From Argopecten irradians (taxonomy: Eukaryota > Mollusca > Bivalvia > Pectinida > Pectinidae): a DNA stretch of 64,000 nucleotides. The position numbers were made by a program, and so were the translations under genes. Below the pieces are notes generated by a model. The model did not search any database. It was not told the DNA's origin and saw nothing but the letters and a program-made list of their open reading frames with translations. The stretch covers positions 17,671,255 to 17,735,254 of the forward strand of contig NC_091138.1 of the NCBI RefSeq assembly GCF_041381155.1, read 5' to 3'. Below are positions 1 to 64,000 of this stretch, in pieces (positions within the stretch are counted from its first letter, which is position 1; every line of letters starts with the position of its first letter).

Positions 1-56
1 TAAAAGAGTATAGCTACATCTACATTTCCTTTCTGTTGAAGTAATTTTCAACATAT

Positions 57-196
57 ACCCAAACTTAACTGAACTGGTATTTGCACCCACACTTAACTGA
101 ACTAGTATTTGCACCCAAACTTAACTGAACTAGTATTTGCACCCAAACTTAACTGAACTAGTATTTGCACCCAAACTTAACCAAACTAGTATTTGC
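57..196. repeat. 28-bp tandem repeat, about 5 copies
   Basis: Short minisatellite with a unit like ACCCAAACTTAACTGAACTA plus GTATTTGC. It lies downstream of the last visible HERC exon, presumably in an intron. The rest of 1-1592 shows no exon I can support. Confidence 0.85.
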
Positions 197-741
197 GATG
201 ATGAAAATAAAGAAAGTCATACTCACTCTAATAGGAATGATGCATTTAAACAAGATGCTGTAGAAAACACTTTCTCCACTTCACTGAATTTAAGATAATG
301 GGAAATAGAATTACAAATCATTCTACTTTAATGATCTTCACAATTATGGTCTGAGAGCGATTATTATATAATAATGAAGATTATGCAGTATAATGTGTCT
401 AACCGGCTCTTGTCTAATCTGGATACCTGCGTATTGCATCATAATTATTTGGCATTTTCCTTCTCAATCTATAGTAGTCTTAATTAAAATTTGTATAATC
501 CTGCAACATATGCTGGTCCCTGTAATATTTGGTCAAGACAAGTTACATTGTATAACAAAATTAATTCAAGATGGGTTAAATGTTTAAGATTTTGCCTGAT
601 ATTCAACCAATCTTCAAAACTACATCTATACATTCTGGAGCATAACACACATTACCTACATGTATTTTCACTGAAGGTTTATATCATTGTTAAAACTCCA
701 ATCTTCCAGAAAGGAACATAAATCTGAAGTGTAATGTATAG

Positions 742-1217
742 TGTTGGGAATCGGTTGAAATTTCATGGTCAATCATCAGTTTTATTTAATCAATAAATGA
801 TTAATTAAAATTGATTATTTTTCCTTGATGTATACCGGTAAACAAGTCTCATATAAAAATTTCCTTCAAAGGCTTACGATCGCGAGGCCTCTCTGTACTG
901 TCATGTTTTCATGTCGCTTATTTTCTTCACAAATCATGCTCATCTGAACGTTTACATTACTACGCAGTGCTTAAGCGTCAATTCGTCTAGACGCTAAAAA
1001 TTTGACGTGATGTGAGTGACAACCACACACAAGGAAACATTTTTAACAAGTTGGCTATGATTTTTTTGCATGTTTTAGTGATCAGCTAACTTTATACTTT
1101 CTTTTATCATGGTGTTGGAAAATTCTGACAAACTCGATTACAGATTTCTTAGTCGATTAATTGATCAAACACCTCAAACTAACGATACTCAACACACTTG
1201 ATTAATCAGAACACCAC
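742..1217. mobile_element. Possible hAT-like non-autonomous element
   Basis: The left end starts GTGTTGGGAATCG and an inverted near-copy (CGATACTCAACAC) lies at about 1186-1198. The string TAATGTATAGTG occurs just left of the element and again just right of it (about 1220), which may be a target duplication. The ends are imprecise, so this is a weak call. Confidence 0.35.
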
Positions 1218-1592
1218 AAGTAATGTATAGTGACAGTTCAAGACAAACTTGGCACATGTTTTTGCAAGTTTAGGGTAAAAATAGTTTCTAATAGTTTCCT
1301 TTAATATTTTTGAATTTTTTGTCAAATTTAATTAACTAAGGAATGCATACCTACTCTTAATTAATGTTTAAACTATTAACATAATGTATGAATCATAAAT
1401 GAGTGTGTCCAACACGACCGTTTTTATCAAAAAGCTGATAATTTGATAGGATAGTTGGATTCTCATGGATTCTTAGTGAGGCCTCTGTATTCGCCCTGAA
1501 CCACAACTGTTCTATCGAGAATGTCTACAATTTCCACGTCCTAGTGCCTCCACTCCCACGAGTTATTTTAACATAATGCTAATGAAGCTTAC

Positions 1593-4500
1593 TCAAAGAA
1601 CTCCAAGGAATTGTCATCCTCTGGTAGCTCAGCTATCTTCTTAATGATCTCTGGTGTAAGACAAGCTATCTGTGTGTGTGGGTCATGTTGTCTGTAGTCA
1701 GAGGGTTCAACACCGGTCTGAAATTTATACCATCATAGTATAGGAAGTACAAAAAGATTAAAGGTAAAATATTGACACCAAGCAAACAGAAGGAAATCAT
1801 AGAAAATTGATTGACCCTTTATGCCTCTATTAGTTTTCAGATTTAGTCTAGTGAATAAGACATTGTATTATACAAGTCAGGTATGTAGCATGCAGTGGCA
1901 TAGGAAGGGGGGTGGGGGGGTGGGGCAAAGGTCCTCATTATTTTGTAACATCCCCCTTCCCCGCTTCCTGTGCCCCTGGCATGGTGAAAAAGAAGACTTG
2001 GACAAATTGATACAGATATGTACTTACTAATGGAAAGACAGCGATGATAAAACAGTGGTCACCACCAGCATATATTTCTTTGACTAGTAACGGCTGGTCA
2101 TGATCCATCACATCTGATGTGCATTTTCCCTCTCCAGAAACAAAGTCACCTTGTATTGGAAAGGGAATGGTTTTATTGCCAGGAATTCCAATCCCCAGTT
2201 GTCCGCTGCCTCCTAGACCAAATGCATATACTCTACCACTGTTAGGTACATAGGACAGCGTGTGTCGTCTGAAACAGATATTGTAAGCTTCTCCATCTCA
2301 AAACTTTCTTCAATATACGGATGTAGTTTGCCAACACATTAATTACTATCATAATAAATTAGTTTCGTTCATAGAGTTCTTATTTACTACTAACATGACT
2401 GTACCTGTAGTTGAATTTCAAGCTGAATTGCATCTGACTAACCCATTCCAAATTTCCTTAAAGTCTGAGGGATTTGTTTTACCTATTTATTTTTAATAGT
2501 TTAAGAGGGGAGCACAAATGTAGCAAATTATTTTTCTTAACATTGACCATTTGTATTCTCTTTAAGTTTCAAAACTAAATATGAAGGTCTCATAGCCAGA
2601 TTATATTGCCAGTATATATCTCCAAATGGAGGAAAATACTTCTAATAACGGAACATACATATTTTCTACTGGTGAAACGTTGATGAGACGATAGGAATGA
2701 CAAAGATTTGTTTACCTGCCACAGGCTATCTGTGTTACTTTGCTCCCCATCAGTTCCACTACTTTCTTAGGAAGGATTTCATTGTCTGTGGAGTTGTGAC
2801 CCAGCTGTCCATACCCGCCAGCACCAAAGGTAAAAACGCCACCCTCCTACAAACACAAGTTTTACTTTTTCATAGTATGACAAATCTGTTTTGCTTGCAA
2901 GAATTATCCCCAAACCCAACACAAGTATTCCCATAATCAAATTCAATTTACGTAATACAAGTAGGTTTAAAAAAATCTGCTTTTTAGCTAAAAATATCTG
3001 TACCGATATAGACAACCAAAGCTACCTTGAAAACTTTGCTTTTCTTTGGGTAAAGACTGATTATTAAGTATCAAATTATATAGTGTATCATTTAATTTTC
3101 TTTTTGATTTAAGTGTAAAGATAAAAAAATATACATTTAAAATGTTGCTAGCTCTGAATTTATCATTAATGCATCAATGAAAAAATTACTAACAGCACAA
3201 GAAAAATAATTCCAACAGATGATTATTTGACTGATGTCCTACTAAGATATAAATAAGATACCCCCGGTAAGTACCTGTGTTAGAACAGCAGTGTGATCGT
3301 CTCCACAAGATATGTACTTCACTTTCTGTCCTCGCAATGATTTACAAAGCATTGGATGGGAGTGGTCTACAAGTTAACAATACCAATCAGTTTAGTAACA
3401 AATCATATTTACTATGTTTTATCTCCTCTAAGAACAAAAACAAATTCTCATTTTCTCTTTAGCTCTATTAAACCTAATGTAAACCAGGTACATGTATTAT
3501 AAGTTTGCTAATGATATAGAATTGTAATGATTACACTTCAAAATATGAACGTAATCTACACAGAAAAACAAAGACCTTATTTACAAACATTTGTAATAAG
3601 ATTAACGTACCTGCTTCATCATTCAGCCCTAACTGTCCAAAACTGAAAGAAAATTAATTTTCTGTCCATCATTTCACTTATTAACAAATAGATATAAATC
3701 TCGCCTCATAACTCATGAAAATTGCTTCTGTAGCATCAAGTCACAAACCAGAGAAAAGATAATGATTCCTGACACTGGTGAGTTTTACAGCTCACATAGT
3801 TGTTACTGTGCAAGGTCTCTGAGAAACTAAAACTTGATGTAACAATTTTGTGCATACATGTATTTCATTGAAAAGGATAATTTAGGAAAATACACAGAGC
3901 AGCAAGAATGTTTGGTTTTTTTAATTTCTCATGGAGATTTTTGAGAAAATTGTATAAATACATATAGTTTTGATTATCAATAATACTTGGCCTTGAATAC
4001 TACACAATGTATATAAATATTGTATACACAAATATAAGTGGTTTACAGCACCTCATTAGGTTTTTATTCCTACCAGTTTTTGCCCCATCCAAACACGGCT
4101 GTGGACATCGTCAGTACAAAGCTGTGGAAGCCTCCCGTCACAACCTGGGCTATAGGGATGCCCCTCAGACAGATGATAGGCTTTGGTGTGTCTATATGGC
4201 TGTGCTTTGTACCCTGCCCTAACTGTCCATGGCTGTTCCCGCCCCAGGAGAAAACCTGCCCATCTGAAAAACATCAGGATATCATAATGGTTATATAAAG
4301 TTACTTGGTAATCTTTTATCTAAAATGATCAACATCATACAATAAATCAAATCAATTTTCAATAAATTGTACCTTGCTACATGTACTTCATCATATCATC
4401 TGTTTAATATTTCACCAAATTTCAAATTGTATGGTAATAGCAGTAAAATGCTTGGAAAATATTTCTTGTATTATGATTAATATTAAAATATAGGTCACAG

Positions 4501-6545
4501 GAACATACTTTTGGTGCATATACTTTGTTTACTCTTCCCTAGGAAACCCTTGTCACAAATATGAAGTTCTCATTTAAAGTATATTAGATGAAAATTAGTG
4601 TAGGAGACTCGAGCCTAGACAAGAAAATATTCAAAATGACAAATGGAAGGAGAGTAGAACAAAAATAAAACTCATTTTTAATGTTGAATTAATAAATGAA
4701 TAACACACTTCAATCCATTTAAAGTAAACTCAAATATATTACCATCTGTTAACACTAAACAGTGACAACTTCCACAAGCAATCTGTATAACTGTGTGCAG
4801 TACAAGAGCTTTGATCAACCTGAAACAAGATTAGCAGAAGTATAATTTATGTCTTTAATTTACACAATAAAAGTTCAGAACAACAATCATTTACGTAAGT
4901 TCACTGTATCAAACACATGATCATTTTTTTCAGCATATTCGGTCACTTTTCAATATTGTGCTGTTGAAACATTATTATTCAATATCTATGAAAATTTGCT
5001 ACCTTCATTTTTAATGGTGGAGATTTTTGTTTAAATTTTCAAGGGTGGTGAGCTTCGTTAAAATTTTTCTAAAGACTACTATGAGCTCCTGCAAATGAGA
5101 ACACCACACACAGCAGTGTTTTTCCTGCCTATATATTTGGGGCTGAAATAGGGCCCCATTCCCAATTGTATTTCTTGTTATTTTTTCCCAAATCTATGTC
5201 TAAATTTCCCAAATCAGTAAGTTGACGCATGTTTTGTGCGACGAAACTAAAAAATTCAGGAAATCCCAAGTCTGAACGTAGCATTTTAGTAACCATTCTT
5301 ACACTTGATTCTTAGAGAAGCATAATTATCTATTCTACCTTTTCAAAAATGTCTATAAACACCTTTCAAATTTTTCATTTCCTACTTATATCGCACAAAA
5401 TTTCCCAATTTTCATCAGGTGGCAATTTCCCAAAATACCCAGGAAAAACACTGCACAGCAGCCATTCTTAATTTTAATGAACCATGTTTTACCCTGTCAA
5501 TACCTGTCATGTACTGTATAGCAGGTAAATTTTACTTCTCTGCAGTTTCATTTTTGTTATATTCAGTTCATCTGCGAATTCAAAACACTAGCGATATATT
5601 GATAATTTCATTACTGTTATGTTGCCAGCAAAAGGTACACCAATTGATTATTGGGGACCCTATCCAAAATGATGGATCCACTCTCGTGCAATTATAAATT
5701 AATTGCAAAGAAACAATTACTGATACTGACACGTTTAAACTTATTGATTTGTGATTATTGCATCTAGATGAATCAGTGCACTGCGAAATAAAGTTCTGTT
5801 TAGAAGGAAACCACAAAATATGGACCCAGAGAATTTAAAGCACTATACAATTCTTGTATCCATATATCTTTATATTTTATACGGGTTAGACTACATTGTC
5901 TGCCACAATTAAACGTACTTTGGTTTTCTCTGTATGGCTTCATCGATCTGGCCACGTCCAAGCTGCCCAAAGCTGTTATCTCCCCAGCTGAATACCTCAC
6001 CAGCAGCAGTTAGAGCCAGACTATGACGACTGCCTGCAGCAACTTGGGTCACTATCATTTTGCTTAGTTGTTCAATTTTTTCTGTGAATACCAGGTTATT
6101 AAAACTGTAATTTTAAGCTTATTATTCGCAAAATAGTTTTTATTTCAAATATCAATTTTCATATAAAGAAATAAAATATTACTTCAAATTACACTTGTTT
6201 CTTATAAGAACCATAACTTCCAATCAATGAGTAATAAGACCGAAGAAAATTGAATAACTACTTGGGGAATTTGATGATTCTAAAGCAAATTTTCTAACCT
6301 GGTTTGGACCTGCCGTTTTCTCTTCCTAGCTGACCATGATCATTATTTCCACAGGAAAAGATGTCACCATCAGATGTCACAAAGAGTGAATGCATTTCCC
6401 CACAGCTGACCTTTGTCAGGCAGTATTGTCCACTACTGAGTAAGGGGATATATTTTGGGGTAGATATCACATACTCATCTGTAGCCCCAACAGCAAGCTG
6501 TCCATGTTGGGAACTTCCCCAACCAAGAATCTTCTGCTGCATCAT
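1593..6545 (-). CDS. HERC3/HERC4-like E3 ubiquitin ligase, N-terminal RCC1 propeller (partial)
   Basis: Nine exons read on the minus strand with consistent phases: 6545-6299, 6081-5919, 4819-4743, 4263-4074, 3642-3611, 3366-3275, 2846-2716, 2268-2028 and 1717-1593. They encode about 432 residues. Seven RCC1-type blades are visible, each ending in G-Q-L (GSSQHGQL, GNNDHGQLG, GDNSFGQLG, GGNSHGQLG, GKNCFGQLG, GAGGYGQLG, GLGGSGQLG), with the conserved CG..H motifs between them. The order and spacing, and stretches such as EGGVFTFGAGGYGQLGHNST, match the N-terminal half of HERC3/HERC4 ligases. In that family the propeller precedes a C-terminal HECT catalytic domain, which would lie beyond position 1. 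The start is M-M-Q-Q-K at 6545; the propeller begins at once, as in the family. Introns carry MITEs. HERC3 versus HERC4 cannot be settled from this part. Confidence 0.9.
5114..5453. mobile_element. MITE with hAT-like ends in a HERC intron
   Basis: Terminal inverted repeats CAGTGTTTTTCCTG and CAGGAAAAACACTG bound 340 bp with no ORF. CAGTG-type ends are typical of hAT elements. The direct repeat CACAGCAG occurs at both edges but overlaps the left terminal repeat, so the exact target duplication is uncertain. The internal TTTCCCAAAT-rich text resembles sequence near 33150-33260. Confidence 0.6.
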
Positions 6546-7781
6546 GACCTACCGCAACATCCACTAAACATCCGCTATTTCAATCCTGACAATCACAATC
6601 ATACACATCTATTCCAATTGTTATAAGGAAAATACTGTTCTCTGTATTCTTTTTGTTTTGTATAAAGGTGCACATCTTCACCTCTATAAACGTTTAAGTT
6701 TTAATTAATCGCTGACAAAATAAGTTATCATAACTGCAGTTTTTTAAACAACATGTCATTGATATGATAATAAAGTTATAAGCAATATCATCTATAATAA
6801 GATCCTGATGAAAAACTCGACTGTTTCGTTAATACTAATGTGCTTCAGTACAGAAAAGTAGTTATTTGACGTCCTCAGCGAGATGCATACATGAGGACCA
6901 TATCCACTGCAGTTTTTATATGTTATGAAAAATCAATGTGGTGCTGTGATTGTAATGATATCAAGTCTGGTCCGGAACTATATTAGCTTGTGATAGACTG
7001 ATTGATAGAACGTTCTTGAAAATCACGCATCACAACATGACGAAACTGAAAGTTGGAGAGATATGAGCGTTACACTTACCATCAAAGGTTATCGAAGCAT
7101 AACAATGACAGCTTTAACATAATCATGATATTCATTCATAACTGACTTCTTCCTACAAGCCTGTCCATGTATGTAATTGCGACATTCTCAGTCCGTCTGT
7201 TTTGACTGTGGTTTCTTGTATTATTTTGATTGATCACTGTTAACGAAACGCTTTAAATGTTAGAGGTTTGTAACTCTGCGATTAAGGTTCCGAATGATGT
7301 CGATTCGCAAAGCTCATGGCCTGAAATTCCCGCCCAAAATTTCCAATAGGCCTACTGTGATACAAATGATTTGATTTTACTAAGTTACGATGGATTAGTT
7401 TATTTTCTGCTTACTTTTTGATATTGTTACCTGTAATCACACGTGTTTATAAACTCGACAGTTGTACTATCTTTATGTTCTATATGTTACATGTCATCTC
7501 TCACTATAGGCCTGAGCTTACATATGTGTAGTAGACTAATACTGTATCATAAATTACAGTAGAACTAAACCTACACATAAAAAAACATAAAAGAGGAATC
7601 CATCATACTCGATACTCCTAGGGGGGGGGGGGGACCCGGCGTAAAAAAATAAGGAATTGGATAAAGAGTGAGAATTAGACAGATAGCTCCATTTTCTACC
7701 TTTACCGTTTGATGTTTTTATTTTAAAATCTAAAAGTATTCGACTTCGTGGTACATACATGCATGAACATACCGTACTTAA

Positions 7782-8128
7782 AAATGCTTCACCGCTGACA
7801 AATGGTATTTTTTCACTATCAAAAACAGGATAAGACGATTTGGTATTTTGGTACTTACTTTATAACATTACCACCATTGGAAAGTTTTAGCTTCTGATTT
7901 TACTTCAATATTAAAACATTAGAAATAATTAATTGCATCCCGAAAAAAATCCGTGGCACTATGTTCTATATAGAATAAAGTTCTGACTGTTCATGCACCA
8001 AAAGCAAAATATATTATTTTATGTTATTTTTTGTGTTAATTAGACATATATATACACGATAAGGCACCAATCGTTGTTCAAATGATAATGATGAGTATCA
8101 TTTATGATCTGTCGGCGGCGGAGCTTCT
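7782..8128 (+). mobile_element. TTAA-family MITE, copy 1
   Basis: About 350 bp flanked by TTAA at 7778-7781 and 8129-8132. Termini are diverged forms of AGATGCTCCACCGC and its inverse; the interior is shared with the copies at 19150, 55368 and 62155. TTAA target duplication points to piggyBac or Kolobok mobilisation; the AG... ends fit Kolobok better (inference). Confidence 0.85.
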
Positions 8129-8483
8129 TTAAAGGGTGCAATGTATATCCCTTTTGTATTTACTTATTCCTAAAAATAAAAAAACACAAAAAAAATGTAA
8201 ACTCCCAATTATATATATATATATATATTAGATAATATATTGCCATTAATATCCAATATTGGCAGGTTATATCTCGATATCCTTAGCAATAAAAGAACGA
8301 AGTTATTAAATTATTAAAAAAATTAAAATATAGTAAATATCCCGATTTTTAAATAATTTTTCAAATCTCATATTTTTTGAAAAAAAAATCACATGACTGT
8401 CATATATACTCATCAGTCCATCCACCAAATACAAAAAAAATGTATGACAACATCCATTTTCATTGAGTTGGCCCCCTGTGTAC

Positions 8484-8792
8484 GTGATCTGAGAATTAGT
8501 TTCAGATTATATAATCACTCTACATGGTACTATATACGTATAATAGCACCACGTAGAGAATGATCTTTATCGTTTTTTAATCTAGACCTCTTAGACGTCT
8601 AAAAATGGTCTTAGAGCACTCAATCTGATTAAAATCATATCTTCGATTACGCTCTGATACTCTACGCTCCAGTACTGGAGCGTAGAGTATCAGAGCGTAA
8701 TCGAAGATATGATTTTAATCAGATTGTAGAGCACTCTGGTGGGTCCATGATTATATCATTGAATCTGTTTAACTAATTCTCAGATCCCTGTG
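8484..8792. mobile_element. Older inverted-repeat element disrupted by a palindrome
   Basis: Left arm GATCTGAGAATTAGTT... and right arm ...AACTAATTCTCAGATC pair across about 300 bp. A diverged relative of the interior and right arm (TCTAGACC... to ...CTAATTCCGGA) follows at about 8870-8965. A perfect palindrome (8621-8726) has inserted into it. Confidence 0.6.
8621..8726. mobile_element. Perfect 106-bp palindrome with 9-bp flanking direct repeats
   Basis: The two 53-base arms are exact reverse complements with no spacer; the centre is between 8673 and 8674 (CTCCAGT|ACTGGAG). TAGAGCACT occurs directly before it (8612-8620) and directly after it (8727-8735), as expected for a transposition target duplication. 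No ORF. Confidence 0.9.
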
Positions 8793-9991
8793 GTTAATGA
8801 CAGTGAATCCATGGAGTAATGAGGATGAGTTCATGTGATGTAGTTTATAAATTTTTAATGATTTTATTTATCTAGACCCATAAAACGTCTAATATGATCT
8901 ATGGGCGCCATTAATGGTGGATCCGAATTTATATAAACTGCAACTAATTCCGGACCCCTGTGGGTCCGGGTACATGTATTTTGCATGTTTTGTAAAAGAT
9001 CTGGATAACTTCGATTCTTTTCTTTCTAACAGCTATTTATATGTTTTATAAGTGATCTATAACAAGGATTTATAAGTGAGAAAAGTCCTTGCATGCCTAC
9101 AAGAATTACCGTTCACAAAAACGAATTTTAAAAGCTAACAAGGCATAGATACCCTCCCTCATGTCTTAATCACTAAAATGCTTGACTCGATCGCGTTGAT
9201 TTCAAGCATGTGTTGGACTATGCTATCTAGGGAAGTCCCCATTTACGTGTTATTACATAAATAAAAAGGAAAGTAACTTATATTATACTATAAATGGAAA
9301 TTTATGATTTCTAGGAATATCAAAGTTTTAATGAGGAATCACAATTCCAAATATTTTAACTCTGTAGTTTGATGTAAAACATTTCGCTTTGGTAAAGACG
9401 ACTTTGTTTACCATCTTGTGCACTGAGATAATCAGGATACATTCTATAAATAGAACAGAGAAGTAGACTAACAGGAAAACAGACATAGGAGCAACAAGAG
9501 GTAGGATTGGAATGTATGGCAAAATTGTCTTGGTTAAATGATCTCCGTCTTAAAGAATGTTCATATTGTCTTATTTTGCTTAACAGCAATGTAAATAACT
9601 ACTGATTTATATTGTTAATTCTCAAATATTACTGAACTAATGCGAACTTGTCAGAAGTTTCATTTTTGTTTTAACATGCTTTATATACACCGTGCATGCT
9701 TTCTGTCAGCAATTTGTTTGGTTTAACATGTACCATATTCACGGATGTTGATTTCTTAAAGCACTGCTCATGTGATGATATTTTGAAACCTTTTTTTATC
9801 AATAATATCATGTATCATGGTAATCATATTAAGGGATATCAATTTATCTGCATGTATTTCAATATTTGTGAAACTATTCTAGACCAATCATTAGTGATCA
9901 GGTAGCTCATTATCAACCGCTAAGAGCATCCAGCTTATCATGTTTTTTTGGAGGCACTGTGGACTAGGTTTGATTATGGAACCCAAGAGAC

Positions 9992-10312
9992 CATCCTCAA
10001 TACTCAATGGATTACTATCACTTACGTTGTATCCACCCCTTGACTATCTCATAGTAAAACTGGAGGCAGGTCAGAAAAAAACCAACTGACTAATATCACA
10101 GGCCTGCAGAGTCTTCCTAGTTTGAAGATGACAGAGCACAACACAGTGACATCAAAGCAACACAATCAACCAAAGTGTACCATTATAAAATTCCTTTGAT
10201 GTACATCAAAGGATCAAATTGCCTTTGTTTCCTGGTGCCTTCCATTTAACTATGAGATAGTCCATGGGTGGTTATAATGTCCAGAATAGTAACCCCTTGA
10301 GTATTGAGTATG
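9992..10312. mobile_element. Mutator-like MITE, copy A
   Basis: 321 bp. Begins CATCCTCAATACTC and ends GAGTATTGAGTATG, with long inverted arms that include GACTATCTCATAGT and its inverse. CCAAGAGAC flanks it exactly on both sides (9983-9991, 10313-10321), a 9-bp target duplication. Confidence 0.85.
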
Positions 10313-10449
10313 CCAAGAGACAGGCTGTGCATTTTACACTCGATTTTTAGTAGTTATGCAGAGTAACCAAATTAATATCATTGTGATTGACAAAGACTGA
10401 ATAAGGGAGGGAATTAATACTCAGTCAGTAAAAGATCTGGATGAATGAC

Positions 10450-10530
10450 CAGGTAGCTTAATAAATCTGTTAAAGCATCAGGCCTAAAGTGCTCAGAGGT
10501 CTTGGTTCAAACCCAGTGGTCTTGGCAGTA
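10450..10530 (+). repeat. tRNA-like SINE fragment
   Basis: GTAGCTTAATAAATCTGTTA at the A-box position is followed, at tRNA-like spacing, by GGTTCAAACCC, a good B-box. No full SINE body or tail was delimited. Confidence 0.45.
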
Positions 10531-10852
10531 CATTCATTTTCTCATTTCTCATGTCAGTGTTACAAAATTGGCATTTAACCACTGTTTCAAGCAATTGGAA
10601 GTGTATGCTAAATGTTTTTGGGGAGGTCCTGATCAATTCTCTATTAAGTTATGGATTTTTTTCCGTCAGAATTCACCACGCCATTCATTATTGACTGGAA
10701 TATTAAATGTTATAAAAAGAGCTTTTTAAGACACGACAACATAAGAAAATCACATTAAAACCATTAATTTTCAAAATATTCCGCTGAATTAATAACGAAT
10801 ATTTCTGTTTTCATATTTTTAAACAGATTTCTAACATCAGAATGACTTCGAA

Positions 10853-13800
10853 ATGGAGAAAGGTTTCCAATCATCATTAGACAAGTTTGTGCTTCTATCC
10901 CAGGCTGAGGCTGAATCTCTGCAAAGCAGAGCCAAGGGAGCACACAATCTAAATCTCCACCTTCAAGAAAATGACATTGAACTGCGAAAGGAGAGAAAGC
11001 GATCAAAAGAGTTAGAGAGGCTCCTTCTAGATGCTCATAAACGCATAGGAGAATTGACTTTAAAACAGAAAGATGGAACGAGTGAAGGGAGGACAGCCAA
11101 AGCGGAGATCAGTGGACCAGTATCATCTCTTTCACAGTTCATGTCCCAGACTTCAGAGTCAAGCCTCCAGACTGATGGAGCACCTTTATCTTTAAACAGA
11201 AGTTTGTCCAAGGGTAAATCTGTCGCACGACATCAAGTGATCCCCCAGGGAAAGTCACACCAAGTCACCTACCCAGAACCTCGTGTATTCAAGTTCGGAA
11301 ACGAAATTAACGCACCATCAAGTTTAAAAGAAAATTCAGAATCCATGATGAAAGGGAATGTGATGGATGATACAAAACGTGACCTTGATACTAAAGATTC
11401 TGTTAAAGAACCTGTGGCAGGAGTCTCTGTTCAGTACTTCAACAATCTGAAAATGGAACTCATAAAAACAAAGAAACAGCTACAGCGAGTACTCCAGCAG
11501 ACCCACACAGATCTAAACCAAGTGGAGGTTTGTAGCACACATTTTACAGTATCTTATATAAAAATTTTCTCATTGTGCTTGTCATAGACTTTATTAGATA
11601 TTGCTGTCTCTTGTAATGGATCTAAATTTACTGATAATAAACTTATCTCCCCTTGCTAAAGAGACAGGACACATGCCATAGATTAAAACCTGTAAATACT
11701 GTCCCGATGATTTGTCAATGGAGCAAGAAGTTGATTACATGTATCAGAATTCCAAATAAAGACGAAATATTTTTCACTCTCTAGTTGTGTTCCCTGTCTA
11801 ACATAACACTTTTCGAAAATGACCTTTTCTGAAATAGCTCTGATAGACACCATTTTATTCCTTATTCATTGTCTTCTGCTCATTAGAGATTAATAAATCT
11901 TTCATAATATTTGTGGTGAGACAGGCGAATATCAACCTGAGGGGTACGATTCTTAAAAGTTGTCAAACATCAGGGTTTGCCAGGCATTTTGACAGCTAAG
12001 AATCTTAAACTGAGGTTTGAGATCTCCTGCCTCACCCAAAAGAGGGTGTCCAGAATGATTCTTTTTCTCTTACCCTATGTGAGTATGTGCACAGATCTTG
12101 TGTAGCTTGTCTTTACCCAAGGGTGAGATAGAAAAATCTCACACCTTGAAAGTCATGGATATCCCCGCCCAGGGTAAGAGAAAAGTAGCTCTATTTATAG
12201 TAACTTTAGTTCATGTTGTCTGTTAAAGCTCAGGTAATATATGTATTTGTCACCTTTCTTATATCATTTGTAGATACAAAGACAAACCAGTCAAAAAGTG
12301 GGAGTTTTGGAAGAACAATTAAAAGATGTGAAAAAAGAAAAAGAAAAGTTGATGGATGAAAATCAAAGTCTAAGAAAGAATTTAATGCTTTACAAGACCA
12401 AACTTCAGCAAAACATAGAAGGAACTACTGTGAACAGTGAAGCTAGTGACTCTCTATCTTCTGGCTGTCTGTATGACTCAAATTCTACAAAGGATATGGT
12501 GTCTAATGTGTCAGACAGTTCTTGTCAGACGAGTCCCTTCCTACGACCCCTAGTGTCCCCTACCAGGAATAGTGATAATAACTTTAACACTGAAGACAAC
12601 GCAACTGAAAAACATGTTAGTTTCACTTGATATTCTTTATCTTCTGTTCAGAGTTACTTTTAAAAACTTTAAATTTTCCTGTATGATTTTGTAATGAATT
12701 GAAATTTTAAAAGTAACACTTGGAAATACATATTCAGACTTTAACAGAATAAGATATAATTTGCAATTACAAAAAAGTATGCATGGTCAACATTCCTGAA
12801 CTTTAGGTATTCCTTAACTTGGTAAAATTCTCCGTAGGAAAGCATTTCAGAAATTAAGGAAAAGATTTTGATTAAAAAAATTTCTTACCTTTTAATATTA
12901 GAAAACAATTTATTTTGCTTTTGGTGCATACACAATCAGTATTTCATTCCATATAGGACATAGTGCCACAGAATTTTTTTGGGACGTAATTAATTATTTT
13001 TTGATATTTTCATATTGAAGTTAAATTAGAAGCTGAAACTTTTTAATGTTAGTTAAAGTCAGTAACTTTTGTAACTGAAGAAAAATACTAAATCGTCTGC
13101 TCCTGTTTTTTGATACAGAAAAATAACATTTGTCAGCAGTGGAGCATCTTTAAGGTAAAGAAGGTTGATGAAACTGGGCTCTATGCCCTTTTCCTTAATT
13201 TATTAATTGGTTAGTCACAATCTTACATTTTTTGTTTACCTATTTTCCATATTTAGATGACCGACAAGAGAATGTCTCCAGATCCACAACAGGTGATGAA
13301 GGATATGCACAATCAGATACAGAGACTGACCAGACAGCTAGAGGACCAACACCGTCTCCATGAACTGACCATCAAGGAAAATAAGGTAAACACTCAAAGA
13401 TCAACATAAAAGGTGCTCATACAGCAGATCTAATTAAAAGTCATGTAGGTCAGTGTCATTCATGTCAGGATCCATCCTCGATACTCCAGGGGTTTCGATC
13501 ACTTTCAATCTCAACACCTGGACTATCTCTTAATAAAACTGAAGGCAACAGAACAGAACAAGTAGTTCAGTCGTTGACCTACATCAAAAGAGCAGTATAA
13601 CAGTACACTGTGGTTGGCTGTGTGGATTTGAAGTTGGGCGTCTGGTGTCTTCAAAGGAAACCTTTGCAGACCTGTGATGTTTTCTGCTGAGCTGTCTTCA
13701 GTTTTACTATGAGATAGTCCAGGAGTGTATAGATCGTAAGTGATCGGAACCCCTGGAGTATTGAGGATGATCAAGATCAGAAATAGAGATTATCTTTTAT

Positions 13801-15835
13801 TACATAAATAAATTATCAACAGCCATAATCATTTTCACTCATTTACCGTTAAAAAAGGATATTGTCAAAAGACTGGATAAAAAATAACGATCAATTTCAC
13901 AATACCAATGCTAAAAATAACGATCATTTTCACAATACCAATGCTAAAAATAACGATCATTTTCACAATACCAATGCTAAAAATAACGATCAATTTCACA
14001 ATACCAATGCTAAAGGTCATCATTATAAGACCATTATTATAGGACCTTTTCTCCATGTCAACAATATAAATAAGTTTTACACTGTCATCGCTAAAGGTCA
14101 TTACAACAAATTCAACAAATAAGTTTTCACAAGGTCAAAGATAATCACAAGAGTACCGGTAAGATAAATCTTAAAGACCATTAGAATAAGGTCAAGTATA
14201 GAGCTCAACAAGGTCACCGAATTCGGTCATAAGTAATTAGGGAAATTTCTTATTTTACATCTGTCTTTTGAATTCAGGATATAAAGAAGTCCTATCAACA
14301 ACTCCTCAAGAGTGTACATGATATGGATCGGCACCAGGAACAGACCAATCTAAAAGCAAAGAAAATGCAATTGGAAGAAGAAAACTTCAAACTGAAGAAA
14401 GTGGTCACTGATTATGAGGAAGATAACAACCATTTATTATCTACGGTATGCTTCTTATCAATATTTGTATTCCTTTTGACTATTAACATTTCTATTAATG
14501 CAGGCATTTTAAGATCCCAAAATGATGTGGATAAAGTATGATTTACCGTCTATTAGTCCCATTATATATTTTATGATATCACAAAAAATCATATCAAAAG
14601 ATGATGTCACAATCACAGGACGTTGGGACTAATCAATGATAAATTGTACTTTACCCACATCGTTTTGGGATCTTGAAACCCTTCTTTTGTAGATTTCTTT
14701 CACATCTTTAATTTTATATATTTTGATGCTGTATTTGTTGACACTCCTTCAAATGATTGTGTTGATATATTAGTCATTGTTTTGTTTCCTGCAGATTGAA
14801 GTTATCCAAAATAAGTTGTGTAAAGAGAGTGACAGGGCGATGCAGCTGGAGGCCACACTGAGAGAGGAACAGAGATGTCATGGTCTCAGCAAACATAATC
14901 TTTATGGGATGTATGGGAACCTCAAAACCAAGGTAGGACATCAAAAATATCAACCTTAGCAATTAAGCAGAATATGAAATGAAATTTCTTTTGAAATGGA
15001 ATGTAAGAACAACTGTTAGGGTATGGTATGAAATAAGCCTTTCATATACAGTAATACCTCTATCATCTTGGAATCTTGACCAACAAAATATAATGAATTA
15101 AACAGTTGTGTAAGTGGAGAGGAAAAAATATAGAGGCTAGACAGGGTTTCCGACCCAGAACCTCCGAACACTAATCTGATGCTCTACAGATTGTACTACC
15201 TGACTGTTGATGATCAGCTCAGTCCAATCCCACTACACTTTTTAATATCAATTTTAATAAACTACATATATGATCAAGTTTATATACTGTTCACTATGCA
15301 AACCTCAGGAGTAGCCTTAACATATTTTAATTTACGTTTCTGTCAGAAAATACTATATTTGCTCATTTAATGTCTTTGTTTATAGTACGATCGACTTGCC
15401 CACCAGAAAAACTTACTTGAGCAACGACTGGTGGCTGGAGGTTCAAGGCCCTTGGGGATGGAAGCGGCAGGAACACCGGATCGACATATCACACCACAGT
15501 CCTCCACAGAGTTGGAACCTACCCCTCCTGCTGAGGAAATTCACATTTATGAAAACGTTGCTAGGAATATTGAACCTTTACGAAACCAATCAGTTGACTC
15601 TAAGTTACCACATTTTCATGTTCCATCTGGTGATCCTGATCGAGTGATGTCGGTCCGGGAACCCGTGGAATCCACACATCCATACGATGACGATCTGCCA
15701 CAGAATAGATCCTCTACTGCTCAAAGTAATGTGCCCGTCGATACTCCACCGCAGTATCTTTGTAAACGGTGTCTTAATGAATTCGATGTAGAAATGGATT
15801 TTCTCTGTCATATTGAAAAATGTCTGATTGATTGA
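10853..15835 (+). CDS. Coiled-coil protein with C-terminal ubiquitin-binding-type zinc finger (CEP55/NEMO/optineurin-like)
   Basis: Six coding exons, all phase 0: 10853-11527, 12274-12615, 13257-13385, 14278-14445, 14795-14932 and 15386-15835, giving 633 residues. An in-frame TAA lies just upstream of the ATG. Most of the chain is charged, heptad-like helix (residues about 25-75, 205-260, 355-470) with Ser-rich linkers. The last residues hold C-x2-C-x12-H-x3-C (CKRC...HIEKC), the spacing of the NEMO and optineurin C-terminal finger; CEP55 ends in a similar finger. In those families the finger binds ubiquitin and the coiled coil dimerises, acting in midbody abscission (CEP55) or NF-kB/autophagy signalling (NEMO, OPTN). 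I do not see a clear UBAN motif or CEP55 EABR segment, so the exact orthology is open. Confidence 0.8.
11910..12190. repeat. Nested inverted repeats in intron 1 of the coiled-coil gene
   Basis: GTGAGACAGGCGAATATCAA... pairs with a diverged inverse ending GCCTCACCC (about 11917-12036). A second pair, CTCTTACCCT with AGGGTAAGAG, spans about 12069-12182. Probably MITE remains; no target duplication identified. Confidence 0.5.
12900..13149 (-). mobile_element. TTAA-family MITE, truncated, reversed
   Basis: Reverse-orientation copy of the family at 7782/19150/55368. It keeps the GTGGAGCATCT end followed by TTAA (13150-13153), but the other end is missing. Confidence 0.75.
13473..13769. mobile_element. 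Mutator-like MITE, copy B
   Basis: 297 bp from CATCCTCGATACTCCAGG to CTGGAGTATTGAGGATG, in an intron of the coiled-coil gene. The flanks GTCAGGATC and ATCAAGATC match at 7 of 9 positions, consistent with an aged 9-bp duplication. The middle is shared with 53503-53819. Confidence 0.8.
13878..14013. repeat. 33-bp tandem repeat, 4 copies
   Basis: Unit AAAAATAACGATCAATTTCA plus CAATACCAATGCT. The frame stays open because 33 is a multiple of 3; it lies in an intron, so it is not taken as coding. Confidence 0.85.
14511..14676. mobile_element. Inverted-repeat MITE in the coiled-coil gene
   Basis: AAGATCCCAAAATGATGTGG on the left pairs with an inverse about 150 bp away (CCCACATCGTTTTGGGATCTT region); the matching continues inward through TAGTCCCA/TGGGACTA. 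Non-coding. Confidence 0.6.
15130..15240 (-). repeat. tRNA-like SINE fragment, minus strand
   Basis: Reverse complement reads GTAGTACAATCTGTAGAGCA (A-box-like) followed by GGTTCTGGGTCGGAAACC (B-box-like). Confidence 0.45.
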
Positions 15836-16150
15836 CACTTGCAATGGTGTATATGATCGCGAGAATTTATGCATGCTTTTGATATGTGAAGACTTGAGTT
15901 CAGCGGATTAATATTATTCTAACTTTCGCTTTTATATTCTGTGCCTGTATGTGGATTGATTTTTTTAAAGGATTGTTTTGTGTTCAGTTCTAAACTGTGC
16001 AAAATAGGTCAGTGTATAAAGACTACGGAATGTTCTGGAAGGGTATAAATGTTTTGTGAGGAGTGTTTGTTTTGGAATATTTTGGGTGGCGTTTTGATCA
16101 ATATTAATAATTTATTTGAAAGACTTCATATTAATGAATAACTCTAGGTT

Positions 16151-16156
16151 AATAAA
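16151..16156 (+). terminator. Poly(A) signal of the coiled-coil gene
   Basis: AATAAA 316 bases after the stop codon at 15833-15835. Best candidate for the transcript end. Confidence 0.55.
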
Positions 16157-16721
16157 TGTTGTCTCCATTAACTCTTGCAAAATGTCATTAAGTTACTGTG
16201 AAGCAGTAATTCTGGTTCAACCTTGTAATGTAGATCATACCAATACATACTCCTTCAAATATCACGACAATTGGTCACTTGACTGTTAGTATATTTACCT
16301 ATGACCTTGAAGGCAGTAAAAAGGTATATGAAATTTCAGACAATATGCTAGGAAAGTGATATCTTGAGATAAATTTGGACACTAGTTAATTGAAAGGCTA
16401 GTTCATTGAAGTGCTAAGTAAAGCCTGCTTCTGTGAGTGTATTTTCTGTCCTGTTTTACACTGTGTAGTTTCAAGATGTTTGTTATGAGATAAGCTTTTA
16501 CCTTTTGATCAATTAACTCATTAATGACCTACAACTAATTGTTAAACATATAATTTTAGAATCACAAGGTTTTTGTGGAATGATTAAACCCTAGCAAATC
16601 ACTGTCTTCACTTGCTATGATCAAGCTAATGATGATTAAACTAGTATATATTTTAATCAATAAACGTTTTAACTTTCAAATTTTTCATGTAGTGTTGCTG
16701 TTATCACTTCTATGTACACGA

Positions 16722-16886
16722 TACAGTAAAGCCTTAGCAACCACTATGTATCAAGACCACCTGCTTAATAAGACCACTTTTCCAAGGTCTCAAATGACAA
16801 ATTTCAACAAAATTCAGCATGTGTATAACGACCATTTGTCTATAAAGGTAATATTCCTTGTCCCTTTATAGACAGATTTGACTGTA
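16722..16886 (+). repeat. Dispersed repeat family, copy 1
   Basis: Shares the order 'CTTAATAAGACCACTTTTCC ... TATAAAG ... TTTATAGACAGATTTGACTG' with copies at 27653-27812 and 45527-45706 and fragments at 33958-34050 and 39050-39108. Confidence 0.7.
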
Positions 16887-17139
16887 TTCCAAAGCAAATA
16901 TGACTTAGCCTTTTGTTTTATGGCATTATCCTCATTCGGCAAAGATTCTTTAAGTATGAGGTCATTATAAGAAAAAGGCTAGGTAAAAGAAAATAATTTT
17001 AATGAGTAAAAATATGTACATAAAAATTAACACAGATAACAAGTAAAGATGCTGAACAATTGCATTTCAATAAGTTAATCATACAGAGTGTACATTAGGA
17101 GACAGAGTAAACACCGGTATCTTGGTGGTATTATTAGTT

Positions 17140-17225
17140 CAGTAAAACACATCTATAATGAACATGTTTACAACAAAAAGTACTATCATTAGCCCCCTGA
17201 GGTTCGTTATAACCATGTTTTACTG
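17140..17225. mobile_element. Small TIR element (CAGTAAAACA family)
   Basis: Starts CAGTAAAACACATC and ends CCATGTTTTACTG. A longer relative lies at 41369-41554. Confidence 0.55.
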
Positions 17226-17577
17226 TAATATTTTATCCGATTTCTGTAAGATGATAATTGTCCTTTAAGTATCTTTCTTTGTATAAATCATACAACTAAA
17301 AGGGAAATAAGTATCCATGAAGACTTATACATTGTATGTATATATAAGAAATAATACCAATTTACTATCTGTAACTCATTAATCTAATATAACTAGACTT
17401 TCTGTCTTCCATTTCCTGTTAAATAAGTTTCAAATTTGATAATAAACTTTTGTGTTCTGTTTTTGCATATAACAGAGTTATGTGCCAGCTTGTGGGTATT
17501 GATTAAAACTGAACAACATGGGGCAATACACATAATACAATCTGAACGACATCGGGCATGACACATAATACATTGTG

Positions 17578-17884
17578 ATTTATCTCCCCTCAGTCGCTCC
17601 GGTTGGGTATTGATTGTGACATTGTGGCCGTTTTCGATTATACGGTTTGACTGGTTGGACCTAGTTGTTTGTTTATTAATTAAAGACGGACCTGGTGATT
17701 TTATATTGTTTTCAGACGAGCCTTGACAAGGCTATCACAGGCATGTATAATAAACTGCAGGTCCGTCAGGATTTATACTTGAAATAATGACTTTAACCAA
17801 CAGTCGAACCGGTTGTTCCGAATAAACAAAAAACGGCCTGTGTTTGTGAGCATAATGATATCTACTCTTCAAGGGAGATAACTC
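17578..17884. mobile_element. GTTATCTCCC-type MITE hosting a second MITE
   Basis: Outer ends TTATCTCCCC and GGGAGATAACT. With the inner element removed, the text matches the relative at 47047-47184 (GGTATTGAGTGTGACGTCAT, TGTTTGTGAGCGTAATG). Confidence 0.7.
17626..17838. mobile_element. GGCCGTTTTCG MITE with 3-bp target duplication, copy 1
   Basis: 213 bp, ends GGCCGTTTT and AAAACGGCC with long imperfect inverted arms. Flanked by TGT on both sides. Nested inside the element 17578-17884. A 3-bp duplication suggests PIF/Harbinger or CACTA transposase (inference). Confidence 0.85.
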
Positions 17885-18770
17885 AGTAATATATAAAGAC
17901 GGCCTAATGAGTAAAGGGATTTGTATTCCTATTGAGTTTGATAATCCTCTGCCCTCATTAAGTGAATACCACTAGAAACCAATACAGGAAGAAATGAAAT
18001 TAAGATTGAAAAAAAAAATCAGATAGCATTGATTGGTAGTACAGAACGACAAGCTACAGATTATATAGACAGAGAACACAGTCATTAGAGTATGAAAGAT
18101 GGTTAATCAGAATCTGTTGAAAGTTGGATGAATATGTTAAACCATCGTTGGAGACCCACGGCTGATTGTACTACACTACACTACGCTAAGTAGTGTTAAG
18201 TGCGATCACCTGTGAGTCTCTGACGATGATGAGTAAGCCAGCTAGTACCATGTTGACACAGTAACCCGTCGCTACAGGACTCTGTATTACATACATGTAT
18301 CAACTGGCCCTCCAGTACAAATGCCCCAGAACACCTTGTTAAGAGCTGTGTTTATCAAAACAGTATTACACAGTTTTTTGGGTTTTTTTTTTATTGAAAA
18401 CTGAACACATTTACACTTGTTAAATTGTTATTAGTAAAAATGTATACATATATATGCGAACATTTGAGTATGTTTGAAAATTCTGTTAACACTATCTAAT
18501 GGTAAACAATTAACAAATCATTGCTTTAATATCTCAACTGATATGGCAGGTTTCATATCATTGTTTCAAGATTTAAGCTCAGGGGTGTTGCCATTATGAA
18601 ATGGTGCTATTGATCAAATAGATCTTCTCTTCCATTCTGATGTTGGAGGAGTGTGTGGGGATTTCAGGGGGTGGGGCGGGGCAAAACCATGAAAACATGA
18701 AGCTGAGATCATTGTTAATCTGGGCCCAGATCAATATTCTTTAATCAAAATTCTTCATAGTAAAGTATTA

Positions 18771-18985
18771 CCATTGGGAATAATTCACATACCACATGAT
18801 AGCCGATGATGTTTGTGCAGTACTTGTATCTCCAGTGGTGATGGAACGTAACTATTTGAAATTTTCCCGCTGAAATGAGGTTAGCGTGGAATATCATCAT
18901 TTGATGTCATTCTATCACCAATAGACACAATAGTCCCGCACAAACGTTACGGGTATCACATGGTACTTGAATTATTCCCATTAGG
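18771..18985. mobile_element. CCATTGGGAATAATTCA inverted-repeat MITE
   Basis: Arms of roughly 48 bp: CCATTGGGAATAATTCA... pairs with ...TGAATTATTCCCATTAGG. 215 bp, no ORF. Confidence 0.7.
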
Positions 18986-19039
18986 TAAATGGAGAAATTT
19001 AGCTTAAGGAACTTTGATGAAAGTAGAGCCAGATACAGT

Positions 19040-19815
19040 ACAAAGGTATCTTTATCCCATACATTAATAAAGATACCAGGTATATATCTTTAATCTCATA
19101 TATTAAAGTTACCAGGTATATACACTGTATCTTTAATCTCATAAATTAAAGATGCTCCACCGCTGACAAATGGTATTTTTTCACTTTTAAAAACAGGAGC
19201 AGACGATTTAGTTTTCTTCAGTTACAAAAGTTACTTACTTGAGACCATTACCACCATTGAAAAGTTTGAGCTTCTAATTTTACTTCACGTTAAAAACATA
19301 AAAAATAATTAATTGCATCCCGAAAAAATTCCGTGCCACTATATCCTATATGGAATGAAGTACTGATTGCGCATGCACCAAAGACGAAGTAAATTATTTT
19401 ATATTATTTTTTGTGTTAATTATATATATATACGCGATTAAACACCAATTATTGTTCAAATGATGAATATCATTTATGCTCTGTAGGCGGTGGAGCATCT
19501 TTAATAAAGATACCAGGTATATATCTTTAATCTCATATATTAAAGTTACCAGGTATATACACTGTATCTTTAATCTCATAAATTAATAAAGTTACAAGGT
19601 ATGAATCTTTAATCTCATATATTAAAGTTACCAGGTATATACACTGTATCTTTAATCTCATTAATTAATAAAGATACCAGGTATATATCTTTAATCCTGT
19701 GCATCATTAACCTTATCAGGTATATACCAGGTATATACCAGGTATATATTTTTATCTTAAATCTCATGCATCGTTAAAGTTACCAGATAATTATATATAT
19801 GTTTAATCTCATGGT
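19040..19815. repeat. Minisatellite around TACCAGGTATATA, split by a MITE
   Basis: Degenerate units of about 35-45 bp (AAAGTTACCAGGTATATACA, then CTGTATCTTTAATCTCATA). A TTAA MITE occupies 19150-19500; a sister unit near 19574 still has the empty site CTCATAAATTAATAAAG. Confidence 0.8.
19150..19500 (+). mobile_element. TTAA-family MITE, copy 2
   Basis: 351 bp from AGATGCTCCACCGC to GCGGTGGAGCATCT, flanked by TTAA (19146-19149 and 19501-19504). Best-preserved ends of the family here. Confidence 0.9.
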
Positions 19816-19821
19816 ACATCA

Positions 19822-22800
19822 TTATAGATAAGTGTCTTCAGTCTCCTGAGCTACTTGAATGTGTTGGTTGGTATTTCTTGTGGTGAGAATCTTCAGTAAA
19901 TCCCGTCTCCCTAGTATTTCTAGCATATTTATGAGTTCGTCATGACAACATACAGGCACTGCTCTGCGTGATTGTTTTGACAGCAGCATCCAATAAGAAA
20001 GCAGTATGAACATTGGCCACTCCCGGTAGGTGTAACAAAAGTGCTGGAGTATTTCTATATCTCGAAAGTTGAGTTCTAAACAAAAGATATATTACACGAT
20101 TTTAAAAAGAAAAATATACCAGTTACATGTATTTTTTTCAATTTCATAGGAGAATGAATTTGCGTACAAATGGATATAATAAAAAAGAAACCAATCATAA
20201 AGTCAGATTTAGTGTGAAAATAAGTTTAAATTAATTATCAAAGCAATAAAGTATTGAATGGAAATTTATTAGCCACCAACGACCAGAAAGATTAGAATCT
20301 AATTACTGAGTAATGCAGCGAAGTCCTTCCAGTCCTTGGCTCGGATATGGAGAGTGTTCACATCCAGGTGAATGAACAGAGCAAGAAGTTGTTCCCAAGT
20401 CACATCTAATGTTGCCATCAAGTCGGACTTCCTCAACTTGGACTCAAAGGCTGCATGGATGCACACACACATCTGAAAACATTGAGGTATCAATAGTGTT
20501 ATAGTACTGTAAGGAAAGGAAGTAAAGAGAACTAAAAGTCAAACTAGAAATCCATAGGACCATGATACTATATAGTGGGGTAAATATTTTCTGCAGTTTT
20601 CTATTCAGGGCGTATTTGCGGAGGTAAATATTTTCTGTTGTTTCCTATACAGGGCGTATTCGCAGAGATACATATTTTCTGCAGTTAATTCCTATATAGG
20701 GTGTAATCGCAGAGGTAAATATTTTCTGCAGTTTCCTATACAGGGTGTATTCGTGGAGGTAAACTTTTTTTTGCAGTTTCCTATATAGGGCGTATTCACG
20801 TAGGTAAATATTTTCTGCAGTTTCCTATACAGGGTGTATTGGCATAGGTAAGGGCGTATTAACGGAAGTAAATATTTTCTGCAGTTTCCTATACAGAGCG
20901 TATTCGCGGAGGTTAATATTTTCTGTAGTTTCCTATACAGGGCGTATTCGTGGAGGTAAATGTTTTCTGCTCTTTCCTATACAGGGCGTATTAGTGGAGG
21001 TAAATATTTTCTGCAGTTTCCTATACAGGGCGTTTTGGTGGAGGTAAATGTTTTCTGCTCTTTCCTATACAGGGCGTATTAGTGGAGGTAAATATTTTCT
21101 GCAGTTTTCTATTCAGGGCGTATTTGCGGAGGTAAATATTTTCTGTTGTTTCCTATACAGGGCGTATTCGCAGAGATACATATTTTCTGCAGTTAATTCC
21201 TATATAGGGTGTAATCGCAGAGGTAAATATTTTCTGCAGTTTCCTATACAGGGTGTATTCGTGGAGGTAAACTTTTTTTTGCAGTTTCCTATATAGGGCG
21301 TATTCACGTAGGTAAATATTTTCTGCAGTTTCCTATACAGGGTGTATTGGCATAGGTAAGGGCGTATTAACGGAAGTAAATATTTTCTGCAGTTTCCTAT
21401 ACAGAGCGTATTCGCGGAGGTTAATATTTTCTGTAGTTTCCTATACAGGGCGTATTCGTGGAGGTAAATGTTTTCTGCTCTTTCCTATACAGGGCGTATT
21501 AGTGGAGGTAAATATTTTCTGCAGTTTCCTATACAGGGCGTTTTGGTGGAGGTAAATATTTTCTGCAGTTTCCTATACAGAGTGTATTTGCATGGGTAAA
21601 TATTTTCTGCAGTTTCCTATATAGGGCGTATTCGTGGAGGTAAATATTTTCTGCAGTTTCCTATACAGGGTGTATTCGCGGAGGTTAATATTTTCTGCAG
21701 TTTCATATACAGGGCTTATTCGTGGAGGTAAATATTTTCAGCAGTTTCCTATACAGGGTGTATTCGTGGAGGTAAACATTTTTTTTTGCAGTTTCCTATA
21801 TAAGGCGTATTCACGTAGGTAAATATTTTCTGCAGTTGCCTATATAGGGCGTATTCGCGTAGGTTAATATTTTCTGCAGTTTCCTATATAGGGCAAATTA
21901 GCGTAGGTAAATATTTTCTGCAGTTTCCTATACAGAGTGTATTCACGTAGGTAAATATTTTCTGCAGTTTCCTATACAGAGCATATTCGCATAGGTAAAT
22001 ATTTTCTGCAGTTTCCTATACAGAGCGTATTCGTGGAGGTAAATATTTTCTGAAGTTTCCTATACAGGGTGTATTTGTGGAGGTAAATATTTCCTGCAGT
22101 TTCCTATACAGAGCATATCCGCGTAGGTAAATATTTTCTGCAGTTTCCTATATAGGGCGTATTCGTGGAGGTAAATATTTTCTGCAGTCTCCTATACAGA
22201 GTATATTCTCGTAGGTAAATATTTTCTGCAGTTTCCTATTTAGGGCGTATTCGCGTAGGTAAATATTTTCTGCAGTTTCCTATATAGGGCGTATTCGTGG
22301 AGGTAAATGTTTTCTGCAGTTTCCTATACAGAGCGTATTCGTGGAGGTAAATATTTTCTGAAGTTTCCTATACAGGGCGTATTCCTGGAGGTTAAATTTC
22401 ACAACACACCGATTCCTATTATTCTTTAAAGTATTGATCTTAGGTCCATCAATGAGTATGGAAATATGGGGGTTAAATGTATTTCAAATTTTTAAATTAC
22501 ACCCATACTATTTCAAAGGAGAGCAAATCCAAATTTCATCAGATTGACTATATAGCTTGTCTATAAATAGTAAATACTGATAAAGGACTCCACTATAGCT
22601 TACCTTTGTGTTCCAGTAAATATCATCTCCGGATTCGCACGACGACTCATCATCAACTGGGATATTTAACTGTCCACATTGATCATCAGGACTCCAAACT
22701 TCCTTTGGTTGTGTGGAATTTTCACCTAGTCTTTATAAATAAGAATGATTTTATATAATATATATATACAGTATATACAATGATCAAAATAACCAGCTTA

Positions 22801-25800
22801 TGACATTCACACCATAATTATAACCAGCTATTTATTATACATGTCATTTTTTTGTTTTGTTGTACCTTTATATAAGCAGGTTATTTTTGCAGGTCAAAAT
22901 TTGTGATTTTGACAAATAATTTGGCTATAAGGGTACAAGTAAGTATATTTCATGAATTTCTAAATACTTCACAGATGTCCTGCAAAATTAAAGATCTTTC
23001 CTGCAAAGGAATATACAATTATAGCATTATGATGAGGTTGATGCATGTTTTTATTGACCAAAGAAAATTATCGACCGAGGATGTAGTCTGAGGTTGAAAA
23101 TAATTTGTCTTTGTTCAATAAAAACATGCATCGACCGAATTCCAAATGCTACAATTTTTTTATTATTTTACTTGGTTTTTCTTAACAAGCAATAAATAAA
23201 AAGACATAAAACAATCTAGTGTATACATTATACATCTGCATTTGTATTTCAGGATATATTACCAGAAATTTAATGAGGAAATATCAAAATGATCATATCA
23301 ATAATAAGAGGATTTAGATAAGTTTTCCTATTAATCCCGATTTCCAGATACATGTACAGTAGCATATGGCGAATGCATCATCATACTTCAGTTTTCATAT
23401 AGTTTTCAACATCCATTAAACGACGTCTATAGTTTATATTACTGTCTTAATAAAAGTACTGCTCTTACGTGTGTCATAATTACATCTTTGTATTTGTAGC
23501 TCCGACGTTGCTTAGAATGTTTCATTTCTCATTAAGACTACTGACAGAGAGGTAAACCCGTCTGTCTATCATTCGCTGTGTTTGATGGTTATGTTTTACC
23601 AACAAAACTGGCAACAATACAGCTAGATTAATAACAAATTTAAGGACAAACCTGGTATAAATCTTGTCCATACTCCGTCTTTTGAAACCTTTATCGAACC
23701 ACTGCTCATGGTTTTTCATTGCTGTGACATCTACGTCCCCGAACTCTGAGCTAAGACGACTCCGTCGGCTGTTCCTGAAAAGACTAGAAGGGTAGTGACC
23801 CGGTACCCAGCCAATGTTACAGTAGTATATACTGTTGTAACTTCCATCCTCGTGGGCACTTTTGGAGTGCGCCTTACGATACTCCTCGTTCACATACACA
23901 TAATTTTTGTAACTAGTTGTGGGAGTTAGGTACATGTCATTCATGCTCTCAGATCGTACTAAACGTTTGACTCGGGGAGGAACAGGTGCAGGGTATTCAT
24001 TACGGTCATCATTCTCCTCCGCTTCCCTGAACATAAGTAGGTGAGGGAGATGGGGTGAGGGTGGTTCCTCTGAATCCTCTTCATCTTCTTCACTCGGTAC
24101 ATCTATATTGTCTATAATCCAGCTGAGGACACGACTAGGGGCTGGCAGCCTCCCCATCAGGACCCCCTCCACCTTCATCTTGATCTCCTCTCCCAGTCCT
24201 GTCTTCACCCTCATACAATTCACTGTGTGGAAGTCTACAAAGGTGAGCAAAGGGGAATACCGATAATATATTTACTGAAATGGACATTGAGGTAGTATCT
24301 GTATCAGTTATATTATATATGAATAAGTACTCAGTCTTTGCATATTACAGAGCTATGACCTTTCCAGGAATGTGTCGATTATGTTGTCAATATTTTGTGA
24401 TCAAAACTTAAGTTGCTCTATCTGCAAAATATGACGTTACACTTTGAAAAATTCAATACCTTCCTGTAATGGAATATGCTGTATCTGTAATATGCAAAAA
24501 TGGAATAGTCTGAATTAAGTGATCTATGATCTATAACCTTAGCCCGAGATGCTAGGTTGGGGAGTCATACACTGATACAGGAAGCTTGATTATGTAATTA
24601 TGTAAATTAACACCGTCATAAGCTCTAATGGCTTCTGGAGTCTTAAACATGAACAAGTTTTATGTCCAATTAAGTAACATTAATAACATGTAGGAGTGAA
24701 TTTCAGAGGGCTCATTGTGCCAGTGTTAGTTTAAGCGTGACTTGAACGAGTTCAGTGTCATTGTGAATACCACATTTTCAGGCAGACTGGTTCATGTATT
24801 CACTATACTGTTGAATTTTTTTTTGTGACATTTAATCTAGCCATGTTCTTCAGAATCTTTTTGGAGTGCCCTCTGGTGGCAGTAACAGCTAGGAGACATT
24901 GTTAAGAGTTTGTCCTTATTCACAATATTGATCGTTGAATGAGTTAAAATTCAGTCCAGATATTTTGAAGAAGTCAATCATTGATGGTCAAATGACACAC
25001 ATGATAACACAAAATTAGAGCATAAAGAAAATTAAGAAATCCCCCTATACATGTAGTTCTTTGGACTATAGGCATGTTTGTCTGATGTCAAGTCAACTAA
25101 TAATAATGGGGAGCTGACAGTACTTACCAATAGACCACACACACGGCTGCCTTGAAGCAATTTCCAGCACGCTGTTGTCATCATTGTATGCAACAGTGAT
25201 GTCAGGGTTGTTTCTACTGAGTTGAAGGAAGTACAGAATCTCAAGTTTATGATTTACTAAACACAGATTTTGTGACGTGAGCAAAAGTCTTAACTTGTCT
25301 GAAGGTGAGAATCTTTCGTCTACAACTTTGTCCACAAACCAAGAAAAGCATGGCCCTAAAACAAAGATAAATATGGTTATAGAATTAAGAAATTAGGATA
25401 TGCCATTTTATTACAAGTACACACAGGCAATATTTTTACACATGAAATTCATGTGAAAATTTCTTGTGAACAAAGGAAAAAACATGAATTTCACATGAAA
25501 AAATTTCACATTTCTCTGGTAATTTGAAGTTAAATTCACATAGATTTTATGTGAAGTTTTTCACATGAATTTCATTAATTTCACGTAATATTGTAATATT
25601 TCTTCACCTAAAATTCACACATGAATTTCATGTGAATCAGGGCAAAAAAGTAAATTTCACATGAACATTTTCACATTGATTTCATGTTAAATTCACATGA
25701 AATTTTTAATGTGAAAATTTTCATGTGAAGGAAATATTCACATAAAATTCATGTGAATTTAACTTGAAAATTTGAAATATGTCTGTTAGACATTAAGTGC

Positions 25801-28142
25801 TCGCTTACTTCTTCCTAACATTAATTTCCAGTGTGAAATCATCCTCGGCAACAGGTGTCCTCGTGTACGTAGCACTTGCGCTCATTATCCTTGGGACTAT
25901 TGCAAGGAGATGGTTTATGCCCTTGGTGTATTGTAATAAATACTTTCCTTTACTTCATCAGAACTATAAATGTGAAATAAATTTGAACTTTGTTGAGTGT
26001 GTTCTTTGTTACATAGAAGTGTGTTTATTATATTGATACAATAGACATGTTTTGCTGTTCAAAATATTCGCTAGAACACTGTTCAGTCTCTGTGCATGTG
26101 GTGACTTACCTGTGCCTCGCTTGAACGCCGTTCTGGGGTACATTAGATCTAGAGCTCAGACAGCCAGACTGATATTTTATATTGTCTTTTTTTGTTTCTC
26201 TTCCGCAAGGATGTGTGATTTTAGAAATATTTCTAAGAACTGAAGCAAATGCGGACTGCGGTAACAAGATTTAGTAAGCGATAGTGGAACGTACACCTAG
26301 GACCTAGGAAATAAATTAATATGTGGCCTGTACTAAAAGTTATCCGTTTCGTTACATTCTTTTATTGACTATTTAAACCTGATTTACATTGTATTGTTCC
26401 GGAAGTTTCCGAAGTTGATCAGATGCTTAGAATATCGTGAGCGATGCAAGAGTTTGTTTGACACAATTTAGCACTTATAATGTCATTGTTCTTTATTTAT
26501 AGTAGATTATCGCTGACAAGTATGTCTTAGTATATGTTTTTGAAAGGTTGACTTCACTAAAATCACGGCAAAATCTATTAAATGGTATGAGACACAGACT
26601 TCTGGTATCGCGTGTGCAGTTGGAATCTGCACATATAGGCTAGCGGATGTACACAGACTCTACACCCGACAAGGATAATAATAGAGCGAGTGCACTCGCA
26701 CTAAAAAATTCACATGAAGAAAAATATTGCCTGTGTGTTAATACAATGCTACCCTTTAATTCAGACCAATTGGCTTCCAAATGTTCCTCCATAAATCTTA
26801 ATTTCCATGATAACTGTTATCAATTGAAGCGTTTCATGTGTTAAATTATAACAGTTTGAACAAAATTGATCAAATAGCTAATATTAAATTATTGGCCATT
26901 TTACAAAACCTGTGTATAGAGACCAGAATATGATGGCAACCAAAAGTTTTGGCAAAGAAGAAAACCTGCAAAAATGCACATCTTCTGCACATTTGCCCTA
27001 ACATTGCTGCCAAGTTTCATCGACCCAGTAGTTTAGAAGGAGTTGTTCTGACAGACAAGCTGATTCTAGCATAACCCTCTAACTTCAATATGTTTGGAGG
27101 AGAAACAAACTTGTAGTTTAAACACCAAGTTATATAATCATACCTAGTAGAGATTCAAGCTTTCTCTTCAGTACGGCTATTTTCGTAACATAAGCGTCAC
27201 TTTTGTAAGATTCTTCATAAAACTTTTGAACAGTGGATGTGTTGTGCTGAGTATCACAGGTTAAAACACACAGAGAATGGAACAGCTTTCGTTGCCATTG
27301 TTTGTGTGGGTTTCCACAAAAATGCTGGACAGGACTCGGAACTTTGATTTCCAATTCGTCACTTTCCAAAAAACAAAGTTCCTCTTGTTGAAATTGAACA
27401 TCAGCAAGCTTGACTGAAGAATAATAAGAAAGAAGCAAATCAAATATGTACAATATTTAAACAGCTATGCAATATATGATATCATTTACAATGTACATGT
27501 GTGTGCCATCTTCCTTGTCCATGACACACTGTATAACATAAGATATTGTGTGCACTTTCTCTTATGGCTTGGGGTCTCCTAAACATTACATGGGTAGAAC
27601 AATTTCTATAGTTAGCCATTGATACAATGATTACAATAACATATCCTGTCTTAGCGACCACCTCTGTATTAGGACCAACTGCTTAATAAGATCACTTTTC
27701 TAAGATCCAAAATGACCATTTTCAACACAATTCAACCTGTGTATAAAGACCACTTAGCTATACAGACCATTTTCTCCTTTGGGTGATTTATAGATAGGTT
27801 TGACTGTAAAAAAACCCAATATTTGTAGTTTTTCATATTCCTGGTGTCATATATATAGCAATCATAAAGACAACAAATATGTCCATACAATGAAAAAATG
27901 GCGATATACAATATCACACATCATACAAAATCAAAATTGAATATTCTGATTATAAAGGAGGTAATTAAGGGGTTAAGGTGTCCTACCACTAACCCCCTCA
28001 TTCTGGGTAGCAAATTAAAAACCAATCTGGGCCAGTTCTCAGGTACTGACTACATCTGAAGCATAATGGTGCCATTGTTATTCTTATACTTACAAAAGGA
28101 AAATGAATCTGCGACTCTCTTCTCCTTCAGTGTAACTCTTCT
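19822..28142 (-). CDS. Death-domain protein with Pro-rich and Tyr motifs (5' end not found)
   Basis: Seven minus-strand exons agree in phase: 28142-28094, 27413-27144, 25355-25128, 24234-23652, 22730-22604, 20472-20307 and 20075-19822, giving 558 residues to a TAA. The start lies upstream and was not identified. The final two exons (donor at 20307/20306, GTAATT; acceptor TTTGTTTAG before 20075) join into a death-domain pattern: KDWKDFAALL, then RDIEIL, then LLSYW, then INMLEILGRRDLLKIL, about 85 residues. The middle exon holds an acidic run, APVPPR (SH3-type), and YVNE and YCNI, which fit Grb2-SH2 pYxN motifs. The N-terminal 180 residues look globular but match nothing I know. Taken together, an intracellular signalling adaptor is plausible (inference). 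Introns hold a 44-bp satellite and several MITEs. Confidence 0.75.
20560..22392. repeat. 44-bp satellite with PstI-like CTGCAG, about 41 copies
   Basis: Unit GGTAAATATTTTCTGCAGTT then TCCTATACAGGGCGTATTCG, lying in the intron between exons 22604 and 20472. Variants recur in the same order 508 bp apart (for example CTGCAGTTTTCTATTC at 20591 and 21099), showing a higher-order duplication. ORFs here are repeat artefacts. Confidence 0.95.
25432..25760. repeat. Cluster of TTCACATGAA / TTCATGTGAA palindromes
   Basis: Low-complexity intronic sequence made of the motif CACATGAA in both orientations, so that it can pair with itself in many registers. It also generates GAAnnTTC strings like heat-shock elements, probably by composition. 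Confidence 0.7.
27653..27812 (+). repeat. Dispersed repeat family, copy 2
   Basis: Same sequence order as 16722-16886, ending ATAGGTTTGACTGTA. Intronic in the death-domain gene. Confidence 0.7.
27962..28050 (+). repeat. Diverged tRNA-derived SINE head
   Basis: GGGGTTAAGGTGTCCTACCA ... CATTCTGGGT ... CAGTTCTCAGGTACTGAC follows the order of the intact SINE at 41059-41279 (GTGGTTAAGATGTC ... GTTGCCAGGTACTGAC). Confidence 0.5.
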
Positions 28143-28287
28143 CTGAAAAGATAACAACACTATATCAATGTAATATCAATATTGTCAAGAAGTCATTATA
28201 AACATTTCCTATAATAATTTTGAATAGAGATAAAATATGAAAGACTAAGTTTTTCAAGCAAAAAAAAAATGCTATTGAACAGGAACT

Positions 28288-28400
28288 CATCCTCGATACT
28301 TCAGGGGTTACCATCACTGTCATTTTATCCACCCCTTGACTATGTCATAGCAAATCTGAAGGCATATAATTCAGGAGATCATGAAAACAATCAAACTCTC
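28288..28400. mobile_element. Mutator-like MITE, left-end fragment
   Basis: CATCCTCGATACTTCAGG ... CCACCCCTTGACTATG matches the left arm of the copies at 9992, 13473 and 53503; the right arm is missing. Confidence 0.6.
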
Positions 28401-28439
28401 AAACTCTATGGAAAAATCTTATAATCAAATTAAATAAGA

Positions 28440-28980
28440 ACTATGTATGGTTTGGGCCCTTATTGGCCCCCAACTTCGCAAGCCAAGCTAGGGTATTCAG
28501 TTTCAGGGAAAGTTCCGTACTGAATACCTTTGGCTAGCGAAGTTGATTGGCCCCAAAATTCATCAACTCAGTGTTACATAATCAAGCTGTTGTATCTGAA
28601 ATATTTCCTGATTTATCTAAGATGGTACTTTTCTATTATAAGCGCTCTAGTTGCCATGGTAACCATTCAAAATTTGCTTAAATTAAGCAAATATGGAAAA
28701 TTGGTCATTTTCACCTTTTTTTTGGTAGTTTTTCTCTAGGAAACAATAGAGTGCAATCTTAAATAAACTTTATATCGCCTATGTTTGAGAGGGTTACCAT
28801 GGCAACAACAACTGCAATTTCATAATTATTTATATACTAGATATTTGAAATTCAACAGTTTAATCACAAAATAACAGGTTTGAAAATTTAACAGATTTGT
28901 AAGCCAAAAAGGGTCCAAGTCCTTTTAATCATTTGCTACTTATGTACCCTTTTAGGAACAGGGACTTGGCCCTTTGTATA
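28440..28980. repeat. Composite inverted-repeat element
   Basis: TTGGCCCCCAACTTCGC... pairs with ...GCGAAGTTGATTGGCCCC within 28460-28555. Farther right GTTGCCATGGTAACC (about 28650) pairs with GGTTACCATGGCAAC (about 28791). Ends near GGGACTTGGCCC. Confidence 0.5.
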
Positions 28981-29564
28981 GTATAATTGTTCTTGAAACA
29001 ATAGTCGATTTCCAACTTCAGTCATCCTGGTGGCGGAATGGGTCAAGTTTCTCAATCTCAAGGATCATCTTTCTGAAACTTATTGACAGAAAAAGATATA
29101 ATTGCATAATCTTGTTACATCTCTCTTATTGTTTTTCTGGATACGAAAAGATAAAAGATTTTTTCAATAATTAGACCATTTCAATAAATAAATATATCAC
29201 TCTTGAATTTTTGTAATTAAACACTGAAATTCATAAATAATGAAGAATTGCATTTAAACTTGACATTGAGCAAGCATCATCTGTACACTAATTAGCCTGA
29301 TTAGTTGCTATATATAGTATATAATAAGTTGTTAGGTTAGGAAGTCCTAGATTGAAGCAGGGAGCTTAATTTGGACATTGTCATATAAACATATACATGA
29401 TCAACCCCCTCCTCCCCAAAAAAAGATAGAATATTGAAAAAACTTACACCCCCCCCCAAAAAAAAAAGGCATGTTAGAATTAAAGAATAAAAGCATCAAT
29501 CAAACATACTGTATCACTTCCTTCCTGATCCAGGAGACTGAATGTATTGGTTATAATAGATAGC

Positions 29565-30160
29565 ACGTAATAACACATGTGCACGTAATAACACAGGGGC
29601 ACATATTAACACAGAAGCATGTAATAACACAGGGGCATGTAATAACACATGTGCACGTAATAACACATGTGCATGTAATAACACAGGGGCACATATTAAC
29701 ACAGAAGCATGTAATAACACAGGGGCATGTAATAACACAGGGGCACATATTAACACAGAAGCATGTAATAACACAGGGGCACGTAATAACACAGGGGCAC
29801 GTAACAACACCAGGGGGCATGTAATAACACAGGGGCATGTAATAACACAGGGGCACATATTAACACAGAAGCATGTAATAACACAGGGGCATGTAATAAC
29901 ACAGGGGCACATATTAACACAGAAGCATGTAATAACACAGGGGCATGTAATAACACAGGGGCACATAATAACACAGGAGCATGTAATAACACAGGGGCAC
30001 GTAATAACACAGGAGCACGTAACAACACCAGGGGGCATGTAATAACACAGAACCATGTAATAACACAGGAGCATGTAATAACACAGGAGCATGTAATAAC
30101 ACAGGAGCACGTAATAACACAGGGGCACGTAATAACACAGGGGCACGTAACAACACCAGG
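29565..30160. repeat. 18-bp minisatellite, about 33 copies
   Basis: Unit GGGGCATGTAATAACACA with A/G, CAT/CGT and 'AACAACACCAGG' variants. Because 18 is a multiple of 3, up to 210-residue ORFs stay open in several frames on both strands; none is considered a gene. Confidence 0.95.
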
Positions 30161-30552
30161 GGATTAGTGCAATGACAATTCTACAAAAAATTACATGGAC
30201 CTATCATAGTGTCTATACTTAAATACATAATCAGCTATAGATTATTCAGGACTGTATTGGACTTACATATTATATAATGGAACATGTGGGTACTGTATAA
30301 TTGTGTCGACCCTTAACCAGTTAACTAACTGACTAATATACATGATGTCTATGGTCCAAAAGAAGACTGGTACTCATACTCAGGTCCCTGTGCTATGTGT
30401 ATGGGCCTGTGTGTATTCTCTCCCTTTAACTTTTTTTTACGTTACCATGCACCATTGAAATATATAATATATATACTACGATATTGAGATTAATTGAGAG
30501 AATACCAGGCTAGTCATAACCAGCAGTCGTGTGGATGTACGCACGTTACCTA

Positions 30553-30766
30553 GGCCGTTTTCGATTATACGGTTTGACTGGTTACCTAGTAGTTCGTTTA
30601 TTAATTAAAGACGGACCTGGCGATTTTATATTATTTCCAAACGAGCTTTGGCAAAGCCCTCACAGGCCTGTACATATCAAAAACTGCAGGTCCGTCGGGA
30701 TTTATACTTGAAATAATGACTTTAATCAACGGTCGAACCGGTTGTTCCGAATAAACGAAAACGGCC
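30553..30766. mobile_element. GGCCGTTTTCG MITE, copy 2
   Basis: 214 bp, same family as 17626-17838, flanked by CTA on both sides (30550-30552, 30767-30769). Confidence 0.85.
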
Positions 30767-31062
30767 CTACTGTAGCTACTTAGCTGACTGAAATGAATGT
30801 GACAGTTGATTCTGGCTTGGCGATTGACTTCATTAATTTGTAGTATTTACCGATTACTATTCCAATGTGTGCTTACTTATTAATTTCTGTGACGGAGGAT
30901 AAACAAATCCAGCATAAACAAGGAACAGAGGAACACATCCATTGTTGAAGAGTTGTTACACCTGTTTTTACAGGTACCCATGTGTAAATGGATTTGATTG
31001 GTTAAAAAGTTTTTCTTAATCACGGAAGTCTCCATTTTGTAAACACATGTGTATCGACAAAT

Positions 31063-34000
31063 ATGTCTTCTTGTGTACTATTTGAGACGTTGTCTATATG
31101 GCTGATATGTACCTGCATCGCCCTACCTGGTAATGTTAAAAAAAACTGATAATTAACGGCTGTAGAAACGCATGATTATATATAAACTAGTGAAAGTGAA
31201 AGTAGAAATCACATAGGTCATGTAAGGACATTATATCAGAGTCGTATCCTATATTACCACCGGTAAACGTTTTAGTGGTAGATTATTAGTTATTGTCCTC
31301 TGATGGTTCTCTGATGGTCTCAGTACTTGTTGACCTTTGTTCACTGGTGGTCTCAGTACTGATTGACATTTGTCCTCTGATGGTCACAGCACTGGTTGAC
31401 CTTTGTCCTCTGAGAATCAAAGTACATGTACTGTTGATCTTTGTCATCGGATGGTCACACTACAGTTATGGTTGACCCATTTTCAAGAATTTTGAAACTC
31501 ATAGATTCTTATGGACTCCCTTCTGTGTGAGGACAATTTATTGTATATCTTCTTTTTTTGGAATAATAAAATTATTTTAAACCTGAAAAAACCAACAACA
31601 TTATCTGTCCTGAGTGTTACAGGAATCTTGTCTTCTTAGATCAGTTAGATACTGACTGGGTCAAACATTCTGACCTCTAAAGGTCACAATCAGGCAGGCT
31701 TGACATTCTGACCTCTAAAGGTCACGATCAGGCAGGCTTGACATCCTGACCATTTATTATGAAACATGAAGGCCAGATATCCAGGTTCCTGAAGGTCATA
31801 GGATTGATTGTCATCTCCTCTGAAGATTATAATAAAGGTTGGCATTATGTCATCTGAATGTTTGATGGTCAAAATCAGAATATAAATCTAGCCCTCTGAA
31901 GGTCACATGAAGGTTAAGACATCCTTGCATTTGAAAGTTTACAGACTGGCATTCTTACCTCAAATGACCACATTCAGGATAGACACCCAGGCCACTGAAG
32001 GTCACAGGAAGGATAAACATCCTTACATCTCTTTGAAGGTCACAGGAAAGGGAGATTCCCTGTGATCGGGATGTTACACTGACAGGAAGGGTAGACTTTG
32101 TGGTCTCTAAATATCTTTGAAAATATAAGTATATTTTACTTAAATAGATATGTAGATACATCATGTCCTCTGATGTTAGCAGGTAAAAAAGTATTCATGC
32201 CTCCTAAAGTCACACAAAAAGATGACTCCCCTGCCTCTAAATTTTGAAGAACAGATTAACATCCTTAACTTTTGATGGTCACAATTATGATACACACCTT
32301 ATCATAGGAAGGGGTGACACTCTAGACTCTGGAGCTTAAAGAAGGTAATGGGGGAACAGATAAAAATCAATTCCTTTGATGGTAACAATCATGGTCAATA
32401 TTTTTGCCTCTGAGGCCACAACAAGGGTATGATATACAAGCCTCTTACTTCCAATGGACGAATTATGTTATACACCCAGGTCTTTGAAGGTCACAAGATA
32501 GATTGGCATCGTTACTGCAGAAGGACACAGTAACCTTGATGTCAAATGAAGAGTAGACTTTCTGGGTCCAGGAGGTCAAAGTAACAATAGATCCTGACCA
32601 CAATGGTCATACCTGGCTATTGAGGGTTAAAAGTAACATTGGGCTCCGTAGACTAAATGACAGAATAATATCCTAACCTTTTCTTTCTACCACCAAGATG
32701 AGATGAAAAATAAACAGCATACCTTCTGTGTAGGTATGATAGATGCCTTTGTTACAGAAAGGAGAGAAACGCTGTCTTCTAAAGACCTGTCAGGATATCA
32801 TTAACAAACTAACACCCACATTTTTACATGAAGGATAAATATCATGGCCTCTGAAGGTCACAGAAAGTCTTGGCATCCTTGTATCATAAGATCTTAGGAT
32901 AGAAAATTAGTTTAAGTATCATTGATAGAGAATGGTGTATGTGTTTACTTCTAATTGTCAGACTCCAAGGATTTTAGTCATGCATCTTGGTGGTCTCTAG
33001 AAGGTCACATTTACCATGGTTGACAAATATTCAGGCCACAGGAAGAGTAGACATCCTCGCTGATAAAACTCAGTCAGGATAGACATTTTGGTATTTAAAT
33101 GTCATTGTATGGAATAACATATGCTTACCTTTAATTAATGGTAACACTTCCAGGGTTTTTGCCAGGCCTATGTAGGCTCCGGTAAAAGGATCCATTCCCA
33201 ATTGAAAAATAGCATTGTATATTCCCAAATTCAGTCAACATTTTCCCAATCATGGTAAAATTAAATTAAAACCCCCAAATGATGTGAAAAGCTATGACAA
33301 TAGTATTGATATCTTGTAATAGTTGAAGGGATTTTGCAAAGATCATATTTTTTTCTCCAGAACTTTTCAAAATTGAATTATTTTTTATCAAAGATGCTCC
33401 ACCGCCGACAGAGCATAAATGATATTCATCATTTGAACAATAATTGGTGTTTAATCGTGTATATATATGTCTAATTAACACAAAAAATAACATAAAATAA
33501 TTTGTTTTGCCATTGATGCATGTGCAATCAGTACTTCATTTCCTATAGGATATAGTTTTCAAACCTGGCACGTCCTTACATAACCCTGGCAGTTACTAAT
33601 AGGACGTTAAACTAATAAAACTGAAACTGTATTGGATCAGAACTAGGGTTGACATCCAGGCCTATGGATATTGTACACATCCTGCTCCTGAGGCTAGTCA
33701 GGAGAGACATGAACCTTTCAAGGTCAAAGTCTATGTAGCTATAATGCCCCTAAACTTGAAAATATGAAGGTCACAGGAATGATATCCTTATATCTGAAGG
33801 TGATGATAATTAAAGGTTGATATTCTTACATTTGACGTATTTGGAAAGGATTTACATATCATATAACTTCAAAATGTTTCCAAATAAGACATAAGTTATA
33901 AAAATGCACTAACTATATAAAATATATTGTTTCATCTACTTCATTGTGAAAAAATGTACATTGCATCCTCCTTAACCTGAGCTACTCTATTAAGAGACCG

Positions 34001-37000
34001 CTTTTCAATTTCCCTTGAGTGGTCACTTAAGACAGATTCCACTGTATTTGTTGTTTAATTTCTGGTTTCTTTTATGGGAATTACATCTAATCATTTGAAT
34101 TAGATGTTGTATTTGCTGTGTTACATTTATTTCTGTTTCAGCAACTCATGGCCAAGAGACGGAGCCAACACAGCACTGGGCGTATGTTGATGTACGTGAC
34201 AAGGCACACATGTTTTATTGGCTGTATGAATCCTCTAAAACAGGCGAGGATGTCCCACTTATCATGTGGCTACAGGTAAACACTAATGTAGTACTTATAT
34301 TGAATCCTCTATAAGGGTGAGGATGTCCCACTTATCATGTGGCTACAGGTAAACACTAATGTATTTATATTGAATCCTTGTCCCACTTATCATGTGGCTA
34401 CAGGTAAACACTAATGTAGTACTTATATTGAATCCTGTATAACAGGTGAGGATGTCCCACTTATCATGTGGCTACAGGTAAACACTTATGTATTTATATT
34501 GAATCCTTGTCCCACTTATCATGTGGCTACAGGTAAACACTAATGTAGTACTTATATTGAATCCTCTATAACAGGTGAGGATGTCCCACTTATCATGTGG
34601 CTACAGGTAAACACTAATGTATTTATATTGAATCCTCTATAACAGGCGAGGATGTCCCACTTATCATGTGGCTACAGGTAAACACTAATGTATTTATATT
34701 GAATCCTCTATAACAAGTGAGGATGTCCCACTTATCATGTGGCTACAGGTAAACACTAATGTATTTATATTGAATCCTGTATAAGGGTGAGGATGTCCCA
34801 CTTATCATGTGGCTACAGGTAAACACTAATGTAGTACTTATATTGAATCCTCTATAACAGGCGAGGATGTCCCACTTATCATGTGGCTACAGGTAAACAC
34901 TAATGTATTTATATTGAATCCTGTATAACAGGCGAGGATGTCCCACTTATCATGTGGCTACAGGTAAACACTAATGTATTTATATTGAATACTCTATAAC
35001 AAGTGAGGATGTCCCACTTATCATGTGGCTACAGGTAAACACTAATGTATTTATATTGAATCCTCTATAACAGGCGAGGATGTCCCACTTATCATGTGGC
35101 TACAGGTAAACACTAATGTATTTATATTGAATCCTCTATAACAAGTGAGGATGTCCCACTTATCATGTGGCTACAGGTAAACACTAATGTATTTATATTG
35201 AATCCTCTATAACAGGTGAGGATGTCCCACTTATCATGTGGCTACAGGTAAACACTAATGTAGTACTTATATTGAATCCTCTATAACAGGTGAGGATGTC
35301 CCACTTATCATGTGGCTACAGGTAAACACTAATGTATTTATATTGAATCCTCTATAACAGGCGAGGATGTCCCACTTATCATGTGGCTACAGGTAAACAC
35401 TAATGTATTTATATTGAATCCTCTATAACAGGTGAGGATGTCCCACTTATCATGTGGCTACAGGTAAACACTAATGTATTTATATTGAATCCTCTATAAC
35501 AAGTGAGGATGTCCCACTTATCATGTGGCTACAGGTAAACACTAATGTATTTATATTGAATCCTCTATAACAGGCGAGGATGTCCCACTTATCATGTGGC
35601 TACAGGTAAACACTAATGTATTTATATTGAATCCTCTATAACAGGCGAGGATGTCCCACTTATCATGTGGCTACAGGTAAACACTAATGTATTTATATTG
35701 AATCCTCTATAACAGGTGAGGATGTCCCACTTATCATGTGGCTACAGGTAAACACTAATGTATTTATATTGAATCCTGTATAACAGGTGAGGATGTCCCA
35801 CTTATCATGTGGCTACAGGTAAACACTAATGTATTTATATTGAATCCTGTATAACAGGTGAGGATGTCCCACTTATCATGTGGCTACAGGTAAACACTAA
35901 TGTATTTATATTGAATCCTCTATAACAGGTGAGGATGTCCCACTTATCATGTGGCTACAGGTAAACACTAATGTATTTATATTGAATCCTCTATAACAGG
36001 TGAGGATGTCCCACTTATCATGTGGCTACAGGTAAACACTAATGTAGTACTTATATTGAATCCTGTATAACAGGTGAGGATGTCCCACTTATCATGTGGC
36101 TACAGGTAAACACTAATGTATTTATATTGAATCCTCTATAACAGGTGAGGATGTCCCACTTATCATGTGGCTACAGGTAAACACTAATGTATTTATATTG
36201 AATCCTGTATAACAGGTGAGGATGTCCCACTTATCATGTGGCTACAGGTAAACACTAATGTAGTACTTATATTGAATCCTGTATAACAGGTGAGGATGTC
36301 CCACTTATCATGTGGCTACAGGTAAACACATGTATTTATATTGAATCCTGTATAACAGGTGAGGATGTCCCACTTATCATGTGGCTACAGGTAAACACTA
36401 ATGTATTTATATTGAATCCTGTATAACAGGTGAGGATGTCCCACTTATCATGTGGCTACAGGTAAACACTAATGTATTTATATTGAATCCTCTATAACAA
36501 GTGAGGATGTCCCACTTATCATGTGGCTACAGGTAAACACTAATGTATTTATATTGAATCCTGTATAACAGGTGAGGATGTCCCACTTATCATGTGGCTA
36601 CAGGTAAACACTAATGTATTTATATTGAATCCTCTATAACAGGTGAGGATGTCCCACTTATCATGTGGCTACAGGTAAACACTAATGTATTTTATATTGA
36701 ATCCTCTCTATAACAGGTGAGGATGTCCCACTTATCATGTGGCTACAGGTAAACACTAATGTATTTATATTGAATCCTCTATAACAGGTGAGGATGTCCC
36801 ACTTATCATGTGGCTACAGGTAAACACTAATGTATTTATATTGAATCCTTGTCCCACTTATCATGTGGCTACAGGTAAACACTAATGTAGTACTTATATT
36901 GAATCCTGTATAACAGGTGAGGATGTCCCACTTATCATGTGGCTACAGGTAAACACTAATGTATTTATATTGAATCCTCTATAAGGGTGAGGATGTCCCA

Positions 37001-40000
37001 CTTATCATGTGGCTACAGGTAAACACTAATGTAGTACTTATATTGAATCCTGTATAACAGGTGAGGATGTCCCACTTATCATGTGGCTACAGGTAGACAC
37101 TAATGTATTTATATTGAATCCTCTATAACAGGCGAGGATGTCCCACTTATCATGTGGCTACAGGTAAACACTAATGTATTAATATTGAATCCTCTATAAG
37201 GGTGAGGATGTCCCACTTATCATGTGGCTACAGGTAAACACTAATGTATTTATATTGAATCCTCTATAACAGGCGAGGATGTCCCACTTATCATGTGGCT
37301 ACAGGTAAACACTAATGTATTTATATTGAATCCTCTATAACAGGTGAGGATGTCCCACTTATCATGTGGCTACAGGTAAACACTAATGTAGTACTTATAT
37401 TGAATCCTCTATAACAGGCGAGGATGTCCCACTTATCATGTGGCTACAGGTAAACACTAATGTATTTATATTGAATCCTGTATAACAGGTGAGGATGTCC
37501 CACTTATCATGTGGCTACAGGTAAACACTAATGTATTTATATTGAATCCTCTATAACAGGTGAGGATGTCCCACTTATCATGTGGCTACAGGTAAACACT
37601 AATGTAGTACTTATATTGAATCCTCTATAACAGGTGAGGATGTCCCACTTATCATGTGACTACAGGTAAACACTAATGTATTTATATTGAATCCTCTATA
37701 ACAGGTGAGGATGTCCCACTTATCATGTGGCTACAGGTAAACACTAATGTATTTATATTGAATCCTGTATAACAGGTGAGGATGTCCCACTTATCATGTG
37801 GCTACAGGTAAACACTAATGTAGTACTTATATTGAATCCTGTATAACAGGTGAGGATGTCCCACTTATCATGTGGCTACAGGTAAACACTAATGTATTTA
37901 TATTGAATCCTCTATAACAGGCGAGGATGTCCCACTTATCATGTGGCTACAGGTAAACACTAATGTATTTATATTGAATCCTCTATAACAGGTGAGGATG
38001 TCCCACTTATCATGTGGCTACAGGTAAACACTAATGTATTTATATTGAATCCTCTATAACAGGCGAGGATGTCCCACTTATCATGTGGCTACAGGTAAAC
38101 ACTAATGTATTTATATTGAATCCTCTATAACAGGCGAGGATGTCCCACTTATCATGTGGCTACAGGTAAACACTAATGTATTTATATTGAATCCTCTATA
38201 AGGGTGAGGATGTCCCACTTATCATGTGGCTACAGGTAAACACTAATGTATTTATATTGAATCCTCTATAACAGGCGAGGATGTCCCACTTATCATGTGG
38301 CTACAGGTAAACACTAATGTATTTATATTGAATCTTGTATAACAGGTGAGGATGTCCCACTTATCATGTGGCTCCAGGTAAACACTAATGTATTTATATT
38401 GAATCCTCTATAACAGGTGAGGATGTCCCACTTATCATGTGGCTACAGGTAAACACTAATGTAGTACTTATATTGAATCCTCTATAACAGGTGAGGATGT
38501 CCCACTTATCATGTGGCTACAGGTAAACACTAATGTATTTATATTGAATCCTCTATAACAGGTGAGGATGTCCCACTTATCATGTGGCTACAGGTAAACA
38601 CTAATGTATTTATATTGAATCCTCTATAACAGGCGAGGATGTCCCACTTATCATGTGGCTACAGGTAAACACTAATGTATTTATATTGAATCCTCTATAA
38701 CAGGTGAGGATGTCCCACTTATCATGTGGCTACAGGTAAACACTAATGTAGTACTTATATTGAATCCTCTATAACAGGCGAGGATGTCCCACTTATCATG
38801 TGGCTACAGGTAAACACTAATGTATTTATATTGAATCCTCTATAACAGGCGAGGATGTCCCACTTATCATGTGGCTACAGGTAAACACTAATGTCTCTAA
38901 GTACTTATATTGCTGTATGACAAATTATACTACATCAGAATCCAACAGATTATTCTGAACTATAACTACAACTTTGATCGGGCGTTAGACATGTGGTAGT
39001 TATGTTCAGTGTCAATATATAGTCAAAATGCATGGAGAGTCAAAATACCTGTCATTATAGACAGGTGGTCATTATATACAGACAGTCGTTAGAGCAGGTT
39101 TGACTGTATTTTGAATGAAATTTGATTTTCAACCTTGTTTATCATAAATCAGTACTGAGTTATCAGTCTTCAATGTCTTCTCCTGAGCCCTAGACTGGCC
39201 ACTAGACCCTAGGTAAACTTCATAACTGGATTATCTACCCTGAGTTTGAAACTAGAATCTGTTATATCAAGAGACAAAAATAATCAAGCAATATTTTTGT
39301 GATAATTCTAATATTTTAGAGACTCCTGAGACCTAAACTGGCCCCTAGACACAAAGTTGCTGATAAGAATATTTCAGCTGGATTTTATTATTGGATTATC
39401 TCCCCTAGTTTGAAACTAGAATCGGACATATCAAGAGACAAAAATAATCAAGCAACATTTTGGTGATAATTCTAATATTTTAGATACTCCTGAGATCTAG
39501 ACTGGTCACTAGACCCAAAGATGTTGACTAGAATATTTCAGCTAAATTTTGTTACTGGATCATCTCCCCTAGTTTGAAATTAGAATTGAACAGATCAAGA
39601 GACAAAAATAATCAAGCAACATTTTGATGATAATTCCAAACATTATCCTAGAGACTGATGTCCAGTCTGCCTGAGCCCTAACATGAGACAGATAGTGTTT
39701 TAAGAACAAGTAAATAATTGACTATTAATTTTTTTAAGGGTGGCCCTGGAGGATCCTCCACTGGCTTTGGTAACTTTGAAGAGATCGGACCATTGGATGT
39801 TGATTTGAACTCACGTGGCACAACATGGGTATGTCCGATCATCTATGTGATAGATAAAGGAACTACAGAGTTTTGATAATGATTTATATGAAGCTTTGTG
39901 AATGTTCCCCCTCAAGTCATACATGCACTGATACATGCCAGTAGTCTGCATTAAATATTGTGAATTAGTCCATTCATTGATGTGTCTTTAGATGGCTGCC

Positions 40001-43000
40001 TTTTTGCCCCCCCCCCCTCCTCTCATTGAGTCCTCATAATTTGTAATCATTATCCATTGGTATCCACTAATTGATGATTATCGTCTTTTTGTCACCAGCT
40101 ATCCGTAGCCAGCCTCCTCTTCGTAGATAACCCTGTAGGCACTGGTTACAGCTATGTTGATAGTCTTGATGCTCTTACAACTGATGTCAACATGATAGCA
40201 AAGGACATGCTTGTATTGTTGGAATCTTTCTTCATGGAGTCAGAATGGGGTAAAAAGCACCAGGTAAACTACTACAGAAAATCCTAATTTAATTTTAGAG
40301 TGACAGCGACATTTAAATTCAGATTTATGTCAACCTTTCTTACCTTTTCTATACATGTTTTTGTCAATACAGATTTGGGACTACAAATGCCATACAAATA
40401 GTTTTTCATTCGGATTTATTTATCGTTTGTAATAATAGTACTTTTTATATCTGTTAAAGGGACAATTCAGTCTAAGAGAACATTAAATTTTGTACATATA
40501 TCGAAAAAAAAACATTTCTAATGGAAATTACATCGGTTTTACTGTGATATCCCAAAAAAGCCCATGGTGGTGAAATGCATGTGAAATGTTCAAACTCGCT
40601 CGCTGACGCCATTACACATTGTGGTCAAACATCTTGTATGCTGAACCCTGTCCCTTGCTGGAAGAGTAATGCAGCTTTTGTCTACAACGGTTCAAATCAC
40701 TCTGAAAGTAGTGTGGTTACCTTATAAGGTGAATTGTCTTGCCTAAAAAATCATTTTATCACCTCCTCAATGGTTATGTAGTTCATTTGTTTTGATCAAC
40801 GATTTGTAATTACAACAGTATCAATTAAAATACTAAACAATGACGTGGCATTTGTCAACACTTTGTGTTATATGTTTCTTAAGAAATGTAGAACAATACA
40901 TTTACCAGGTATGCCATATTTTGCTTCTTGGTTATGTTAAAAAATTAGTCTGAGTGAATTGTCCCTTCAATGTGAGTAAACCTAGCTGTAAGTGATTTAG
41001 AGATTAATACTTATCTTATTTTCTACATAAAGAAATTTTTTAGAAATTACAGTCAGACATGGGGCCGCTGTGGCTGAGTGGTTAAGATGTCACGACATAT
41101 AACCTCAAGCCCTCCACCTCTGGGATTCGGGTTCAAATCCTATGGGGGGCAGTTGCCAGGTACTGACCGCTGGTCGGTGGTTTTTCTCTGGTGGTACTCT
41201 GGCTTTCCTCCACCAACAAACCTGGCACGTCCTTATATGACCCTGGCTGTTAATAGGACGTTAAACTAATAAAACCAAAACAGTCAGACCTGTATTAAGA
41301 ATAATATCATCAAAAGGGCAAAGAAATGTGATTTTTATTTAACCGACATTAAGAAGCTGGTCTTTATACAGTAAAACATGTTTATATATAATGAACCTGT
41401 TTACAATAGATTCACGGTTATAACATAGTAATTTTCATTCCTCGTCAAGGTTCCTATATGACATTTGTAATGTAATAAGTGTAATTCAAACTATGCTTAT
41501 AACAAAGTGATTTTGTTGGTCCCCAGAGGTTCTTTATAATCATGCTTTACTGTACCGAGTTTTGCTTATTGATTAAACTACCAGCAGAAGACATTTACTA
41601 TGTAATCTTGTATGTCCATTAGAACTCTCCGTTCTACATATTCTGCGAGTCCTATGGAGGAAAGATGACCACCGCTATCAGTGATGTTCTCTACCAGGTC
41701 AGTTATCATATAGAGAGAAATCCTAAAGTTGATTAATAAGTTTTATCTGTGACTAAATTTAGAATTTATTATTTTGAAGGTAAGTGCAGTTTGTACCGCT
41801 TTGTGTTTATGTCCCAATGCTTTGTAGTAGCTGTACTTTTGTTCCTTTCTTTAAATGGATACATGTATATTCTTTTCAAGCTTCACTGGCAAACAATGCT
41901 TATTATTAAATTGGAAATATACTTACTTCAATTAAGTATATAGATTTTGAAGTCTGAATGAAGATATGATAATCAATGATTATTAAACCAATCTTATCAT
42001 TCCAAGAAGATTGATTTACACAAAACTTCATTGTTTCAGGCTATACAGAGAGGAGACTTACAATGTAACTTTAAAGGGTTGGCCCTTGGAGATTCATGGA
42101 TATCTCCAATAGATTCTATGCTAAGCTGGGGTCCATATTTACATACAAATGTAAGTAATTATTGGTATATATCGTCATTTGAGTATATGACTGAATTTAA
42201 CACACTAACATAATTTTTGGCCATTGTATCAATTCAATCCATTTATCATAATTGATAAATCTTTGACGTAATATTACATCTCAATTGCTGACAGAATACT
42301 GCAATGGCTAAGTATATAGGTTGATGATCGAGATTAAACCTACCTTTCATCTGGGGCCATTGAAAGTTATAACTCGCAATATAAAATAAGTTTAACCAGT
42401 ATAGTTTATATATGTATACAGCAGTCTTTTGATTTTAAATGTGCTACTACTTAAATGTATATAAATATTGTTATAATTTGTAATTTATTCATGCCAATAA
42501 TAAATATCAGCATTATAAAAGACTTTCAAATGCTATTAATCGAATGTAGAATATACCACTTACTGTTAATCTGATGTAGTATATTGCTATACCAGATATT
42601 TTTTAACAGCTAGTCTATTGTTCCATGTAGTATATCACTCAACTTTGCTAAGCCAAGGCTATGCAGCATGCTACTCTCTCTCTCAAAGGTGATTCCTGCA
42701 CTGGATACCCTTTGCTCACAAAGTTGTTTATCACCATATATTATACAGACATTTGGTGGACAGTCTATTGTAGATAAACATGGTTTATCCAAGATAAACG
42801 CCTCTGCCTACAAAGCATTAGAACTTATCAAGTCTGGACAATGGACGGAAGCGACTGACCAATTCAACAAATGTGAGGGGGTGGTGGAGGAGGCCTCTAA
42901 TGGAGTGAACTTCTACAATATACTGAAGTGGGGCTCTGACGAAAGAAGTAGCCTTGTACAGAGGAGTGGTAGGTTGTCTTGACCAATTTTCTGTGTTCCT

Positions 43001-46000
43001 ACTGTATAGTTGCTAATTATGGCAAGCCAATTTAACATTTATTGAAGGAGCAAGGTCTATCCCGTATTTAATCGAATTATATAAGATATCTTATATAATA
43101 ATATAAGATATCTTATATCTATATAAGATATCTTATAAAGTATATAACATATAAGATATCTCATATAGGATATAAGATATCCCATATAGGATATAAGATA
43201 TTTCATATATTATATAAGATATCTTATATCATTATGTATAAAAAATAAATAAGATATTCATATAGTATTTATGATATCTTATTTAATTTTCTATATAAGA
43301 TATCTTATATCATATATAAGATATCTTAATTAATATATAAGATATCTTATATTATTGAAATCTCGTTGCTATATAAGATATATTATATAGAATGAGATTT
43401 CGTAGCATTTAAAACCAGAAACTAATTTCTCCCTCGAGCATCATTCGGAGCACATTTTAGAATCGTTTGCAATGACAGAGATGGTACTGAAAGGGAGAAT
43501 CAACCGCTGTTTGGTTGCATTCAACGATGTATTGAAAACACTGAAGCAGTTAATTCCCATCACTCTAGTTGTCAATTCGAACATGGCGACAATAAATATA
43601 TTGGCTATAATGGTGACCTATCTATACATGCATACTTTTGTCTAGTTCAACCAAACACTTGATACTGGCGTGGCATGCGAAGCCAACAAGAGTCTGGCTG
43701 AACGAGTAACTGTACAGCTCTCTATGACTTCCGGGTAGGGAGACTTCATTTCTGGGCTTTTGTTGAAATCTCGTTCCTTTATAAGATATCTAATAAAGCA
43801 AGGAGATTTCAATTATATAAGATATCTTATATATTATATAAGATATCTTATATAGATAACTTAAATGAGATATCTTATATACGATATAAGATATCTTATA
43901 TAGGATTAATTAAAAAACATATGAGATATCTCATATATTATATAAGATATTTTATATTTCAATCAAGATATCTTATATATTTGCTGTGAAATAAGGATCT
44001 ACTTTGGGATCTACTTTGCTCTTTGAATAAATGTCATGTTGGCTTGCCATAGCTAATACTCACAGATTCATCCCAATTTGTGAAAATCAATATCTTCAGA
44101 AATACATCGAAATCATGATTTTACATATCAGAGTTTGTAAAATGAATGATTATTTAAAAGACTATATTATAATTCGCAAAATTAAACCCCTGCAAAAAAA
44201 GTTCCAAACAGTAAATCGAGAAATCTTACACCCGCAAAACTTTTATTATTTAAACAATTATACAGTATATCAAGAATTTGACAGTTCTCTTAAATTTTCC
44301 GTAGTCTTAAAGGGACATGAACCTAAATAAACTATGTAAATTTGAGTAAAACTTATATTTAAGACATGTCAGTTACTTTACTAAGTAATATATATCAGTT
44401 ATTGTGCAAATATGTCAAATAAAATAATTATTGTAATGGAAATTCCATCTTTCTGTATTTTAAATCGGCCCGGTTGAATTTTGTAGACTAAGTGAGATAA
44501 AAATAGTAGTGTTGAACTTTAGTGACCTCCATCAATGCACTGCACAAATTAAATGAATGTAAACAAAATGGTGGGTCAAAAACGTGGGTGAAAGGAACAC
44601 AAACGAATTCCGATTGAAAACAGATTATGACAAGAGTCAGTAACATGCACGATTGAGAAAGTAGGTAAATATAAATGGATTGCTGAAATGCAAGAGATGG
44701 GAGCAACTTCCCACATGTACATATTTGCAATAAGTCAAGAACCCCGCTTGGCGGTGCCCCGTCATAGGATAAGTCTCATTTGAATTTTGACTTATCATTC
44801 TTACGCAAATTACAAATTGTTTTATAACAAATATTAACAAATATGGCTTATTCTTCATATATCAACCATCGTAAATTAGAGAATAATCTTAAAACGTGTA
44901 AAAGTAATTTTCCTTGTCTTGTCAGCAAGTTTGTTGTTCATTATAACCTCGCTTTCGACCAGCTTTCGTTTTGTGTTCCAAAAATAGAATATGATGGTGT
45001 ATTTTTATCATTTTTGGGGTAGGTATTCCCCACATTTTCCTGTTGTTTTAGATTACCAATCATTGTACTAAAATATTCAATAAACATATGAAAATCATAT
45101 CTAAGCATACAGAACAACTTATTTAAGGTTCATGTCCCTTTAAGGGACCTTTATAAATTTTGTTTGATATAAATCTTAACTACTCTGACCAGTGGTAGCC
45201 ATTCTTCCTCATTAACACATGTCTTTGTAGTTTTGTAATCTAAATCAATCCGATTTCTTACAGATAAGCCAGAAATTCGAATATTGAGAGTTTTCCATGC
45301 AGACAAATTGACCACCTTGATGAATGGCCAAATCAGAGAAAAGTTGAAGATAATTCCACCTCATGTCAACTGGGGAGGTAATTAAATCATCCACAATGTT
45401 TTCAATCAATCATCTTGTTGATTACCAGAGATTATTAACTAAAAGAAATTAATATCTCCTGCGAGTCAAGACACTGAAGTCAGGCAATATAAAATTTTGT
45501 GTTAATTATTTCTATCTATTCAGTGAAATCTGCCTTATCCACCTTTGTACCATGTCTGATATAAAGCCCACCTGCTTATTAAAATTTTCTTAGGTTCACA
45601 AATGGTCATTTATAACACAATTTGACCTGTATATAAAGACCACTTGGCTATAGAGACCCATTCTCCCTCATGTGGTCTTTATAGACAGGTTTGACTGCAT
45701 GTCATTAATGGTAATTCATTGAGAATATGTTTTCTATTTTAGAACCAGTTTTGGAAAAAAAAAAAAAACCAAGAAATTTCTAGTCTAGGATGTGGCATGG
45801 CTTATTTATTAGTTGTACTGTATTGATGTACTGGTGATCAGTAATAAGTAAAAACATTTGTTATAAATTATAATTATAGGTCAGAGTGGAGAGGTGTTTC
45901 AGCACATGAAGGGAGATTTTATGAAACCTATTGTTAAGACAGGTATGTTAAACGGATAGATTAGTGTGTCTTATAGTGTAGTTCTACACTCTGAATGTCA

Positions 46001-47540
46001 CACACCTACACACATTGACTATATTGTATATTTTTATGGATCATTAAAAGGAATATTTCTTAAACGGGATAAACAAACTGAAATAGTTGTTGATTGATGG
46101 TGTATAAATTGATCTAGTAGCAGCTGCTAATATTCAAATATACCATTTTATAAAAATGATTTGTCATAGAATTCCTGCTTTTACTGTAATCACTGTGAAA
46201 CAACAATATTGCACTATAATTTTCCGTTGGCTTTCCAGTTAATAGATTGATTAACGAGACCAATCTACAGGTGGTTGTTTATACAGGCCAACTGGACCTC
46301 ATCTGCTGTACCCCAGGTAAGGCTTACAAAAGATCTTAGAAGTTCATCATAACATTAGAAATAACAGATCACCAGCTGTCAATTAAACCTCTGGGATACT
46401 GCACATAACTTTACAGTTTGTATTGTGTATTCTATGACGTTTGCTGCAACATTTAATGGAAACATGTGCGTATCCCAGCGCAATGTGTGGCTTCAAACTG
46501 CCTGGCGATCAGTCATGCAGTTGTCTCTTGAAAAATGACCTCTGATATTCAGATATATTGAATCCTAGTATTCAGTTGAACCTACTTACTAATATAATTT
46601 GAACTCTGCTTGATTTGAAATGAAATTGAATCTCTTCCATGAAAATTTGGAAATATTAAATTATATTTATGGGGACTTTCAATATTATTACCAGATACAA
46701 ATTAATTGCTATATGTTGTTATATTATGTCTGGTGTACAAAATGTGAATGTAACTGTTCAGGTACAGAGAAATGGGTGGAGACTCTGGACATTTATCCCC
46801 AGTTCTACAATACATCCAGAGAAAGTATACCAGACCCTGTGACTGGCCTCACGTCAGGGTTTGTGAAAACTTACAAAAACTTTGCAATGTACTGGATTCT
46901 AGATGCTGGACACATGGTAAGTATTATGTTATAATGTCTATTATGTGTAAATATACAGGCATGCCGCTGATAATGTAACATTGTATAGAGGAAATGAAAA
47001 CTGATAAATCTTTCATTACCATCTGATATTTCTGTTTTTGCTATCTGTTATCTGCCCTTGTGGGTAGGTATTGAGTGTGACGTCATCTGTTTGTGAGCGT
47101 AATGTCATACTTTTAGGAGAAAATGATGTGAATTTTGCTCTCAAAATAATGCCATCACTTTGGATACCTATGTGGGAGGTAACTTTTTAAGATGGAATAT
47201 TCATGACAAATTGCATGTAATTCTTAAAAAAGTTAGACAGATTGTGAAAATTTCTTAATATTGTTTCAATACCTTCATGAATGAGTTTAGAAAAGAAGAT
47301 CAATGTCCCACACTTTATTGCTATACACTCAGATTGATAAAAGTGATTTATAACTCTAACTTTTTACTCTTGCTACAGGCACCAAAGGACAATGGAAATA
47401 CTGTGCTTGACATGGTCAAGAGAGTGACAACGAGTCATGAGCGCAGATCCTACAGGAGGCTCTATAACTTTGCAGCTTGGATACTTAAGTGGTCAAGAAA
47501 CTTACATCATAAAAAGTTAATTATCTTCAATAACTATTAG
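31063..47540 (+). CDS. SCPEP1: Serine carboxypeptidase SCPEP1 (retinoid-inducible serine carboxypeptidase)
   Basis: Twelve exons with matching phases: 31063-31129, 34142-34275, 39739-39828, 40099-40263, 41623-41697, 42040-42150, 42764-42968, 45264-45377, 45880-45942, 46239-46316, 46762-46916 and 47379-47540; 472 residues against about 452 in vertebrates. Exon 1 encodes a hydrophobic signal peptide (LFETLSIWLICTCIALP). Family signatures follow in order: WLQ-GGPGGSSTGFGNFEEIGPLD (split by intron 2), FVDNPVGTGYSYV, the nucleophile Ser in ESYGG, GDSWISP and SWGPYL, the Asp in GQLDLI, and the His in AGHM. The triad is complete, so this should be a secreted or lysosomal S10 serine peptidase that trims C-terminal residues. 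The C-terminus runs about 30 residues past the usual end and is basic. Intron 2 carries a large array copied from exon 2. Confidence 0.95.
31290..33100. repeat. Degenerate AAGGTCA-rich repeat in SCPEP1 intron 1
   Basis: Loosely periodic text built on CCTCTGAAGGTCACAGGAAG. AGGTCA occurs at about 31681, 31720, 31793, 31900, 31999, 32037, 32488, 32573, 32855 and 33002, with many TGGTCA variants; two more lie near 33721 and 33768. An old minisatellite is the simplest view. Confidence 0.65.
33389..33627 (-). mobile_element. Truncated TTAA MITE joined to a SINE tail
   Basis: 33389-33553 is a reversed, truncated member of the AGATGCTCCACCGC family. Directly after it, CCTGGCACGTCCTTACATAA ... TTAATAGGACGTTAAAC-like text (33554-33627) matches the 3' end of the SINE at 41059, in plus orientation. 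Confidence 0.65.
33958..34050 (+). repeat. Dispersed repeat family, fragment
   Basis: Partial copy of the 16722/27653/45527 family (TATTAAGAGACCGCTTTTC ... CAGATTCCACTGTA), 90 bp before SCPEP1 exon 2. Confidence 0.5.
34227..38894 (+). repeat. 71-bp minisatellite derived from SCPEP1 exon 2 and its splice donor, about 65 copies
   Basis: The first unit is the last 49 bases of coding exon 2 (TGAATCCTCTAAAACAGG..., 34227-34275) plus the first bases of intron 2. It then repeats to 38894 as 71-bp units, with 74-bp variants (TAGTACTTATA) and a few short units lacking the CTATAACAGGTGAGGAT part. Every full unit keeps CTACAG|GTAAAC, the natural donor. Most also carry ACAG|GTGAGG, where the true exon has ACAGGCGAGG. 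Units are nearly identical, implying recent amplification or homogenisation. Confidence 0.97.
39160..39670. repeat. 164-bp tandem repeat, about 3 copies
   Basis: GAGACAAAAATAATCAAGCA recurs at 39271, 39435 and 39599 within units that include CTCCCCTAGTTTGAAA. Still within SCPEP1 intron 2. Confidence 0.8.
40458..40966. mobile_element. TTAA-associated TIR element, AGGGACAATTCA type
   Basis: AGGGACAATTCAGTCTAAG on the left and CTGAGTGAATTGTCCCT on the right bound 509 bp; the left flank is TTAA and the right is TCAA, a one-base-diverged target site. No ORF. Confidence 0.75.
41059..41279 (+). mobile_element. Intact tRNA-derived SINE
   Basis: Pol III A-box region TGGCTGAGTGGTTAAG and B-box GGGTTCAAATCC (41129-41140) are followed by a body with CCTGGCACGTCC and TTAATAGGACGTTAAAC and a short A-rich tail. 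ACAGTCAGAC is repeated exactly before (41049-41058) and after (41280-41289), a 10-bp target duplication. The head resembles a class II tRNA (Leu/Ser-like). An ORF across it is incidental. Confidence 0.92.
41369..41554. mobile_element. TIR element (CAGTAAAACA family), long copy
   Basis: ACAGTAAAACATG at the left pairs with CATGCTTTACTGT at the right; interior AACCTGTTTACAA / TTCTTTATAA also pairs. Relative at 17140-17225. Confidence 0.6.
43070..43410. repeat. ATAAGATATCTTAT palindrome array, left block
   Basis: Repeated self-complementary 14-mer ATAAGATATCTTAT separated by AT-rich linkers, in SCPEP1 intron 7. Confidence 0.85.
43780..43985. repeat. ATAAGATATCTTAT palindrome array, right block
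   Basis: Same motif as the block at 43070-43410. The 370 bp between the blocks is non-repetitive and bordered on both sides by GAAATCTCGTT. Confidence 0.85.
44311..45139. mobile_element. 829-bp TTAA element, AGGGACATGAACC type
   Basis: TIRs AGGGACATGAACCTAAATAA and its inverse (TTATTTAAGGTTCATGTCCC, then T) are each flanked by TTAA (44307-44310 and 45140-45143). No transposase is recognisable; short ORFs inside are not convincing. Non-autonomous piggyBac/Kolobok-type element (inference). Confidence 0.85.
45527..45706 (+). repeat. Dispersed repeat family, copy 3
   Basis: Same order as 16722-16886: CTGCTTATTAAAATTTTC ... CCTGTATATAAAGACCACTT ... TTTATAGACAGGTTTGACTG. Confidence 0.7.
47047..47184. 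mobile_element. GTTATCTGCCC MITE in SCPEP1 intron 11
   Basis: Ends GTTATCTGCCC and GGGAGGTAAC; uninterrupted relative of 17578-17884 and 52050-52189. Confidence 0.65.
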
Positions 47541-47689
47541 TTTGGCTACAAAAATATTGTTTTATCAGCATGCTGATCTAATGTACTTCCTTAGGTGATT
47601 TGCACATTTCAATGTTCCAATTTCCATTCACTGAATGTCTATGTTACTATTTTCCCAAGCATGTCAAATGATTGCCTAAAGTTATATGT

Positions 47690-50600
47690 ATTTCCTCAAT
47701 ACTCCCAGAATGGTCACATGATCACCCAATGTCACTATTCTCCAAGGTGTGCCATATGGTCACCTAATGATGTCATTTCCTCAATACTCGCAGAATGGTC
47801 ACATGATCTCCCAATGTCACTCTAACCCGAGGTGTGCCATATGGTCACCTAATGATGTCATTCCCTCAATACTCCCAGAATGGTCACATGATCGCCCAAT
47901 GTCACTCTTACCCGAGGTGTGCCATATGATCAACTAATGATGTCATTCCCTCAATACTCCCAGAATATTCACATGATCGCCCAATGTCACTATTCTCCAA
48001 GGTGTGCCATATGATCAACTAATGATGTCATTCCCTCAATACTCCCAGAATAGTCACATGATCGCCCAATGTCATTATTCTACAAGGTGTGCCATATGAT
48101 CAACTAATGATGTCATTCCCTCAATACTCCCAGAATAGTCACATGATCGCCCAATGTCACTATTCTCCAAGGTGTGCCATATGATCAACTAATGATGTCA
48201 TTCCCACAATACTCACAGATTGGCCACATGATTGCCCAATGTCACTATTCTCCAAGTTGTGTCATATGATCAACTAATGATGTCATTCCCTCAATACTCC
48301 CAGAATAGTCACATGATCGCCCAATGTCATTATTCTACAAGGTGTGCCATATGATCAACTAATGATGTCATTCCCTCAATACTCCCAGAACGATCACATG
48401 ATCTCCCAATGTCACCATTCTCCAAGGTGTGCCATATGATTAACTAATGATGTCATTCCCTCAATACTCCCAGAATGGTCACATGATCGCCCAATGTCAC
48501 TATTCTCCAAGGTGTGCCATATGATCAACTAGTTATGTCATTCCCTCAGTACTCCAAGAATGGTCACATGATCGCCCAATGTCACTATTCTCCAAGGTGT
48601 GCCATATGATCAACTAATGATGTCATTCCCTCAATACTCCCAGAATGGTCACATGATCGCCCAATGTCACTATTCTCCAAGGTGTGCCATATGATTAACT
48701 AATGATGTCATTCCCTCAATACTCCCAGAATGGTCACATGATCGCCCAATGTCACTATTCTCCAAGGTGTGCCATATGATCAACTAATGATGTCATTCCC
48801 TCAATACTCCCAGAATGGTCACATGATCGCCCAATGTCACTATTCTCCAAGGTGTGCCATATGATCAACTAATGATGTCATTCCCTCAATACTCCCAGAA
48901 TGGTCACATGATCGCCCAATGTCACTATTCTCCAAGGTGTGCCATATGATCAACTAATGATGTCATTCCCACAATACTCACAGATTGGCCACATGATCGC
49001 CCAATGTCACTATTCTCCAAGGTGTGCCATATGATCAACTAATGATGTCATTCCCTCAACACTCCCAGAATGGTCACATGATCGCCCAATGTCACTATTC
49101 TCCAAGGTGTGCCATATGATCAACTAATGATGTCATTCCCTCAATACTCCCAGAATATTCACATGATCGCCCAATGTCACTATTCTCCAAGGTGTGCCAT
49201 ATGATCAACTAATGATGTCATTCCCACAATACTCGCAGAATGGTCACATGATCGCCCAATGTCACTATTCTCCAAGGTGTGCCATATGGTCACCTAATGA
49301 TGTCATTCCCTCAATACTCCCAGAATGGTCACATGATCGCCCAATGTCACTCTTACCCGAGGTGTGCCATATGATCAACTAATGATGTCATTCCCTCAAT
49401 ACTCCCAGAATATTCACATGATCGCCCAATGTCACTATTCTCCAAGGTGTGCCATATGATCAACTAATGATGTCATTCCCACAATACTCACAGATTGGCC
49501 ACATGATTGCCCAATGTCACTATTCTCCAAGGTGTGCCATATGATCAACTAATGATGTCATTCCCTCAATACTCCCAGAATAGTCACATGATCGCCCAAT
49601 GTCACTATTCTACAAGGTGTGCCATATGATTAACTAATGATGTCATTCCCTCAATACTCCCAGAATGGTCACATGATCGCCCAATGTCACTATTCTCCAA
49701 GGTGTGCCATATGATTAACTAATGATGTCATTCCCTCAATACTCCCAGAATGGTCACATGATCGCCCAATGTCACTATTTTCCAAGGTGTGCCATATGAT
49801 CAACTAATGATGTCATTCCCTCAATACTCCCAGAATGGTCACATGATCGCCCAATGTCACTATTCTCCAAGGTGTGCCATATGATCAACTAATGATGTCA
49901 TTCCCTCAGTACTCCAAGAATGGTCACATGATCGCCCAATGTCACTATTCTCCAAGGTGTGCCATATGATCAACTAGTTATGTCATTCCCTCAGTACTCC
50001 AAGAATGGTCACATGATCGCCCAATGTCACTATTCTCCAAGGTGTGCCATATGATCAACTAATGATGTCATTCCCTCAATACTCCCAGAATGGTCACATG
50101 ATCGCCCAATGTCACTATTCTCTAAGGTGTGCCATATGATCAACTAATCATATCATTCCCTCAATACTCCCAGAATGGTCACATGATCGCCCAATGTCAC
50201 TATTCTCCAAGGTGTGCCATATGATCAACTAATGATGTCATTCCCTCAATACTCCCAGAATGGCCACATGATTGCCAAATGTTACTATTCCCCCTGGTGT
50301 GCCATATGATCAACTAATGATGTCATTCCCTCAATACTCCCAGAATGGTCACATGATCGCCCAATGTCACTATTCTCCAAGGTGTGCCATATGATCAACT
50401 AATGATGTCATTCCCTAAATACTCCCAGAATGGTCACATGATCGCCCAATGTCACCATTCTCCAAGGTGTGCCATATGATCAACTAATGATGTCATTCCC
50501 TCAACACTCCCAGAATGGTCACATGATCGCCCAATGTCACTATTCTCCAAGGTGTGTCATATGATCAACTAATGATGTCATTCCCTCAACACTCCCAGAA

Positions 50601-50825
50601 TGGTCACATGATCGCCCAATGTCACTATTCTCCAAGGTGTGTCATATGATCAACTAATGATGTCATTCCCTCAACACTCCCAGAATGGTCACATGATCGC
50701 CCAATGTCACTATTCTCCAAGGTGTGCCATATGATCAACTAATGATTCCCACAATACTCACAGATTGGCCACATAATCGCCCAATGTCACTATTCTCCAA
50801 GGTGTGCCATATGATCACCTAATTA
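47690..50825. repeat. 85-bp minisatellite, about 37 copies
   Basis: Unit starts CCCTCAATACTCCCAGAATG and contains GGTCACATGATCGCCCAATG and AAGGTGTGCCATATGATCAA. It begins about 150 bp after the SCPEP1 stop and may be partly in the 3' UTR. ORFs inside are repeat artefacts. Confidence 0.95.
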
Positions 50826-52049
50826 ATCTCTCATTGTTAAAAGATATCTCTCATTACCCCAAGATGTGCCATATGATCACAAAATTTTACCAACCCACAA
50901 ATTATCCCCGTCATCCATTACTTTTTTTTGAAAACACCAGTAGTTAGTTGACTACACTTAATAAGGCACATTTTGTTTTTGTAACTGGTTGTTTTTGGGT
51001 TGTGCAACATTAAAACTGCTTTTGTAAACGGTAAACTCGCACGCAGAGTTAGTTTTTCATCAAATACTACACTAGGTCTTTTTCACTAGATTGAAAATAC
51101 TATTGAGTGTTTTGGTCAAGACTGACTATGAGTCACATTACCACCTTGTATACCATTCCTCTCAACTGGAGGTTTTATATAGTCATATGATCTCCACAAT
51201 GTAATAATTTCTCTTCAACTGCATAAAAATACAAGTTAAAATATGAATGTCAAACATCTAATATATTCCTGTACCCAAACCCCCTACACAAGTGTCCATG
51301 TTACTAATTCTCTATATCCCCCAAATAGAAGTTGCATAATCAACCTAATATTTCAATTCCTGACCATTTTCTGTTGAGTCACAATTCTCCATTCACATCC
51401 CCGACTCTCCCACCTACATAACCATTCCCATAGTTTCACATCGAGTCACATGACCTCTCAACAGTAAGTACCACTTCCTTACAACTAAAAGTCTTACAAT
51501 TGTGATATAAACGTATGATTTACATTTAAGGAATATTACAAGGATGAATTTTGAAAGAAATAGATTTTTTTCTTTTTCTTTTGTTTTTTTAAAATTAGTC
51601 TCGTTTGTAAATTACTACAACCTGTGCTCAATTTCTTATAATTCTGTATCCATACATACGTGTTCAAGTTGGTTTCAGATATAATACTAACATGTGCAAT
51701 TATTTTTTATGTACTTACAAAAGATGGTAGTGTGTATTTTTATGTGTTCTTTGAATGTTTAAATGGTCAACTTAAAATGTTGCAATATTGTTTTTTTGAG
51801 AGTCTATATATTATTAAAAGTACATGCCAAAATTATGCACTCTGAATTATAACTAATTTACTGATTTATACTTTTATGTAATGATTTGTTGACATGTATT
51901 TTTCCTCTTACAAATTGTTTGTTTGTTTGCTATTTATTTACCACCCACTCAATATTAGATATTAGTGCCACTCACCTCCATATGTATTTCAAAAGTCCTC
52001 CAAATCAAACCATGGTGTGACTATTCCTCTTTGCATATATATTAAAAGA

Positions 52050-52189
52050 GTTAGCTCCCTTGGGGTAGGTATCAATTGTTACCTCATTATTTTGCGAGTC
52101 CACTAATGTAGTTTTCTATGAAAACTATGACATTACACTTGCAAACATATACTGTCACAACCAATACCTACCTGCATGGGCAGATAACT
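52050..52189. mobile_element. GTTAGCTCCC MITE
   Basis: AGTTAGCTCCCTTGGGGTAG pairs with the right end CTACCTGCATGGGCAGATAA (then CT); same family as 47047 and 17578. Confidence 0.65.
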
Positions 52190-52320
52190 CTGTAATATAC
52201 AAATTCAGAATAGGTTTGCATTATCTGTCTTGTGCATTTTCTTGTCAGTTAACTTATTGAAACTATATAGAATTGGAAATTTGTCAAACTAGAAGAAACA
52301 GTGTGTTCTTTACCAATACA

Positions 52321-52510
52321 AGGTCACTGTGACCTATATGTCGACCTTTGACCTCATTTACGAAAAAGCTTTCCAGACATCAATCTCCAGTTTTATATTA
52401 TACATACCAAAACTATATGCTTGGTGTATAGGTTAATCAAAGTGAGGGTGTTTGTCTTATACTAGATTCAGGTCATTGTGACCTATATTTCGACCTTTGA
52501 CCTCATTTTT
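52321..52510. repeat. Two copies of an AGGTCA palindrome plus direct repeat
   Basis: AGGTCACTGTGACCT (52321-52335) and AGGTCATTGTGACCT (52470-52484), each followed about 10 bp later by GACCTTTGACCTC. The units are about 149 bp apart. By sequence they are IR3 and DR1 nuclear-receptor site consensuses; no gene promoter is close. Confidence 0.7.
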
Positions 52511-53502
52511 AGAGAAAAGAAACTTCTCTAGACAAAGGAAATTGTAGGAAAGCCATATGGTGTTTTGGTGAGAACTAAACATTCTCCCATACTTCACAGG
52601 GATATCCTTTTCCTGTTGCTAGGGAAAGATAACTATATCTTACATGGGGGGGGGGGGGGGGGGTAAGACAACCCACATAGCCTAGAAAATAACACGACGT
52701 CATCAATACATGTGGATATGCCGCATCATGCATTGTTGATAATGTCATTAAATTTGGACGCATAAAGACATTCCTGTAATAATAGTGGGAGGAAAAAGCT
52801 GGAAAGCAACTAGAATTTCATATTTTCCCCACTAAGTATGGGAGAAAAAGAATCTTACATGGATCGGTCAAGTGAACAGGGATATCTTGACCCTTGTGAA
52901 AGATTTTGGCTGTCAACTATACCTGTCCACTTGACTGACCCATGTAAGATTCTTTTAGTCCAGTAGTATTGGACACTGGTCCAAGAGGCAGTAATTTGAT
53001 TATGTGAGCAGTAACCATGGTAAATCTGCTATGTTGATGCTTTTAAGGTTCTATTCCGTTGCTTGTATTTAGATATTCTGAATTATATGCCATGTTCATT
53101 AATTATAAATAAATGTTTAAAATTATCTGACATTGTATAGTTGTAATTTTTGACAAATTATTTATCTTAACATTGTTTATAAATCTTCAAAATATCACAT
53201 GAAATCAGGCCAAAAGATAATGAAACAATTTCAAGTTTAGACTACTGTAAACCATCTCATTTTTGTGGCAAATCAAGTTCACATTTTTTATGCCTCACCA
53301 AATTTACATGCCGATTTTATTTAATGTTTTGAATCATTTTTTAGCGCAGTAATTGATTTGTGTGATTCTAGTCATCCGTGAAAATTAATCAAGTCATGGC
53401 TAATGCCATTAAAAGTGATTGAACTGAGCACAACCTTAAGTCTAAAATTATGTTTCATGATTTTAGAGCCAGTTCATTGTGAGGTGCCTTTTACCAGCAA
53501 CA

Positions 53503-53819
53503 CATCCTCGATACTCCAGGGCTTCCGATCACTTACGATCTCTACACCCCTGGACTATCTCATAGTAAAACTGGAGGCAACAGAATAGAACAGGTAACTT
53601 AGTCATTTGATGTACATCAAAAGAGCCGTATAACGGTACACTGTGGTTGACTCTGTGGCTTTGATGTTAGGCGTCGCTCTCTCTGTAGTCTTCAAATGAA
53701 ATATTTGCTAGCCCGTGATTGGTCAAATGTTTTCCGCTGAGCTGCCTTCAATTTCACTGTGAGATAGTCCAGGGGTGTAGAGATCGAAAGTGATCGGAAC
53801 CCCTGGAGTATCGAGGATG
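53503..53819. mobile_element. Mutator-like MITE, copy C
   Basis: 317 bp from CATCCTCGATACTCCAGG to CCTGGAGTATCGAGGATG, flanked exactly by CCAGCAACA (53494-53502, 53820-53828). Best-preserved copy of the family here. Confidence 0.9.
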
Positions 53820-54412
53820 CCAGCAACAAAACTTTTTCTTATATAATTTTATTAGTCATTATTCATAACATAGTTTGGATCACAGCACTGCATTACAGTT
53901 GGATATATATACTGGTATCCACTTCTCATTGTTGAAATTCATTTGAAAAGTTGTCATACAAGTTGATTTTGTTTCATTAAAGGCCCACTATGATTCTGAA
54001 ACAATTTTTATTTTAACTGTAAAACGAGTTTGATAATCTTGTACAGTCCAAAAGTTATTAGTTTACTTGACATTGTAATACTACATGTACACTTTATCAC
54101 TTCCAAAATAATTTAAATGGATAAATGAATTCATTGTTAATTTCTTTAATGTGGGTCATCTTGTTTCGCAATGCCGTCCTAAATACTATGCAGTAGTTGA
54201 CTATCACTACCCCTCATGACAAAACAGCAAAATGAACATTCTTAGTTAACATATCGTTAACACACAAAACCTTGCATTTGAACTCTTGTCTATCTGTTGG
54301 TATTCTCATATTGAATTCAATTCATAAAGCAGACCACAGCTTTTCTTTTTTGAAGTCATTAAAAAATCAAGTTTTTATCAATATGTTATTCCATATGGTA
54401 GATCTCAGGTGA

Positions 54413-55140
54413 AGTCCTCAACTACAAATGGTGTGTAAACATGTATGTCCTCAACTACAAATGGTGTGTAAACATGTATGTCCTCAACTACAAATGGTGT
54501 GTAAACATGTATGTCCTCAACTACAAATGGTGTGTAAACATGTATGTCCTCAACTACAAATGGTGTGTAAACATGTATGTCCTTGACTACAAATGGTGTG
54601 TAAACATGTATGTCCTCAACTACAAATGGTGTGTAAACATGTATGTCCTCAACTACAAATGGTGTGTAAACATGTATGTCCTCAACTACAAATGGTGTGT
54701 AAACATGTATGTCCTCAACTACAAATGGTGTGTAAACATGTATGTCCTCAACTACAAATGGTGTGTAAACATGCTTGTCCTCAACTACAAATGGTGTGTA
54801 AACATGTATGTCCTCAACTACAAATGGCGTGTAAACATGTATGTCCTCAACTACAAATGGTGTGTAAACATGTATGTCCTCAACTACAAATGGTGTGTAA
54901 ACATGTATGTCGTCAACTACAAATGGTCTGTTAACATGTATGTCCTCAACTACAAATGGTGTGTAAACATGTATGTCCTCAACTACAAATGGTGTGTAAA
55001 CATGTATGACCTCAACTACAAATGGTGTGTAAACATGTATGTCCTCAACTACAAATGGTGTGTAAACATGTATGTCCTCAACTACAAATGGTGTGTAAAC
55101 ATGTATGTCCTCAACTACAAATGGTGTGTAAACATGTATG
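54413..55140. repeat. 33-bp satellite, about 22 copies
   Basis: Unit TGTCCTCAACTACAAATGGT plus GTGTAAACATGTA, nearly invariant. It keeps a 234-codon frame open (11-residue repeat MYVLNYKWCVN) and a second frame of 113 codons; two open frames and no flanking exon argue for a satellite rather than a gene. Confidence 0.93.
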
Positions 55141-55367
55141 AATGACTTATGATTTTGGTTTGCAACCTAATGGCACCAATATAAAACAAATTTACTAAAA
55201 AGACTTCCTGCCAATGGTGAAAATCATACCAATATTTTGTTTACTGATTTTTTACCAAATAAGAATGAATTTCTAAACATCTCTAAAACCCTTTAAAGGT
55301 TTTATTAAATTACAATTAATCTCAGAACAAAAACTTATCATGTTGCAGTAAATTTACTTAACATTAA

Positions 55368-55724
55368 AAACGCTCCACCGCTGACAAATGGATTTTTTTC
55401 ACTATCAAAAACATGAGCAAACGATTTAGTTATTTTCCTCAGTTACAAAAGTTACTTACTTTACACCATTACCACCATCGAAAAGTTTGAGCTTCTAATT
55501 TTACTTTTAGTTAAAAATATAAAGAAATAATTAATTGCATCCTGAAAAAAATTTGTGTCACTATACCCTATATGGAATGAAATACTGATTGCGCATGCAT
55601 CAAAGGCAAAATAAATTATTTTATTATAGTTTTTGTGTTCATTGGACATATATATACACGATTGAACACCAATTATTGTTCAAACGATGAATGTCATTTA
55701 TGCTCTGTCGGCGGTGGAGCATCT
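55368..55724 (+). mobile_element. TTAA-family MITE, copy 3
   Basis: 357 bp, ends AAACGCTCCACCG and CGGTGGAGCATCT, flanked by TTAA on both sides (55364-55367, 55725-55728). Confidence 0.88.
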
Positions 55725-55762
55725 TTAAAACATTAATAAATTAAACATACAAGTATATTAAA

Positions 55763-57068
55763 ACAAGAGATCCCAGAGGGATCTTGGCGCCCACCAAAGA
55801 ATGATCTATATCTGACAAAGGAAAAATGGATCTTTTCTCTACTTTTTAAACTTTTTCAAACATACTACATATAAAATTTGAGACAGATCGCTTCAGTACT
55901 ATCTGAGAAATAGCCATAACAAACTTTAACTATCAAAATCCAAGATGGCGGCCATCTTGTTCACCGATTGGTTCAAAAATGCAATATGCACAACAAGGGC
56001 TCTAGGGGAACCTACATATTAAATTTGAGAAAGATCCCTTCAGCACTTTTTGAGAAATAGGGATATCAAACCTTAACTATCAAAATCCAAGATGGCTGCC
56101 TGGTGGCCATCTTGTTTTTCCGATCAGCCTCAAAATCTGTATGGCACAACTAGGGACCAAGGGTACTCTCCATGTGAAGTTTGAACAAAATCCCTTCAGT
56201 AGTTTTCAAGAAATATCGATAACAAAACTTCAACTGCCAAAATCAAAGATGGCTGCCTGGCGGCCATCTTGTTTTTCCGATCAGCCTCAAAATCTGTATG
56301 GCACCACTAGGGACCAAGGGTTACCTCAATGTGAAGTTTGAACAAAATACCTTCAGTAGTTCTCAAGAAATATCGATAACAAACTTCAACTGCCAAAATC
56401 AAAGATGGCTGCCTGGCGGCCATCTTGTTTTTCCGATCAGCCTCAAAATCTGTATGGCACAACTAGGGACCAAGGGTACTCTCCATGTGAAGTTTGAACA
56501 AAATACCTTCAGTAGTTCTCAAGAAATATCGATAACAAACTTCAACTGCCAAAATCAAAGATGGCTGCCTGGCGGCCATCTTGTTTTTCTGTTCAGCCTC
56601 AAAATCTGTATGGCACAACTAGGGACCAAGGGTACTCTCCGTGTGAAGTTTGAACAAAATCCCTTCAGTAGTTCTCAAGAAATATCGATAACAAACTTCA
56701 ACTGCCAAAAGGCGGCCATCTTGTTTTTCCGATCAGCCTCAAAATCTGTATGGCACAACTAGGGACCAAGGGTAACCTCCATGTGAAGTTTGAACAAAAT
56801 ACCTTCAGTAGTTCTCAAGAAATATCGATAACAAACTTCAACTGCCAAAATCAAAGATGGCTGCCTGGCGGCCATCTTGTTTTTCCGATCAGCCTCAAAA
56901 TCTGTATGGCACAAATATGGACCAAGGGGACCCTTCGTGTGAAGTTTGAACAAAATCCCTGCTGCAGTTTTTAAGAAATAGTGATAACAAGCATTGTTTA
57001 TGGACGGACGACGGACCACGGACGCAGGGCGATTTGAATAGCCCACCATCTGATGATGGTGGGCTAAA
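55763..57068 (+). repeat. Composite dispersed repeat with internal units of about 155 bp
   Basis: Opens with AACAAGAGATCCCAGAGGGA. Six internal units start near 56131, 56288, 56443, 56600, 56740 and 56895; each has CTGTATGGCAC and most keep AAGATGGCTGCCTGGCGGCC. It ends with GACGGACGACGGACCACGGA and the inverted pair AGCCCACCATC/GATGGTGGGCT. ORFs of up to 154 aa follow the internal repeat and are not counted as genes. Transposon class unknown. Confidence 0.8.
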
Positions 57069-57123
57069 AATCAGATGGTGGGCTAAAAATAAAAAGAAAT
57101 ACACCAGTTTTACATAATAAAAA

Positions 57124-57129
57124 TTTATT
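57124..57129 (-). terminator. Candidate distal poly(A) signal for ZNF207
   Basis: AATAAA on the minus strand, about 2.8 kb after the stop. If used, the structured cluster at 58405-58939 would be inside the 3' UTR. Confidence 0.3.
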
Positions 57130-58404
57130 TTTATACATACTATTTTAAAACATTTCTTGATCTACAATTCATTCAAGATATTGACTTAACTTTTCAATTA
57201 CAATATTGTTAAAATAATTAGTATGCATAAAGTTTACAAGTTGGACAATGGTGATTATTTCACGGGTCTTAATGAACTGTTCAGTGATTTTGAGATATGC
57301 TCTAATTATACAATATCAGCACATTGCTTCACACCTTGGTTTGCTCTCTGACAATTTAATGCTTATATCAATATTGATTTACAAATTTACTTATATAAAA
57401 GTCATATAAAAACCTCCAACAGCACCAGAGATTTTTCTTGTCACTTTTCCTCCAAACGCACTCATTACCTTATGGTAACACAATTTCCAAACCAATCACT
57501 TCTTGATTGAAATAGTCCAGCATAATCGACACTACTTTTTTCGTGAGTCACTTTCATCTTCTATGACAATAAAGCATCACATTTCTTGTACATGTAACTT
57601 TATATGTAAACTCATGTAGGCCTTACCTTCTAAATCTTGACTGGATCAGTGTTCCAATTACTCTACTGGACAAAATTGGCACACCCATCACACTGTGTTG
57701 AGATGAAGTTAAGATACTCAGTAGTGTAGTAGACAGGTAAATGAATAACTTTACTCCAGTTAATTTTTCAGGCTAAGTCATATCTCCCTAAATAACCTTC
57801 CAAGACCATTACCAAACAGAACAGTGAAAGGGTAGAATACATTTTTCCTTTGTAACACAGAAACCAGTACCATCATATGTAGGAGTATGAAAGTTAAAGT
57901 TTATGTTCAGAAGATGGAGATTACTGTATTTTTCGTCTATGTGTTAAAAGTTTAACAATTATATTCAACATTCAACAAATATTGTGAGTTATCACTGCGT
58001 CAATCATGTGCTAGTTTCTATGGTGTACCTACCGGTGAAGAGTTCACCAGTCCAGATAAACACCCTAGAGCCTGTCTGCTTCTTGGCTGTACAGAGAAAA
58101 TAATCACATTGTCATACAGCAATCAACAACGGCAAAGCACTGCAGATCTCTAAAACTTTTCATTCCAATCTTTCTACTATAGCTATGATATTCTTTTAAT
58201 GCTTGAAAAACTAAACTATCAATGCAGAATTACAGCAATCTTGCTACACTGTCTCAGATATGTAAAACTTATCAATTGTATTCAATACTGACCTTATATG
58301 ATACGAGAAATTCCAGTTATATCTAGCACACTCATCTTCAGTATCTGATTACAGAAACCATGCAACAGTGAAATAAAAACCAAAATTGTCAAAAATGAAA
58401 TCTA

Positions 58405-58939
58405 GTCACCAACATTGTTGGGGGCATAAAACCCAACAGCAAGTCAACTTGCTGTGACCATTGATCAACACACAAAAACGTAGCATATAAAAACACTGCA
58501 GTCACCAACATTACGTTGGGGGCCATAGCCCAACAGCTTGACTCGCTGTGACCAGTTTATATATCAATAATCAAATGCTTAGTCACCAACAGACAATGTT
58601 GGGGGTACAAAGACCCAACAGCAATCCTATTTGCTGTGACCACTTGCCTTCAGTCAACTATCTGCAATCTGCACCCTGCACCTAATGACCTCCACGTACC
58701 AATCTCTTTACTGTATGATTTATATATCTTTGACCATGGTAGAGTCACCAACTGAAAGTTGGGGGCAACTAAGCCCAACAACAAGAATACTTGCTGTGAC
58801 AACTTGCCTTGTTCACCATTCAGTCCAAACCAGACCTAGCGTATCAGAACTTTTAACAAAAGATATAAAGAAGAAACATCGCCAACTTAAGTTGGGGGCA
58901 ACACTGCCCAACAGTGAAGGTTTACTCTTTCACTGTGAC
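58405..58939. ncRNA. Five-copy cluster of a cloverleaf-forming structured element (candidate RNA)
   Basis: Units at 58405-58458, 58501-58552, 58582-58640, 58744-58800 and 58878-58939. Each reads: closing strand GTCA, hairpin CCAAC-loop-GTTGG, hairpin GGG(C/T)-loop-(G/A)CCC, AA, a longer hairpin, closing strand TGAC. Pairing is kept by paired changes: GGGC/GCCC becomes GGGT/ACCC in unit 3, and CAGCAAG/CTTGCTG becomes CAGTGAA/TTCACTG in unit 5. Loops vary freely. In all units GTTGGG can instead pair with the downstream CCCAAC, so two folds compete. The complement folds the same way, so the strand is open. It lies 1.0-1.6 kb past the ZNF207 stop and could be in a long 3' UTR or be independent. 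Units 3-5 are followed by ACTTGCC. Confidence 0.6.
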
Positions 58940-59499
58940 ATTGTTCACTTGCCTGCTGGAGTTGGTGGAATCTATAGACTGTTCCGAAAAAGTGCTTTAA
59001 ACTATGTATGAATAGAATACCACTTGCCTTGCTTTCTGGTACACTGAATGAAATCAGCTCAACTAGGCCTTTGACCTTTTAGGCAAAAATAATCTGCATT
59101 ATTTCTTTTCATTACTATTACATGTATTATTGTTATCTATATTATATGGCTGTTCAATACTTTTTGTCTATTTCTTTATTAATTCAGACCAATAAGATTC
59201 AGCTGCTTATACAATTCATAACAAGATATTTTACCGTTCTGGGTATATATTTTAGAGAAAGGCATGTTCAACTGACTTCATCAATGCATTCATGTCCACA
59301 AGTCTCACAGATCCAGTATTACTTTAACAATAACACTCAGTAATATTACTTAACAATGTCCATCAATTAGAATTGTTCAATCACAAACGTAATTATATAT
59401 CCCTAGAAGAATCCTGATTTTGTGACAATAAAGGAAAAAACAAAGAAATAAATAAAAAAAATTTAGTCATTGTTATGTTATATACAATGACATTATATT

Positions 59500-59505
59500 T
59501 TTATT
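59500..59505 (-). terminator. Candidate proximal poly(A) signal for ZNF207
   Basis: AATAAA on the minus strand about 460 bases past the stop at 59964-59966. If this is the main site, the structured cluster is outside the mRNA. Confidence 0.4.
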
Positions 59506-59963
59506 GATAAAAATTACACTTTTTCAAATAAATGGACAGTATTTATAAACAATTGTCCACATATTGTAAAGCTTAATTGAGAGTTAAAACAATAATCGTA
59601 CATCTTCACGCTGATTGTAACACTTACCAGCGCCTTGTTGACCCCAGAGTTCTAGGATCCATCCTTATTTAAAATTTTTAACAGTTTTTTTCATCATCAA
59701 TATGGCCTAGTCTTACCTTCTACCTAGCACACAAGACCAGCCATACAACCAGAGGGATCTTTATCTACAAAATAGTGTTCAGAGGAGAAAAGCATCTCAT
59801 AAATCACTAAAATCAGATATGGAGGTGAAGATGATATCATGCACTTCTGTCCCAACAATGACTTCACTTAACTGTACAATATCCAGAAGGATAGCATAGA
59901 AAATGAGGCTGAACCGCATCGCCAATATGGAACATGGTGAGTTGTCACGTGACATATTCAGTT

Positions 59964-62900
59964 TCAGTAGTGGTTTCCTTGCTGCATCTGTGGTCTAAAT
60001 CCTCCCCATTGGTTATCATTCATACCTCCCATACCACCTGATGATCCTCCTGTCCTCATACCTTCAACATATAAATAACTTTACATAATAGCTATCACAT
60101 AATTATAACCTATAGTTCTCTTATTCATTTTGCACTTGATATATTTTCATTTACCACAGTACAATTGTAAATACCAGGTACCATTTCATTACAAATTGCA
60201 TCCGTCAGTGTTACATATTATGTGACATCTTAATATTGTATTTTCAGTTTTAGTTTAAATAGAGCAGACAAGTTGAACTTTTCACTTTAAAAACTTTGTA
60301 TACTGGCTGCCAAATTCAACTTCAATAATTGGTATAATGTTATTGAAAAGTAATCTAAATGTAATTATAATTACACAGTACCTGGTAATTTTTCATTGTA
60401 ATCGATTACGATTACGATAACAAGTATTCGAAAGAGCCTTCGATTACTGATTACTGTCGATAACTTGAGAAAATGTAATTAACTACAATTGATTACAATT
60501 ACACGATTACGATTACCCCATGAATAAATTTATTAAGAATCATTTCAAGCTTACCTGCAACCATTTGTTTGTATTTGGGCAGTGTAGCTCTCCTCTCCTC
60601 CTGTGGTACAAAAAGAAACAGATGAATCGTCATGTGAAGATCTCTGTCAAAGTCATTGAAATTATCAATGGATATCAATTTTAATCAGATTTTAAAAAAA
60701 CAACTGAAACCAAAATTTTTACAGCACCTGTATCAATTATCAGTACAAAAGTGAAAGTATTGTATGATCAACACATCAAATAGCTCCATATCCACTTTCA
60801 ACTTAATAAACACAAAGTTTTTGACATTTTTTCTATGAAACTAGTAATGTCTCACCCTGACTTAAACAAATATTCAACAACATATATTCAGTAATAAGCT
60901 ATCCCCCGTGTAATTATGAATGTTCTGTTCGAATGGTAATTCAATGATCACATCGCTTCCTCTATTATAGTTATAAATGATGTGGTGTCAATGTTGTTTT
61001 ATTGGTTTGTTACAATTCACAGGCAAATTTTAAAGTGTAAAATAACTAACAATAGACTCATACATCACTACTCCTACCTTTCAAAGTTGAATATGCCATC
61101 ACAGGTATTGGACGATGAGAACTTACCAGGGAGATATCCTCATCTGGGTGCATGAGTTTAGAGGTCAAACCTGAGCTAGACTCTGGTTTCTTTATCTGTG
61201 GAGCACCTGTAATGGTTGCCCTCGATGGAGAGGAAGAGGCTGTATTTGAAGCTGCTGCTGCAGGGAATGTTGGCTTGGCTTGACTGCTTATCGTTGATGA
61301 CTTGTATGACTGGGCAGTTGAGGAGTTCGCCACAGATGACTATGATTTTATAGAAGTTACATTTTTATAGTTCTTTTCATACATGAATCATAGTCAGGTT
61401 CATATATACTAACCACTACAAATTCCTTCCAGGTTGGAAAGTATGGGTTATCTATAACCAGTGAATAGAATATTCACTGGTTGTGGAACAATATCATTGT
61501 ATCAATACTTAATCATTGTTTTTGTTGAATCATTATCATACATAAATATTGTTTTACTAAATAGCTTTAATCAATTACAAGTAAGCAGCTAATGTTATAA
61601 TGTTTCTGCCCAAAACGCTATGCAAATACAAATTTCAGAATTCAGTTTTCTTTTCATACTTAAATAGTGATTCATATAGAGAGATTTAACTCACCTGAGC
61701 TGCAGCGGGAAATAAAGGCTTTGATGGAGCTGATGATGACATGGGGGGCTGCATGGGTGGTGGTGGTCCATTACCGGGCATGAAGTTCCTCGGAGGCATT
61801 GGTGGCATCCCCGGGGGCATTCTATAGTAACAATACAATTACATAATAAAAGCCCACTGTAATCACTAAAACCTGTCAGATCTTAATGTGTTTCAAATAT
61901 TCCAGTGTTCTGGAAGAAGTACAATTTACCTGTAACTTGTAACAAACCATCTTTTGCATTACAACTATGCAATTATATTAACTTTGAAATTAGAATCTTT
62001 TAAATTGTCTTCTACATTTGTAGGAGACATTTCAAAGTCATTTTTTTTATTTTGTATTATTTATGAATTGAAACAGGAATAAAATTTAAATCAACTTACC
62101 CCATTGGGCCCATAGGTCCTGAAAAATATCAAATTCTTTATGTAAGAATCTTAAAGATGTTCAACCGCTGACAAAAAGTATTTTTCTCTCTATCAAAAAC
62201 AGGAACCAACAAATTAGTATTTTTCTTCAGTTACAAAAGTTATTTACTTTACACCATTACCACCATTGAAAAGCTTAAGCTTCTCATTTTTCTTCAAGAT
62301 GAAAATGTTAAAAATAATTGATTGCATACCGAAAAAATTCTTGGCTACTATATCCTATATGGAATGGAGTACTGATTGCAAGCAGCAAAAGCAAAATAAA
62401 TTATCTTATATTAATTTTTGTGTGAATTAGACATATGTATACATGATTAAACACCAATGATTGTTCAAATGATGAGTATTGTTTTTCTCTCTCAGCAGTG
62501 GAGCATCTTTAACTGAATTTAACTTTCTACTTTAATAATGATTTTGTACACCCTTATTCAGTTTCACAGAAAACACAAATAGCAAATTATTGCGGTTCTT
62601 GTGGCTTCTTTTCATTTCTTTTTTATCTGTTAACATGTCTCATTACTAGTGCAAATTATACAAGTTTTTACGGTACATACCAATTGATACTATCTCATGC
62701 ATACCAGGTACATATCTAAACATTCTTTTAACAATAACAGAAATAGTTATCTACTCACCCATTGGTGGCATGGGTCCCATAGGCCCCATAGGACCCATTG
62801 GTCCCATAGGGCCCATTGGCCCTGGTGGCATGGGAGGCATACCAGGCGGCATACCAAATGGTGGCATGCCTGGCCCCATTGGGGGAGGCATACCGTAATT

Positions 62901-64000
62901 GTTATACTGATTATTATTTCCCTGATTACTATCATCTTCGTCACCATCATCATCACCTCCATCGTCCTCTCTCATTCTCTTACTGGGAGGTTCTACAGAA
63001 AAAATAAATACACAATGTCTTATCTAAAGCAGCCAAAACAAAGTCAGACCTTACCTGTACAAAACTTATCATCACTCAGTAGAAGGTTAGCACATTTCTT
63101 TATCAGCATCCAATAATGAAATTGTAGGCTGGCTGGAATGTATTCATCACAGTGACAATAACAAACCGTCTAGTTTTTGTATGTATTTTTTTCCACATCC
63201 CTCTCCTTTTTAACAGTTTGATATCATCATTGGCAGTGAATTACATTCAATATCACAAATGTAAACAAGAACACAGTATGTCATATTGTCCAATGTATCT
63301 ATTCTTGCCTTGAGTGTATTTGTTATTTCTTTAAGTCTTATTTTGAATTTTTGAATTAGTTATTCCTGTTTGTTGTATCTATCAGTCATTCTTGTCCAGA
63401 ATCTCTGTGTGTTATTTTCTTTTGTGAATAGCAGAAAATTGTTAGGGAAATTAATATTAGAGAGTTGTTAGTGTAAAAGTTTAGAATTGAAATTTATATT
63501 TCATACCTTGTTTCTGTTTCTCGTGGTCCTTTATGTCTCCATCAGGTATGCCTTCCATACCATATATTTCAATTTCAACATTATTTCTTCCTGGTAAAGC
63601 ATTTGGTATCTTGTCAATTTTGTCTTTATGTACCTAGAAAAAAAGAATATAGACAAAACAATAATCTTGACATTTTATATTTGAAACAGAGTTAAATATT
63701 ACATAAACTGAAGCAATATAAGAAAGGTACGGTTGAATTATAAAAACTTTATAATTGTCCATAAATGGCATTAAATCAAAACTTATATCTCTGTAACTGA
63801 CAGTTCCTCTTGAATATAAAATTTAAATAATTCTTAAATTTATGAAATTATCAATGCATTATCAGTATTTAATAAATTTCAATGTGAATAAGCATTTGCA
63901 CTGTACTGTCCACACACAAATTACTGTAAAAGGAACATTCTAGGTTGGATAAGAACAAATATACTTTGACATACATGTATTGCACACTTACCTGCATACA
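59964..64000 (-). CDS. ZNF207: ZNF207/BuGZ, Bub3-interacting zinc-finger protein (N-terminus off window)
   Basis: Minus-strand exons: 64000-63992 (partial), 63633-63507, 62992-62759, 62118-62100, 61821-61695, 61339-61127, 60600-60555 and 60061-59964, phases consistent. The first visible codons, CMQ|VHK, are the end of the second N-terminal C2H2 finger. Then come PNALPGRNNVEIEIYGMEGI (the conserved block after the fingers), an acidic run, a Met/Gly/Pro-rich segment (PMGPMGPMGP), and SKLMHPDEDISLEERRA, the GLEBS motif that binds Bub3. In vertebrates the protein loads Bub3 on kinetochores, binds microtubules through the low-complexity region and takes part in splicing. The exon at 62118-62100 is only 19 nt. 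The C-terminus is short (…QQGNHY). A TTAA MITE (62155-62508) sits 36 bases 5' of the micro-exon on the transcript. Confidence 0.95.
60310..60520. repeat. GTAATCGATTACGATTACG repeat in the last ZNF207 intron
   Basis: Short dispersed repeat built of TAATCG/CGATTA and AATTGTAATTAA-like words, largely self-complementary. Confidence 0.55.
62155..62508 (+). mobile_element. TTAA-family MITE, copy 4, beside the ZNF207 micro-exon
   Basis: 354 bp, ends AGATGTTCAACCGC and GCAGTGGAGCATCT, flanked by TTAA (62151-62154, 62509-62512). Lies in the intron just upstream, in transcript order, of the 19-nt exon. Confidence 0.85.

Follow-up and report, generated by a model that had tools for sequence, protein, structure and literature searches.

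A tandem array of five cloverleaves downstream of ZNF207

We identified a tandem array of five cloverleaf structures downstream of a ZNF207 gene in the genome of Argopecten irradians. The copies conserve their stems over their loops, carry two-sided stem changes and, in the searches made, occur at a single locus. We interpret the array, tentatively and at something short of probable, as a locally amplified, structure-conserved cis-element of the minus strand linked to ZNF207. A preliminary description of the 64,000-nucleotide stretch of contig NC_091138.1 that was analyzed (hereafter, the window) had proposed a new structured RNA family. Such a family is possible; with one locus in one genome it is not established, and the sequence points to a candidate new structured element that is not yet a family.

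The five units lie where they had been described, and their measured lengths span the 52-62 nt given for them. Units 1 (58405-58458, 54 nt), 2 (58501-58552, 52 nt), 3 (58582-58640, 59 nt), 4 (58744-58800, 57 nt) and 5 (58878-58939, 62 nt) were listed without a strand. All fold into three hairpins around a four-way junction, which on the plus strand reads GTCA (CCAAC-loop-GTTGG) (GGGC-loop-GCCC) AA (CAGCAA-loop-TTGCTG) TGAC. Each copy thus has a closing stem of 3-4 bp, a variable arm of 4-8 bp, a 4-bp arm and an invariant 5-bp arm. Unit 2 has a short third arm (4 bp only in the named structure), unit 3 a compensated GGGT/ACCC pair, unit 4 a third-arm A-C on the plus strand that is G-U on the minus strand, and unit 5 a CAGTGA/TCACTG third arm with an ATCG/TGAC outer stem (alignment A2, which also documents units 1, 2 and 3). 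Among the strands earlier described as invariant, CCAAC/GTTGG and GGG/CCC never vary; GTCA/TGAC does, in unit 5. Energy folding favors a closing stem of 3 bp and a third arm one pair longer at its base. The five-unit alignment has 65 columns with a mean column identity of 75%, and the core GTTGGGGG-N{3,12}-CCCAAC has five matches in the window, where 0.00 are expected and none of 100 shuffles gave as many. An RNA model built from these five units (R1) gives them 69.6, 64.7, 72.2, 75.0 and 62.5 bits, in unit order, scores (62-75 bits) that are high by construction because the same units built the model.

All five units can also form a 6-bp GTTGGG/CCCAAC helix that uses the invariant AA junction. 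Depending on the unit, this alternative falls 0.4 to 8.2 kcal/mol short of the best fold, and a bistable switch through it is a weak prediction of the energy model. Because the helix is weaker than the cloverleaf in that model, it explains the invariance of the AA incompletely. Energy folding pairs one of the two junction A's; the named cloverleaf pairs neither.

Stem conservation and compensatory change

Pairing was tested on the structure that we named following the preliminary description. On the plus strand 90 of the 93 cells are paired (30-45% in slid-partner controls) and on the minus strand 92 of 93 (27-64%). Three pairs carry two-sided changes, a number reached by 10 of 500 column shuffles on the plus strand and 9 of 500 on the minus strand; slid versions of the structure yield 0-1 such pairs on the plus strand and 0-2 on the minus strand (2 at a slide of -3). 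One of these changes is in unit 3, at the final pair of its GGG/CCC arm; the other two are in unit 5, in neighboring pairs of the third arm. They bear out both of the paired differences first described, GGGC/GCCC versus GGGT/ACCC and CAGCAA/TTGCTG versus CAGTGA/TCACTG, with pairing kept in each. Further pair types do not rise above shuffles, as 500 of 500 (plus) and 216 of 500 (minus) reach the observed number. When 10 or 12 random substitutions were simulated in the stems, at least three compensated pairs arose in 0.003-0.02% of trials (200,000 per setting), in a simulation that ignores the relatedness of the copies and takes the number of substitutions from our own count. The single mismatch noted earlier, the A-C in unit 4, is present, and two more occur on the plus strand: a terminal C-A in the GGG/CCC helix of unit 1 and an A-C in the outer stem of unit 5.

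Stems and loops have evolved differently. Invariant columns make up 28 of 38 in the stems versus 2 of 27 in the loops and junction (Fisher p 6e-8; columns counted by hand from the alignment, gapped columns taken as variable, and columns not independent of one another). Pairwise identity reaches 333/372 for the stems and 20/20 for the AA junction; the loops of the three hairpins have 14/38, 22/49 and 16/56. Across the 15 pairs of spacers and flanks, the best alignment (through the octamer CAAGGCAAGT) is matched by 3 of 200 shuffles, the next by 5, 6 and 13 of 200, and the rest by at least 41. The copies look old because the spacers are almost unalignable. Hence the units look like old duplicates whose stems were kept while the rest drifted. 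Of all the evidence, this conservation of stems over loops speaks most strongly for selection on structure, and it comes from the sequence of a single locus. The initial proposal that secondary structure is under selection stands to the extent that some force is well supported within the array; paired changes can also arise by template switching in inverted repeats.

No covariation information comes from the CCAAC/GTTGG helix or the GGG/CCC pairs, which are invariant. Covariation power is small because the copies number five and come from one locus; three covarying pairs are informative, two of them adjacent within unit 5. A proper covariation test needs more sequences (PMC8250186). One further version of the locus came through a chance ORF of 123 aa on the plus strand across units 4 and 5. 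Its sole match, with 99% identity over 74% of the ORF, was P0121, a 91-aa ORF with 2 member sequences and a longest contig of 3,001 bases, so its source would be an allele from the same or a very near species. The 91-aa ORF of this other assembly differs at one residue, which maps to the loop of the first hairpin in unit 4, with the base change deduced from the codon and silent changes invisible to such a comparison.

Strand preference

The two kinds of strand evidence disagree. Four cells are not Watson-Crick: three that are A-C or C-A on the plus strand become G-U on the minus strand, and a G-T of unit 5 on the plus strand becomes an A-C mismatch on the minus strand. The G-U versus A-C counts in the sequence thus favor the minus strand by three cells to one, a preference resting on four cells. 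Furthermore, pair 34-41 on the minus strand occurs as C-G, U-G and U-A, so that the G-U intermediate is present; this series is the usual path by which RNA pairs change. Folding z-scores mostly point to the plus strand. For units 1 to 5 they are -2.9, -2.5, -4.2, -3.1 and -4.6 on the plus strand and -2.7, -1.9, -1.9, -3.4 and -3.0 on the minus strand, stronger on the plus strand in every unit except unit 4. The whole array scores -4.5 on the plus strand versus -2.0 on the minus strand (20 shuffles each). Folded singly, four of the five units on the minus strand and three of the five on the plus strand adopt the full cloverleaf at minimum energy; in the minimum-energy fold of the whole array on the minus strand, not all units are intact cloverleaves.

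Searches for relatives

We searched the species' own genome (845,758,899 bases in 1,508 contigs) with the array as DNA and with sequence patterns rather than with the RNA model, a design that could miss strongly diverged copies. As DNA, the array matched itself and nothing else at E<=0.001. The core pattern gave nine matches, five of which are the units; one of the other four loci scores 11.0 bits with R1 and three are absent at E<=10. A two-hairpin pattern gave 26 matches, five in the units and the other 21 in a single 27-bp minisatellite on C6, one locus of which was scored with R1 (13.1 bits). This minisatellite (47.728-47.737 Mb), with units close to CCAACAAAATAGTGTTGGGGGTCAAAA, appears to be a different repeat. 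The 5′-half pattern matched 17 times, in four units and 13 other places, versus 12 matches for a reversed control pattern; the 6 of these 13 that were listed with R1 score 10.2-20.2 bits. A dispersed transposon is unlikely because none of these searches gave another copy, and the many copies expected of a transposon or MITE were not found in this genome.

Known RNA families were also sought. The statement that the fold matches no nameable family holds for Rfam 15, a search that had been proposed at the outset: no family matches in the window at the gathering cut-off, and a relaxed E-value returned FTX_2 alone (E 3.4, 15.1 bits versus a cut-off of 48). ARAGORN called no genes in the window, which rejects a tRNA, tRNA-like or mascRNA-like gene as far as this program detects them. 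A tRNA cloverleaf has a 7-bp acceptor stem and a T-arm with a conserved loop; the units have outer stems of 3-4 bp and variable loops unlike those of tRNA in length and letters. The tRNA-like order of helices described earlier is therefore a superficial likeness.

The model R1, of the kind first suggested, was run on the window and on prokaryote and viral stretches, and nothing came near the unit scores. The pattern of the first two hairpins occurs in 105 stretches of prokaryote contigs and 9 of viral contigs; all 114 were scored, and the best reached 26.8 and 27.5 bits versus 62-75 for the units, so these were rejected as homologues. Scores near 20 are expected because these stretches already hold the pattern, and in the window itself R1 gives 20.9 bits to a spurious match that spans units 1 and 2 on the minus strand. 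In an Acidobacteria MAG (JACQDB), the pattern CCAAC..GTTGGGGG..CCCAAC occurs on 12 contigs; it is probably the MAG's own dispersed palindromic repeat, and none of the 12 contigs is listed at E<=1 with R1. A chance ORF of 55 aa over the units on the minus strand had no match, and the two chance-ORF probes, which are insensitive, revealed the array in no other species. None of the titles and opening lines of abstracts examined in the open-access literature, for the terms used, describes the element.

Genomic setting

The array is 1.03-1.56 kb downstream of the ZNF207 stop codon on the same (minus) strand. The 3′ exons of this ZNF207/BuGZ orthologue occupy 59964-63633 on the minus strand (stop codon 59964-59966; exon boundaries placed by eye). 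A joined query of 287 aa from the C-terminal part matches 735 proteins, and those named among the best 120 include ZNF207 or ZNF207-like proteins of Octopus, Gigantopelta, Ruditapes, Dreissena, Physella and Biomphalaria. The solved chain 6j0d_A, named only 'transcription factor', matches the query over residues 1-35, and Pfam finds no domain in the 287-aa stretch. The ZNF207 identity thus follows from the protein matches and the 6j0d_A match, not from Pfam. The nearest call-supported exon on the plus strand belongs to a serine carboxypeptidase (ORF 46614-46931, PF00450), more than 11 kb from the array. The two genes converge, since the carboxypeptidase is on the plus strand and ZNF207 on the minus strand.

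Candidate poly(A) signals on the minus strand lie before the array (59505 and 59180) and after it (58200, 57360 and 57129). Use of the candidate proximal signal, an AATAAA at 59500-59505, would leave the array outside a short 3′ UTR; use of the candidate distal signal, an ATTAAA at 58195-58200, would place it inside the 3′ UTR of ZNF207. We also identified an octamer, AGGCAAGT, which presumably resembles a GC-type 5′ splice site. It occurs four times in the whole window with both strands counted, always on the minus strand and at the array: 1 nt 5′ (minus strand) of unit 3 (58642-58649), 1 nt 5′ of unit 4 (58802-58809), 7 nt 5′ of unit 5 (58947-58954) and, without a unit, at 59022-59029. A sixth, decayed unit at this solo octamer was sought with R1 with the filters off, and no match was found. 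The window-wide count is ordinary (7 of 100 shuffles reach 4); what stands out is that all four lie within 390 bp, a clustering noticed post hoc.

Other features of the window include large tandem arrays at 54414-55140 (33-bp units), 47686-50823 (85-bp), 34508-38894 (71-bp), 20575-22397 (44-bp) and 56034-56990 (156-bp). The 33-bp array is open throughout on both strands (ORFs of 247 and 253 aa with an 11-residue repeat). Near-palindromic repeats around ATATAAGATATCTTATAT at 43078-43352 and 43812-43981 could form hairpins. The minus strand also holds RCC1-repeat ORFs of another gene (1941-2297 and 6297-6548), which we take to be HERC-like.

Alternative explanations

Complementary arms could be maintained by mutation rather than by selection. 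A chance multi-hairpin sequence, duplicated locally, would then form a non-functional inverted-repeat array, and template-switch or quasi-palindrome repair at replication would preserve the complementarity of its arms; we consider this explanation somewhat unlikely. One study reports that hairpins with multibase compensatory changes can both arise and persist through template switching (PMC8794818). A single such event would fit the adjacent pair of two-sided changes in unit 5, and the window has many tandem arrays (39 rows, overlapping). However, template switching keeps arms complementary within a copy and leaves unexplained the stem letters shared between copies, where 28 of 38 columns are invariant. 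It also leaves unexplained why these letters are kept while loops and spacers drift, and why the AA junction, outside any stem in the named cloverleaf, is invariant. Template-switch-maintained RNA hairpins would account for clustered two-sided stem changes like those of the array but not for stem letters common to old copies (PMC8794818). That the units are pieces of a palindromic transposon or of a dispersed repeat, the explanation that the preliminary description had set against its own, is highly improbable: terminal GTCAC...GTGAC inverted repeats are present in four of the five units, yet the searches of the genome with the array DNA and the core, two-hairpin and 5′-half patterns gave no further copy.

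The five modules could be cut from, or carried by, an independent non-coding RNA unrelated to ZNF207 and transcribed from the plus strand or from its own minus-strand promoter. The stronger plus-strand folding of four units and of the whole array is consistent with such an RNA, as are the candidate poly(A) signals between the array and ZNF207 and the distance of over 11 kb to the nearest call-supported plus-strand exon, that of the carboxypeptidase. Against it stand the three-to-one preference of the G-U counts for the minus strand and the lack of an Rfam or tRNA match in the window, and we judge it clearly unlikely. The structure can form on both strands and sits between the carboxypeptidase gene (plus) and ZNF207 (minus), as would suit a DNA-level element, either cruciform sites for protein binding or a boundary or replication element between convergent genes. 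The C-G/U-G/U-A series on the minus strand is instead of a kind tolerated by RNA pairing. Furthermore, arms of 4-8 bp are short for stable DNA cruciforms. We judge a DNA-level role very unlikely.

A possible cis-element of ZNF207

As a cis-element linked to ZNF207, the array would most likely be carried in a long 3′ UTR or in a readthrough or downstream transcript of the gene. Five copies on flexible spacers could then offer a multivalent platform to a structure-reading protein, which may influence the stability, localization, translation or 3′-end choice of the ZNF207 transcript. Such a layout, five structured modules with seemingly unimportant spacers, is as expected of a multivalent protein-binding platform in RNA, and ZNF207 is the transcript nearest to the array. 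We infer the transcription of the array, its strand, the protein binding and the effect on ZNF207. The link to ZNF207 is weakened by the candidate poly(A) signal at 59505, which would end the transcript before the array, and an RNA of the minus strand is weakened by folding z-scores that are mostly stronger on the plus strand.

The protein could be ZNF207 itself. ZNF207 is reported to bind RNA (PMC8892232) and, in human cells, to regulate splicing in association with the U1 snRNP (PMC12191140, a preprint). Self-control is a natural guess because of these reported activities, and the AGGCAAGT octamers fit control by ZNF207 of its own transcript. The full form of this reading, in which ZNF207 autoregulates through an undescribed five-fold cloverleaf array and U1-like AGGCAAGT sites that set 3′-end choice or nuclear retention, is a long shot.

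Known systems offer partial parallels. The mascRNA of MALAT1 and the menRNA of NEAT1 are tRNA-like cloverleaves at RNA 3′ ends. Like the units of the array, they are cloverleaves some 60 nt long that lie downstream of a transcription unit; unlike them, the array has five tandem copies, a closing stem of 3-4 bp, variable loops and no tRNA or Rfam match. The logic of the U1A polyadenylation-inhibition element, in which the U1A protein binds the structured 3′ UTR of its own mRNA, is also similar, with repeated structured sites in the 3′ region of the gene of a U1-linked RNA-binding factor. The structures of the two differ, however, and in the array the binding and the effect on polyadenylation would be hypothetical. 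The enteroviral 5′ cloverleaf is likewise a four-way junction, and one that is read by proteins, but it is a single copy at a viral 5′ end; the array has no Rfam match.

If transcribed and conserved, the array would be a structured RNA element without an Rfam entry, in an unusual layout of five tandem copies, adjoining a gene with a product active in both spindle assembly and splicing. As its copies look old and diverged, it would offer a natural case for separating selection on RNA structure from the maintenance of hairpins by template switching. Should the autoregulatory reading be true, the array would represent a new multivalent structured-RNA platform for autoregulation.
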